From NCBI GenBank assembly GCA_036936605.1, contig JAUPFV010000004.1, positions 136,409,473 through 136,473,472 of the forward strand: a stretch of DNA of 64,000 nucleotides, in the 5' to 3' direction. The notes under the pieces were generated by a model. The model had not been told where the DNA came from and did no database searches. It saw only the letters and a list, made by a program, of their open reading frames with translations. Source of the DNA: Limnanthes douglasii subsp. nivea. Its lineage: Eukaryota > Streptophyta > Magnoliopsida > Brassicales > Limnanthaceae. Position numbers and translations under genes: made by a program. Positions 1 through 64,000 of this stretch are shown here, one piece after another. Position 1 is the stretch's first letter, and every line of letters starts with the position of its first letter.

Positions 1-3000
1 TAGATAAAAATAAATTATTAAAGATAGCAAACCAACTGGAATAGGAAAAATATATTATAGAAGATCTTTGTCCATTTGATTGATTTGAACTGCGCCTGCT
101 CAAATGGTTCCTTCCACTTTGCCAAAAATTGATCAGTTGGTTCAGGAAGAAATTAGACACAAACAACCATCATTTTATGGATGCATACTCCCACTAAAAC
201 CAAATAAAAAAGTACTTATATTTATGATAACGAGGATTGTATTGTTATAAAGTAGTGTTATTTGGCTTGGTAGAGGCTACTCACCAGTGCCTCGTTAATC
301 CAACCAATTTAGAAATAGTGTGTAAGTATACTTTGATTATATTATAACTAAAAGCGATAATAATTATCTACATATCTCAGAGCTATCCGAGACGTTCACC
401 AATTTAAGATGGTACAACTTCAAACTAAATGCATTAAAATGTTCATTCGAAGTATGTCTCGTAAATATTTTGGAATATGTGGTTAGAAGACGAGGTATTA
501 AGGATGAACCAGAGTATCTAAAGGAATTGATCTCCATAACATGATTTAAATCCATTAAATAAGTATAATAGTTCACTGAATGCCTAATAGATCTTTCAAA
601 ATTTATCTCTTGAGCCTCAATAAGGGTCATGTTTTATTTGACTTATTAAAAAGAGAAAAAAATATTTTACTAGAACGAATGATTTACCGAGGTTTTCAAC
701 AATATCAAATAATATTTAACGTCAACCACTTTTATTTAAATCACGGGAGGACGACCCTCTACTTTTTACTTAATATTTTTTTAACTGTACAATCAGCGTC
801 ATGCTCGCTCGAGAAAAAATATGATTCAAGGTTCAGTGTACTATATGATTAAGAGTTTCATTTATGCATAAAATTGGTACAATAACGTCGACCTCATGTT
901 ATAATAATGCATATGGTGAATGTGCCCTTATTTTCATATATTAAGACGTGTTTAAATGAAAATTTTCTCCTAATTTACATATGAACGATGGATGAAAATG
1001 GTGTTTATGATTCTTTTATAGGCTCCCAAATGGTAGTTGTTTATAGACAAAATATTTCAAAGCTTTTATTTTAAATATTATTTATACCACTTTCAAATCT
1101 TTGATTTCGTGAAACAATAAGTGTCTATATTTATGTTGTGTAATTAAACCATTATTTTCAATGATTATTTAATTGCTTCATGTTGCATCTTGATTAAACA
1201 ATGTAATTTTCTCCAAAAAAAAATCGAAGTTAACCATACGTACCAATAAAATATTTTAATGTAAAATCAATGCTCTTCATCCACTTAGTGGTCGTGTTTC
1301 ATAAAATCATAAATTTGTTAGTTTTTTCACGTGACAAATGTATCATTACATAAAATTAACCAAGGGATATCGATGTATTCATTTTCTTACGGATAGGCTT
1401 TGGATTCAATTTTTTGGACTTAGTTTATTTCTGAGTTCATGTTAGATCTCCGAATACATTATACACTTTATAAGCCTATACAAATCGATTTTTTTCTCAT
1501 TCATAAGCTTTTGTGTATTTGCACGAACATTTCAGCTAAGTGTCATTGATGTAACATCTATGTTGTTTTTAGACTTGTTTAAGAGCATTAAGTAACACTA
1601 AGTCTCTATTTATCAAAATAACAATTGATTGTTCAATCAAGTTCTGTTTTATCAATGAGTATAAAAAATATAATATCAATTTCAAGTTATAAACTTTCTC
1701 ACCTAAGATGAACACAAATAAGACATCGGAAGCCAACCTGGTTGAGGTTACTCTAACAAATTCTTACATATACATTTGGTATCTTATTATCTTATAGGTG
1801 ATATCCATTATTAACATTTTTGAAAAATACCCACAACAAATCTACACTAACTGGGTGTCAAAGAAAATATCTCTAACCACATCACTTTTATCTCCAGTGG
1901 ACCTATGTCATTCAAAATAATTTAACATTTTTAGTTTAGCTATAAATAACAACAACTATCATCGACTTTCTTAATAAACTGATATTTTTGTCGAGCGTTG
2001 TATACCATGCATATGGCCGACAATTTTTCAATGCTAAATATTTCAACATCTTCAAATTATATCTAAGGCAAGCTATATTTGTGGTAAGTTGATATACAAA
2101 CTCTAACTTGAGTTGCAATAAATTTTATTGTATTTTGACATTGGATGTTTGTGCTTCCCGCTTATAATCTTTAGGAACCAATGATCTCGACCGACCAATT
2201 TTTTTTGCTTGAAATAACATCCATACTCTTTTTCAGTTGAGTTTCTTTCAAATCCTTTTAATCAACCTATCTTGTTTTGTAAACTTCATATCACTCCCTT
2301 CAAAGGTTAATCGTAGAGTTACTCTGCATTTTCCAGCACCGTCATGTTTTAATACAATAAAAGGTATGTGTTTCTCTATGGATTCTCTTAACCCACTCCC
2401 ACAATTTATTTATTCTATAATGAGATATTATGAAAAATAAATAACTAAAATTGTGAACTTATTCAATTTCAACTTGATCCATATAATTTTTCTTCTAAAG
2501 TAAGATATTACATAAGTCAAAATAAAAATCGAAACATTAGAAGATATAAATTTATCTATATTATGTAAATGTATGCTAAAAATGCATATAAAAAAACATT
2601 AACAATTGTACTAAATATATTAAAAGTTCTATATTGTTAGAATCATAATATCTACCAAATACAGTCAATATTTATATAAATTTAACACCAAAATATCAGT
2701 ACTTTATCAAGTATTTTGGGTAAAAAGCACCACAGGATTTCATGTTTTCCATTTGTAACAAGTTATTCGCTATTATTTGTCCGTGTAATAAACCGACATT
2801 TCGTTTCAAAAAATAGAACAAACAAATCTGTATTGACCGTAGTCCATTTAAAAAAACAGAACAAACAAGTCTTTATTGACCACCGTCCATTTTTTCTACC
2901 ATAAATGTGATAGTAGTAAAAAAATTAAAATTAATTTTAACATACTCTAATCCAAACTCGACCCAAACTACCAAATAACCCGGTTCGGCCCACCTAATAA

Positions 3001-3121
3001 CCCACCAATTTTAATAAAAAATTAATTGTCCCTATGCTATAATAACCCACCCACACCAACTTCACACATATATCGTCAAACTTTGTATCATTTAACCGAC
3101 GAATCGACGTCGGACTATTAT
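1..3121. other. AT-rich intergenic stretch, no gene recognised
   Basis: Short open frames here (for example 364-630 minus and 580-852 plus) have no recognisable motif, no plausible splice continuation and a composition like the surrounding noncoding DNA. The only structure I see is a short tandem duplication near 2808-2893. The block ends at the target-site duplication of the hAT-like element that starts at 3130. Confidence 0.6.
2808..2893. repeat. Two-copy tandem repeat of about 42 bp
   Basis: Two successive units share the pattern A-rich run, then ACAAACAA, TATTGACC and GTCCATTT. The copies differ at a few positions. It lies in otherwise featureless AT-rich DNA and no function is suggested. 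Confidence 0.6.
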
Positions 3122-3930
3122 AACACAACTAGAGGTGACAAACGGTTCAAACCGCGAATCGTCAAAACCGTTTAACAGAGAACCGCGGTTTGCGGTCCTG
3201 GCGGTTTGCTCTTTATGCGTTCTGCCGGTTTGCGGTCCTAATGCTTTGCGGTTTACAGTTTTAATGGGCCAGTTTCGCAGTTTACCCACAAGTTTACCCA
3301 CCAGAAAAACCATTTAGGCACCGTTTATCAAAATATTTTATAATATTATTTAAAATTAATTTGTAAGTGTTAATTGAATCTAATTTCAATAATTGAGATA
3401 TGTACAATATAAACGAGTTAATTATACTATTTAATGTATTTTAATTTAAATACTATATCATTTTAATCGAAATTCTATAATAAAGCAATTACATTCTATA
3501 AAAAATAATTGTAATATGATTTTGATATGTTGATTATATTATATATCTAAGATATTTTATTTAATATTAGGTAGATATTAAAGAAAATATATACATCTAA
3601 TTGTATTTTGATTACAACTTTCAATATTATTGAAAATATTTTTAAAATTATAAAATTAATAATTTGATTATCTTAAACAAGATATCGTAAACAATATAAT
3701 TGTAATATGACTTGTATATTTGTAATATGACTTGTATATTGTTTGATTATATTTAGATATTTAAGATATTTTATTTAATATTAGGTACATATTAAATAAT
3801 ATATACCTATTAGATATATAATTGGATTCTTATTATAAATTATTAGGTAGTTCTTTAAATCTTCCAAGCTTAAAGTGTATATGTTTAGATGATTTAAATA
3901 GTTTACAGCTATTATTTTTCCCTAATAGTT

Positions 3931-4130
3931 CGAATTCCCTATTTATAATAGTTCGAAGAAAAACTGGATTTAAAAAAAAAAATAGTTCGAAGTCCCTATT
4001 TATTGAGTTATAATTTTTTTTTAAATAATAGTTCGAATTCCCTATTTATTTAGTTTTTTAAAATATTAGTTCGAAATCCTATATATAGAGTTTTTATTTT
4101 TTTTAAATAGTTCAAATTGCATACTTATAA
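3931..4130. repeat. Array of six AGTTCGAA-type repeats inside the hAT element
   Basis: The phrase AGTTCGAATTCCCTATTTAT recurs with variation at about 3931, 3950, 3983, 4030, 4067 and 4108, separated by AT-rich spacers of 20 to 47 bp. The core TTCGAA is palindromic. The last copy is degenerate (AGTTCAAATTGC). The array sits just upstream of the element's promoter region. Confidence 0.7.
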
Positions 4131-4212
4131 AAATAAACAGTCGTAGATGACGTTAGCAAATGACGTCATCCGTGACGTCACCCATGTGGATGGTCCGCAC
4201 GGTCCAAAGTGA

Positions 4213-4376
4213 AACGGCTAGTTAATTTAACTAGCCGTTGTTTTCATCCGGGACATCCGGACAGCTGCAACAGCTAGTTAAATTAAACTAGCCGTAGCGG
4301 TCCGGGGCATCCGGACATTTTTTTTTCTAAATTTTTGAATTTTTTTATGGGTCTCCCCTATAAATAGAGGAGACCC
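4213..4376 (+). promoter_or_regulatory. Promoter of the hAT element with palindromes and a TATA box
   Basis: A near-perfect palindrome lies at 4213-4239: arm AACGGCTAGTTAA, one spacer base, then its exact complement. A second, imperfect copy is at 4269-4295. The phrase ACATCCGGACA recurs three times, at about 4250, 4308 and 4393. A TATA box (TATAAATA, 4359-4366) is flanked by 8-nt inverted arms GGGTCTCC (4349-4356) and GGAGACCC (4369-4376), so it sits in a potential hairpin loop. The first ATG downstream is at 4588. The layout suggests a real plus-strand promoter owned by the element. Confidence 0.65.
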
Positions 4377-4587
4377 CAACTCCAAACTCACACATCCGGA
4401 CATTTTTTTTCTCTAAATATACTCTACATCTCTCTAAATCTCTCTACTTATTCTAGAATTTCTATAAAACTCTACTTTCTTATTTTACATATTGTAGTTC
4501 TACTTTCGAAATAGTTAGATTTTTTTTCTGAAAAATAATTGTTATTAGTTTTTATTAGTTATTATTTGTGATTATCCCAAATTCTCA

Positions 4588-5044
4588 ATGGCGTTTTATG
4601 GCTTCAACAACAGGTTAAGCCAAGCAACTCCGAAAAATGATTTTTTCGGAATTTTCTTCCCTTATGATGTCTCATCCACCCGAGAGGGATCCGATCACAC
4701 AACGCGTCAAATCTGCCACTGCACCTACGAATATGAGTAAGACCGTCAAACAAACTTTTAGTTTCAAGATAACCGATAAGGAGAGACGAAGCGTCAAACC
4801 TGCCAGTACTACATGTACGACTTTGAGTAAGACCGCCAAACAAACTTTTAGTTCCAAAATGGTCGACAAGGTGACACGAAGTGTCAAACACCCGACTATA
4901 ACTAAGAGTAAGACCATTGTTCCTAAACAAAGTCTTAGTACGAAGACGAAGATGGTCGATTTGATTGTTGTTGTGTTAAGTAAGGTTAATCGTAAGACTC
5001 GAGGACAAGTTTTGGGAGATCCTTTACAAATTGCTTACTGTTGA
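4588..5044 (+). pseudogene. Unrecognised ORF of the hAT element with internal repeats, probably frameshifted
   Basis: An ATG at 4588, about 220 bp after the TATA box, opens a frame beginning MAFYGFNNRLSQ that soon stops. The long frame from 4637 to 5044 (135 codons) is in a different phase. This second frame is rich in Lys, Ser and Thr and carries three units of about 30 residues containing SKTxKQTFS and TDK/VDK, encoded by tandem DNA repeats of about 93 bp. I recognise no family, no BED zinc finger and no hAT dimerisation motif. It may be a relic of a first exon that expanded internally. A function cannot be assigned. Confidence 0.4.
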
Positions 5045-5229
5045 GAAACTTTTGCGTCTTAAAAAAGTGGCTAGCGACAAGAGACTAAAAAATGTATTTT
5101 AGATTTTGTATTTTAATTTGAAATCATTTGTACAACTCCTTCCCGCAAGAGTATAAATTGTGAACGGCTAAATAAAAAAAAATATCTTTTATTATAATAA
5201 AGAGTTGTACTATCAAATAATTATAAGAT

Positions 5230-6290
5230 AACATTTTTATTAAAATAATAATAATAACAACATAACTTTTTATATTATATATTTTAATATAATTTGTAAT
5301 ATTTTAGCATGATAAAATCTGATTTAGGTTTAAAAAATAATAAATAACACTTGTAATATTTAAAACCAAATCACAATAATAATATTCAAAATGTAATATT
5401 AAAATTATAACAATATAACTTGTAATCTTTTACCATCATAAAATCTGATTTTGGTTTAAAAAATAATCCAAATCACAATAATAATATTCAAAATGTAATA
5501 TTAAAATTATAACAATATAACTTGTAATCTTTTACCATCATAAAATACGGTTTTGGTATAAAAAATAATAAATAACAATTGTAATATTTAAAACCAAATC
5601 ACAATAATAATATTCAAAATGTAATATTAAAATTATAACAATATAACTTGTAATCTTTTACCATGATAAAATATGGTTTTGGTTTAAAAAATAATAAATA
5701 ACAATTGTAATATTTAAAACCAAATCACAACAATAATATTCAAAATGTAATATTAATATTATAACAATATAACTTGTAATCTTTTACTATGATAAAATAT
5801 GGTTTTGGTTTAAAAAATAATAAATAACATTTGTAATATTTAAAACCAAATCACAATAATAATATTCAACATGTAATATTAAAATTATAACAATATAACT
5901 TGTAATCTTTAGCATGATAAAATCTGATTTTGGTTTAAAAAATAATAAATAACACTTGTAATATTTAAAACCAAATCACAATAATAATATTCAAAATGTA
6001 ATATTAAAGTTATAACAATATAACTTGTAATCTTTTACCATGATAAAATATGATTTTGGTTTAAAAAATAATAACAAACACTTGTAATATTTAAAATCAA
6101 ATCACAATAATAATATTCAAAATGTAATAATAACATAATTAATATTTAAATATAACTTGTAATCTTTTATCATGATAAAATATGATTTTAGTTTAAAAAA
6201 TAATAACAAACACTTTTAATATTTAAAACCAAATCACAATAAATATATTCAAAATATAATAATTACAACACTTAAAATATTAATAACCAA
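5230..6290. repeat. AT-rich tandem array, about 128-bp units, about eight copies
   Basis: The unit is marked by AACTTGTAATCTTTTACC, then TTTTGGTTTAAAAAATAAT, then CAAATCACAATAATAATATT. Copies of the first marker lie near 5410, 5511, 5637, 5767, 5889, 6018 and 6145, so spacing is mostly 122-130 bp, with one shortened unit of 102 bp. It lies wholly inside the hAT element. A degenerate array of the same family occurs at 19535-19985. Confidence 0.85.
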
Positions 6291-6587
6291 AACAAATTAA
6301 TACTAACAAAAATGTAATAATAATTTTATAATCATATACAATATCTCAATATTTTTTAAATGATTTTGGTTATTTATAATATTTACAAATAAACCGCGGT
6401 TTGCAGTCCTAAAGGTTTGCTGCGGTTTGAGGTCCTTGCGGTTTATTCCTTATGCGGTTCCGGCGGTTTGCGGTCCTTACGATTTACAGATCTAATGGAC
6501 CAGTTAAATGGTTTACCCGCCGGTTTACAAACAGTTATTCAGCTTTTAACCGCGATTCCAGAACCATTTGCCACCTCTAAATACAAC

Positions 6588-7080
6588 CAAGATGAAATCG
6601 ACATGATCGGTTAAATACAATGTTTAGTATATCCATAAATTCCCCTCCCCGTTTGTCTTGTTGGTTACGGACAGAGTAGGAACCGATGTGCTCCATGGTT
6701 CGATACTGAGCTATACACTATTAGCTTATTATCTATTTAATATTTAGCTAATGTTTGATATTCAGATTAGCTGACTTATTCTAAAACTTATTATATAATT
6801 AATATTTAAATCTAAATTTGCCTCTATAATGTATATACGTGGAAGTAATATAGATTTATATTATAGATATGTAAATAGATTTATATTATATCCATATTAC
6901 GCATTAGATTTTATTGTAGGTATATTTGAACAGATTACTTTAATATATATATATATATAATAATATATTTATATTATTTTAATATAAATATATTTTTTAT
7001 TTTTTATTATATATTAGATACACATCTATATTATTTTAAATATATATTATTTATAATATAAATCTATGTTATTTTAATAC
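6588..7080. other. AT-rich intergenic spacer between the hAT element and the LTR retrotransposon
   Basis: No gene or repeat boundary is recognised apart from TA-rich runs around 6945-7080. It ends with AATAC (7076-7080), the 5-bp left target duplication of the Gypsy element. Confidence 0.6.
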
Positions 7081-7489
7081 TGATAAGAAGGAAATGAGAA
7101 TATAGGTGGGTAACATGTAATTTAGCCCACAAATAAGGTCAAGGGCTATGTATTTAGTGGCTAAGGACTAAGGTAAAGCACATATAAAAAATGAGGGACT
7201 TAGATGATAGTCCCCTAGAACTTGATTGTAAATAGTCAAATAGTGGGTTAAGAAATCCATTCTTATGATGGTAAACATGTAATTTCACCATCTACCACAT
7301 TTACTATATAAAGGACATTCCCTTTTGGGGAAAGGGGTCAATGATTGATCAATAGTTGCGACATTTATTCCTTTTGTCTCTTCCATTTATAGTAATTCAC
7401 TGTCACGTCACACGAATATTCTCTAGTCCGATCCATTCGCACGAACATCTTCGCTCATGAGTCTCACTAAATATTCTCATAGCTCATCA
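7081..7489 (+). repeat. 5' LTR of the Tat-type element
   Basis: It starts TGATAAGAAGG and ends AGCTCATCA, so it has TG and CA termini. A TATA-like TACTATATAAAGGACA lies near 7301-7316. Compared with the 3' LTR it lacks a 6-bp duplication (TTCACTG) near 7400. Confidence 0.92.
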
Positions 7490-7490
7490 G

Positions 7491-7508
7491 TGGCGCCGTC
7501 TGTGAGAA
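7491..7508 (+). promoter_or_regulatory. Primer-binding site
   Basis: TGGCGCCGTCTGTGAGAA begins one base after the 5' LTR. TGGCGCC-type primer sites are the common form in plant Gypsy elements. I do not assign the exact tRNA. Confidence 0.8.
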
Positions 7509-7565
7509 CCGTTTGGTACCCAGAATTAATTTTCTAAAACCTTGAAAACTAAAAGCAAAAAAAAT

Positions 7566-9410
7566 ATGGATACAGAAATGCGTGGAGAGATCGAGACTAA
7601 TCCGACCAAAAATTTAGTTGGCATCGAGTCTGGAGACCATCTGATGGAAGAGCAGGTCACGAAGGAGGGCAGTGCCCCGAATCGGTGTGTGGAAGAAATT
7701 TTAGAGGAGTCAGTTTTGGTCGCTCGACAAAAAGAGTTGTTGGAAGACATCGAAAGATTAAATGCCGAAAGGGATGCTATGGTGGCAAGCACGAAAAGGG
7801 TCAGATCTGAGGTCTGACAAGAAAAGGTCGAGGCAGACCACATCCAAGATGCTGTTATACCCAAAGAAAGCCGACGCCGGAAAAGCCATCGGCATTCTAA
7901 AATACGTACTAGATCCGAGAAAAAGCATGAGCCATCCGAGTCTAGCGAATATACCTCGTTAAGCTCAGATAATTTTTCTTCTTCGGAGACTGACTCGAGG
8001 TACAAGGTGGATCGAAGGCACAAAGATCCGAGGAAGCATAAGCATGCTCATCGGACTAGCAGGAGAAGGAGTGATTCGAGGAAGAAAGATTATGCTGGCA
8101 AAAGGAAAATGCACTCTGAGGACCATGTTATCACTTGAAAGCAAACTCAATCTGATAGTTATAACCAAGATTACAGAGTCACTAACAACTTTACTTCTCC
8201 AACCGAGGAAAGATTGTACCCTGCCACTAATGACGGTCCGGGAGGGGAGTACGTACAAGATCGAACATAATTGGAGGTCGTCACCTCTCTCCCCGGAAAT
8301 CCTTTCTGGGCACCTTGCATAGTGGTTTGATATTTTTAAGCTAGATAAGTTTGATGAGACTCAGGATCCTGACAACCACATTGAACGGTTCAAGAACTTC
8401 ATGCTTAACTATGATGACGACGACAAGTTGCTGTGTAGAGCTTTCTCTCAGACGTTCAAGAACGCCGCTTCTAAGTGGTACAACCGACTGTCTCAAGGGT
8501 GTATAAAGAATTTTGATATGTTCTGGAGTATGTTCTGACAACACTTCGTCAGAAGCAAGAAATTTCGTGCTAACGGAGATACCATCATTTACTGTCGACA
8601 AAAGATCGGGGAAAGTTTGAAAGAGTATACCAAGCGATTCATCCAAGTCAAGATGGACATGGAGTATTGCGAAGACAAAGTTGCGTTGGCTGCCTTCCGG
8701 ATGGGTCTTCTTCCGGGGCTAATGAAGGATAATGCTGCAGAAACACAAGCGATGACGTTTGGAGCTTTGTTAGACCAGATAGAAAAAAGAATCTTAGTCG
8801 AAGAAATCAGGGCCTCAAAGATAGAATCATGGTCTGAATTCTATCAGGATCTGAACTTAGCCAGAGCATGTATGACAACGGTGAATGTCTGACCACAAGC
8901 TATTCAATCAACTACAATTGTTCGACCGCGGGCTCAGACAGTTCAAGCAATGAACAAGACCCCTCAACGGGCGACTCAGAACCAATAGGATCACCAGGCG
9001 AGATAGGCAGTTCAACAGTATGTCTGACCAGCCTCAAATAGGTGGGTCCGACCAACTCACTATGCTGAATTAAATGAGTGTGTCTCTACGATCTTTAAAA
9101 AGGCACGTGCAAACGTGAACTTCCGCAAACTTTTTCCTCTTCAGACTCTGAGGGAACACAGAAAGAATAAATACTGTTAGTTCCATGACGACATTGGGCA
9201 TCACACTAAGGATTTTGTGGCTTTGAAGAAAGAAGTCCAATACTTGATTAAAAACAGAAAATTGGTTGACTTTCTCAAAAAGAATACCGCACTAGTGCCC
9301 AAACAAGAATTCACTCCGAGACAAGATGATACCATAATGATTTTCGATGTGATTGAAGAAGAATTTCTAGATGTCTTTAATATGGAAACCGAATATCTTG
9401 ATCATGTTTG
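7566..9410 (+). pseudogene. gag region of the Tat-type element, broken
   Basis: It opens with an ATG at 7566 and an acidic N-terminal part. A basic Ser/Arg/Lys-rich stretch follows after an in-frame TGA at about 7815. The capsid-like Retrotrans_gag core lies at about 8320-8880: DKFDETQDPDNHIERFKNF, then KWYNRLSQG, then KIGESLKEYTKRF. It changes frame relative to the start and has a TGA at about 8536. A short zinc-knuckle-like piece (FHDDIGHHTKD, about 9180-9215) is followed by ALKKEVQYLIKNRKL. Stops and frameshifts rule out a working polyprotein. Confidence 0.85.
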
Positions 9411-9489
9411 AGGAGATAATCCCTCGAGGAAAGGTTAGTGAGTTATGTTTATTTTTTGAGTCACTAACAATTTTTGTGGAGATACAGTA

Positions 9490-12400
9490 GCAGGAATATT
9501 GAACTACTCAAGGAAGAGGCATATTGTTAGTCTGGAAACACTGTTGGAGGCGGGTGCCTCATCACACCTTTACCGGAATCCATCACCATTCATTTTCTTT
9601 GAGGATGAAGACATGAGGGAAGTTGATGGTCCGCATGAAGATGTCGTGGTAATCGGAGCAGAGATTGCCGGAAACGAGATAAGAAAATTTTTGATTGACA
9701 CGGGCAGTTCCGCCAATATCATGTTCATGACTACCTACAACAAGATAACCAATCGTCCTACTATCCTACGATCCGACAGATTTATAGTGGGATTTACCGG
9801 TGCGACCGCAGACGTCGTCAGAGAGTTCGAGGGAATGGTAAAGCTGGGCAGGGGACCATTCAAGAAAATAGTGACGGTACTGTTCATCGTAGTAGACGCA
9901 CCTACATCATAAAATGCCATCTTCGGAAGGTCGTGGTTGTCTAAGATGCATGTTATGCCATCCACGGTCCACCAATGTTTGAAGTATGTAGTGGGAAATA
10001 ACATCGGAACTGTAAGATCAAGTCAGAAAATGGCTAGAGAATGCTACAAAGCAGCACTGTCCCCCCAAGCAGTTGAAGCGGATCGGATCCAAAAAAGAAT
10101 AGCAATCAGAGGGGCCTCCTTTGGATTCTGATCCTGTTGATGATCCGAGGGAGTCCCCTGGGTTCATGGTCCCTGATGAAGACTTCGAGGATCACGCGTT
10201 TGGCCCTAGAAAATTTTTAAGATAGGAACAAGATTATCGCCTGAGGTAAAAGAACGCTTAATCAGATTTTTTTCGACCAAGTTACATCTATTTGCATGGT
10301 GTACAGAGGACGTTACATGAGTACCAGAAGAAATCATCTATCACCGATTGGCTATTCGGAACAGTGTACGACCGATAATTCAGAAGCGAAGATTATTTTC
10401 CCAAAAAAAATTGAAGCGATAATGGTAGAAGTAGACCGTTTAATGAAAGTGGGCTACATCCGCAAATCACAATATCCGTTATGGACCGTCAACCCGGTCT
10501 TAGTAAAGAAGAAGAACGACAAATTGCGGATGTGTGTAGACTTTACTGATTTGAATAGGGCCTGCCCTAAAGATCCTTTCTCGGTTCCAAGAATAGATCA
10601 ACTTGTGGATTCGACATCCGAAAATCGTTTACTGTCCTTTATGGATGTGTATGCTGGATACAATCAAATCCGGATGGACCTGAGGGATCAGGAGAGCACA
10701 ATTTTCATCACTGGAAGAGGCCTACATTGCTACCGAGTCATGCCATTCAGACCAAAGAATGTGGGGGCAACATACCAGCGGTTAGTGAACAAGGCATTCG
10801 AAAGTAAGATTGGCAGAAATGTGGAAGTATATATTGATGACATATTAGTCAAAATCTTAAGAGATGAAGACCATTTGGCTGACCTAGAAGAAAGTTTTGC
10901 TAATCTGGCTAAAATAAATCTCAAGTTGAACTCAGAAAAGTGCACGTTTGGAGTAAGATCTGGAAAATTCTTAGGCTACATAGTCAGTGAGCAGGGCATC
11001 GAAGCAGATCCGGTGCAGTTAAATGCCTTATGTACTATGGATCTGCCTAGAACTATCAAGGAGGTGCAAATTTTAACTAGAAGGTTGGCTGCTTTAAACA
11101 GATTCATATCCAGGTCGTCAGACAAGTGTGCTCCTTTTTTCCAAGTGCTAAGGAAAGTGAACCGATTCGACTGGACTCAAGAATGTTTCAATGCTTTCAA
11201 TCAAATCAAACAACATATTTCATCCCCGGAAATACTGACAAAGCCAAATCCGGGGGATAAGTTGTTCTTATACTTTATAGTATCCGACTTTGTAGTCAGC
11301 TCGGTTTTAGTCTGAGAAAAATCAAGCCTTCAAAGACCAGTTTATTACGTAAGCAAAAGTCTTTTAGATGCAGAAAAGAGATACATCAAGTTAGAAAAGC
11401 TAGCACTTGCTCTAGTAACATCGGCTCGAAAGATGAGGCCCTACTTCCAAGCTCACACGGTGGTGGTACATACATATTTTCCTTTGAAAAATATGTTACA
11501 AAGACCCGATGTATCTGGAAGGGTGACTAAGTGGTCGGTAGAACTTGGGGATTTCGATATCGATTTTGAACCACGAACGACGATTCAAAGCGCAGGCGCT
11601 ACCTGATTTTTTAGTGGAATTTCATTCTGACAGAGACATTGTGGACATGGAAGAATAAAAATCCGAATCTGAGAGGCAAGTCCAAACCGATGGGGGTTCC
11701 AGCTCATCCGGATATGGAGCAAGTGCGTAATTAACTTCCCCGGATGGCATCACAATATATCAAGAAATTCGACTCGATTTTCAAGCATCAAACAATAAGG
11801 CAGAGTATGAGGCAGCCTTGGCCGGATTACAACTTGCAAAGATTTGTGGGGCTAAACGGGTCAAGTTGATCAGTGATTCTCAACTTCTGGTTAGCCATGC
11901 CCTCGGACGTTCGGAAGCAAGAAAATATCATCTGGTGAAGTATCTAAGAATTTTGAAATCTCTAGCCCTGGAGTTCGAAGATGTCCGATTTGAACACGTT
12001 CACAGGGCAGGAAACTCATTGGCTAATTCATTGGCCAAGGCATCTTACTCAGAGGAGTATCCATGGATAGTGACACAAGAAAATCCGTCTATAACCAAAG
12101 GATCCAAAGCAAGGGAAGGTAGCATCGAAGCATTCTAGATATCCACAGCTTTAACAAAATATTGGAGAAGCGAGATACAAGTTTTTTAGTCCATGACACG
12201 TTGCCTGTTGACAAATTCAGAGACAAGAGAATACACTTAAAGGCCTACGGATATGTCGTCCTCGGAGATGTGTTGTATAAACGATCTTTTAGTCGCCCCT
12301 TACTTCGCTGCTTAGGGAAGGATGAATCACAGCTAATACTCTCCGAACTGCATGACAGGGAAGGCTCTGCGCACTGCGGATACAAAACATTGAGACAAAA

Positions 12401-13395
12401 AGTTCTTCTGGCATGATACCATTCACCAACACTATCGGCGGACACCAAAGAGTTAGTCCAGAAATGTGACACCTGTCAGTAGTTTGCTAATTCGATCCAC
12501 TTACCCGGGGTACCTCTAAAGTCAATATCAGAATATATCCCTTTCGATAGATGGGGAATAAATCTGGTCGGACCACTTCCTATAGCTTCCGAGGGGCGTC
12601 AAACAATCATCGTTGTTGTGGACTATTTTTCCAAGTGGGTGGAGGCAGAACCATTAGCATGAACAATGGCGCAAGATGTGATCAAATTCATCATCTTTAA
12701 CATCTGTTGCCGCTTTGGCGTACCCAAGAAGATTACGATGGATAACGGCCCCCAGTTTGACAACAGTGAAATGATAACTTTCTGAGCTTCCAAGGGGATA
12801 CAACAATGTTTCTCGACACCACTCCACCCCCAAGAGAACGGTCAGGTCGAAGTAACCAATCGAACAGTCTTGGATGGTCTAAGAAAGAATTTAGAGGGTA
12901 AAGCAGGGAAATGGCCGGACTACCTACAAGAAGTGTTATGTGCTTACCGGACTACTCCTCGGACAGCAACACATGAGTCACCTTTCGCGCTCGTATACGG
13001 AATGGACGCAGTGCTACCAACGGAAACAATGTTCCCATCCTTCTGATTGAGTAAATATTCCGAGGAGGGGAATGATAAAAGAAAACGAACAGAGCTTGAT
13101 CTGATAGAAGAAAAGAGAAGAAGGGCACAGCTGAATTCCTTGCACTATCAAACGTTAATAAGAAGTCTTTATTCGTCAAAGGTTAGAAGAAGAGAATTTA
13201 AGGTAGGGGATAGGGTCCTAAGAAAAGTCTTCCTGCACACAAAAGACAAGAGACTTGGAAAACTCGCCCCAAACTGGGAAGGTCCATACACAATCGAAAG
13301 GAAGTTGAAACCAGGGACATCAGATTGAAAGATAAAGAAGGAAGAGATCTTCCCCATCCGTGGAATATTGAGCACCTAAAAGCTTATCTAGTTTA
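9490..13395 (+). pseudogene. pol region: protease, RT, two RNase H domains, integrase; broken
   Basis: Protease has LIDTGSSANIMF (about 9691-9726). Reverse transcriptase runs about 10410-11300 with DFTDLNRACPKDPFS, FMDVYAGYNQIRMD and the catalytic YIDD at 10830-10841. The first RNase H follows (about 11310-11600). A second one (about 11680-12060) has TDGGSS, NNKAEYEAALAGL and ISDSQLLVSHALG. Integrase (12330-13330) has CDTCQ, DNGPQFD and HPQENGQVE. The first catalytic Asp of the core, normally in WGIDLVGPLP, is Asn here (WGINLVGPLP, about 12550). At least eight in-frame stops (for example about 11314, 11590, 12414, 12481, 12661, 12784, 13045) show inactivation. Confidence 0.93.
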
Positions 13396-13552
13396 ATTGA
13401 ATGATATGTAAATATTTTCTTTAACAGTCTATGTAAGTTCCGGTGGTACACTCTTTCCTACCCTGGTGACGCAGGAAGGTTTTAATGAGGTGCCTAAATA
13501 GCCGGCTTATATATCAAATCTCATTTATTTCTTTAAAAACCAGACTAAGTTA

Positions 13553-13652
13553 TCTTTTTGAACTCAAAACATACTCCAAAGAAGTTTGGACTAGAAAGTT
13601 CATCTTTTTGAACTCAAAACACACTCCAAAGAAGTTTGGACCAGAAAGATCA
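13553..13652. repeat. Two-copy 50-bp tandem repeat between pol and the antisense gene
   Basis: CTTTTTGAACTCAAAACA starts at 13554 and again at 13604. Each copy continues through ACTCCAAAGAAGTTTGGAC to AGAAAG. The duplication lies in the junction where the sense and antisense units of the retrotransposon converge. Confidence 0.75.
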
Positions 13653-13849
13653 TATGTTCGAACCAAAAATGTTTTAACTCAACATCGAATCAGATTAAAA
13701 AATATAAGGTAGGAAATATTGAGCAAAACACCATGCTAAGAAGGCACCACTAAAAGTTCCAAAAACAAAAGAAAATATTACATTAAAAATTTATGGTCGC
13801 AGGAATCATAAAACAAAAGGTTAACAAAATAAAGACTACCCAACACAAG

Positions 13850-16653
13850 CTACTCGAAGGAAGAATTTCCTTTACTACCAGTAGGAGAATCTGAGTCCGA
13901 CAAAGAGCTCTCTGAGTCATCACTGGATTTAGGATCCTCCGCGGATATTCTGGGGGGGGGGGGCACTGATGTTCAATAACCCGAGTCCAAAGACTGCCAA
14001 GGTGAAAGTCTGGGAATCTCTCATGCATCTCCATTACCATTGCTGATCTCAATTTAGCATCCCTCTCCTCAAGACGAACAACAATCTTAGCGGCATACAC
14101 ATCAAGACTTTCTATTTTCTTAGCTTTGAAGTTTCTCTTCAGGCTTTCATGTTCTGCTGAAAGCTTCTCAATGTCTTGAACAACATTCTCAAAATATATC
14201 TTTATTTTGCAATAACCTTCAACAAGCCCATCAACCATTGTATCGCGTTCGGCATCCTTGGCAATGAACTTCTCCCTTTCATCGTCAAATTTGGTTTTTT
14301 CCTCAGATATTTTAGTCTCAAAAGGGGTGATGGCAGTCAAGCACTCCTCGGAGTTCTTTTTCTCCTTAGCCAACTCATCAGTCAGCTCTTTGACCCTTTT
14401 CTTTAGCTTTTCGAACTCAGAAGACAGAGTTTGTACCTTGGTGCTCACTTCTGATGTCTTGGCTAACTCATCATTTAGCTCTTTCACCTCCTGGCTCAGA
14501 TTATCGGACTCAGTGACTAAGCTTTCCACTTTAGAGGATATCTCAGTCTTCTCAGCTACTTGGCCAGTCAAGTCCCTCACATTTTTCCTTCAACTCAGAG
14601 ATATCTGACGTTACAGCCTTCACCTCTGCTCTCCTCCCAATAACCTCTTCTTTATAGCGATCATTCCGATTCATTTTGCGTTCGAGTAGAGAAGCAACAT
14701 GCAGTAATTTGTTTAACTCGTTCGCCAAGAAATCGTTCCCATAAACATCAAAGTAAGGAGAGTATGGAGAAAGATACATGTCTTCATCAGAGCCACCTTC
14801 TTGACCTTCCCCTCGAGTGGAGACAAATTCTTCACCAGAATCCGAATCAACAATCACATATTTTAGGGATAGTGGCAGACTCGGACGGTTAGTGTTGTCA
14901 CTCTCCCCCCCCCCCCCCCTCTCTCTACAACCCTTTTCTTTTTCTCCTCAGCAGTGAAATTTTGCGGCCTTGTGGCACCGGCACAACCTTGAGGCCTAAC
15001 CTCAACCCAGTAATCAGCATCACTTGGCATGGCTTCAGGATGAGAGGTTGGAGAGAGTGCCTGAGGTTCGAGGGGACCTGTCTGTTGATGATCCGATGGC
15101 CTTACGTCCGGAGGCAAGCTCACTTGGGTATCATCATGATCACCCGGAGCCCCTGAGGAAGGACTGACTTGTACCATCTCCTGGGAATCACCCTGAGCAT
15201 CGGGAGTATCGTCATCGGACCCATCATCTTCATCAGTGTTTTCTTCCTCACCTTCCTCGGGTTTTTCTACATCTTGATGACTCGGAGCTCGGGCCCGAGT
15301 AGGGAGGTAGACTGCATTATCCAAGCGCTTCAAAGGTTCGAGGACATCTTCGCTCAGAGGAGGCACCATAAGTTCTGAGGCGGTCTTCTTTTCACTAAGA
15401 TCGTATCGCCACAGATTACTCTTAGCAAAATTCACCGGCATAAAACTTTGGTGGAACTTATGGTCCCAGTGCTCCCCAGCCCAAATGCTCAGCTTCTCAA
15501 AGATAGTTTTACCAGACTTAGCATAACGCTCAAAAGACTTAGCAATCCCCTTCAATGAAAAAGGCACACAATCAAAATTTATCGAGCGCGGAGAATCGGA
15601 AAACATTTAGGTGGGAGTACTTACCTTGTCCGGTCTCCTATGAGGAAGGTCCTCGGAATCTTCGAATCCGGTCTCACACAACTCGGAAATAAATAGGAAT
15701 TGTTGCTTCCATTTCTTGTCGGCCTCTAAAAAATCCTTTATCACTTTAAGGTTCCTAGCAAAACCGAGTGAGTAGAAAGGATAGTGAGAATTCTTGGCCA
15801 CTCCAGAAACAGCAATAAGTTGTTCCATGGTAAAAGCGTTCCCAGAGAGCCTTGACGCCATAATGCAGGCCATAAGGGTATACCACATGTTCGCCCCGGC
15901 CTGAGAAGGACAAAGTTTGACCAAGTGGAAGTAGTCGGCTAGAAGGGGATCGAGGGGAAATCGAAGACCCCAGTTCATCAGCTCTGTATAAAGCACCAAC
16001 TCGTTGGTCCGAACAGATAGAGGCGTTTCTCATATAGTAGGGAATCGGATGGTGATATTGGTAGGAATATCCCATCGGTCCCTTAGCTTGATCTCCTTTT
16101 TCGGGTGCAAATACTTGTACTTCACCTTGTACAGAGCTAAAAGATGTTTGTCTTCGAGATCGCAAAGATGGTCGCTTAGGATATCTTCCACATTTGAGGG
16201 CAGACCCGTCGGACGTTTCTTCTTCTTCTTCTTACTTTTTACCATGGAGGTTTCACCTGGGTAAAGGGGAAGATCAGTTGTAGGTTCCGGTGGAGGAGCC
16301 AGAGCGCCACCATCCGGGGAGGTAGCATCAGTAAGAACGACTCGAAGAGGCTTTGCCTCAATCACCGCAAGGTCAGGTTCTCCCGTATCATCATCATGGG
16401 AATTAGATAAAGCTTTCTCCTGGATTTTTGGAATGGAAGTGAGGGACGGCTCCGGCTGAGTCCCTCTAGGAAAATTTTTTCGAGGGCTGACATATGGCGT
16501 CGTTTCAGGAGAGCCTTGGGGGGTTGTCGGAGGAGTTGGTACCGAGGAAAGGATTCGCATCCTGATCGATTTGGTGGCTGGATCAGGCAATCTCTTCCAT
16601 TTAGACCGATCTCGATGCTCTTTAATCGATGGTCTTTCTCTCTCATCACCCAT
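13850..16653 (-). pseudogene. Antisense accessory gene of the Tat-type retrotransposon, broken
   Basis: It reads opposite to gag-pol, from MGDERERPSIKEHRDRSKW at 16653 to a stop at 13850. It has a proline/serine-rich N-terminus with a Lys-rich block, then a globular part (NWGLRFPLDPLLADYFHLV, QAGANMWYTLMA). This matches what I know of plant 'putative gypsy type transposon' proteins (PF04195-like). An acidic linker and a long coiled coil (about 14050-14640) follow. An in-frame TGA lies at 16030-16032. Frames change at a C-run (about 14906-14922), an A-run (about 14580) and a G-run (about 13951-13963). A consensus donor CAAG|GTAAGT at 15625 suggests a spliced antisense transcript. Its function in this family is unknown. 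Confidence 0.75.
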
Positions 16654-17387
16654 TACAATAAAGAGGGAAGGTCGGGAAGAATAAGTTGCGGGAGTTAGAG
16701 AAGCAAAAAGATCAGCCCACCACTTGAAGGGTGTGTTTGACTGGGGGTAGATGCAGCAAAAAGAGTAGAGCGTTCGCAGATCGGAGCCTAGTTATCTCGA
16801 AAGTTAGACTCCCGAATCTCTGCAGGGGAAGGATATTCTCTTGCACTGGCAGAATCACGAGCACCGATCTGATTAGAGATGTTGAACCACCTCCAAAGCT
16901 TATACTTTCCAAGATTGATAAACTCGTGAGGCGTGAAAATGCAAAGTAAAATTTTCATTTAGGCACATCTTCTCTCTCTAGAGCGAATTCTGTTCAAATA
17001 AGGTCAGAAACTTTTGTTCATGGAAAGAGGTGAGTATTTATAGGCAAAAAGAGCAGAAGGTGAACAGCCGAAAAGTAACGGTAGCATGACACGTGTCCTT
17101 GACAGCTGCGCTGCCTAAAAAACGTTTGACTCGATAACAGCGAAACTAAGCACACGTACCGGACATTAAATGATTATTTAGGTGACATCAGCCTGACTAG
17201 AGGGTGAGGTCAGCAAGTTAGAATCCGATCCGAGTCAAAAGCTCACCAGGGAATATGAGATCCGACCACGATGAAATCCAATCCTGATAAATTTCGCTCA
17301 AGGAGCAAAGTGCCCGAGCAGAGTAGCGCTTGATCCGATCTGAATGACTTCATGTTACAATTCAAGTCCACGTCCAGAGAACTGCAC

Positions 17388-17404
17388 ATGGACTGGGGGG
17401 CTAC
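17388..17404 (+). promoter_or_regulatory. Polypurine tract before the 3' LTR
   Basis: A GGACTGGGGGGCTAC segment lies directly against the 3' LTR, the expected position for the plus-strand primer of a Gypsy element. Confidence 0.7.
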
Positions 17405-17817
17405 TAATAAGGGAAGGGAAATATATGTGTGTAACATGTAATTTAGCCCACAAATAAGGTCAAGGTCCATATATTTAGTGGCTAAGGACTAAGGTAAAGC
17501 ACACATAAGAAATGAGGGACTTAGATGATAGTCCCCTAGAACTTGTTTGTAAATAGTCAAATAGTGGGGTAAGAAATCCATTCTTATGATGGTAAACATA
17601 TAATTTCACCCTCTACCATATTTACTATATAAAGAACATTCCCTTTGGGGAAAAGGGGTCAATGATTGATCAATAATTGCAACATTTATTCCTTTTGTCT
17701 CTTCCATTTATAGTAATTCACTGTTCACTGTCACGTCACACGAATATTCTATAGTCCTATCCATTCATACGAACATCTTCGCTCCTGAGTCTCAAGAAAG
17801 ATTCTCTGAGCTCATCA
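17405..17817 (+). repeat. 3' LTR of the Tat-type element
   Basis: It starts TAATAAGGGAAGG (the first TG has become TA) and ends GCTCATCA. It is colinear with 7081-7489 except for point changes, small indels and the 6-bp duplication TTCACTG. AATAT after it matches AATAC before the 5' LTR. Confidence 0.92.
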
Positions 17818-17822
17818 AATAT

Positions 17823-19307
17823 AAATAGACATTTTGAATTAAAAAAAATATAAATTTGTACGGATTTGATAGTGTTCGTAAGAAAAACATAATCATCGGA
17901 TGTAAATTTTTAGAACAATTTTTCTTCGACAATCAATTAGAGAATTATAACTACAAGTGACAAATTATTTTCAGGTTTTCTTGTGATTTTAAAAGCATCA
18001 AACACTAATGTATGTATTATGTCTCTATGTTATTAATTCTCAAAATTGAAACTTGCTATATGTCTTATGTTACTATTCAAAAATAACATTGGTTCATTTG
18101 TGTTTTTGTAAGATACAGAGCCACAGAGTTCAATTTAAGAGCAAATATCATAATTTTTATTTTGCGTTGCTAAGTTTAATTTTTTTTTGTTGATTGAATT
18201 TTTTATGTTTGTCATTATATGATGCGTAGATAATTTAAAACAACTCCTACATATAAATGAACAAATACAAATATCTCTAATTTAATTACTGAAGTTAACT
18301 GTAGAGAGACACGAGATGAAAGAACTTATAGAACTTTCTATGATTGTTGTGAATAAAAAAAACATAAAATCCTCAATTGGATTTATGAGATTTTGAAGTT
18401 GGCTCTGCTTTTACCCGTAGTAACGACGAAGAATTAATTGAGAAATCGAATGAGCGATCAATGGCTTAATGGTTTATGTTTTCAACATTTTCAAGCCATG
18501 AATAAAAAGAAAATACAAGTAAAATTAACTTAGATTTATGTTTTTATTTTAATTATATTTTAGTTATTTATGTAAGTTATATTATGTCATGACAATGACA
18601 ATTCAATATTTGAGATTTTAATATAAACCATATTTGTTATAATCATTTTGTATCTTATTTTAATTTATATATATATATAGATAGATTTGATGGTAAATGA
18701 GAAGTCCAGGACATCATTATCTTATGATCTTGGCACGTCCGTAACTGCATCAGCGTCTCTAATGGTGTAGGTTTAAATCGTTGCTTCGTCCCTCGACTAT
18801 CACGTTTTGTGTGATTTAGTCCCTCGACAAAAAAATCACGGGTGAGGGTTCTTCGACTATCAAAAATCTATCATTTTAGTCTCCGCACGTGGTTTTTATT
18901 ATAATACTGCCACGTATCGCTATAGTTAAATGGCTTTTGTTTCATAGATAGTCCTTCGAATTTATATATATATATATATATATATATAGTTATTCTCAAA
19001 ACAGCGTATATCAAAATTTGTTATACTCTGTTTTTCTTTCTTTTTTTCTTCTATCGTCATCTACTTGCTCTTTTATATCCTCTTCCTCACGAGCCTCACG
19101 AAGTTCTTCTATATCCGTTTCGTCGTCGGAAGAAAGAGACGAAGCAACCGCACCGCGAATTTTCTTTCGGTTATACCGAATTCTGCACACGCACCACTCT
19201 TCTAACGAAACAGACATCAAACATTACTCGTGCATTATCCAATTCGTCTTCACCACTTGTTTCCGATCTAACTATTTTTTTGAACCGGAAAAAAGTAAGA
19301 GTCCGTT
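17823..19307. other. Intergenic DNA with a TA microsatellite
   Basis: AT-rich with no recognised gene. A pure (TA)n run lies at about 18966-18988. The part 18770-18960 contains two related phrases, GTCCCTCGACTATCACG and TTTAGTCCCTCGAC, which look like the subterminal region of a small DNA element, but I could not find its matching end. A minus-strand frame at 19011-19220 with an acidic stretch has no recognisable family and is not called. Confidence 0.55.
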
Positions 19308-19467
19308 TGCTTCCGATTTTCTTCCCAGTATAGAGCCGAGGCAAAGCCAAACTGGCCTTAGGCTCACACCATCCATTTTGATTGGTCAGTTTGCTTCCGA
19401 TCGTCACTATAGAGCCGAGTCAAAGCCAAACTGGCCTTAGGCTCACACCATCCATTTTGATTGGCCA
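19308..19467. repeat. Two-copy 79-bp tandem repeat
   Basis: GTTTGCTTCCGAT, then ATAGAGCCGAG, then CAAAGCCAAACTGGCC, then CCATCCATTTTGATTGG occurs twice, with TAGAGCCGAG at 19331 and 19410. Just downstream CTGTCACAGACACGTT also occurs twice (about 19478 and 19513). Confidence 0.8.
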
Positions 19468-19534
19468 ATCACTATTTTCTGTCACAGACACGTTAATACC
19501 CTTTGTTACTTTTCTGTCACAGACACGTTTATCA

Positions 19535-19985
19535 AAATGTAATAATAAAATTATAATCATATAACTTATAATATTATAAAATTATAATATATGGTTTTAG
19601 TTTATGAAAAAATAACATTTAAAATATTAATAATCAAATCATAATAATATCAACCAAATTGTAAAATAAAATTATAACTATTACATTATAATGTTTTTAA
19701 AACTATAACTTAAGATATGATTTTGATTTATAAAATAATTACAACACTTTATAATATTTTTAACCAAATCATATTAATAAGTATCAAAATGTAATAACAA
19801 AATCATAATCATATTACTTCTAATATCTTAAAATTATAAAATATGATTATTTTTTTATTAAATAATAACAACAATAATAATTTAATAACCAAATCATAAT
19901 AATAATATTCAAAATGTGATAGTAACTCTTATAATATTTATAATTAAAATATATGATTTATATAATATTAATTTCATAACTATAA
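19535..19985. repeat. Degenerate copies of the same AT-rich tandem family as in the hAT element
   Basis: The phrases CAAAATGTAATAATAAAATT, ATAATCATATAACTTATAAT, GGTTTTAGTTTAT and CAAATCATAATAAT recur about three to four times with a period near 120 bp. They match the order of markers in the 128-bp units at 5230-6290, including AAAATGTAATAATA near 6309. Confidence 0.6.
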
Positions 19986-21160
19986 TACAAAATTGATTCG
20001 CAGGATTAATAAGTTATTATTATTGGCGTGACTTGGCATGTGCATGATTAACGTGTGCAGGACTCACATATCATTATTGTAAACAGGACTGTGCGTGTAC
20101 AAGACTAACAGTTTGTGGACTAACGTGACATTTTGCAGATACCTATTTAAGTTATGGTGTGTTCTCGTTTATTTTTGACAGGTTTAGTCTCATTTGCCAC
20201 CGAAAACTGCAATCCTCCACCATCTAGCTGCAATATTATATTGAATATTGCAATTTTTGTCTTGATTTGTTTGAATCCACCACCACCAACTCCTCAGTTT
20301 CTTTTTATATTTAGTATTTTCTTTAATGATAAGAAGTTTACTCTTCCGCATTCTAGGTTGACAAGCGAGTGATTGCAATCTGATTTCAAAATAAAAGTTT
20401 CAGTCAGCAAGAACAGACACGTTGGTTAACTTAAAATTTTAAGTTCATTTATAACCATACGTGACATAAATGATTTATACAATAATAATGAGTATACAAA
20501 ATACGTACATTTTTGTTTTAAAGAAAATTAAAATTTTATTGAATCAAAAAAGTTTATACATTCTCAATATTTTATGTTGGATCTTCGTATAATTTTTTCT
20601 TAAAATATTAGAGTTTTATCTATGGTTTCTTCATGTTGAAATACGTTAACTAATACTCTTCTTGATTCAAATTCGATGAAGAAGTTCAGAATTACAACCA
20701 TTTACCTTTTGATTTGAAGTTTTCATAACCTTGTTAATAGTAGTTGGTATTACTTTTTCTATGTTTACTGTTTAAATTTGATTCTCCTCTCTTTCTTGTC
20801 AGCGTGTATGACTTTGGCATATCAAACAAGGGTGAAAAACAAGTTATAAGAAGATGGAGTAATCCTTGTTTTACAAAACTTGACTAATCAAATATTGTTT
20901 GCAACTTAACATATATACATATTGTTATTAATCAAGTCTTAAGTATCTAAAACCTAGACTTTCTAATAATGTTATTTCCTTAAAGGGATTTGATATTTGA
21001 TGGTTATTTAGGTCCAGCCCAACCTCATTTTACATTTCACGATCCATCAAGCAAGTCAATCCGCTGTTTGATTTTGGTTCATTGAGATGTGTTGATAGTC
21101 ATTAATGAATATATTAAATTTATAAAATAGTTTAATAATAGATCTAAGTATCATGGTATC
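19986..21160. other. AT-rich intergenic stretch, no gene recognised
   Basis: No motif-bearing frame is found on either strand. The frame at 20154-20372 contains a short proline run but no family signature, and its composition matches the surroundings. Confidence 0.55.
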
Positions 21161-21164
21161 ACCA

Positions 21165-22790
21165 TCTGAAAGTATATCAATTAATAAAGTAGTTACAGAT
21201 TCTATGTCAACATATTTAAAGCCATTTTGATAACATACTATAAGTCCATAAAAAAAGTATGATACATTCAGATATTAAAGGGGATTACTTCTCATATAAC
21301 CTATCATAAAATAAATAACATCACCACTATTGTCTCTGATAATTCCAGCTCCACTTGACTCCTCATTCAAAGGCAAGAGTCATCATAATTGAACTTTAGC
21401 CTATTATCCTTATGAGTTATCCATTTAATAATTTTTACTTTGTTAGAGTTTTTAATATGGAAGTAACATCCTAGTTCATTAGTGATATTATTATCACGGT
21501 AAGATATTTGAATATTCAAGTTTAGAAAAAAAATGTAATAAAATTTATCAAATATAACTTTAAAAGTAATATATAAAGCATCATATTTTATTTTATTCAT
21601 ATAATGTCATATTGTCTAACAAATAATGGATGGTAATATTGTTTTGATATGCGTTATTTTGGGAGTAGACCAAAACCAACACCTAATAATATGTTAAATG
21701 ATTATGAATTTACCTATAGATATATCAAATAAACTTGAAAAATGATTCCAAACAGCCATGTTATTGGGCAGTTAACATATAAATGGTTTGTTGACTCTAT
21801 CTCATGACAAAACTGACACTTAGAGGCAAGGCTAAAGTTTCTTTTTTGTAATTTAGTATCCATAGATATCCAACCTTTCATGATCTTCCATAAAATAAAT
21901 GAGTATTTGATTGGAGTTACATTATAACAAATCCTTACAAAAGATTAGAGACAATTTATTTGTCCCTACTATGATTCCAGGCTGCTTTAGTACTAAAGCA
22001 ACCTTGGATTTGTCCAATAACCAAATAATATTATCTTTTTTTTCATTATGTATTTTAATGTTTTTGTATTTTATTAATGTCAGTGAAAGTAATATTTGAT
22101 CTCAACTTTTTTAAGTCTCAATTGTTATCTGGTCATAAGTTATTAACCTTATCTATAGTGTACCAAGTATTGTTATTGTCATCTGAGAGACTAATTAATG
22201 GCTGGTTTTTAAACCATTTATCTAACTAAAAGTCTAAATTACATTTACCTAAGCCCAATGGGGTAGCAGAGTTGGTTGAGTAAGGCATGCTTGTGAACAA
22301 AGGTCATGAGTTCGAGTCCCTCTACATACGTTTTATCGGCTGAGCCTGTCACCTTGTGTGGTTTACCTTCTGGCGTTGGTTTGCAGGTTATTGCGTTAGA
22401 CTGAGGGTTTACCCTGTGCGCACTCATTGCACTCTGAGTAGCGGCTGCGGGTTCCCTCCGAAAAAAAAATGTTTAACAATGTTCTTAATAGAGTTTTGTC
22501 TCTTCCAAGTTCTGGAACCTTTATAGTTTGGATTAATTTGTAAATGATGAAGGTTTTTACGGTATCTTTACCTTTTCAATTCTACTTAAGATAGTTTTAG
22601 GAATGTTACAACAATGTATATGGTATATGCTATATGGGAATTGTCACTAATAGTGATTCTATCAGTACTAATCTACCACCAAATGAAAGAGTCTTATTGT
22701 CCCATTCATATATTATGGATCTAATTTTGATAACTAACTCATGATAATGGCTTGCCTTGTTACTATTAGTTATTCTCAATTTTTAAAATT
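21165..22790 (-). pseudogene. LINE (L1-type) remnant: RT C-terminus, zinc-binding region and RNase H
   Basis: Reading the minus strand from 22790, I find the region after plant L1 reverse transcriptase (HELVIKIRSIIYEWDNKTLS, then GGRLVLIESLL), then IQGCFSTKAAWN. The zinc-binding region follows with KCQFCHEIESTNHLYVNCP (about 21765-21825). An RNase-H-like part has WITHKDNRLKFNYD, SGAGIIRDNSGDV and QNGFKYVDIES down to about 21165. Many stops and frame changes are present. The unit is interrupted by the SINE at 22253-22469. No ORF1, endonuclease or 5' end is visible. Confidence 0.75.
22253..22469 (+). mobile_element. tRNA-derived SINE, copy 1, nested in the LINE remnant
   Basis: A box-A-like segment (GGTAGCAGAGTTGGTTGAG) and a box-B-like segment (GGTCATGAGTTCGAGTCCC) form an internal pol III promoter. 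The body ends in CCCTCCG followed by nine A residues. It is nearly identical along its length to the copy at 44600-44817. I do not see a clear target duplication. The flanking sequence on both sides continues the LINE remnant, so the SINE inserted into it. Confidence 0.85.
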
Positions 22791-22851
22791 CAGTATCTTT
22801 TAAACCCTAATGAATATTTTTTTCCAAAATACACACATTTTTAATTCTGTA

Positions 22852-23706
22852 AAGACGAACAAAACGAAACCCATAAGTGATATTTTTGGGGATTTTTTTC
22901 CAACCTAATTTCACACTCCAATTACACGTACTTTTAAAAACGAAACATAGTCCAATTTTTATAAACAAGTTTTTCAACAAAAAAATGCACATGCATTTTA
23001 GCAACTACAAAAGAGTTAGCTGTTTCACATCCAATTAATACTTATTTTCAAAAAAGGTTATATTTTACCTTTATCAACAATCAAACTTATTTCACAAGCT
23101 ATATACGCAGCCATTTTCTTTTTATTTCCGCAACACATTTGTACCTAATTATGCAACTAGAACAAAATTGTTTTTTTTGCACCCTAATTACACCTATTTT
23201 TGCAACATAAACATAGTTTAATTATTTTTTAAAACAAATTTTTTCAAAAAAATTATAAATATCTTAGTAACTACAAAAAAAATTGTTGTTTTACACCTAA
23301 TTAACACTTATTTTCACAAAACAAAAGTTGTATTTTGTTTTTTTTTTACACAATCTGAATTCTTGTTTACGCAATCATTTTATTCTTCTATTTGCAACAC
23401 ATTTTTACATAATTATGCAACCATAACAAAATTGTTTTTTAGCAACCAAATTACAAGTAATTTTGCACTTGGAACATATTACTTGGAACATATTGATTAT
23501 TTTTTAAATAAGTTTTTCAACACAAAAATGCACATATTTTAGAAACTACAAAAAGGCAGTTGTTTCACACCGAATTAACATTTATTTTCACAAATATAGT
23601 TGTATTTTGTTTTTCACGGCAACGAGATTTATTTAATAACCCAATAACGTGTAATTACGCAAAAAAATCTAAAAATATAATTTAATGATCTAATTTTGTT
23701 CGTCTT
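22852..23706. repeat. About three copies of a 266-bp tandem repeat between inverted 13-mers
   Basis: The marker GTTTCACA/GTTTTACACC plus AATTAACACTTATTTTCA lies at 23022, 23288 and 23562. Each unit also carries TTGCAACA, ACAAAATTGTTTTTT and TTTTTCAACA-type phrases. The block is bounded by AAGACGAACAAAA at 22852-22864 and its exact complement at 23694-23706. The right boundary motif, with the following AAAAAACAAAAC, also occurs at about 40352 and 40781. Confidence 0.7.
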
Positions 23707-24530
23707 AAAAAAACAAAACAATAATATTTTAATTTTTTATAGAAATTTGATTTAAAATATATGATATTTTAATAAAAAAAGATTAATTAAAAATATATAT
23801 TAATATTAACCAAAAATTTGCATGTTTATTAGTAATTGAATTCTAAATTCACACGTAAACTTAGTTGTATCTAAAATAGTTATAAACACCGGCGAATCCA
23901 TTAAGGGGCTAGGGTGTAGGATTGGGTTTTAATACCTCGGATTGTTAGGTGAGTAGGTGCTTTTTATTTTTTAAGACCTGAAATTATTAGATGTAGGTGG
24001 TTTTTATTTTTTTAAGACCTGAAATTACTAGATGGGTGTATGGTTTATATTAAATGATAAATTATTTCTGATAGTTTATATTAAATGATTGTGTTGTAGA
24101 TGGTTTGAACCGTAAAATTATTAAGTATTTATACATAAAATTTTTAGTTTTTTTTTAAATCGAAACGTTTTTGGCTCTGCTCATATTGCAACCTTAATTT
24201 AGAGAGCACTAATTTTTAATATATTTCAGCCCCATTAATTTTCATTTTTGGTTCTGTCACCGGTTATAAATAAATAATTTTGATTCTGATAATTTATCTC
24301 AATTCATATATGTGTCATATCCTATTTAACTAATTATATTCAAATATAAACCACTAAATTTCTTCGGGTCACTTCCCCTTGTTAATATTAAAGTCACTAA
24401 AATCTCATTATTTTAGTTAATATTATAGGTGTTTAATAAATCCGTGAACTCAGTAAAATATGATAATGAGATTTTAAAATTCAAGAATTCGCCAAACTTT
24501 TACCTCTATCTTACTGTTTTTGAAGATTTT
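23707..24530. other. Intergenic DNA upstream of the DUF26 gene
   Basis: AT-rich without a recognised gene. A two-copy repeat of about 55 bp (TTTTTAAGACCTGAAATTA) is at about 23950-24035. GGCTCTGCTCATATTGCAACC at about 24172 resembles transposon-end sequence, but I found no partner end. Confidence 0.5.
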
Positions 24531-24536
24531 GGTTCG

Positions 24537-24840
24537 TTGACTTCAAAGACAGAGAAAAAAAAAGAATAAAAAAACCAGAAGTGAGAGGTCTAATAATTAA
24601 AAAGTCCAAGTCAAGTGACTCATACCATCTTAGTCAAGGGAAAACCACATGGACAAAAAGCAATGCATACCTGGTTGATAAATGTGATCCCAATTCTAAG
24701 GTCCCATAGTCATCGTGGAATTCTGAACTAATCCTCTTAATAGCTTCAGCCACAAATTTGGTTGACCATCGCTATCAATATCATTATCACTCTACATGTT
24801 GACTTTTAAAACAAGTAATAATTGCGCATATATATCAAGT
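24537..24840 (+). promoter_or_regulatory. Promoter of the DUF26 gene with five W-box cores and a TATA-like element
   Basis: TTGAC cores lie at 24537-24542 (TTGACT), 24609-24614 and 24632-24637 (both as AGTCAA), 24762-24767 (TTGACC) and 24799-24804 (TTGACT). A TATA-like CATATATATC is at about 24828-24837. W-boxes are WRKY-binding sites common in stress-responsive DUF26 genes. The TATA is so close to the first ATG (24854) that transcription may begin after it, which would favour the ATG at 24881. Confidence 0.5.
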
Positions 24841-24853
24841 CTGAAAACAGAAT

Positions 24854-25867
24854 ATGAAAATAGCCAAAAATCGAAAGAGAATGGATTCTTTTCCATTTAT
24901 GTTAGTTCTTACTTCCCTGGTCCTAACATACCTTGTGACTGAAGCTTGTGGTAGTCAATCAGAATGGGCGTCCTTATGCGGACAAGCTAACTTCACTACT
25001 AACAGCCTTTACTCATCAAACCGGAGGGATCTTCTTTCTGAATTTTCATCTCTTAAACCAAACAACTACGGATTCTACAACATCTCCGTGGGTGAAAACA
25101 ACAAAGAAACAGCCAACGGAATAGCTCTTTGCAGAGGAGATGTGAAAGAAAGCGCTTGCATTAGTTGTATCAACGAAGCAGCTCAAAGGCTTCCTGTTCG
25201 GTGTTCGATGCATAAAGAGGCGATCCTATGGTCTGGCACTTGTATTTTCCGTTATTCCAACAGGTCTATCTACGGTGAAATGGATCCTAGCGATACCTTA
25301 TTCGTGGTGGGTGACAAAAAGGTGACCGATCCGGATGATTACAGCAAGGTGCTCCCGAACTTGTTAGATTCACTGAGGAACAAAGCGGCCACTGGTGGAT
25401 CTCAACGAAAGTACGCGGCAGGGAATCATCCCGCGGAAGCATTGTTTGAGACTGTTTCAGCCCTTGTTCAGTGCACGCCTGATTTGACTGAGGCCGAGTG
25501 CAATGAGTGTCTTCTTCTTTATATGGGTCGGCTTCCGAAGTGCTGCGAGGGGAAGGTTGAAGGCAGGATAAGTGGGTCTAATTGCGATATTAGATACAGT
25601 ATTGGCAAGTCTTACGAGTCTGATCCTTCTTTTCTGATTTCGTTACCATCGATTTCAAGTTTGAAAGGTACGTCGATTCTGAAGCAGAATGAGATATCCT
25701 TTACTTGGTCTGATCCCAAGGAGCTTATTCTGTTTTCGATATGGTACATTTTTCTTGGTATGCTTAAACCTTTAAAATCCAATTTTGCTGTCTGTTTCGC
25801 AGGTGCAAACTTCATTTGGATTCTTGTCAGCTGTCTGTGCATCCTTATTATCTTTGGCATCGTTTAA
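24854..25867 (+). CDS. Cysteine-rich repeat secretory protein with two DUF26 (Gnk2-like) domains
   Basis: A signal peptide (hydrophobic core FMLVLTSLVLTYLV) is followed by two DUF26 domains, each with the C-x8-C-x2-C signature: CRGDVKESACISC and CTPDLTEAECNEC. The C-terminus is a hydrophobic segment (WILVSCLCILIIFGIV) that could be a membrane anchor. DUF26 proteins act outside the cell in defence or, in the plasmodesmata-located group, in cell-to-cell trafficking. There is no kinase domain. A likely intron runs 25668-25802 (GTACGT to CGCAG). It is 135 bp, a multiple of three and stop-free, so the spliced product is about 292 residues and the retained form 337. Met10 (24881) is an alternative start and is favoured by the TATA position. 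Confidence 0.88.
   Translation: MKIAKNRKRMDSFPFMLVLTSLVLTYLVTEACGSQSEWASLCGQANFTTNSLYSSNRRDLLSEFSSLKPNNYGFYNISVGENNKETANGIALCRGDVKESACISCINEAAQRLPVRCSMHKEAILWSGTCIFRYSNRSIYGEMDPSDTLFVVGDKKVTDPDDYSKVLPNLLDSLRNKAATGGSQRKYAAGNHPAEALFETVSALVQCTPDLTEAECNECLLLYMGRLPKCCEGKVEGRISGSNCDIRYSIGKSYESDPSFLISLPSISSLKGTSILKQNEISFTWSDPKELILFSIWYIFLGMLKPLKSNFAVCFAGANFIWILVSCLCILIIFGIV
25668..25802 (+). other. Predicted in-frame intron of the DUF26 gene
   Basis: Donor AAAG|GTACGT and acceptor TTTCGCAG|GTGC keep the glycine codon and reading frame whichever way it is processed. Splicing joins the second DUF26 domain directly to the hydrophobic tail, the usual spacing in membrane-anchored DUF26 proteins. Retention adds 45 residues. 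Confidence 0.65.
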
Positions 25868-26180
25868 ATACCCGGCGTATTATAATATCTGCCAATGTAA
25901 TATATGTATCTCATATCACATCAGTTTAAGCGGATAAACAATTCAAAAAAATAAATAACACAGTTCAGTCATACATTGTAAACATCAAACGTTGTTTTAC
26001 TAAATGACTCTTCTTTCCTTAAAACTATCCTCTGAACAAAGAAGTCATTAAGATGTATGAGTGTGTGAACTTAGTAAATTTCTTGGTTATCATATGCATT
26101 AATAAGTATACTTGATGTGTTGCAAAGTGTACTTCAAAGTAGTTAACAGGCAAAACATAAAAAGCGTCTATAAATCTAAT
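25868..26180. other. 3' flank of the DUF26 gene
   Basis: It contains AATGTAATATATG near 25895, a possible polyadenylation region. No other feature is seen before the hAT MITE. Confidence 0.5.
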
Positions 26181-26188
26181 AATATAAG

Positions 26189-26985
26189 TAGGGTCCGGTT
26201 TGATCCGGGTTTTTACAAAATCGGACCGATCCGATAATCTTGTCGGTTTTGAAAACCAAAACCGAATCGGAACGATAAAAATCGGTCCAGTTTACCGAAT
26301 CGATAACCCTTTAAAAAAATTAATTCAAAATTTGTAACTATTAATCACGTGGTCAGGCATTTAAGTAGTTGCCGAAGCCTTGATAAGTGAGAGAAGATGT
26401 GTTTGTGTTTTTTTTATATAGATTGACATTTTCATTTTGATAACTATTGAAAATAACTATCGATGTTGATTCTTTTACACAAAACTCCAAATATTTATTT
26501 ATTTTAGGATTATTCACGTTGTCAATAGTCATACATTATTTTGATTATTGGATTTTGATATTTTATTATTTATTTATAGTTAATTTTGATATTAAATGTT
26601 TAATTATTAAAGACATACTACTAACTTAAATATTAATATTTATCAACAAAAAACTTAAAAATATATATCACCTAAACTAATCTGTTATAATTTCTAATAA
26701 TTTTGTTTGTTAATTACAATAGAATAAATAATTTATTAATCGCAGATCTATTACGGTATAATATTTAAAATACATTACGTTTAGCAAATTTTTAATAATT
26801 TTTTATTTTGGTTCTGAATCGGTTCTTACTAGTTTTATCGATCCGGTTTTTTATCGGTTTTTTATTTCGGTTCCTTATCGGTTTTCGGTTTTTAAAATAG
26901 AACCGTGAACCGAACCGTTAAGGTTCGGTCCGGTTCTCAATCCGGTCCTTATCGGTTCGGTCCCGGAAAATCGTTGACAACCCTA
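26189..26985. mobile_element. hAT-like MITE, 797 bp
   Basis: The left end starts TAGGGTCCGG and the right end read inward starts TAGGGTTGTC. The 8-bp flanks AATATAAG (26181-26188) and AATATAAA (26986-26993) differ at one position. Both termini are dense in CGGTT/AACCG and TCGGTTC motifs. The centre is AT-rich and encodes nothing recognisable. Confidence 0.8.
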
Positions 26986-26993
26986 AATATAAA

Positions 26994-27685
26994 CTTATGT
27001 TACATATTTTATTAAATATATTAGTATATTGATTACCCATACATTCGTAATATATTATCAAATAAATTGTAGAGCCCGAAGTGTACCCGTGCAAAATAAT
27101 ATTATAATTAGTAAGGCCACAATGTTGTTATTTTCAAAATTTGTTTAAAATTTGGTTTTTTAAATATTTTATTTTGTCTCATTTAAGTTAAGAGTCATTT
27201 TTTACGTTTAACCATTTTTGAGCTGGAAACTTTGTTGGTCGAATTATATATACTTTGTTTTTGGTTTATAAATAATATATACAAAAGTATTCATTTTTTT
27301 TTATTTCTATTTTATCCGGTTATTGTTTTGAAAACCATCAAAATATTTTAATTTGAAATTGATCTATATAAGATTTTAAAAACTATCTTGCATATCAAAC
27401 ATGTTTCTTCACGAGAATAATAAAATATTATGTGTATAAAGATTGAAACAAAAATGAGACTTTTATAATATAATTTTTCATTCCGAATAAATTTAATAGA
27501 ACTAATATCATCGATCCGAAAGGACAAATAGCACCACAAAGACCAAGATTATGTGAGGTATCATCGTCATATAAGTTTTTCCGTTTTGTTATAAGATTTA
27601 TGTTATTTATGGTGGCTTTAAGTTTAATCAGATACCAGATATTTATAAGAAATGTTATCGTACCTTATAAATTTGATTTCTTAAA
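26994..27685. other. AT-rich DNA flanking the large MULE; right part duplicated at 39079-39196
   Basis: No gene. The part 27566-27694 is colinear with 39079-39190 (shared TTTTTCGTTTTGTTATAA, AAATGTTATCG and TATAAATTTGATTT), so the MULE entered one copy of a local tandem duplication. Confidence 0.65.
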
Positions 27686-27694
27686 TTTTTAAAT
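27686..27694. repeat. 9-bp target duplication, left of the large MULE
   Basis: TTTTTAAAT, repeated exactly at 38901-38909. Nine bases is the Mutator-type target duplication length. Confidence 0.85.
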
Positions 27695-27987
27695 GGCAAA
27701 ATTGTACTTAAAGTACCACTCAACTATTCAATTGTCACTTACCACCCAAGGTTTGATCAATTGTTACTTAATACCCATCTCAACTACCTTATTGTCACTT
27801 ACAACCTAATTTTATTTTAATACCCTAACTACCCTTAACCCACTATATAAACCTTATTTTCTGTTTTCTTTCTATTTTTTCTAGCTTTTGAAGATTTGAA
27901 TTTGTTAGCCGCTCTAACCACCTAACCCTACCAACCACCACGAGCTGGGTTGAAATCACATTTTCCGGTGATCGGAAGCTGCTAAAG

Positions 27988-28729
27988 GTTTGTTTCTTTA
28001 TGTAAGTTGTTGTGTTAGACCTGTCTAACCTATGTTTTATACGTACAGGAATTGATCGTCGCTTTTTGGAATCTTATAGCTTACAAGTAATCGTGTTGCG
28101 AGCTTTTTAGGTGATTACCTACCGATTTCGAAGTTTTTTATTCGTTTTCTCTGTTGGAATAGGTTCTATTGTACTGTTTTTAGATGCCATTGCCTGATTT
28201 CGAGCTTTTCTCTGTTTTTTTTTGTTATAGTGATCTGTTATTGTAGCATAGTTAATATTGTTCGTTATATAGTTATGTCCTTGTTTTCTGATGTTATATT
28301 CTAATTTGGTAGTGCTTTAGTTTTGTCTTGAATGTGTAGATTACGAGTTTTTAGGTCAGTTAGAGTATTGTATTTCGAAACAAATATCAGGACCGGTGTT
28401 ACATAGAAATATCAGGACAGGATGCGAATAGCTCTATGTAGATATACATAATTCGCAAGATAGGATGCGAATAGCTCTATGTAGATATACACAATTCGCA
28501 AGATAGGATGCGAATTGTTTGATGGTGCAGTAAATAATTTGGACAGTTTTTGTGACTAATAACAAATATCAGGACCTTTTTACCCATAAATATCAGGACA
28601 AGCTGCGAATAGCTCGTTGTAGGTATACACAATTCGCACCTTAGGATGCGAATTGTTTGATGGAGTAGTAAATATTTTATTGATGCACCTAGTTTTTGTG
28701 ACTAATAACAAATAACTTGTATTGTCCAG
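27988..28729 (+). other. Predicted 5'-UTR intron of the MULE transposase
   Basis: Donor CTAAAG|GTTTGT and acceptor TTGTCCAG|GTTAAGAG leave the start codon at 28738 eight bases into the next exon. The intron carries the first cluster of TGCGAA dyads. Confidence 0.5.
28421..28654. repeat. TGCGAA motif cluster 1 (5'-UTR intron)
   Basis: Motif starts are TGCGAA 28423, TTCGCA 28452, TGCGAA 28466, TTCGCA 28495, TGCGAA 28509, TGCGAA 28604, TTCGCA 28633 and TGCGAA 28647. Three dyads TTCGCA-N8-TGCGAA (28452/28466, 28495/28509, 28633/28647) have identical 14-bp spacing. A 43-bp unit is duplicated at 28421-28506. TATCAGGAC precedes several motifs. Confidence 0.9.
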
Positions 28730-28737
28730 GTTAAGAG

Positions 28738-31290
28738 ATGTCTAAATCACGAGTTTGTATTTTTAAATATGGTCACCAAACTGCAATTGTGCCTTTCACT
28801 GAGTTTGAAAGCTTCGAAAGTATCCAAGCTTATGTAGAGAACACATGGGAGGAGCTTGCCACAGGTGAGTACCTAATTACTTACTCCTGCGGGGATCACA
28901 ATAATTGTTTCTTTAATAACCAAAATGATTTTGTTGGGTTGGTGTTATATCTTGATTTGGAGCGTTTAAAACGGGTTAGTTTTCTCATAGAACAACATGT
29001 CTTCGATAAGGGTTCTGGTAATAAAAGTTCTGTTGATAAGAGCTCTGGTGGTAAGGATTGTGGTGTAAAGCGTAAAGAGCGTAGCTTGATTTTGGGAGAA
29101 CCATCTCTTGATCAACTTGTTAGCGGGGAGAGTAGTAACGGTTTAGTTAATTCTGATCAGAGGAAAAAACAACTTGCTACTGCTGGTTGGGCTGATGCTA
29201 TTACAGGAGTGGGTCAAGCTTTTGAAGAAGGTGCTGCCGGTCTGAGGGTATCCTTGTGCAAGTTTGCGTTAGAGCATGGTTTTTCTTTCAAATACCTGCA
29301 CAACACAACAAATAAGATCACTGCTTATTGTGAAAATAAGCTCACAAGCGGGTGCAAATGGAGGGTTTATGCATCTATTGACTCAAGCACCGGCCTTATG
29401 ACGAGCAAGAAGCATGTCCCGTACCATACTTGCAGTCCTGTTTTCTCCCAGAAGCATAAGCATAAGCGGCACATGCATTTGACATCAGATTTGATTGCAG
29501 AGGAAATTCAGGATTCTCTCCGGATGTGCCATTCGTTGACAGCCAAAACCATACAATCGACTGTCAAACAAGATTACGGTCTTGACATCTCTTATCGTTT
29601 GTCATGGAATGCTTTAGAGAAGGCTAGGAGGGGAGTTTTTGGAGATAGTTCAAGTTCTTTTAGTTTACTAAGCGGATACTTCAAATGCTTGAAGAGCCGG
29701 GATATAACTTCAGACTGCCAGTTGGAGTTGTCAGCTGGAAACCGATTCAAGCGCTGTTTTGTAGCATTCGGTTCGTCCCTTAGTGGTTTCCATTCATGCC
29801 GTCCAATGTTGTTTGTCGATGGAACCCACTTATATGGCAAGTATAAGGGTACATTGCTCACTGCTGTAGCAAAGGACGGAAACAACGGTTAGTTACATTT
29901 ATCTAGTTAATGAACGATGTTTTTTGTGTGAAAATGCTGATGCAATTCGCAGCAGGTAATGCGAATTAAGCAGTGTTGTGATCCTCACATTTCGCATTTG
30001 AGGCTGCGAATTAGGTATTATGCTGAGTAAACTGTACTTACATCGCAGCTTGAGTTAGGTATTATTTAAAGTTGTCACAAGCTGCGAATGCACATGACAA
30101 GCTGCGAACTGTTTTACATGAGCAATTAAAATGTTACACGTATTTCGCATGACAAACTGCGAATTGTCCAGGTTTGCATGCGAATTGTTTACAATTTTTA
30201 AACGTTTGCATACTGTTGTAGTGTTCATTTGATCTGCCTTTTTCCAGGACTATTCCCTGTTGCTGTTGGTGTAGTTAGCATTGAAGATTGGGACAATTGG
30301 ATGTGGTTTTTGGGGTGTTTGAAACCACATTTGCTGGATCGCCATATCACATTTATTTCAGACCGTCATTCTGGTATTGTTAATGCTGCTTCTGTCTTGT
30401 ATCCAAACTGCTATCATGCGTACTGTTATTTCCATCTCATGCAGAATTTGAAAGCCAAACTGGAACATACTAACAGGGAGTATAAAAAAAAGATGTTGAG
30501 TTTCTTCCACCGTCTTGCTTATGCTCTCAGTCAAGAGCTTTTTAAAGATATACTAACAGGTTTTTTATGTGAAGGTGGTGAGAGAATGAGTGATTTTCTT
30601 GCAAATTTACCCCCCTGAAAAGTATGCGTAGGATTACGTAAAAGGGAAGCGATACGGGTCTATGGCTTCTACCGCAGCTGAATCATTTAACAATCAGATT
30701 AAAAAATATTGCGGCTTACCAATTGTTGAGTTTATTGATTGGATTAGAGTCTTGCTTATGACTCAAGTTTCACGGAGATACGAAGAAGGTCTCAGCTGAA
30801 GTACTAGTTTGGTTCCCGAGTACGAGAAGAAGCTAAAGCAGAATGTTGACATGTGCCGAAGTTGGGTAGTACGTAAGTCCTCTTCCGCCATGTTCGAAGT
30901 CTTTTCGAATCCTGTGGCTGTTGTCAATCTGTTGGATTTCAAATGTTCATGCGGATCATGGCAACAAGAGTGTTTTCCATGTGCTCATGCTCTAGCGGCA
31001 TTACAATACACCGACTAAGATCCATTAACTGTAATAGAACCCTTCTTTACGGTTAAGAATTACAGGGAAAGTTACTCTTTCAGCATACCAGCTATAACTG
31101 ATTTCGGCGAAGGGTCCAGCGCTAACGATCCTTCTTTTGTTGAAGTTCTGCCTCCGAACGTTAAGAGACGCTCCGGAAGGCCTAAGAAAAAACGAATCTC
31201 TTCTAGAGGAGAAATCTCAACCAAGAAGTTAAGGTATGGCCGATGTTCGAAATCAGGCCATAACCGGAGGACTTGTGATGTTCCAGTTTA
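28738..31290 (+). pseudogene. mudrA-like: MuDRA-like MULE transposase, two exons, recently decayed
   Basis: Exon 1 is 28738-29887, then an intron with motif cluster 2, then exon 2 from 30248. The N-terminal DNA-binding region has a C-to-C zinc-binding pattern (TSGCKWRVYASID). Catalytic residues of the DDE core are visible: Asp in FVDGTHLYGKYKG, Asp in FISDRHSGIVNA, Glu in TAAESFNN. A SWIM finger (FKCSCGSWQQECFPCAHA, about 30930-31000) and a C-terminal knuckle (YGRCSKSGHNRRTC) follow, the latter with its first Cys replaced by Tyr. Defects are a frame change in a C-run (about 30609), TAG at about 30632, TGA at about 30797 and TAA at about 31015. Exon 1 is intact for 383 codons. It would cut and join the element ends in the nucleus if functional. 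Confidence 0.9.
29888..30247 (+). other. Transposase intron carrying TGCGAA motif cluster 2
   Basis: Donor AACG|GTTAGT and acceptor TTTCCAG|GACTATTCC rejoin the frame as NNGLFPVAVG, the conserved MULE sequence. Nine motifs lie inside (starts 29946, 29960, 29991, 30005, 30083, 30103, 30144, 30158, 30179), including three dyads with 14-bp spacing. The flanking exons hold none. Confidence 0.85.
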
Positions 31291-31412
31291 AGGACAATTC
31301 TGGTTGGTCATATCACATTTATTTTTGTAGCATAGTTATTGTTCTGCACAGCAAACTAAACATTTGTACATTCCTGTGTTTTTGTATTTGCTACTATTGG
31401 AGTTGTAAACAT

Positions 31413-31910
31413 TTCGCATCCTGTGCTGCGAATTATGTACAATACGTTGGAGATTTGTTACAAACATCTATCAGGATTACATGCGAATTATGTACAATTA
31501 TGTGAAATTTTAACAGGATGCGAATCGTTGGTCAAATAATATCAAACATTTATCATATCTTACGTTTCGCATGATAGGATGCGAATTAGGGTCGGAATTG
31601 TGATGCGAATGGAGATCAATTAGAAGTCCTGATATTTGTCATATGACAAGCTGCGAATTGTAAGTTAATAAAAATACCAGGATATTCAGTAAGGTTGAAA
31701 ATAAGTAATATAGCAGGTTAACATGCGAATGATGTACAAAATGTGTTTGGATGCGAATGGAGATCAATTAGAAGTCCTGATATTTGTCATATGACAAGCT
31801 GCGAATTGTAAGTTAATAAAAATACCAGGATATTCACTAAGGTTGAAAATAAGTAATATAGCAGGTTAGCATGCGAATGATGTACAAAATGTATTTGGAT
31901 GCGAATCCTT
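31413..31910. repeat. TGCGAA motif cluster 3 with a 148-bp tandem duplication
   Basis: About thirteen motifs lie downstream of the transposase stop. Dyads with 14-bp spacing are at 31413/31427 and 31566/31580. A unit of 148 bp starting ATGCGAATGGAGATC is repeated almost identically at 31603 and 31751, each copy with GTCCTGATATTTGTC and AAGCTGCGAATTGTAAG. Confidence 0.88.
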
Positions 31911-32056
31911 TATATCATTGAAAATCTGTAAACAAGTTGGATTACAAAAAGGAGGATTACAATATTTCCAGAAACTAACAACTGTTTACACATATCACTA
32001 CAAGCTACTGGTGCTAGTTAGTTGCATTTCAAAAAAACAAAAAACAAAAACCAACT

Positions 32057-32611
32057 CTAGCAGTTGGTAGAGGATTCATCACCAACTGTTTCCTCTTTCT
32101 CCTCTTTGTGCTGATCATCTTTGTCTTTCTCATCTTTGTCTTCGACTTTCTCTTTCTCTTCAGCTTCAATATCTACGTCCATCATGCTTAAAAATTTTGT
32201 CCTTGATGGACCAGCTTCGTCTTCCCTCTTCCTTTTGTTGTTTCGAACCTCTGGCTGAGGTGCAGCAGGAAGCATTGGAACCTGTTCTGGCTGAGGTTCA
32301 GCAGCAACCTGTGAAATAACTTCCACTGGTTGAGAGTCAGCAGAGTAGTAGTCATCATACATGTCTAGTTCGAAGACAGAGACTGGGCTGGGGGGTTGTA
32401 CTGTTGGCATGATCAACTCATCACTCCAGTTAACGGTTAAGGATGACCAGGAGTCACCCAGAGAACCAAGTGAACTAGAGTTTGAGTATGAGGTGGTTGT
32501 TGTGGTGGTGGAAGACATGACTGTTTGAATTCGAAGAGAAGAAGAGGTGTTTTTAAAAAAATATAGAGTTTGGTGTAAAGTTAGCCTTTGGTTACTACTA
32601 GAGGTATGCAT
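32057..32611 (-). CDS. Small acidic, NLS-bearing ORF of the MULE (unrecognised)
   Basis: An uninterrupted minus-strand frame of 184 codons. A second Met at 32518 gives 153 residues and starts a serine/threonine-rich region, which seems the more natural beginning. The middle is proline- and glutamine-rich with an aromatic/acidic patch (FELDMYDDYYSAD). A basic cluster NNKRKRE looks like a nuclear localisation signal. The C-terminus is an almost pure Glu/Lys/Asp run. I recognise no family. Of the MULE's three genes it is the only one with no internal stop. It sits between the transposase and the protease gene, with motif clusters on both sides. It could be an accessory regulator, but this is inference. 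Confidence 0.5.
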   Translation of the reverse strand: MHTSSSNQRLTLHQTLYFFKNTSSSLRIQTVMSSTTTTTTSYSNSSSLGSLGDSWSSLTVNWSDELIMPTVQPPSPVSVFELDMYDDYYSADSQPVEVISQVAAEPQPEQVPMLPAAPQPEVRNNKRKREDEAGPSRTKFLSMMDVDIEAEEKEKVEDKDEKDKDDQHKEEKEETVGDESSTNC

Positions 32612-32784
32612 AGGGAAAGGGGGTAATCATTACATAGCCTCCATGTCCAATCAGCATTTAATGAATTATGTACTTGATTAGATTGTTTTTTGTGTGCTCA
32701 ATGTAGAAAACGTTTACCAAGGCATAAGCCACACCCTGTTCGTATCCTTGTACTTTGTATTTTTAATATTTTATTTATGCACCA

Positions 32785-32985
32785 GGCTGCGAACTGGTTT
32801 TAAGCTGGTGTACTAGGCTGCGAACTGTATGTGTAGTGATAACCATCTACCAGGTTAGGCTGCGAACTATTTGATATAAGTTAGTATGTGAACTGTTCAT
32901 ACAGGTTAGGTTGCGAACTGTTCATACATACCAGAGTAAACTACCAGGATCATAATCAACCAGTATATATCAGGTTATGATGCGA
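32785..32985. repeat. TGCGAA motif cluster 4
   Basis: Five GCTGCGAACTG-type half-sites plus one decayed GTATGTGAACTG lie between the small ORF's promoter side and the end of the protease gene. TATCAGGTTATGATGCGAAC near 32970 shows the composite TATCAGG plus TGCGAA arrangement. Confidence 0.8.
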
Positions 32986-33417
32986 ACTATAAGATAAGGA
33001 ATATTCAAATTTCTGAAAATGTAATTTTTTTATGTATGCACAACAAAACTAAAAATTACAACAGATGTATTTACAAGCAACTAATGTATTTACAAGCAAT
33101 ACACGAATCAGCCATATGCGATGCGGTCTTTGTCATTTAAAAAGTAATAGAACATTTCTGCTCTGAAGGCAGAAACCATATCTGCATCGTATTTTTTCTG
33201 CACTAATCCATGCTCAATAATATCCCTTGCCTATTTGCAGACGAAGACACCACAGTCCATGGTGCCTCGCTTTTGTTGTGGGATGCCTCTTTCCACTTTC
33301 ACCTTCCACCCTGTACTATATTTGGGTAGGAATCCTCTATCCAACAAATATTTGATCTGTGTATAATAATTAGTGTTAGGAATATGCACAAAAACAAAAA
33401 TAGTTGGTGACATACAA

Positions 33418-33655
33418 TTCGCATCCTCAGGCTGCGAATTATATGACAATGAATCCAACACAATTCGCACCTTAGGCTGCGAATTGAATGACAGCCTTCA
33501 TAGGCTGCAAATTGAGTTATGGACAGGCTGCGAATTGAGTTATGAACATGCTGTGAATTGAGTTGTGGACAGGTTGCGAATTGTATCCAACATGGATAGG
33601 CTGCGAATTGAGTTACGGATAGGCTACGAAAAAACAATTGATTTACTCACAATTC
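33418..33655. repeat. TGCGAA motif cluster 5 (protease-gene intron)
   Basis: Eight motifs lie in the intron between the exons carrying catalytic His and Cys. Dyads are 33418/33433 (15-bp spacing) and 33464/33478 (14 bp). Further GGCTGCGAATTGAGTTA half-sites recur with spacing of about 23-75 bp. One copy has decayed to GGCTGCAAATTG. Confidence 0.88.
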
Positions 33656-34625
33656 GCAGCATACCAGATCTCATTTTGCAGCATGCATACTTAAAATGTG
33701 TTCAAGATTTAAGTGTATAGTTTGGAATATTTACCAGTAGTGCAGGTGTCCTTGTGGTGGTGTCTGTGGCATGAAGCTTAGGCAGAAGCGAATTGTAATT
33801 TAAAATTGTCCTGCCGTCGACGTCGATGACGAGCAACGTCCAGTGGTTTACATTGTCCTTCGTCTTGGTGCACACTGGAACCATGATGATGTTGGCATTT
33901 TTGCGCCCCTTCCTAAAAGCCATGTCCACCAAATTTTCCACTTGCCACCCTGCTCTCATTTGATGCTGCATCCAAGCAAGAGTATATTAAAGTGAGAACA
34001 TTTCGGAGAACTTTGTTCAATTTACCTGAGCTAAACTTACCGCAGTCATGCCAGAAATCAGTATGGCGTCGTGATGCTCTCCTTTAGCTTTAGTATATGG
34101 GACTTTGTAGTCTGCTTCTTCAAGCATCTTTTGAATCCAAGCATCGATAAGCTAACAAAGGAGTTGTAGATTTATGTTAAATATAGAATACATATTTGAA
34201 ACATTGAAAATAGAATTGGTTGACAATTGGATACCTTTACGTCCAGCTCCAGTTCTAAAGGTAGTGCCATGACATCACTCTCTTGCACCCTGATTCCGTA
34301 TGTAAACTTGGACTCTGGTAACTGCCATACCACTGGATCAGGGGTGTCGCTCTCGTAGGCTTTAACCAACTGTATCTTGTGGTATTCTGCCACATCGATA
34401 CGGTCAGTTACTTTTGTTTTCTTTGGCCAGTCGCTGTATTCTACTACTGGCGGTTCCCGTATTGTTATTACGAACTCTTCTTCTTCCTCTGCCACTTGAG
34501 GCTGCGTTTGTGTCAGTAGCGCAAAACTTGGCTCCTCTATCTCTTTACTGGGCTCGAGCTTAGTAAATAACAAAAATCAAAAGTAGAAGGGCGTTAGTGA
34601 TTATAAGTGCAACGAGTTCAAACAG

Positions 34626-34795
34626 TTCGCATCTTAGGCTGTGAAATATAAGGTTCCAGTAAAATAAATTTTAGTATCTATCAGGGTAGGGTGCGAACTG
34701 TTCGAGGTTCCACTGAACAGTTCGCATCCTACCCTGATATTGGTTTGTAATACCCCATTCAGCATTAGACACAAATCTTATGTTATGATGCGAAA
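34626..34795. repeat. TGCGAA motif cluster 6 with a 25-bp-arm hairpin
   Basis: TTCGCA 34626 pairs at 14-bp spacing with a decayed half-site TGTGAA at 34640. At 34679-34738 two composite motifs face each other: left arm TATCAGGGTAGGGTGCGAAC, right arm its complement with one mismatch, loop of about 11 bases. A further TGCGAA is near 34788. Confidence 0.88.
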
Positions 34796-35269
34796 TCATT
34801 ATAAGTAGGCCTTACCGCACGGTCAGCGACAACCACTGCCGTTGACTTGTTCGGCATAGGATCTGGATCGTGTCGGCAGAAATCATTAAAGTCATCCTCC
34901 GACATGTTCTCCAAAGACCGTTGTATTATAGAATCGTAATATACATTATCAATTTCATTTAAAAATGTCTGTGAAACTTGAGTGTAAATACCATCAACAA
35001 AAGCATCGGGTAAACCTACTGTGTTATCATGGGACTCTGGAGCTGGCAGTTGATTTGTTACCGGGCCTACAGTTTGACGTTATCTTAGCAATTCTGACTT
35101 TGCTGACAGCACCGTTGGTCTTTGAGGTTCCACCGAAGAAGTGGTTTTGTCTTCTAAGGATGGTCCTTCATGGCTGAGTAGTTCTGTCTTCTCACCGGGA
35201 TGGACATGTTCTGACTCTTGAGGTGTTATCTCTTGAGTTAGCCTTTCTCTCTTCGCCAAGGTTATCTGT

Positions 35270-35457
35270 GGCTGCTGGGGTTGTTGCTGGTGGTGTTCTT
35301 CTTCTTGTTGTTGTTGGGGGTGTTCTTCTTGTTGTTGCTGTTCGTGTTCTTCTTGGTCTTGTTGTTGCTGGTTGTGTTCTTCTTGGTCTTGCTGTTGGGT
35401 TTGTTGTTGTTGTTGTTGTTGTTCTTGTTGCTGTTGCTGGGGGTGTTCTTCTTCTAG

Positions 35458-35501
<44 letters not shown>

Positions 35502-35619
35502 GCTGGGGGTGTTCTTCTTGTTGTAGCTGTTGTTGTTGTTGCTGCTGTTGTTCTTGTTGCTGTTGTTGTTGTTGTTGCTGGTCTTGCTGTTTCTGCTGGT
35601 GGTGTTGTTGTCTTTCTGT
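35270..35619 (-). repeat. Polyglutamine-coding CAA/CAG repeat in the protease gene
   Basis: About 115 of the codons here read Gln on the minus strand, interrupted by Glu, His, Pro and Asp, with a pure TTG run near 35456-35502. Slippage expansion is likely. Plus-strand frames through this block (Cys/Val-rich) are artefacts of the repeat. Confidence 0.85.
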
Positions 35620-35663
35620 CTCCAATGGTTAAGCATAAGTTAATCATTGGTGAGAACGATTCG

Positions 35664-35780
35664 CATCCTGACCTGATATATATGTTATACATTCCTAACA
35701 ATTCGCAGCTCAGCATGCGAATTGTGTAATAACCAACCCACCAGTTTATTACATAATTCGCAGCTTAAGCTGCGAAACGT
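35664..35780. repeat. TGCGAA motif cluster 7 (protease-gene intron)
   Basis: Two dyads with exact 14-bp spacing, 35702/35716 and 35757/35771, plus a single TTCGCA near 35660. The second has a fully symmetric centre (TTCGCAGCTTAAGCTGCGAA). Confidence 0.9.
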
Positions 35781-36709
35781 TTGGACAGGACTACACAAGA
35801 GTCCTGATATTTCTTTGATAGCATCATATCATCTACTTACATTATCTACCTCCTCTGTATGTGTCTCCATGATGAGTGAATTGTGGGCACCATTGTCCCT
35901 TTCTTCCGGCAGTACTCCATGAGCATGGTGCTGATCAGCATTAGACACGGATGCTTGCTGATCAGTGGATTTTTGTCCCTCTGGAAGTGCTGATGGTACC
36001 TGCTTTATTGGGCTTTCAATACGGCAAATTTGCTGAGAGATAGCATTGTGGAGTTGTTGTGCTTCAAGTTCCGCTATCTTGCGTTTCAATTCTTTCAGTT
36101 GCAAAAATGATAGCAAACTTTTTAGAAACATATTAAGTGCTGATTGTAGTGATTATTTAAGATTCAAGTCATACTTACTTCTCTGGCCTGTTGATCTATT
36201 TTTCGCTCGTACTTGTTCTTGTCGGCGTATGTCTTCAAACGCTTTGATTGAGGAGCAATATCGGGATTAGGTTCTCTGCGTTTGAATAAATAATCACCGA
36301 TTGTTTCACTCATACTAGTTGTGTCGGTGTCGGAGGGCTCTTGCCTGGATTTGCCTTTCGGTTGTGGGGAATCGTTTTCTTGGGGAGTCTTGGTGGTGGA
36401 ATCGATGGCTCGGGTGGTGTTGGGTGTTCGATGGGAGACATCACCTTATTCATTACATTCTGTGATGCTCGTCTCCTTTGTTTTGGTTTTGATGCTGTGC
36501 TTTTCGTCCTCTTCCTAGGTCTTTCTTCCGGTGAAGTAGATACCGTTGCTTCTGCATCTTCATTATCTTCTTGTGGTCCGAAAGCTTCAATTTCAGCCTC
36601 GGTAAGCTGTAATGGACCTTCTAAAACCTACCAACAGATGCACATGTAAGTAAATTAATGGTTTCAAAAGTATGAGGGTGTAGACAAATAAATTTTTTTT
36701 TATAAACAG

Positions 36710-36990
36710 TTCGCATCACATGATGTGAAATGTGTGATTTTAAATCACATTTCGCATGCTGAGCTGCGAAATGCGTATGGGACAATATGCTGCGAACTTT
36801 ATGCAAAACATATGATGCGAACTAAATGTAAACCATATGATGCGAACTAAGTGTGAACCATATGATGCGAACTAAGTGTGAACCATATGATGCGAACTGT
36901 GTTGAAAAAGAAGCTGCGAAGTAAAATTCATATGAGGCTGCGAAATGATTGAAACATTTTTCTAAGCAAAACGCATGATATGCTGCGAAC
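36710..36990. repeat. TGCGAA motif cluster 8 (protease-gene intron)
   Basis: A dyad at 36751/36765 and a half-decayed dyad 36710/36724 (second half TGTGAA). Then a run of direct copies CATATGATGCGAACTAA with spacing of about 25 bp at 36816-36895, and three more half-sites to about 36985. Confidence 0.88.
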
Positions 36991-38043
36991 TGTAGGGTGT
37001 TCTAATAAGATATGTCATGGTTGATGCTTGGCACTCTAACCCCAACCATTTGAAAAACCTTGGTAACGAGGTTGGCTTCGCTACCTCGTGGCCGATTGTT
37101 GTGTGCTCCATGATGAAGGGCTGCATGGGGACAAGTTTTATCAACACGATGCGATGTACATAACTAATTTTTATATTGAATAGATCAATCTTACAGCTAC
37201 AAGGGCGACGCAGCCGACGACTTTATCAGCTCTTTCTACTGCTAAGAAACTCCTGATAGACTGTCGAAGCTTGAACAGTATTGATCCAGCCCAGTCATAA
37301 TTGTTTATTCTATTGAGGTCTTCAACGTAATAAACCGTGCTCCAGCCCAGGATATCTCCAGATACGGAGTAGAATAGCGTGGAGCAAAAAAACAGTATCA
37401 ACAGCCTCGCCACGTCTTCCAATTCATGATCCCCTCCTTCGTTTATGGCCTTCTCTATACCCTCCTGTAAAACCAATGACAACATGCTATGTTAGAAATG
37501 TATAGAATCTTGCTCTATAAAGATGAAGTCCATTTTAGATGTACCTTTATAATGACATTTGTTATTGTTTTGGTATTACTAGCTGCTACCTTCCTGCCAG
37601 TTTTACCCATGAAGTATTTCTTCATCATCCTTGATTCGTCCTCCTCGCCGGGTGCATACTTGTTGTGAAAAGCTCCGGTTTTTGTTAACTCCATTTTCTC
37701 GGTGCCATGCCTCAACCTGAATATGATCTTGATATCATTTTCAGTTAGCTTTACATACTTGTTGCCAATCCTAAAGGCGTCTCTTTCCAGAGAGAATTTC
37801 TCGATGATATACTAAATGATTTGGTAGAATTTTTTCCTTGGAAGCTCTTCCTCATTACGGATTTCGAACGCCATTTTCAGAAGCGTGTAGAATGGTGTGT
37901 TTCTTGCAGCTTCAATGTGGGCCCTTGTAATACGCATTTCTTTGAGTAGCTTCACAAGGCTCACCAACCCTGATCTGTAGTAGCTAGGTTTTGTTGTCAT
38001 ACTTTCTGCACAAACACAAATCAGTTGGAATGTCAGAAAATAG

Positions 38044-38162
38044 TTTGCATCACAAGCTGTGAATTGTATACATATAAATATTGTTTTAACAGACAATTCG
38101 CAGCTCAAGCTGCGAATTGTTTGTAAATAAGTATAAACATACAATCGAGTTGCGAATTGCTT
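38044..38162. repeat. TGCGAA motif cluster 9
   Basis: A dyad at 38097/38111 (TTCGCAGCTCAAGCTGCGAA) and a fully decayed dyad at 38044/38058 (TTTGCA and TGTGAA, same 14-bp spacing). A half-site GTTGCGAATTG follows near 38152. Confidence 0.85.
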
Positions 38163-38778
38163 GCATTGTGGGTGATCAGGATGCAAACTGTTACACTTTT
38201 TACATGCACGTTGCAGGGATCTGGGAATTATGCAACAAACACCAAAATCAACAATGAACTACCTAATGCAGATCTAACATACATAATATTTCTCAGGAGA
38301 GTATTATTATTACATGCAACTAAAATTCTACCCTTGCTTCGACTATAAACCCATAAACTGAGAAACTATCGTCAGTAGATACTTCATTCTAGTATAAAAA
38401 GCAACGCATATCGTGAATTAAGAGAAAAAAGTGGTTCAAATTGTTAAAAAACGCAAAACAAAGTACGTTTTCCACGATAATCCATACCTGTTAAATTTCA
38501 CCGGCCGGAGAACGAGATTGAAGCTTTCAGAGACGACTTCACGACAACTTTGTCGAAAGAGATTGAAGGTGTGTAGTCTGAGTGAGTAAAAGACGCTGAC
38601 CGGTGCGATAGTGTCGAAGGTGCGAACGGTGAGAAGCTGTAGGGTTTTTGGGTTTGAGAGAGAGAGAGAGTATCACGAAGTCGAACGGTTTGTTTTCTGG
38701 TGGTTTCTAAAATTAGAATTTTGCGTTTGTTTAGGGTGATAGGAAGGTCGAAAAAGTGGGTTGGAATTGAAAAATGGG

Positions 38779-38786
38779 TATATATA
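38779..38786 (-). promoter_or_regulatory. TATA box for minus-strand transcription from the MULE right end
   Basis: On the minus strand CCACTATATATACCC lies about 115 bp inside the right end. The left end carries CCACTATATAAACC about 150 bp inside. The pair forms matching inward promoters for the two cargo strands. Confidence 0.5.
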
Positions 38787-38900
38787 GTGGAATGGTATTT
38801 TTGTCCAATTTATTAGTCTGGGTATTAAGTAACACTATGTTAAAAGCGGGTACCGCCGGGTAATAAGATAGTTGAGTGGATATTTTCAGGTACTTTTCTC

Positions 38901-38909
38901 TTTTTAAAT
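38901..38909. repeat. 9-bp target duplication, right of the large MULE
   Basis: TTTTTAAAT, identical to 27686-27694. Confidence 0.85.
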
Positions 38910-39078
38910 TCTCAAAATGATTATCTATATACACTTTCAAATCACTCTTTATGTTGGTTTAATTTACAACGTTGTTTGTATCTATTTTGAAAATCGTAAT
39001 TTTGATATATGTGTCATATCCTATTTATTTCAAGTCTGAAGTCTGGAAACTATAGTATTGTCCTTATGTAAATTTTTT

Positions 39079-39510
39079 CGTTTTGTTATAATATAAATGG
39101 GTGTCTTAAGTTTAATTATATATCCGAAATTTATAACAAATGTTATCGGATCCTATAAATTTGATTTTTTAAAATTTAAAAATTTTTAAATGATTATTCC
39201 CTCCGTCCTAAAATATATGTTTTTTTAAGTTATGTACGGATATTAAGAAATATAATAATTAGATCTCTTTTTTTATAAAAAGCACAAAAAAAAGTCTAAT
39301 TGGTAGATGATTATAAATAATATTAAAATTTGTATTGGTAATCGAGAACGACATGTATTATAGAAAAAAAATATTTCCTAGAACCACAAATACTTAAGCA
39401 CGGAGGGAGTATCTATTTACACTTTCACATCACTCTTTATGTTGGTTTAATTTACAATGTTGTTTGTATTTATTTCAAAAATCGTAATTTAAGCAAATTG
39501 ATTGGAATAA
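39079..39510. repeat. Paralogous empty target site of the MULE, split by a Stowaway MITE
   Basis: 39079-39196 matches the MULE left flank (27566-27694). 39410-39500 matches the right flank (38925-39010; shared ATCACTCTTTATGTTGG). Joining the two MULE flanks with one TTTTTAAAT gives a 33-bp string that aligns without gaps to about 39164-39196, with several substitutions. This independently fixes the MULE boundaries. Confidence 0.7.
39197..39409. mobile_element. Stowaway-like (Tc1/mariner) MITE, 213 bp
   Basis: The left end is TTCCCTCCGTCCTAAAATA and the right end read inward is CTCCCTCCGTGCTTAAGTA, the Stowaway CTCCCTCCGT signature. TA dinucleotides flank it at 39195-39196 and 39410-39411. 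Confidence 0.85.
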
Positions 39511-39589
39511 GTCAAAAATTGTATGGTGTTTGAAATTTCTTTCATTTATATAATTTAATGAAGATACGTAAATATTTCAAGTTTCATTA

Positions 39590-41297
39590 AAAACAATTGG
39601 GTAAAGTACCATTCAAAACCCAATACTCAAAGTAAGACTCATATTTTTATATATTTCCAAAAAAGATATGTTTCTTGTGAAATATTTACTATTAAAGATC
39701 CACTAATACCCTAAATACCCATACTCTATAATATAAAAGGCTTTTAGACCCATTCTTCACATTTTTCCACAATTGTTTTTTCTCGTTTCGTAAATAGAAC
39801 AACTCTGTATTAGGCGATTCTTTCATTTTTTTTACTCGATTTTTTGTTTTTCTTTTGTTTTCATATGATTTTGATTTGTGTTTTTACTTGAATATGCGAA
39901 GATACTCAATGTTTTTTGTGTTTGAAACTCGAATTTGAGCTCGAAATCACTGTTTTTTAAGATCTATTTTCGTTCGTTTTCGTAGTGTTTCGAGTCGAAA
40001 TTTTTGTTAGTTTTGAGTTCGAATTATGGTAATGTAGTTTATTTGTAGCATTGTATTAGTGTTTTGTTGATTTTAGTGTTTTATTTTGTGTTTTTGAGAT
40101 TTTTAGTCGCGTAACAGGTTCTGGGTTTTCGGTGAAAGAGATGCGAAACGTGTATGTTTCTTCACTGGTAGATGCAAAACATGTTTTGTAATAGATGTGA
40201 AATGTTTGGATCTGTACCTACTGATAGTTGCGAAACGTTTAATCCTTATGAAATGGTAGATGCAAAAAAATACATTCTTGATATATGCGAAACTTTATTT
40301 GTTCTATTTTTTAAAAAATTCATAACATATTATGAATGGTACTAGTTTGTTCGTCTTTAAAAAACAAAACCAACGTTATTTTCAGATTTTTTTTTGAGTT
40401 ACGGTTTAAAAGATACAGACTTTTAAAGTTTTAAAATTTTTAGGGTTTCGCGAAGAAGATGCGAAACCTTCTTCGTTATGATAATGTGAAACCTGTTTTG
40501 TTGTGCTAGATGCGAAACCTTCTTTATTTTGCTAGATGCGAAACCTTCTTTATTTTGCTAGATGCTAAACCTTCTTTAGTTTGATAGATGTGAAACTTTC
40601 TTTATTTTGATAGATGCGAAACCTTCTTTATTTTACTAGATGAGAAACCTCTTTGTTTTGATAGATTTGAAACTTTTTTTTTATTTTGGTAGATGCGAAA
40701 CCAGCCACTAGATGCGAAACATGTGTAAAATATAATTTAAAAAAAATCAAAACATATCATGAATAGTACTAGTTTTGTTTGTCTTAAAAAACAAAACCAA
40801 TGATATTTTCGGACTCTTTTTCTGAATTACGGTTTAAAAGATACATACCTTTAAAAATTAAAATAAAAAAAAAACAAAAAAAGAGAAGTTGATTATTGTA
40901 TTTTATATAGAAGGTTATTTAATGTATAAAGTCCCTTAATTTTTTTAGATTTTTATCCGTAATATATTTGTTAAATGGATCTTTATTGGTAAGTCTCCTT
41001 TTTTCTTATTTCATTAAGAAATTGCATATTTAAATCTAATGAATATTCAACGCATTTGCATACATTTATTAGATAAAATTTATAAAAAAAATTGCATTAG
41101 TGACATATATCTACATGAAATTAAAGATAATACAAATTTGCTAGTTTAAAAAATTGTTTTTTTACATTTTTAATTAATCGGAGATATTGAAATTTTTGTG
41201 TAGTGGCAACATTTACAAAAAAGGATTTGGGAACTTCTTTCAAATATATAGTAACTACTTTCCCATACAGTCTATTTAATGTCTGCAAATAAAGTAT
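39590..41297. mobile_element. Probable decayed relative of the large MULE, right end uncertain
   Basis: The left part (GGGTAAAGTACCATTCAAAA at about 39599, AATACCCTAAATACCC and CTATAATATAAAAGG near 39710-39745) parallels the left terminus of the 11.2-kb MULE (AAAGTACCACTCAAC, AATACCCTAACTACCC, CTATATAAACC). It lacks a recognisable gene. It carries the array at 40130-40720 and two direct copies of a segment of about 110 bp (about 40320-40440 and 40738-40850). I could not place a matching right end or target duplication. Confidence 0.45.
40130..40720. repeat. GATGCGAAAC(C) motif array
   Basis: The phrase TAGATGCGAAACCTTCTTTA and variants recur about 15 times, mostly in one orientation. Clean copies are near 40141, 40458, 40509, 40535, 40614, 40693 and 40709. 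Decayed forms read GATGTGAAAC, GATGCAAAAC, GATGAGAAAC or GATGCTAAAC. The core TGCGAA is shared with the large MULE, but the flanking bases and spacing differ. Confidence 0.8.
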
Positions 41298-41306
41298 TTA
41301 AAATAT

Positions 41307-42714
41307 GGGCAAAGCTATATCTAAATCTCATTTGGCTATAATGAGATCTTAAATCAAACTTTTTCTTTTACTTTTATGTAAAATGACCATTTTACCCATC
41401 ATATAAAACCAAGTTTTCGACCAAAAATCTAAAAAAAATTCTTCCTCTTCTCCAACCAAACTTCTCTCTAAAACTAATCTAATACCCAAAGAATGAATTA
41501 CATTAAAATATAACTATTTTCTTCCTCTTCTGTAACAAAACTTCTCTCTACTTTTTAATTATATTTTAATATCGCCTTGTGGAACTTCCCGACTTTTCAT
41601 TAGCGTAAAAAAAATGAATCACACTAGTCGAAGAGCCAATTTTTTTTACAGAATTATATTACAATGAAGTAATCTGTGGACCCACTAATTTGTATAATCT
41701 TCTATTAAGAAATAAACTAGTAACTGTGAAAATATTTCCCAACCTGATGGTAATGGAAATCTTGTTCGAAACCAAGATAAGACACAAGTTGCAAAATTTT
41801 TAAAAAAAAATCAAAGAAGTCAATATTTGAAATTAAGATCTTTGATTAATAGCGAAATCAGAAACATCAATCACATAACTAAACCATAAGAAAGAAAACA
41901 ACACATCAATTTCTAAGTTTGAATTAAATTTACAACCAGAAACCCTAAATCCCCAAATTCCATAACCTAAGAACTTGTAAACTTTATAACAGCCTTCGTT
42001 CCTTCATATACAACATGTTTAGACAATTCACTAGACAACACCAACCTCACCGCAGTCTGAATTTCCCTTAAAGTGATAGTCGGTTTCTTGATGTACCTCG
42101 CAAACTTCGCAGACTCACCAGTCAATTTCTCGAAGATATGTTGATGAAATTGTTCATGATTCCCATAGCTTTGCTGGAAATACCGATATCGAGATGAACC
42201 TGCTTCAAGATCTTGAAGATGTAGATCTTGTAGGTCTCGATGCTTTTCTTGGATCGTTTCTTCTTTTTATCAGCTCTGGCGCCAACTTATTTTGGTAACT
42301 TCTTTATGACCTTTGGTTTCTTCTTAGCTGCTATGGTGGCCAAGGGATATTTCTCGGCGACCTTCTTCTCAATCGGCTTCTTTTCTGCTTGGGGTGCTAT
42401 TGTTGATTTTGATTATGAAATGAGTTATTTAGAGAGAGAGAGAAAGATTAATTGGAAAAGAGAAATAATTTTTTTTATTTTGATTGGTGAGATGCGAGCT
42501 GCAACTTGAATTTGATAAAAAAAAGAAAAAAAAGGAAAGGGAAAAGAGAAAAAAAAAAGGGAAAAGAAAAAAGATAGAAGAGAGATAGTCGGCTGAAAAA
42601 TGTTTACATATTAAGGGTATTTTCGTAAAATTTGGGGTCTCATTATAACTGAAGAAGGTCTGATTATAAAAAGGTCTCATTATAACCAAAACGGGTCTCG
42701 GTTTAGCGTTGTCC
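41307..42714. mobile_element. Pack-MULE, 1.4 kb, carrying a histone H2B fragment
   Basis: Perfect 9-bp duplications TTAAAATAT flank it (41298-41306 and 42715-42723). The ends are similar inverted sequences: left GGGCAAAGCTATATCT and TTTGGCTATAATGAGATC; right read inward GGACAACGCTAAACC and TTTTGGTTATAATGAGACC. The interior holds a host histone H2B copy on the minus strand (41967-42400). A MULE that has captured a cellular coding sequence is by definition a Pack-MULE. Confidence 0.85.
41967..42400 (-). pseudogene. H2B-like: Histone H2B pseudogene captured by the MULE
   Basis: The minus strand reads APQAEKKPIEKKVAEKYPL at the Lys-rich N-terminal tail, then [35 protein letters not shown], and after a frame change [18 protein letters not shown] and a C-terminus ending KFTSS. 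This is the plant H2B order and length (434 bp against about 440). The start codon is ATA instead of ATG, a TAA follows LPK in the tail, and a small deletion after NNFIN shifts the frame. No intron is seen, as is normal for plant H2B genes. Confidence 0.9.
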
Positions 42715-42723
42715 TTAAAATAT

Positions 42724-44584
42724 TTTATAATGTTCTGGTTCAATCATATCTGGTCCGGTTTGTTTTGGATTAAGTTTCAGTTCAGTCCGACTCGGCTCAG
42801 TCCGGTTTTGTTTTGGTCAGGTTCTGTCCAGTTTCGCTTTCCTCCAATTCTGTCAATTATAAGTTTAAAAAAATCCAATTACAAAAAGTCACATTATGTT
42901 ATTTTCATCTATGAAAATGTTTAAAGTGTTATTTTACATAGTTATGTGTATATATTTGTTTATTTTTTTACTTTAGTACTAAAAAGTTTTCGTTTACCTA
43001 TAATATATTTTGGTTTTCAGTTTCTTTTTTTATCAATTCCTCACTCAATGGTTTAATATGTAAAATTGACACTCAAGTTATAAAAGAATGATAAAAATAA
43101 AAAACATCTTAAAAGAAAGAGATGCAAAATGATGAATGCACCTGAAATCCATACAACTTATTGGATTCACTAATAGTCAAAATAATAATCAAATAAATGC
43201 GTCAATACCGTTCAAAGTAAATGAATAGCATAAACATTACATAAACAATAAATAGATCTGCTATCAAAGTGGTCCAATTCGATAAAATATTTAGGCACAA
43301 ATTTTAGTTATTTTTAATTTTTGTGAATTTTACAAGCACAAAACATGCAACAAGGTAAAATATCTGATCAAACTAAAGAATAGTAACAACAATTTGTGAT
43401 CAAACCAAAAAAAAGTAACAACAGTTTGTGATCAAACTAAAGAAAAGGAACAACGGTTTGTGATCAAACTAAAGCCAAACCTTAAAGTGCATACTTAAAG
43501 GTAAAGAAAAACATTACAAAAACAACATACTTATAGTGTAAAACAAAAATTTACAAAAACATGAAGTGTATGCATATATGGCTCCAGAATCGCATATATG
43601 GCACTGATTTTCAAGAGCACATTTAAAGTGTAAAGCAAAAAAACAATATGTGATCAAAACTAAACTAAAGTAACACAAATATTATGATCAAACTAAAGCA
43701 AAAACTTACGGGAATTGTATACATAAAGTGTAAAACAAACCTTACAAAAATATAAAGTGTATACACACATGGCTCCAATTTTCAAAGACATGCAATAAAA
43801 TATAATGTAGATTTATCATAATAAGGTCTTAGGTAAATATTTAAAATTTTGAGTCACATTTTATATGGAAATTTACATATCTTTTTAGACCTTAACCATA
43901 TATACAAATTAATATAATAATTTATCTACTTAACGAACTAGCAAATCACTTATAAATCTACTTAAAGCATTGACATAATATTTTTTAGAATTGTAAACAA
44001 TATAGCTAGATTCAATAGAAACTATCAAAAATATATAGTTCTGTAAATAAGGAAAAAAATGGAACCACAATCTAATTGCTACTCTTACTACAATTGAATT
44101 AAAATATATGAAGAAGCTCAAAATGTTGAACAAAACCTAAATTTTTAAAACGATGGAAGAATATCTCCAAAATATCTAGAAAAAACTCCACCAAACTGAG
44201 GCGCAACAATGGTCGATAAAGAAACAAAGATAAAAAAGAACCACGAAAACCACTTTCGTTATAAACTGAGATAAGCAGAATCAAGACACAAAGGCACAAA
44301 AGCAATAAAATTACGCGATAAAATTATCAATGATATGATACATGTTATCTAAAACTTTGGAGAACATTTGTTAAAACAAAATATTTTTAGATGACATATT
44401 GAGATTCCGAAAAATAACTAGATAAAATGATTAACGATAAAAAAAAAACAAAAATAAAAAAAACATAAAAACATATCCAAAATCAAACAGTAAGACAAAA
44501 ATCGTACTGAAATCAAACATGAAGCATGTAAGTTATTTTTGATTGATTGTTAGTCTAAATTTAAAATCCATTATTACAGTTATT
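42724..44584. other. AT-rich intergenic stretch with small repeats
   Basis: No gene is recognised. 42730-42850 is rich in TCCGGTT/CAGTCCG and may be an old hAT-end remnant. Minus-strand frames at 43930-44305 lack any motif. A-rich runs occur around 44440-44470. Confidence 0.5.
43360..43485. repeat. Tandem repeat of about 34 bp, about four copies
   Basis: The unit GTGATCAAACTAAAG plus AAAAGTAACAACAGTTT occurs about four times in a row with point changes. Related GTGATCAAAACTAAAC and ATGATCAAACTAAAGC reappear near 43655-43700 with AAGTGTAAAACAAA, indicating a larger partial duplication of 43495-43620 at 43690-43790. Confidence 0.75.
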
Positions 44585-44599
44585 AAAAAAAATGAAACT

Positions 44600-44817
44600 G
44601 CCCCCAAGGGGGTAGCCAAGTTGGTTGAGTATGGCATGCTTGTGACCAAAGGTCATGAGTTTGAGTCCCTCTACATACGCTTTCTCGGCTAAGCCTGTCA
44701 CCTTGTGTGGTTTACCTTCTGGCGTTGGTTTGCAGGCTATCGCGTCAGACTGAGGGTTTACCCTGTGCGCACTCATTGCACTCTGAGTAGCGGCTGCGGG
44801 TTCCCTCCGAAAAAAAA
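44600..44817 (+). mobile_element. tRNA-derived SINE, copy 2, with perfect 15-bp target duplication
   Basis: It has box-A-like GGTAGCCAAGTTGGTTGAG and box-B-like GGTCATGAGTTTGAGTCCC, the same body as 22253-22469, and the CCCTCCG plus poly(A) end. AAAAAAAATGAAACT occurs at 44585-44599 and again at 44810-44824, overlapping the A tail. This is a LINE-type target-primed insertion signature. Confidence 0.92.
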
Positions 44818-44824
44818 TGAAACT

Positions 44825-45950
44825 ATAAAAGCTTCCATGACAAATACAAGTGTTAAGCGCTGAAATGTCCAAAAAGATTATCACCAATGTTAAAAAATTA
44901 TATATTTCAAAAAATGAAAGAGGAAAAACTTTCTGTAACTTCACAGATGATCGGGGATATAATCTGGAAAGTATCAGAAACCACGACAATGGGAGCGATA
45001 AAATAGACGCGAATAATCCAAACTTTATGACCATATGAGTTACACCTATTTAAAATCATCGACAACTATGCTGAACCTATTTAAAATCATCCACAACCAT
45101 GCTAAATTGAAACGATTATAAAAAAACTGAAATAAACATCAAACTATTTGAGAGGCAAATAAATAATAAAAATTGTGACGAGTAGAGAGACACATTAAAC
45201 TCAATTAGGATTTCTAAAAACTGAAGAAAAAGCATTTATTGTAAAGCCGAATAATTTTCTTATTTAATATTTATATATATAGTTTATTTCAATTAATAAT
45301 AAATATTGCATTCAAACGGATACAGCGGTACAATGAACACCAATTTTCAAAATGTTGATCATGCCTTCTTGTACGGAATAAGTCAAGAATGCATACTTGG
45401 CTCTTTCTTATAATTTTATAAGTGTATTTACTGCAAAAGAAGTATATAATTTCATTAGATACTCTTATTACTTTTTTGTCATAGAAATATTATGATGAAC
45501 AATCATCCTTCGAAGCAAAAGAATTATGACAAAAAAGTAAAAGTATAAATGAGATTTTTAAAAATAAAAAAAATTATAGAAATTAATTATCTTTTCATTT
45601 AATTCAATTATAATTCTTTTATTATTTTTTCAATCTACATTATATATTAACGAATGTACGAGTGACTTATAAAGATTTTAAAATAATGAATATACTGGTA
45701 AAAACTCAAATGGAGAAGAAATCAAATGTCTTAAAGTATTGCATAGCAAGAACATACCGAGTGATTCAGATGAGTCAACAAGTCGTAGTTAAGTTGGATG
45801 AATCTTCAATTTCCCCACACGAAAATTTTATTTCTACTCAATTGGATCATCTTTCATAAGATATAAAAAAAGTGAATACATTAGAAAAACAAGCAGATAA
45901 CAATTAAACTAAAAATGAAATAAAAAACTTTTACAATGCTTCACCTATGT
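44825..45950. other. AT-rich intergenic stretch, no gene recognised
   Basis: A short frame at 45662-45859 has no motif. A two-copy phrase CTATTTAAAATCATC(G/C)ACAACTATGCT is at about 45047-45105. Confidence 0.5.
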
Positions 45951-46110
45951 CTTTTTCTAATGCAATATATATGTTTTTCTCAATCACCTTCAGACATAAG
46001 AATCTCTATAGTTTTAGGTTTTAATAAGGTGTGTTTCTGATCAATCACGCTATTTCTAACGCTAAAAGGAGCTTCTGAAGCAACCGTTGTAATGAGGATG
46101 GATAATATAT

Positions 46111-47209
46111 GGCCAAAGCTATTTCCTCCATGTTATTTTTTATTTCCTCCATCATTCAAACTTTTGAAAACACTAGTGACTTGCTTTTACCAAATTACCC
46201 TTATTTTTATTTCAAATTTAACACTAGATGTCATTGATCTAATAGATAGTCTTATATGAAAAAACACACCAATAACCTAACTTTAATCCAACATATATGA
46301 TTCTACTTCTAAAATTAACCCTAAAACAAAGAAATTCAATTTCATTGAAGATTAATCATGTAAAATGAAAGAATCCAAACTAAACCGGAACAAACAAGGT
46401 AATTTAATCTTTGTTTTATAATCTTTGTTTTTATGTTTTACGAAACTTCTTTTTTTCAGCCAAACCTGATTTCTGCAGTTCTGAACGAAAAACAACTGAT
46501 TCTGAGACGGTATCTCGGAATCAGTTGTTTTGTTCAGAAGCAACTATTGCTAGCCAAAAAATTTAAACATTAGCGAAAGCATGTGATTCTCAGAGGTCAT
46601 CTCGGAATCGCATGATTTTTTTAACTACAAAACATGTGATTCCGAGATGGCCACTCGGAATCAGATGTTTTGCAGTTAAAAAAAAGCATATGATTCCGAG
46701 ATGGCCTCTCGGAATCACATGCTTTCGCTAAAAAAAACAGAATATAAAAGAACAGCCATATGGTCACAAAATCGAACAAAACTCGAAAACCGATCCAACC
46801 AAAAGTATAAACCCTAATCGAACCCTAAATCTACCAAATAAGAACCCTAATTGAACATAAATCTACCAAATAAGAATCCTAACCTAACAAGAAGATTCAT
46901 GGCCAAAAGAAACTGGAAAACAAAAGACAGTAGAAAACTTAAGAGATTAGAGGTTTGAAAAGAAATTGGAAAACAAAAGAAAGTAAAAAACTGAAGAGAG
47001 ATATAAGTATGGTTTTTTTCTTTGAATTTGTTAATGGGTAGGATAATAGAATAAATGGGTAGAATAATGGCATTCTTGAAAATGAAAGAGATAGAATAAA
47101 TGGGTAGAAGGACAAATGTATAATTTCCTTTATGGAGGAAATAACAAGATGAGGTTAATTTCAAATTATTGAGGAAATAAAAATTATCATGGAGGAAATA
47201 GCTTTGGCC
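46111..47209. mobile_element. Non-autonomous TIR-type MULE, 1.1 kb
   Basis: The terminal inverted repeats start GGCCAAAGCTATTTCCTCCA at both ends and remain similar for about 45 bp. The 9-bp duplication ATAATATAT is perfect (46102-46110 and 47210-47218). The interior has no gene but contains the palindromic array at 46491-46732. The low terminal divergence suggests a younger insertion than its neighbours. Confidence 0.92.
46491..46732. repeat. Palindromic array GATTCCGAGA-N5-TCTCGGAATC in the small MULE
   Basis: Four imperfect palindromes lie near 46491-46528, 46578-46615, 46629-46670 and 46685-46725. The typical form is TGATTCCGAGA, TGGCC, TCTCGGAATCA, often preceded by ACATG and followed by CATGT. 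AGCGAAAGCATGTGATTC at 46573 and its complement near 46730 also pair over the whole block. Confidence 0.85.
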
Positions 47210-47620
47210 ATAATATATCATTAGTCATGATGGTAAGCATATGATATTTTGGAGCATTAAGTATTTCACCAAGTCATAATATCCAACCATGCCTTGTCTT
47301 CAAATTTATTTGGCTTCTCCTTCAAATAGGACTAAAGATCAGTCTAAGTCTCGTTGTCCTTCTCCAGGATCATTTGTTGTTTAAAAAGAATGAGCAATAA
47401 GTTTCTGATGTACATCTTGATAGAGTAAAAATAAGTTGTGAAAGTCGGTTGAGATTGACTCTTTTATATATTTAGCCTCAACCTGAACATGATACAAGAA
47501 TGGGTATATCCACTTAATGAACTTCATTTTGTACATGTATCATGTCATAAGGAAACAAAACCTATTTACAACACCCAAAGTCATTTCCTATCTTAAATTA
47601 GAGAAATTAAAAATGAGAAA

Positions 47621-48295
47621 AACTAAAATAATAAAGATTGGTTAATCTATATGTAGTCCGAATGAAATTATTTCTTTACTTCTAATAAAAATAATTATTA
47701 TTAAACTCCTTATAAAAATATGTGTGCTCTTATATATTTGAATTTTATGGATTACAGTACACATGTGAGAACTAACCATGATTCAGGTCAAGTAACTATA
47801 TCTCAAGTATGATTGATAATGATTAACCTCTCATTACACTTACAAACCTAACCATAACCTTAAAACCAACAAAACAAGACATCTCTAAGAAACACACTGC
47901 GTACCAGACATACACCAAATCACATAGCTTTTGTATCAAAATTACTCAATTACTTTACAATAACATGAAAGAAAGACAAGACATGTCCAACAAACACATT
48001 AGAACAAAAGAAACATCAAAATTTACGTAGACTTTTGAAAGAGCAAGATAAAAAAAGGTGTAAAAACACATTAAACCAATCAGATACATTTCAATTCAAA
48101 TATATAAACACAAGTCTGATAAAAAAAGGTTTGTCTTAGTGGTATTTTTTCAATAAAATTACAGATTACATATAGTTTAATGTGTTAATTTAAACTATAA
48201 AAACACTATAAACTACAAAAATAATGTTTAGTACCAAAGAATAAATAATTTGGAATTAGAGATAAGAATCATAATAAAAAGATATTGATTGGAAA
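47621..48295. other. AT-rich spacer, no gene recognised
   Basis: No motif-bearing frame. The left part may continue the decayed hAT remnant, but I could not translate it convincingly. Confidence 0.45.
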
Positions 48296-48960
48296 TAGAT
48301 TACATGTTTGGATTGAAGAGCTTTGGAGTTTTCCCATGTCAAGCAGGACAAGCTTGATCCTAAATATGTAAAGTTTGTTCTGATTTGTTATCTTGAAAGT
48401 GTGAAGGGTTACAAGTTGTGGAAGATGTAACCGGAAAGATCAAAGTTTATAATAAACAAGGGTGTTAATTTTGATAAGACTATTATGGGGATGAAGTGTA
48501 AATACCTGGATGCAAGACAAAAAACAAGGATATACAAAATTTAGTTTGAGATGAAGTCTTCCACTTATGGGAGGGAAGAAGAGAATCAGACTTAAGAACT
48601 TGAAAAAAGTAGAAGTTAAACAATAATTGTTCTAGGTTATTAACTAGCACGAGATATTGAGAGGAGAGTTATTATTCCCCCTAAGATATATGGTTTTGTT
48701 GACCTTATTTGTTATTCTTCGAATCAAGTTGAAGATGTGCAAGACTCATAACCAAATATTTTCAATGAGGCATTCGAAATAAATGATAGGAAAGACTAAT
48801 TGACGGCAATAGAAGAGGATATGCTTTCATTGGAGAAGAATCGGGCTTGGAAGATTGTGCCATTACCTAAGAACAAAATGATAGTTGGTAGAAAGTGGAT
48901 GTTCGAAAAGAAATAAGTTATACTAGGGGTCGAAGCACCATGGTATAAAGCGATACTTGT

Positions 48961-49595
48961 TGGTGAGGATAATTATCACCTGAGGGTAGGCTTAGTAATT
49001 TGGTTGGTGTTTTATAGTAGTGTGTGGGTGTTATGTGTTTAGAGTAGAGAGTAGAGAGATAATTAAGCAGCCTGGTAGCAGTTAATTCTCATTACCCACA
49101 CTTAATGCAGGTGGTTGGGTATTTATACCCTGATGTTTGGGCCCTTATGGGCTTTCGGGTCATATTTAATGGACTCGGGTCATGTTCAAAGACCCATAAG
49201 CTCTAAGTAGGAGAGTAAGTAGCTTTATGAAGAAGTGTTTAGGTTTTTTAGTACTTTTGTCATAGTTCGAACATTCATATGGTCAGAGTGTTCGAAGTGA
49301 TCTGTTCGGTTTGTGTGACCTGTCCGGTCCGGAGTAGGGGTGGCAATTCGGGTGTTGTTCGGCCCGACCCGACCCGGCCTGGCCGGGTTTTATCCGGCCC
49401 GAACTTAGAACGGGTCGGGTCCGGGTTCAAAAAATATAACCCGCAACCGGGCCGGGCCGGGTTCGGGCTCAAGTGTAAAAAAATGGGCTCAAGCGGGCCG
49501 GCCCGAACACGGCCCGCGGACGGCCCATTGCCATCCCTAGTCCGAAGGCACCGATCTATCCTTGTCCGGGGAGCATGCAGAATTCGGACTCATCA
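48961..49595 (+). mobile_element. Solo LTR inserted in the copia RT region
   Basis: It begins TGGTGAGGAT and ends GACTCATCA, and is flanked by perfect CTTGT duplications (48956-48960 and 49596-49600). The copia reading resumes across it. It contains a palindromic TATA-like GGGTATTTATACCC near 49117-49130. No internal retroviral sequence is present, so it is a recombination product. It is interrupted by the MITE at 49335-49539. Confidence 0.88.
49335..49539. mobile_element. hAT-like MITE, 205 bp, nested in the solo LTR
   Basis: The left end is TAGGGGTGGCAATTCGGG and the right end read inward is TAGGGATGGCAATGGGCC. The 8-bp flanks GTCCGGAG (49327-49334) and GTCCGAAG (49540-49547) differ at one position. 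It is very GC-rich, with CCCGACCCGACCCGG-type repeats, in strong contrast to the surroundings. Confidence 0.92.
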
Positions 49596-50616
49596 CTTGT
49601 AGCATAAGGTTTTACTCAAGTTGAATGAATCGATTACAACAAGATCTTTTCACTAGTGGTGAATAATTATTATATAAGGACTTGTTTTGTGAGAAACATC
49701 TATGATAGTTGTGTGTACATAATGAAGAGGGATGCGAAATTAATTATATATCTCATCTTTTATGTAGATGATATCCTTATAGCAAGTTCTGGCAATCAAG
49801 ATATTTAGAGGCTCAAGATGAATTTAAATGGTGAATTTTAGATAAAAGATCTTAGTAATGCAAGGAGGATACTTGAGATGGATATCATAAGAGACTGGAG
49901 TAAAGGTGAGTTATTCTTATCTTAACAGTTACTTGAAAAAAGTGATGAAGCGAATTTGAATGATTGATTCTAAGTTTGTATACACTTCACTAGGCCATTA
50001 GTCAAACTTATCAGTTAAGTAGTGCCCTTAATTTGTGGATGGGAAAAATAAGATAGAGAGTACTTCATATGTAAGTGGAATTTAAAGTATCATCTATGGT
50101 AGTTTGAAGTATACCAAATTTATCCTATGAAATTAGTGTGGTAAGTCGGTTCATTACAAAACCCGGGCCAAGTTCACTGGCAAACTTTAAAACGGGTGTT
50201 CGGATATATTAATGGGTCTTTGAAGGGCGGTCTGAAGACACTAGAACATATCCAGGTAGGAATGCTTTCGAGGGTTATGTGGATGCGGACTATACTGGTA
50301 ATATAGACATTACAAAATCCTTATTGGGTTTTGTGTTAAAATTGTTTAGAACAATAGTTACTTGGAATGCCAATCAATAACATGTTGTAGTATTGTCGAC
50401 AATTTAAGAAGAATACGTAGTCCTTTTTGAAGGGATCAATTAAGTCATATAGTTGAAGGGTATGATTAGAAGAATATGGACTAGTCAAGGATATGTGAAG
50501 ATACATTATTGCAGCGAGGGTATCATTCATTTGGGGAATCATGAGGTGTATCATGAAAATACAAAGCTAATTAATATTCAGTTGCATTTTATTATGGACT
50601 TGATTGAGGCAAAATA

Positions 50617-51439
50617 TAGGGGTGAGATTCGGTCGGTTTTTTGGCATATATTTAAATCAAACCAAACTAATTCGGTTTATAAATTATTAAACCGATTTAT
50701 TATATTAAATTTGGGTTTTTTTTCGGTTTCGGTTTTTTCGGTTCGGTAAGTTTTTCGGTTTGGATATCAATGCAGTTTGGTGCGGTTCGGGTTGGTCGGT
50801 TTGGTTCGATTCGGTCGGTTCGGTTTTTTAATTATTTTTTTAAAAAAATGAATTTAGATTTAATTTTTTTATAATAAATACATTAAACTAATTATTAAAC
50901 TTTTTAATAAAATCATATAATAATATTATCATTTTCGAACCCTTAAAATTTAATTTTCTACCTATATTATTTATCTTTTTTTACATTAACTTACGAAAGA
51001 TAAAAGAAATATTAAAAAAACAATAAAGCATTTTACTATACTCTACATTACTACACCATTTGTCCATTAAAAAATAAAACGAGGCATCTCTTGGGTTCTA
51101 ACTCGTGCCCACATAAAGAGGAGTCTCACCTACATTACTACACCATTTGTCCATTCAAAAATAAAGGGAGTCATCTCTGGAGTTCGAACCTGTGCCCACC
51201 TGGTCGAACCAGTTATATGGTATAGAGGTGGTATGAAATTTATATAAAACATATCTATCGGATTCGGTCGGTTCAGTTTGACTCGGTTTTGGAATCGAAA
51301 AAACTGAAAACCGACCAAAATCTAATTCGGTTTGAAAAATAGAAACCGAAACCGTATTATATTTTTTTTAAACCGACCCATTTCAATTTGGTTTGGTTTG
51401 GTCGGTCGGTTCGGTTTTTTCGGTTTTTGCTCACCCCTA
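50617..51439. mobile_element. hAT-like MITE, 823 bp, nested in the copia remnant
   Basis: The left end is TAGGGGTGAGATTCGGTCGG and the right end read inward is TAGGGGTGAGCAAAAACCG. The 8-bp flanks GCAAAATA (50609-50616) and GAAAAATA (51440-51447) match at seven positions. The termini are dense in TTCGGTCGGTT. A two-copy tandem repeat of about 80 bp (CATTACTACACCATTTGTCC) is at about 51047-51200. Confidence 0.88.
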
Positions 51440-51629
51440 GAAAAATATATCGTGGTAGAAAAATAGAATAAGAAGAAAGTTGAGCAGACATGTTCACCAA
51501 ATCATTACCTAACGCGAAGTTTAAGCATTGCTTGGACTTGATTAAATTCGTTAAAAAGTAGACAGAGGTTAGCAGCACGGTGGTTCGTGGGAAGTTGGTA
51601 TCGCCATCTATTTAAATGCAAGGTGGAGA

Positions 51630-52020
51630 ATTATTAGTTTCGCCTTGGAAAGTTTTAGTAGACAAGGGTCTTCTAGAGAAGGATCTTCTAAACAATGGAC
51701 TTTTTTAGTTGATGGTCTTTTAGACGAGGATCCTGAAGACGAGAGTCTTAAGATAATGTTCCTAATCAGTCGAGAAAGAGGTGGTTACTTCAACATAGTT
51801 AACCAATTCTATTAAGAAGAAATTGATTATGTTTTTTTATCAAGAAAACTAGTATTATAAATACTATTCCTTGCCTTCAAGAAAAGCACGGTTCAAACAA
51901 ACTCAGTAGTTATAGTCTGGAGCATAGTCTTATTTTTATAACTCATGTGAGAGAATCTCTTGTAAAACTTTTTTGTTGAGATAGTAAATTAGTTGTTATC
52001 TCTCTCTCAAATGTAGGTTG
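51630..52020 (+). repeat. Possible 3' LTR of the copia remnant
   Basis: The segment follows a purine-rich AAGGTGGAGA (about 51620) directly after the copia reading end. It has a TATA-like TATTATAAATACTATT near 51852 and the CT-rich phrase typical of plant copia LTR 3' parts (GAGAGAATCTCTTGTAAAA). I did not find its 5' partner, so the exact limits are unknown. Confidence 0.35.
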
Positions 52021-53050
52021 ATTTGAGTGAACTGGATAAACAAATGATTGGGTTGTTTTCTTTTCGCAGGTTTATTTTATTTTTTATTATATTTTATCAT
52101 ATTCCATATTGCATTATTGTTATTGGTTATCTATCTCGATTTTACTTAATACAACAAATTATTGGTGTGAGTTAACCGAATTTCACAATATTTTTAATTC
52201 TACTTAGTTCTTATATTGGAGTTTGTCTTTTTACTTAATAAAACCTTTAACCTGGTTTAGTTTCTAACAATGATGATTGATTCAAACATTTCTAAAGATA
52301 TCATCACTCAACCTCATTTTAGAGCATGACAGATACACAAGACGCTGATAAAATAAACGTATAGCCAACCTATACCAATTGCAAAATTCTAATCTTGACT
52401 TTATGAAAACCAAAACCCTTACCCATTCATCATTTTTGGATTTCAAAAATTTCTTTCTACCGCAAAATGATATTTGGATTTAATAAGCATCTACCAAACA
52501 CACCTATCGAAGTACATGTTTAAGCTTTAGTGCACATGACTTTGAAACAAAAAAAAAAAATTTAATAAAATGTTATATTTCCTCCGTCTCAAAATATAAA
52601 TCATTTTAGAAAATAATTTTTATCCCATCATAAACGTCGTTCTCACGTCAATATAAAATTTAATATTATTTATTAAATTCTACCGATTAGATGTCTTTTC
52701 TGTTGTCGAAATTTTTGGATCCCCAAAACTAAAGGTACGATCCAACAAAACAAAATACAAAATAAAGCTTAATAAAAATACAGCTGGCAGATCGTAGAAT
52801 TTCAAACTTCAAGAGCTACAAAACTATTTTGCAGGCGATGCTTCTATTATATCAATTCTACTTCATCTGTTCTTTATGATACAATGTGTATTAAAAATAC
52901 TGACTAGCCTTATATGGAAAATTATACCATTTTATTACCACAAGCTAAAAACTATGCCTTTGTTATAAGTTAGCAACAACATAAAGCAGGCTAATCCTGA
53001 GCCATGTCCAAATCCCAAAACGGCAACCAATACTAAAGGCCTAATCAAAT
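52021..53050. other. Intergenic DNA downstream of the S-domain receptor kinase
   Basis: No gene. At about 52578 TTTCCTCCGTCTCAAAATATA looks like one end of a Stowaway-type MITE, but the opposite end is not recognisable. Confidence 0.5.
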
Positions 53051-53053
53051 ATT

Positions 53054-56000
53054 TTACCTCGCATCAATTTCCGATTGAGTCAGCTCATTTAGAGTCAAAC
53101 AATTTTGATTTTGTATATTACCTTGCCGTGGGATCTGAAAAGTAAATGAAGGTTCTTTGGGCGGTGGACGATAAGTTTCCGTGCTTAGCATCTGAACAAC
53201 AGAAGGCATGGCTGGCCTATCATTAGGATGGTCTTGGACGCATAACAATCCGACATGTATGCATCTCGTAAGTTCTGGTATGGATATAGAGCTTCCCAAC
53301 AGAGGATCAGAAACATCTAGTATCCTGTCTTCGCTCCACATGTTCCAAGCCTAAAAGAACAATGTATTTGTCAATCTTTAAGCTAGAAAATTACAACTTG
53401 CACTTTTGTACTAGGAAAAAAAATCAAGCTCCAGGTGTTGTTATCATACATAGCCTAAAAGGTTTAGGTGCTCCTCTTGATAATCGTACGATGAGTTCTT
53501 CCTGCTGCTAACAATCTCTAACAGCAACACTCCAAAGCTAAACACGTCAGATTTCTCCGAAAAGATTCCTTGCATGGCATATTCAGGCGCCAAATAGCCT
53601 CTGAATGTACAATAACAACGATTTATTGTAAAATGGTTGCATGAATACATAATGAGGAAAAACACAATTTGTATAGTCCTTTGTGCATGGTCACACTTTA
53701 TCGATATTCAAGTACCAGCAAGATAGACTCTTTCATTTTTATCTAGCATCGCACCATAAACACCTAATATTTACATGGATCGCTGCTATATCCGGTAGTT
53801 TGCCACTTCCATTTGAAACTAATATATAATTAAGCAAAAGTAACATCCAGGGATTGATAGTAAACCACTATTATAGAGTCCAAAAGTATAAAAAGAACCT
53901 ACATAAAAAAAGAGTCAAGTTTAACTCGATCTATAGCCTAGTGAAACAAGATGCTTACAATGTTCCAGCTACCCTGAGAGTATTCGCAAGATCTTGTGTG
54001 GTTTTAAAAGTTCGAGCCAATCCAAAATCGGAGATCTTCGGGTTCATATTATCATCCAAAAGAATATTGCTGACCTTCAAATCTCGATGAACTACTCGTA
54101 AATAAGAATCACGATGGAGATAAACAAGTCCTTTAGCAATGCCCAAGATAATATTGCAGCGCTTAGGCCAATCAAGGAGCAACCTTTTGTTCGAATCTAG
54201 CCAATTATGCCATGAGAAACAATGAACAGCACATTTATAATCACCATTCAAACAGTGGCCTTTTATAAGGGAAAATTAAGACCATAGCGAAATTGAATAC
54301 TGATTGAGGAATTTATGATGCAATTGTAAATAGAAATTTGAAAGGGAACCAACCAAAGAGGAATGTATCCAAGCTCTTGTTATGCATGTACTCATAAATT
54401 AGTAACTTCTCTTCCCCTTCAATGCAGAAACCAAGAATCCGAACAAGATTCCTGTGCTGGAGCTTTGAGATCAACGTAGTCTCGTTTTTGAACTCTTCTA
54501 TACCTTGACCGCCACTTCTAGAGAGTCTTTTAACAGCTATCACCATCCCGTTTTTAAGCTGTCCCTGGAAAGTGGAAAAACAAAATATTGATCAATATAA
54601 CTAGACATTTATTAGTATATCCAAATACAAATTTGGATCGCTATTGTCACTTTATAAACAGGTCCAAATCCACCCTGCCCGAGTTTATTCGCGAAGCTGA
54701 AGTTATTGGTAGCCGCCGCTATATTATTGAAATCATACACCAAGGGCTCTTGTTGTTGGTCAACATCTGAAGCAACTTTGTCCTGGTCATCTGATAGTTC
54801 CTTTTCCTCACCTGATATCATGGACAAGAGCCAAAATAATCAATTTTAACTACCAAGCCGGATATAGGAGTTAAAGAACTAGCTTTTGAACGATTATTGT
54901 TTTTCACGATGCCAGTTTTATTACTAATAAGTATAGCTCTTACCTCTTTGAACTGCTCTCCACCTGAAAACACAATATGTGACAATTCCAAAGAGGACGA
55001 CGAGTCGAGCAATAAAGAGAACTGCAATGAAACCTATCAGTGCATTGTTCCCTGTACCTGGAATGATACAGCACGGTTAAAGAATAGGCGTAAAGAAATA
55101 TAGACCAGCAGACGTGTTGAAAGACATAAACCCCAAGTTCGTACTTTCTAGGTCTAAATTTGCAAGCCGGATAAAAAAGTCCTCTCCTGCATCTGTAAAC
55201 TCCTGCATGTCAATTAGGTCTGTTGTCCAAATATCACACCCAAGTGAGGCCACAAATGAATATGCGATGCAAGAACAATTCCTCATACAAACGTCCTTAC
55301 ACTCGGCATCATTAGTGCTGTCGAACACAAAATAAGGAAAATCAGGAAGTTTCATACCACTAAGTTTTAAAAATCCATCACTACTTTGTTTTCTTGTAGC
55401 CATGTCACTAGTGTTTCTCTCGCAAAGTAAATTATTTCGCCTGACACATCCCCTACTCCAGTTTCCCCGACTCCATTCGTCGTTTGACTTTGGTACAAAC
55501 CCTTCCAAGCACCCACAGATTGGAGATTTTGCTTTATTGCATACTCCAAATTGACCACAAACTCCATAAAGATCACATGTTTCTCCAGGTGCCATCCAGG
55601 TAAGCTGCCACTCATTACGATCATCAATCCAATCAAACAGTGAAAGTGACCCTGTGTATGACAAAACGATTATTCGTATAAAAGAACTGTTGTATGTGTT
55701 GAAAGCAATATATTGGGTTCCCTGCAACGGGTCATACTTCATGTTGAAACCATACAAATATGATCCCCCCATTTCTTGAACCCCGGTGAACCTTGAATCT
55801 TTCCACTGCCCACTTCTCCAATTAGGAGACGATCCATTCCAGATGAACGCTTCAGGTGGCTTCTCCATGGTAATTCCGAGAATATAGTTTCCTGGAGATG
55901 GGTCGTCTATTGATTTCCATGATGATAGATTGCGTCTCTCTCCTGTTTTTGTATTTGACCCTATCATCATGCTAGGCAACCAAGTATCAACGGGATAATT

Positions 56001-56465
56001 GAAGCTTTCCCATAAAGAGATTCCTGATATACTATCTCTCAGAACAAAGTTACCTGTGTCTAAAAGAACTGCCTCTGACTTATTAGATAAGAGGGTAATA
56101 TTGGTTGACCAAACAGTTTTGTCTGTCCCATCTGCAAGCCTTATATTTCCATTGTTGTCTATCTTTAAACTAGCAGATGAATCTGAAGCTGTAAGTGGTG
56201 TCTCCCGGTTGGCCACCCAAACAAATCTTCGAACAGAGATTTTCTTGTACCATAATCCAAGATACCGGTTACCAGAGTCACCAAGACTGAAGAAGCCTAA
56301 TTCAAAGTTTTGGCTGCTGGACACAAGAGTTTCGTTTACAGACATCTGTATGGACGGGCTCAAAATCTCTATCGCAAAGCCGGACGGCAATAGAGAAAAC
56401 ATACTAACAAGAAACATAGACATTAAGACCACGCGATTAAGTGGTAACAAATCCATGCAACGCAT
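53054..56465 (-). CDS. G-type lectin S-receptor-like serine/threonine kinase (SD1 type), seven exons
   Basis: Exons are 56465-55145, 55057-54944, 54811-54651, 54564-54354, 54196-53959, 53600-53450 and 53350-53054. They sum to 2493 bp, giving 830 residues, usual for this family. A signal peptide precedes a B-lectin domain ([20 protein letters not shown]), the S-locus glycoprotein region ([13 protein letters not shown]) and a PAN region ([16 protein letters not shown]). Exon 2 encodes the membrane span ([20 protein letters not shown]). The kinase has [10 protein letters not shown], Lys in [18 protein letters not shown] and APEYAMQG, so it looks active (RD type). The DUF3403-like tail ends SEIDAR. 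It would sense extracellular ligands at the plasma membrane. Met4 is an alternative start. Confidence 0.93.
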
Positions 56466-56743
56466 GATTTAAAAGGGAACACAAGAGTAGTTGAGATGCT
56501 GCTCAAATCATCAGCTCTGGTTGAAGTAGAATTACAAAGCTTCAACTGAATCCCCTTGCGTATAATTTTAACGAACTGATATCTCACAGGTGTACCTAAT
56601 AAAATATAGGATCGCAAATATACAAGGACTGTTGGAGATAAGAGACAGACTAGCTTAAAAATCAAACATGACTAGCATAATGGTGTTTCTTGCTTTTTAA
56701 GAAAGCACCAATTTTTTTGGTTTCCACCATGTGCTCCATTTTT

Positions 56744-56756
56744 TTTATATAGTCAA
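56744..56756 (-). promoter_or_regulatory. TATA box and W-box upstream of the S-domain kinase
   Basis: On the minus strand TTGACT (56751-56756) overlaps directly into CTATATAAA (56744-56752), about 280 bp upstream of the start codon. The position fits a core promoter if the 5' leader is about 250 bp. Confidence 0.45.
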
Positions 56757-57385
56757 CACTCAACACAGACCGCATATTTCTATGGACATTTAAATTTATT
56801 TTTAAATGACGTTACCAATTTTTCAATAGAAACTTTGAGAAGAAAATTTTAGAAAAGAGAAAGATTAACATACAACTTAATTTACTAATACAACAAGCTT
56901 TTCAAAATTTAGCAGTAGTAATCTGATGACAGAATATGTTGTTTCAATCATGGAAAGTACGAAGTAATTAATTTTTCCTTAGAACTTTTGTCACAGCATG
57001 ACTTTGAATTCAAATTTATGAGCACACAGGTACCGAGATTGACCAATTCCAACACCAGTACTTGCATAATCTATGTTCAGACATGTTCAGACAGAAGAGA
57101 GGAAAGAAACAAGCAAATTACGAATACGAGTGGCCTCAAAATATTGTTTGAGCTGGGTAGGTATGACAGCTTTGCATTTTGGATATATTTGTAACCAAAA
57201 TGGTCCCCTATACATTTATAATGCGGAAAAGGCTGAGCCAAGCATAGGAGGGTTGATATTCATGTTATAATCTACTAACATCTAATTTCGTAAGTGATTG
57301 AATCACTTTATATACATCCGGTATAACCTGGAAATAAAATATCAAAAAAAAGAAAGAAAAGTAATATTTTATTACATTGGGATCA
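56757..57385. other. Spacer between the S-domain kinase and its pseudogene paralog
   Basis: About 0.6 kb without a recognised gene. Short frames at 56988-57270 have no motif. The spacing and the same-strand order fit a tandem duplication. Confidence 0.5.
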
Positions 57386-57389
57386 TACT

Positions 57390-60300
57390 AAAAATATACT
57401 TCAGGAATAACTGAGAGAGTCACATAGTCAACAGAAGCAAATGATATAAAAAGATGAATAGAGTAAATTACAACAATCAAAGATAGATCACATTTTACCA
57501 CAAATACTAACTGAGAGAGTGAGCTAGTTTTCAGTTGGGATACTTCCTGATCTGAGATCATTGTCCCATGGGTCCTTTGGTTGTGCCGCTGTGGACACTC
57601 TATTTCTGATGTTAGCATCTGGACAACTGTAGGCATAGCTGGCCTATCACTAGGATTGTCTTGCACGCACAACAGCCCGGCGTGTATGCATCTTTAAACT
57701 TCAGATAAGGAGGATGACACAGCGAAATCTGGATCTATCATATCTAAGATCCTTCCATTATTCCAGAATTTCCAGGCCTGTAAGAAAAAACATTTGTCAA
57801 TATGTAATCTGTGATAGAAACAAAGCTGATGCCGGAGCATTATCTTACAAAGCCAAGGAGGTTCAGGTGTTCTTCGTTAGAGACAGAATATGAGTTCTTA
57901 TTCCCAGTTATGATTTCCAACAACAGTATTACAAAGTTGAAAGCATCAGATTTCTATGAGAAAATGCCGTGCATTGCATATTCAGGTGACATATAGCCTC
58001 TGAGTGTAAAATAAGATATCAAAATATTTGAGTGGTTTATCACAGAAATCCAACTTGAAGCTAACAATGAATAAGTTAAAAAGGATGCTTACAATGTTCC
58101 AGCAATCATTCAAGCATTTTCCATATCTTGTGTTGTATGAAAAGTTCGAGCCAATCCGAAGTCAGCGATTTTTGGGTTGATATTACCATCCAAAATTATA
58201 TTGCTGGCCCTTTAATCCAGGTGACTTACTCTTAACTAAGAATCACAATGTAGATATAGAAGTCCTTTAGCAATGCCCAAAATAATGCTGAAGCGTTTAG
58301 CACAATCAAGCAGCAATTTTTCTTTGAATCTGTAGCCAATGTTCCCATTAGAAACATGCAATGGAAGTTCTGTTTTGTATAGGTTATGGAAACCCATCAA
58401 TAACTAATCCAAAAATTGGCATTAGAGTGCAAGGAAAACACTAATACTAATGAAACAACTTTAAAGATCGTAATTAGATTAATGGATAAATCTAAGGGCA
58501 CACTTGGTACATAAATTTACGACCAGATTGAACTATTTGTAAGTCCAATCCTACATTGACTAACTTCTGCGGTGTTTGGTGCCAACACGGAACCACTTAT
58601 TCCTGGACTAAAGTAGTCCTAACAGCTCATCAAATGAAGTCTGAAGGGGACTAATTAATCCCATGGAAGGAGTTGGAATTATCCACCCGTTCCATTCTAT
58701 TCCAAAGCTATTTATTTTATTTTATCATCTTACAAAAAATTCATGTGTACCAGACGAGACCACAATTTGTGTAGGCTAATGTAAATCCGAACAGACGATG
58801 GATCGGTCTCAAATGAAGTGTATGCAGTTGAGACTGTTGGGTACAAATTGCATGCAGGCTTCGCAATGAAACAAGAGATTAAGAAAATATATAAAAGTTT
58901 AGCATGCATTGTGAAGTGTTCCGACCAAATAGAAACATATCCAAGCTCTTGTTCTGCATGTACTCGTAGATTAGTAACTTTTCCTCTCCATCAATGCAGC
59001 AACCCAGAAGCTTAACAAAATTTATATGCTGCAACTTTGAGATTAACATAATTTCATTCTTGAACTCTTTCATGCCCTGATTTGAGCATTTAGATACTTC
59101 CTGCCCGCTTTGTAGCATTCACTGAGCAACAACAAATGTGTTGTTTCTTTTAAGAAATACAAAGTTATGTAAACCATATAGTATACCTTTTCAGATTGCT
59201 CTCCTTCTAAATAAACAAGGAATAAATATAACAAATGTGATGATTCCGCAACTGGTTATAACTCCCACAGCAATTTTCTTTGTATGCTTTTTACCTGGAA
59301 ATAGACAGGCATAAGAAAAGAAGTGGTGAATGCATTAAGAGCATATGCCATATTAGAAGTTTGCTAACTCAGAAGTTGTACTGACCTAGTTCTGAACCTT
59401 GAAGCCGAAAAAATAAATCCTGTCATCCAAATGCGAACTCCTGCATGTCAATTAGATCCTTTTCTCCAGACTTCACACCCAATTCCTATGACAATTGCAT
59501 ATGCGAGGCAAGAACAATTCTTCTTACAAGTGATCATACATTCCGCATCATCAACAAGACCAAACAAAAAGTCAGAAAGATCATGCAGGTTAATTTTACT
59601 CAATTTAAATATAAATCATCACTTTTGCGTTTTCTTGAAGTACTATTGGCGATGTTGTTTCCAGAAAGCAAATCAGTTCGCCTCACACATCCAGCAGTCC
59701 AGTTTCCCGTGTTCCATTCCTCTGATGACTTTGGTACAACCCCTTTCAAGCACCTACAAATGGGAGACTCCATTTTATTACAAACTTCAAATTGTTTGCA
59801 AAATCCATAAATGTCTAATGAGCTATTGATGGACACCCATTGAACAATATATATCTTCTTTACACTCAGCCCTTCCACTATTGCAAGTTGCTCCTCAGAT
59901 GACAAAACATAGAGCTCGATCTGTGAGGCGTTTCGCCAGTTAAGAGCCAAGTACTGTGTCCCAGGGTGAGGATCATAAGTGAGACCAAATTCATCTAAGT
60001 ATGAACCAGTCATTTCCGTGATCCCTACGAACCCGGTCTCATTCCACTGCCCGCTTCTCCAATATGGCTTCCATCCGTTCCAGATAAAAGTTTTGGTTGG
60101 CCTCTCTGCACTGATGCCACACAAAAAACTTTCCCCGCAAATGGATCATCTTCAGATTTCCACGAAGATAAACCACGTCTCTCTCCTGTTTTCATATTCT
60201 ACCCCATCGACGAGCTAGGCAATAAGTGCCAGCCAGAAAATTAAAGCTTTCCCATAAAGATCCTCCTGATATGGTATCTCTTGGAACAAGGTTGCCTGTG

Positions 60301-60480
60301 TCTAAAAGCACTGCCTCCGAATTATTCGATACAGTTGTAATATTCATTGACGAAACAGCAACTTTCCTACCATTCACAATCTTTAGATTTCCATCGTCAG
60401 CTATCTCTAAACTAGCAAATGAGTTTGTAACTGGAAGTGGTGCCACCCGGTTGGCCAACTGCAAAAACGGACTTAACATT
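57390..60480 (-). pseudogene. S-domain receptor-like kinase pseudogene, tandem paralog
   Basis: Pieces in the expected order: partial B-lectin (VLLDTGNLVPRDTISGGSLW, 60192-60479), S-locus region (WRSGQWNETGFVGITEM, 59600-60124), PAN remnant (59400-59600), membrane span (about 59190-59290), kinase start ([20 protein letters not shown], 58930-59118), catalytic region (58100-58335), PEYAMHGIFS (about 57950-58000) and the tail (HAGLLCVQDNPSDRPAMP, 57600-57690). The signal peptide and first part of the lectin are absent. The glycine loop is missing, HRDLK reads HLD-stop, and several stops and frameshifts occur. Similarity to the intact neighbour shows duplication followed by decay. Confidence 0.88.
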
Positions 60481-60504
60481 TCAATCCCAAGTCAAGTAGA
60501 ATAA

Positions 60505-61625
60505 ATGATATGAAATAGTCTTTGAAAGTGAACTGATATGAAGAAGAGTTATGTATTCTTATTACTCAGTCCGCCATTGAAAGACCAAAAGCTCTTAAAT
60601 CGTTGCTAGAAAATCGAAAACCCTTTATTCTTTATTCCTTATTCCTTATAATAGAGACCAGTAATACTCCACTCCACTCTCCCTCTTCAAAATCGATTGA
60701 AAATTACCTGATTAAAATGAAGAGGCTATCGAAGAGATTGATTCCGTAATTAACACTTCGCATTTGGCAGGTAAACTGCGAGTGATAGCCTTCTATAGTA
60801 ACCCCCTTAAGGATTAAGGATGTAACTGAGCTAAGCAAATCCAAACAACACAAATTAATATATCCGGCTCATCACATTTGGCATGTTCTGCTTAAATGAA
60901 ATTACTTTAAAAATTGTTCAAAACTACTTCTTAGATTTATATTTTTCAATATTTACAAAATTATTATTTATTAAATAACTTCCAAAAAAAATTATAATTT
61001 TATTTTATTATTTTATTTATGTTTCATATAAAATTATTATTTTTCAAAAAATATTAAAATTTTATTTATTTATATTTTACCATTCTACACAAGTAGTTTT
61101 CGTTATTTCTTTGGTAATCCCCGTCCTTAAATGACTGGATAATTTCATTAAAAAAATTGAACTATTTTCGTCCAAATAGACTGTAATTCTATTTATTTAT
61201 TAATTCATTAAAAAATATTTAATCTAATCATTTTTTATAAAATGTTCTTATCAAAATATGTAAGAGATTTTTTTATTTTTTTCCCCTAAAAGGCTATCCA
61301 CTTTGTTTTCTAATAAAAATCTTGTTTTTTTTTTATTTGTCTCACTTTTTTTTTCTTCTTTTATCATCCTCTCTATAATTTCAGATCACTTTGATCCATC
61401 TCCGCGGACCTAACTTCTCTTTGTCGTTACCTTTTTAATTTTATTTTTTGAATTTAATTTAATTTTTTAGTTTTTAAAATGTTTGACTATAATTTGGTAT
61501 ATTATATGTTATTTTGTTGTCATTTGTTGTGGAATTTATGGGTTAGTTCAGGGTTTGTGTATTTAGAGTGTTGTTAGAATTAATTTGGAGGTTTTGTAGT
61601 TTTGGGGTTGAATGGGTAGGTTGAG
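60505..61625. other. Very AT-rich intergenic stretch
   Basis: No gene or clear repeat boundary is seen. The Gypsy remnant begins at about 61630. Confidence 0.55.
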
Positions 61626-61629
61626 TGTT

Positions 61630-61905
61630 CGGCCTACATCATTTTCAAAGACATCTATGATCGAATGCATAAAGTGTCACCCTACAAGCCCAACCAACAA
61701 ACTTTGGTCGAATATGAAAGTAAGGCGTCTCAACGCGTTGGAGAATTCGAGCTAATGGCTAAAGTAGGATACGGGGCTACTAAGCGAGAGCTTAAAACAC
61801 TGTTCATGTTCATGACCTCTGACTCCCCCGGTTCTTATCATGCGATAATTGGCAGACCTTGGTTGCATCGAATGGAGGACACACCATGCACGTTCAGGTA
61901 ATGTA
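61630..61905 (+). pseudogene. Gypsy protease fragment of a first element
   Basis: IIFKDIYDRMHKVSPYKPNQ, then GEFELMAKVGYGATKREL and SYHAIIGRPWLHRME. This is the middle and end of a Gypsy protease region. The active-site DNGSS that should precede IFKD is missing. It is followed by gag-end sequence of a second copy, so two elements are juxtaposed. Confidence 0.7.
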
Positions 61906-61964
61906 TCAAATAGCATGTGGGAGCGCGGTCCAATAAAGAGACCAAAAGAATAATGGAATAACAG

Positions 61965-64000
61965 GTTTTCCAAGTATTATAATGATATTAGGCACGACAT
62001 TGCACATTGTATAGCTGTAAAGAATGAGATATAGGTTTTAATAGAGAATGACCAATTGACAATTTTTGTCAAAGGGAAAAGCAGTGGAACGAAAACTCCA
62101 AGCTCATCAACACAACAAACTGCTAATCCAAATTCAAATCAAGAAAGTGCATTGATGATTTTAAATTCGAAATGTAATACATTTGATGCGATATCAAAAT
62201 AATTGGACACAGATCCAGATTAATTAATGTTGATGGTTGTGGATGAACCAGTAGAACAAGGATGAGTTCAAAGCTTATGTGAGTATTTTGAATTTTTAGC
62301 AATCTTTGGGGGAGATTTCATGTTTGGTAATACTAATAATTTTAGGTAAACACACGTTGTTAATTTAGCAACTCAGGTATAAGAAATGATGTCTACTCAT
62401 TTATATGGTAAGATTAATACTCCTTTTATTTTCTTCGATATAATTATTTGAGAGGAATAGTTGGTCCTCATGAGAATGCAACGGTTATTGGGGAATATAT
62501 ATCTGAAACTGAAATTTGACGTGTTGTAATAAATACTAAGAGTTCTGCAAATGTTTTATTCAAGTCTAGGTATGATAAGATGTATAATTCGCCTCAAATT
62601 TTTTGGTCTCATCGTACTATAATTGGGTTTAGGGGTAACATCTCAGGTGATTGGTGAATTCAAATGTGAAGTGTGTTTGGAAAAAGGCTCTTTTAAAAAA
62701 AGTTCAAGTCTTGTTCATGGTGGTTAAATGTCCCGCCAGTTACAATGCTATTTTAAGAGATCGTGGCTTTCAAGAATGTACGTCGTTGTGTCTATTGTTC
62801 ATCAATTTTTGAAATATGTTATTGAAGATCATGTTGAAGTGGTTCAAAGTGACCAAAAAGTAGCCAGAAATGTTATGTAACAGCACTCCGGGTTCAAGCC
62901 TCTAACTCCGAGGAACATATGGTTGTATATCAACTAAGGGGGTTAACCTCGGATGAAGAGGTAATAGATAATCCGAGGGAGACCTTCGGTTATCACAGTA
63001 ACTGAGGATATTGAAGAGTATATTTTTTTCTAATGGAAAGACTTTACGAATATGAATACTATTGTCTCAAAATTTGCGTTATTTGTTGTTGCATTTTTTG
63101 TATGATATTTTCGATGTTTTTGCTTGGAAAACAGAGGATGTAATAGGAGTTCCATCTGAAGTGATATGTCACAGCCTAGCTATTAACCCGAGGATAAAGC
63201 CTGTTATTCAGAAGAGATAAGTTTTTTATGTAAAAACGTTAGAGACTATTATGGAAGAGATGGATCATCTCTCTCGGGTGGGACATATTTTGGAGGCGTA
63301 ATATCCTTTATGGATTGAAAACCCTGTGTTAGTATAAAATAAGAATGGAAAGTGGCGAATGTGTGTTGACTTCACAGATTTGAATCGAGCATGCCCTAAA
63401 GATCTATTTCTCGTCCATCGAATAGATCAGATGGTTGATTCTACTTCACGGAATAAAATTTTCTCTTTTATGGATGCTTTTGCAAGATATAACCAGATTC
63501 AAATGGATCCAAAAGATAAAAAAAAAGTATTGCATTTATTACTGGTTGAGGACTACAATATTATAGAGTCATGTCGTTTGGGTTGAAGAATGCTGGAGCG
63601 ACATATCAAAGGTGGGTGAATAAGGCTTTTGCTTCTCAGATTATATTGATGACATGTTGGTTAAAAGCCCGATAGATGGTGAACACCTGAGGGATTTATA
63701 AGAGACCTTTTTAAATTTAAGGGCCCTTCGTTTGAAGCTGAATCCTGAAAATGTAATTTTTATATCCGATCATGGAAATGTTTAAACTATATCATTAGTG
63801 AAAAAAGGATAGAGGCATATCCTGAACAACTGAAGGCTTTGGTTTCGATGACATCGCCTCAAACTATAAAGAAGATACAACTCTTGACAAGAAGGTTAGC
63901 TGCCACTAATCAATTTATTTCAAGATTTTCTGACAAATGTTTTCCTTTTTTCCAAGTGTTATGAAGACCCAAAGAGTTTGAATGAACACCAGATTGTAAA
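61965..64000 (+). pseudogene. Ty3/Gypsy remnant (gag end, protease, RT), cut by the window edge
   Basis: KYYNDIRHDIAHCIAVKNEI (gag end, about 61970), then ENATVIGEYISETEI and INTKSSANVLFKSRYDKM (protease; the catalytic DTG/DNG reads NTK, about 62475-62580). RT follows with MCVDFTDLNRACPKD (63359), FMDAFARYNQIQMD, IDDMLVKSP (about 63645-63670) and LLTRRLAATNQFISRFSDKC (about 63875-63940). Stops and frameshifts are frequent. It continues beyond 64000. The RT is similar in motif wording to the Tat-type element at 7081. Confidence 0.85.

What the first reader, a model, noticed from the sequence alone, without database searches (positions are those of the whole stretch)
28420..38165. Regularly spaced dyad TTCGCA-N8-TGCGAA fills the noncoding DNA of the 11.2-kb MULE: candidate element-specific regulatory or anti-silencing code
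By eye I count about 65 TGCGAA/TTCGCA hexamers between 28423 and 38157, where only a few are expected in AT-rich DNA of this length. All lie in the 5'-UTR intron, the transposase intron, intergenic spacers or protease-gene introns; none lies in the exons I could define. At least 13 opposed pairs have exactly 14 bp between starts: 28452/28466, 28495/28509, 28633/28647, 29946/29960, 29991/30005, 30144/30158, 31413/31427, 31566/31580, 33464/33478, 35702/35716, 35757/35771, 36751/36765, 38097/38111. The N8 centre varies, so spacing rather than sequence is kept, as for a dimeric DNA-binding protein. In Arabidopsis VANDAL MULEs, VANC proteins bind short motifs clustered in the element's noncoding DNA and reverse its silencing. 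A Kaonashi-type analogue with another motif would be new to me. The element's own transposase, its protease or the small ORF could be the binder.
Basis: partly seen in the sequence, partly recalled or inferred. Interest (0 to 1): 0.88.

Follow-up and report, generated by a model that had tools for sequence, protein, structure and literature searches.

The report
Transposon family's own paired binding sites
An abundant family of plant jumping genes carries dozens of copies of a short, often paired DNA signal in its longer non-coding stretches, most likely the docking site of a protein the element makes to escape silencing, and a sister family in the same genome uses the same core signal in an unpaired form.

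Summary
The 11.2-kb MULE (27695-38900, 9-bp target duplication) holds 67 TGCGAA/TTCGCA, all non-coding, none in 5.9 kb of exons; shuffles average 2.6, at most 8. The 13 dyads never occur in 1000 shuffles. The window's own genome (1.78 Gb) holds 15,513 N8 dyads, against 152 with N7, 438 with N9 and 10 for the reversed pattern. Ten of ten fetched copies chosen by transposase carry the motif, and cores are better conserved than other non-coding words in four of four comparisons. A sister clade carries TAGATGCGAAAC instead: 147 of 148 sites in one orientation, no dyads, in 21 loci. Same core, different flanks and architecture in one nucleus point to an element-encoded binder, best the PMD/DUF1985-like Ulp1 gene: a VANC/Kaonashi-type anti-silencing system. 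That kind is known in Arabidopsis (review passages), so this is a new variant: CpG-centred core, and paired versus oriented single sites. Binding and anti-silencing were not tested; the key Arabidopsis paper (EMBO J 2022) was not held.

The parts
27695..38900 (.). MULE of family A, the motif-bearing element; ends show only short degenerate inverted similarity
   Evidence: 9-bp duplication on both sides; no inverted repeat of 25 bp or more joining the two ends was listed
27686..27694 (.). left copy of the 9-bp target-site duplication TTTTTAAAT
38901..38909 (.). right copy of the 9-bp target-site duplication TTTTTAAAT
28738..29887 (+). transposase exon 1 (MuDR-type DNA-binding domain PF03108)
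30249..31290 (+). transposase exon 2 (MULE PF10551, SWIM PF04434); broken by one frameshift and three stops
32060..32518 (-). small acidic open reading frame, no Pfam family above cut-off; relatives in 6 of 8 dyad-chosen loci
33108..38000 (-). gene with N-terminal PMD/DUF1985-like region, poly-Q middle and Ulp1 (C48) C terminus; candidate VANC-type binder; broken by three stops and one frameshift
   Evidence: exons and splice sites (edges of exons 5 and 6 less certain); C48 E 2.9e-4 and 1.1e-3 in two exons; PMD best E 6.8e-5 (3 of 6) and DUF1985 E 0.032 (1 of 6) among six family sequences
28423..28652 (.). motif cluster upstream of the transposase start: 8 hexamers, 3 dyads (28452/28466, 28495/28509, 28633/28647)
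29946..30184 (.). cluster in the transposase intron: 9 hexamers, 3 dyads (29946/29960, 29991/30005, 30144/30158)
31413..31905 (.). cluster downstream of the transposase: 13 hexamers, 2 dyads (31413/31427, 31566/31580); includes a 148-bp tandem duplication
32788..32986 (+). cluster between the small ORF and the Ulp1 gene: 5 hexamers, no dyad
33418..33658 (.). cluster in the last intron of the Ulp1 gene: 8 hexamers, one dyad (33464/33478) and one 15-bp pair (33418/33433)
34626..34794 (.). intron cluster: 4 hexamers; one partner at 14 bp is a CpG-transition half-site
35660..35776 (.). intron cluster: 5 hexamers, 2 dyads (35702/35716, 35757/35771; the second is a perfect 20-bp palindrome)
36710..36989 (.). 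intron cluster: 11 hexamers, 1 dyad (36751/36765), 25-bp tandem array
38097..38156 (.). cluster upstream of the Ulp1 gene: 3 hexamers, 1 dyad (38097/38111)
38621..38626 (+). single outlying hexamer near the right end
28384..35810 (.). span of the seven exact ATATCAGGA words in the element (28384, 28409, 28566, 28590, 31627, 31775, 35802); part of them are the alternative left half-site, 14 bp before TGCGAA
   Evidence: places; register
39591..41008 (+). separate 1.4-kb non-autonomous element carrying the family-B motif: 10 TGCGAA, all in one orientation
   Evidence: 9-bp duplication TTTCATTAA at 39582 and 41009
40457..40702 (+). 26-bp tandem array (unit AGATGCGAAACCTTCTTTATTTTGAT) of that element

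Best explanation
The hexamer is the core of a binding site for a protein encoded by this MULE family. In family A the site is often two-part with a fixed 14-bp register: a right half YARGM-TGCGAA-YTGT, and a left half that is either the mirror TTCGCA (dyad) or (A/C)TATCA(GG). The likeliest reader is the element's PMD/DUF1985-like Ulp1 gene, acting as a VANC/Kaonashi-type factor: it binds many sites across the introns and spacers of its own family's copies and reverses their silencing. Shown: enrichment, restriction to non-coding DNA, exact spacing, conservation among copies, and a sister family with the same core but other flanks and a single orientation. Inferred: that a protein binds, which protein, dimer binding, and the anti-silencing outcome.
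For: Enrichment and non-coding restriction. Genome-wide N8 15,513 (reversed control 10), N7 152 (control 27), N9 438 (control 13). Of 8 fetched dyad-chosen clusters, 8 match the transposase (one by only 31 residues) and 7 the Ulp1 gene, with 355 non-coding and 1 exonic hexamers. Ten of ten fetched transposase-chosen copies carry 11-16 hexamers beside exon 1 and none in it. Cores identical at aligned places 41/48, 27/52, 31/49, 23/36 against 57%, 30%, 32.5%, 27.5% of other non-coding words. Family B: 147 of 148 sites in one orientation, 0 dyads in 21 loci; A and B are two strongly supported groups. In L041 and L042 orientation follows the element through genes on opposite strands, so the signal acts on DNA. 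Literature: VANC21 binds YAGTATTAY in non-coding VANDAL21 DNA, VANC6 targets have AGTTGTCC/AGTTGTAC (passages of PMC5735166); KIU genes (passages of PMC13317346).
Against: No binding, methylation or expression data. Pfam support for DUF1985 is marginal (1 of 6, E 0.032); the window's own N terminus matched no Pfam family and PMD was far below its cut-off where the score was shown (14.6 against 34.9 bits). That N terminus found no relative at E <= 0.001 in a word-limited search. L041 and L042 gave no match to the Ulp1 exons. Single sites of family A are not uniform in orientation: 212 forward, 78 reverse in nine loci. No 10.5-bp phasing stood out in the window. The window's transposase and Ulp1 gene are both broken.
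Confidence: 0.64

Rival explanations
1. The sites are element-specific transcriptional enhancers bound by a host transcription factor that the family has recruited.
For: Clusters lie just upstream of both main genes as well as in introns; fixed spacing suits a dimeric factor.
Against: Two sister families in one nucleus have different flanks and architecture around the same core, with no exchange in what I sampled: 0 GATGCGAAAC in 9 family-A loci, 0 GMTGCGAAYTG in L041, L042 and the window's family-B element and in 18 further family-B loci. One host factor would not be expected to ask for that. Sites fill introns over 10 kb.
Confidence: 0.14
2. The sites are transposase binding sites that help transposition, like sub-terminal repeats of other DNA transposons.
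For: The transposase has a MuDR-type DNA-binding domain and many transposases bind repeated short motifs (recalled).
Against: The first 728 bp have no site and the last 744 bp only one, at 38621; sites are internal and in introns, the reverse of sub-terminal repeats.
Confidence: 0.08
3. RNA-level signals (intron structure, splicing or processing) rather than DNA sites.
For: Dyads would form hairpins in RNA; many sites are intronic.
Against: In the family-B loci L041 and L042 sites keep one orientation relative to the element (42 of 43) through genes on opposite strands, so they are sense in one gene and antisense in the other; sites also lie in spacers; family B has no dyads.
Confidence: 0.05
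4. Passive spread of a repeat unit by tandem or satellite expansion without function.
For: Five tandem arrays contain motif units; tandem spread is also how VANC targets are said to evolve (passages of PMC5735166).
Against: 48 of 67 sites lie outside the masked arrays; spacers between sites have diverged more than cores; the spacing of 8 is exact across 15,513 dyads, with variable centres in the places listed; exons are free of it.
Confidence: 0.04

Closest known systems
VANDAL21/VANC21 and VANDAL6/VANC6 anti-silencing systems of Arabidopsis
   Same: Multi-gene MULE; short family-specific motif repeated in introns and spacers but not in coding DNA; partial tandem organisation; related families with different motifs.
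   Different: Published motifs YAGTATTAY and AGTTGTCC/AGTTGTAC contain no CpG; here every core has one. Head-to-head dyads with a fixed 14-bp register are not mentioned in the passages read; the whole papers were not read.
Kaonashi (KIU) VANDALs, VANC genes with an Ulp1 domain
   Same: Three genes, one with an Ulp1 domain; own motifs in non-coding DNA (review PMC13317346, passages).
   Different: The Arabidopsis KIU motif could not be looked up; dyad architecture; the two sister-family loci examined gave no match to the Ulp1 exons.
PMD proteins (MAIN, MAIL1) and the DOWN promoter motif
   Same: The N-terminal region matches PMD weakly; MAIN and MAIL1 act in TE silencing and in expression of genes that carry a promoter DNA motif (PMC7156037, passages).
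   Different: Host genes without an Ulp1 part (recalled); that motif was not compared here.

Membership tests
VANC-type anti-silencing MULE (VANDAL) | MULE transposase with MuDR DNA-binding, MULE and SWIM domains | tested here: met
VANC-type anti-silencing MULE (VANDAL) | Short family-specific motif concentrated in non-coding DNA, absent from exons | tested here: met
   (1 exonic hexamer in 8 loci)
VANC-type anti-silencing MULE (VANDAL) | Motifs partly in tandem repeats | tested here: met
VANC-type anti-silencing MULE (VANDAL) | Related families have different motifs | tested here: met
   the core is shared, flanks and arrangement differ
VANC-type anti-silencing MULE (VANDAL) | VANC gene with DUF1985 and DUF287 | tested here: inconclusive
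   DUF1985 in 1 of 6 family sequences at E 0.032; PMD in 3 of 6, best E 6.8e-5; DUF287 not listed
VANC-type anti-silencing MULE (VANDAL) | Degenerate terminal inverted repeats | tested here: inconclusive
   no inverted repeat of 25 bp or more joining the ends was listed; short shared stretch CACTCAACTAT
VANC-type anti-silencing MULE (VANDAL) | Protein binds the motif and removes DNA methylation from copies | not testable with these tools
   needs binding and methylation data
Kaonashi (KIU) | Ulp1 (C48) domain in the VANC-like gene | tested here: met
   two exons match C48: E 2.9e-4 (21.2 bits, cut-off 20.7) and 1.1e-3 (19.3 bits, just below it)
Kaonashi (KIU) | Phylogenetic placement with Arabidopsis KIU genes | not tested
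Transposase sub-terminal repeat sites | Motif concentrated near the element ends | tested here: not met

The most novel reading that the evidence does not exclude
The family A protein reads its target as a dimer whose half-site holds the very CpG that silencing methylates, so binding is gated by CG methylation. Head-to-head sites in A, with an alternative CpG-free left half TATCA, and oriented single sites in B descend from one arrangement by gain or loss of a second half-site 14 bp away (direction not tested). This would be an architectural switch in an anti-silencing code, caught between two sister families in one genome.
Probability: 0.25. Interest if true: 0.82.

Novelty: new variant of a known kind. 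Interest (0 to 1): 0.64.

Why it matters
How anti-silencing proteins of transposons find only their own family, and how that specificity changes, is an open question studied so far mostly in Arabidopsis (recalled). Here one genome holds two sister families whose two motif versions each occur more than 10,000 times, with a shared core and clean differences in flanks, orientation and pairing. It gives a natural series for testing which protein changes track which target changes. The CpG in the core would let one test whether binding itself senses methylation.

Tried and rejected
Structure of the Ulp1-gene N terminus: the model of exon 1 alone (three rows) had mean pLDDT 39.5 and was not used. 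Relatives of that N terminus: none at E <= 0.001; nothing convincing among solved structures (best E 1.3, 0.19). Profile comparison with the PMD tails of P0008, P0009 and P0013 was weak (probability 18.5%, E 0.0013, 41 columns). Helical phasing of sites in the window: no clear 10.5-bp peak (0.15, against 0.215 at 11.75). ATATCAGGA with one mismatch is only mildly enriched in the whole window (30 against 19.7, 1 of 100 shuffles as high). The viral-contig scan with the extended dyad gave one locus, L001, not followed. A more distant MULE family (L040; 32-36% identical over the matched parts) has 2 hexamers in 8 kb and no strong motif. Literature: one search listed no paper; one search listed five, none on transposons by title, not opened. 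The library lacks EMBO J 2022 e110070, so I cannot exclude that a similar motif is printed there; what I recall of its abstract (DUF1985, DUF287 and Ulp1 gained and lost; motif sequence, density and helical periodicity) comes from no call. Genome-wide counting of the TATCA half-site did not complete; it rests on 19 fetched loci, ten of them near-copies.
Full report
Observation. The element is a discrete insertion, 27695-38900, between two copies of TTTTTAAAT. In its non-coding DNA I find 67 hexamers; 1000 dinucleotide shuffles give a mean of 2.55 and at most 8. The 13 dyads never arise in those shuffles. TGCGAA is the most over-represented of all hexamers there. With refined exons there are 0 hexamers in 5897 bp of exon; all 9 non-coding segments of 210 bp or more carry 4-13 and all 5 short introns (74-83 bp) carry none. 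Masking tandem arrays leaves 48 hexamers and 11 dyads.

Shape of the site. Aligning the 67 sites gives an extended half-site, about YARGM-TGCGAA-YTGT; 361 sites from eight other loci give the same picture. So the spacer of the dyad is not free at its ends, although its centre varies. Where the left partner is not TTCGCA it is often (A/C)TATCA in the same register: in 19 family-A loci, both strands, TATCAGG occurs 135 times and starts 13 bp before TGCGAA 49 times, against once at any other distance from 6 to 30; in 21 family-B loci it occurs 6 times and never near TGCGAA. Ten of the 19 loci are close copies.

CpG. 67 of 137 CpGs in the element's non-coding DNA lie inside the hexamer; outside it the observed/expected ratio is 0.50, in exons 0.63, in two stretches of flanking DNA 0.97 and 0.75. 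When sites are sought in the window by flanks alone (a profile trained on the intact sites), threshold 6 gives 48 intact cores and 9 with one change, of which 7 are CpG transitions. In 21 family-B loci 50 of 85 one-change cores are CpG transitions; in 9 family-A loci 12 of 22. This is the mark expected of methylation at the motif itself in decaying copies. The window copy is a decaying copy: its transposase has one frameshift and three stops, its Ulp1 gene three stops and one frameshift.

Other copies. The window's assembly has 1.78 Gb. It holds 15,513 TTCGCA-N8-TGCGAA; the reversed control pattern gives 10. N9 gives 438 (control 13); by their letters nearly all of the places listed look like one inherited site, the window's 33418/33433. 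N7 gives 152 (control 27). The start of the N8 list shows nine groups of places; I fetched eight and left one single dyad. Of the eight, 8 match the transposase (one by only 31 residues), 7 the Ulp1 gene, 6 the small ORF; they hold 355 non-coding and 1 exonic hexamers, the latter in about 29 kb matched as exon. These were chosen by the dyad. As a sample not chosen by it, I took 10 of the 107 places scored for transposase exon 1 (14,685 first-look candidates; only the best, 95-100% identical, are scored). The ten are 96-98% identical, without stops in that exon. All ten carry 11-16 hexamers and 2-5 dyads in about 820 bp beside the exon and none in it. They are close copies and share ancestry with the window.

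Conservation. Aligned to four of the eight dyad-chosen loci (C1a, C1c, C1d, C1g, the most complete), the window's cores are unchanged in 41/48, 27/52, 31/49 and 23/36 cases, against 57%, 30%, 32.5% and 27.5% of other non-coding hexamers, and 62%, 34%, 32.5% and 24% of other CpG-holding hexamers. Words overlap and sites are clustered, so the resampling values in that call (0.0014 or less; 0.0038 or less against CpG words) are rough. Sites do turn over: gains and losses, many by CpG transition, are listed.

A sister family with another version. TAGATGCGAAACC, seen in a small element right of the MULE (39591-41008, own 9-bp duplication), occurs 10,069 times in the genome against 22 for the reversed control. 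Two loci chosen by it hold a related transposase (L042 42-49% identical, pieces of L041 35-51%) and, in L041, a related Ulp1-gene N terminus (43-59%). They carry TGCGAA with different flanks, 42 of 43 in one orientation, with no dyads and no GMTGCGAAYTG, while 9 family-A loci have no GATGCGAAAC. I fetched 18 more family-B copies out of about 120 places scored for transposase exon 2 (61-86% identical to L042). All 18 agree: 95 sites in the non-coding stretches next to that exon, all forward, 0 reverse, 0 in the exon, 0 dyads, 0 GMTGCGAAYTG. With the window's element the total is 147 forward and 1 reverse in 21 loci. Family A differs: besides its dyads, nine loci have 212 forward and 78 reverse single sites. 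A tree of transposase exon 2 (38 rows) puts 6 family-A and 19 family-B rows in two groups, each strongly supported, and together in one strongly supported group. In L041 and L042 I found no match to the three Ulp1 exons; L042 was cut at 10 kb and L041 is decayed, so loss of that part is possible but not shown. A more distant MULE, L040, has no such motif, so which of the two arrangements is older was not settled.

Which protein. In L041 and L042 sites keep their orientation through genes on opposite strands, so the signal is on DNA, not RNA. The outer 730 bp or so at each end of the window element have one site in all, which speaks against the transposase. One host factor would not easily explain two exclusive versions in one nucleus. 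The Ulp1 gene is the natural candidate: its N-terminal region is shared by both families (47% identical) and resembles the plant mobile domain (3 of 6 family sequences, best E 6.8e-5) and marginally DUF1985 (1 of 6, E 0.032); the window's own sequence matched neither. DUF1985 is one of the two domains marked in VANC proteins (PMC5735166, figure legend passage). I could not model this region.

What is known. Passages read in PMC5735166 and PMC10398659 show that VANC proteins bind family-specific short motifs in non-coding DNA, partly in tandem repeats, and bring about loss of methylation. Passages of the review PMC13317346 say that Kaonashi (KIU) genes are VANC genes with an Ulp1 domain and that KIU-carrying VANDALs have motifs of their own. 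So the kind is known. What I did not find in the passages read is a CpG-centred core, a two-part site with a fixed 14-bp register, and two sister families that share a core but differ in architecture. The central paper, EMBO J 2022 e110070, was not held, so part of this may be in print.

Verdict. A new variant of VANC/Kaonashi-type target code, with strong sequence evidence for function and only inference for mechanism.

Noticed in passing
39591-41008: A separate 1.4-kb non-autonomous element lies 0.7 kb right of the MULE, with its own 9-bp duplication and a 26-bp tandem array of the sister family's motif.
   Followed up: yes
27558-27693, 38919-39002, 39055-39181, 39407-39490: The MULE sits inside an old two-unit direct repeat; the second unit is split by a short insert with ends CCCTCCGTCC and ACGGAGGGAG and shows one copy of the MULE's target 9-mer.
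   Followed up: partly
35280-35611: The Ulp1 gene encodes a long poly-glutamine stretch from an imperfect 66-bp repeat; against locus C1c most other exons of that gene are less alike (54-81%) than most transposase parts (82-86%, one short piece 60%).
   Followed up: no
L040 (own genome C112:243809001-243817000): Another MULE, transposase 63% identical to a Daucus carota protein (P0006) but 32-36% to the window's, has no enriched TGCGAA motif.
   Followed up: partly
5184-6344 and 19532-19993: Two blocks of a related AT-rich repeat, not connected with the MULE.
   Followed up: no
10245-11315: Open frame that reads like a retrotransposon reverse transcriptase (judged by eye, no domain search).
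   Followed up: no
24845-25867; 55077-56468 and 59600-60145 (minus): Open frames that read like cysteine-rich receptor-like and S-locus lectin-type receptor kinase genes, the latter in a duplication; names judged by eye.
   Followed up: no
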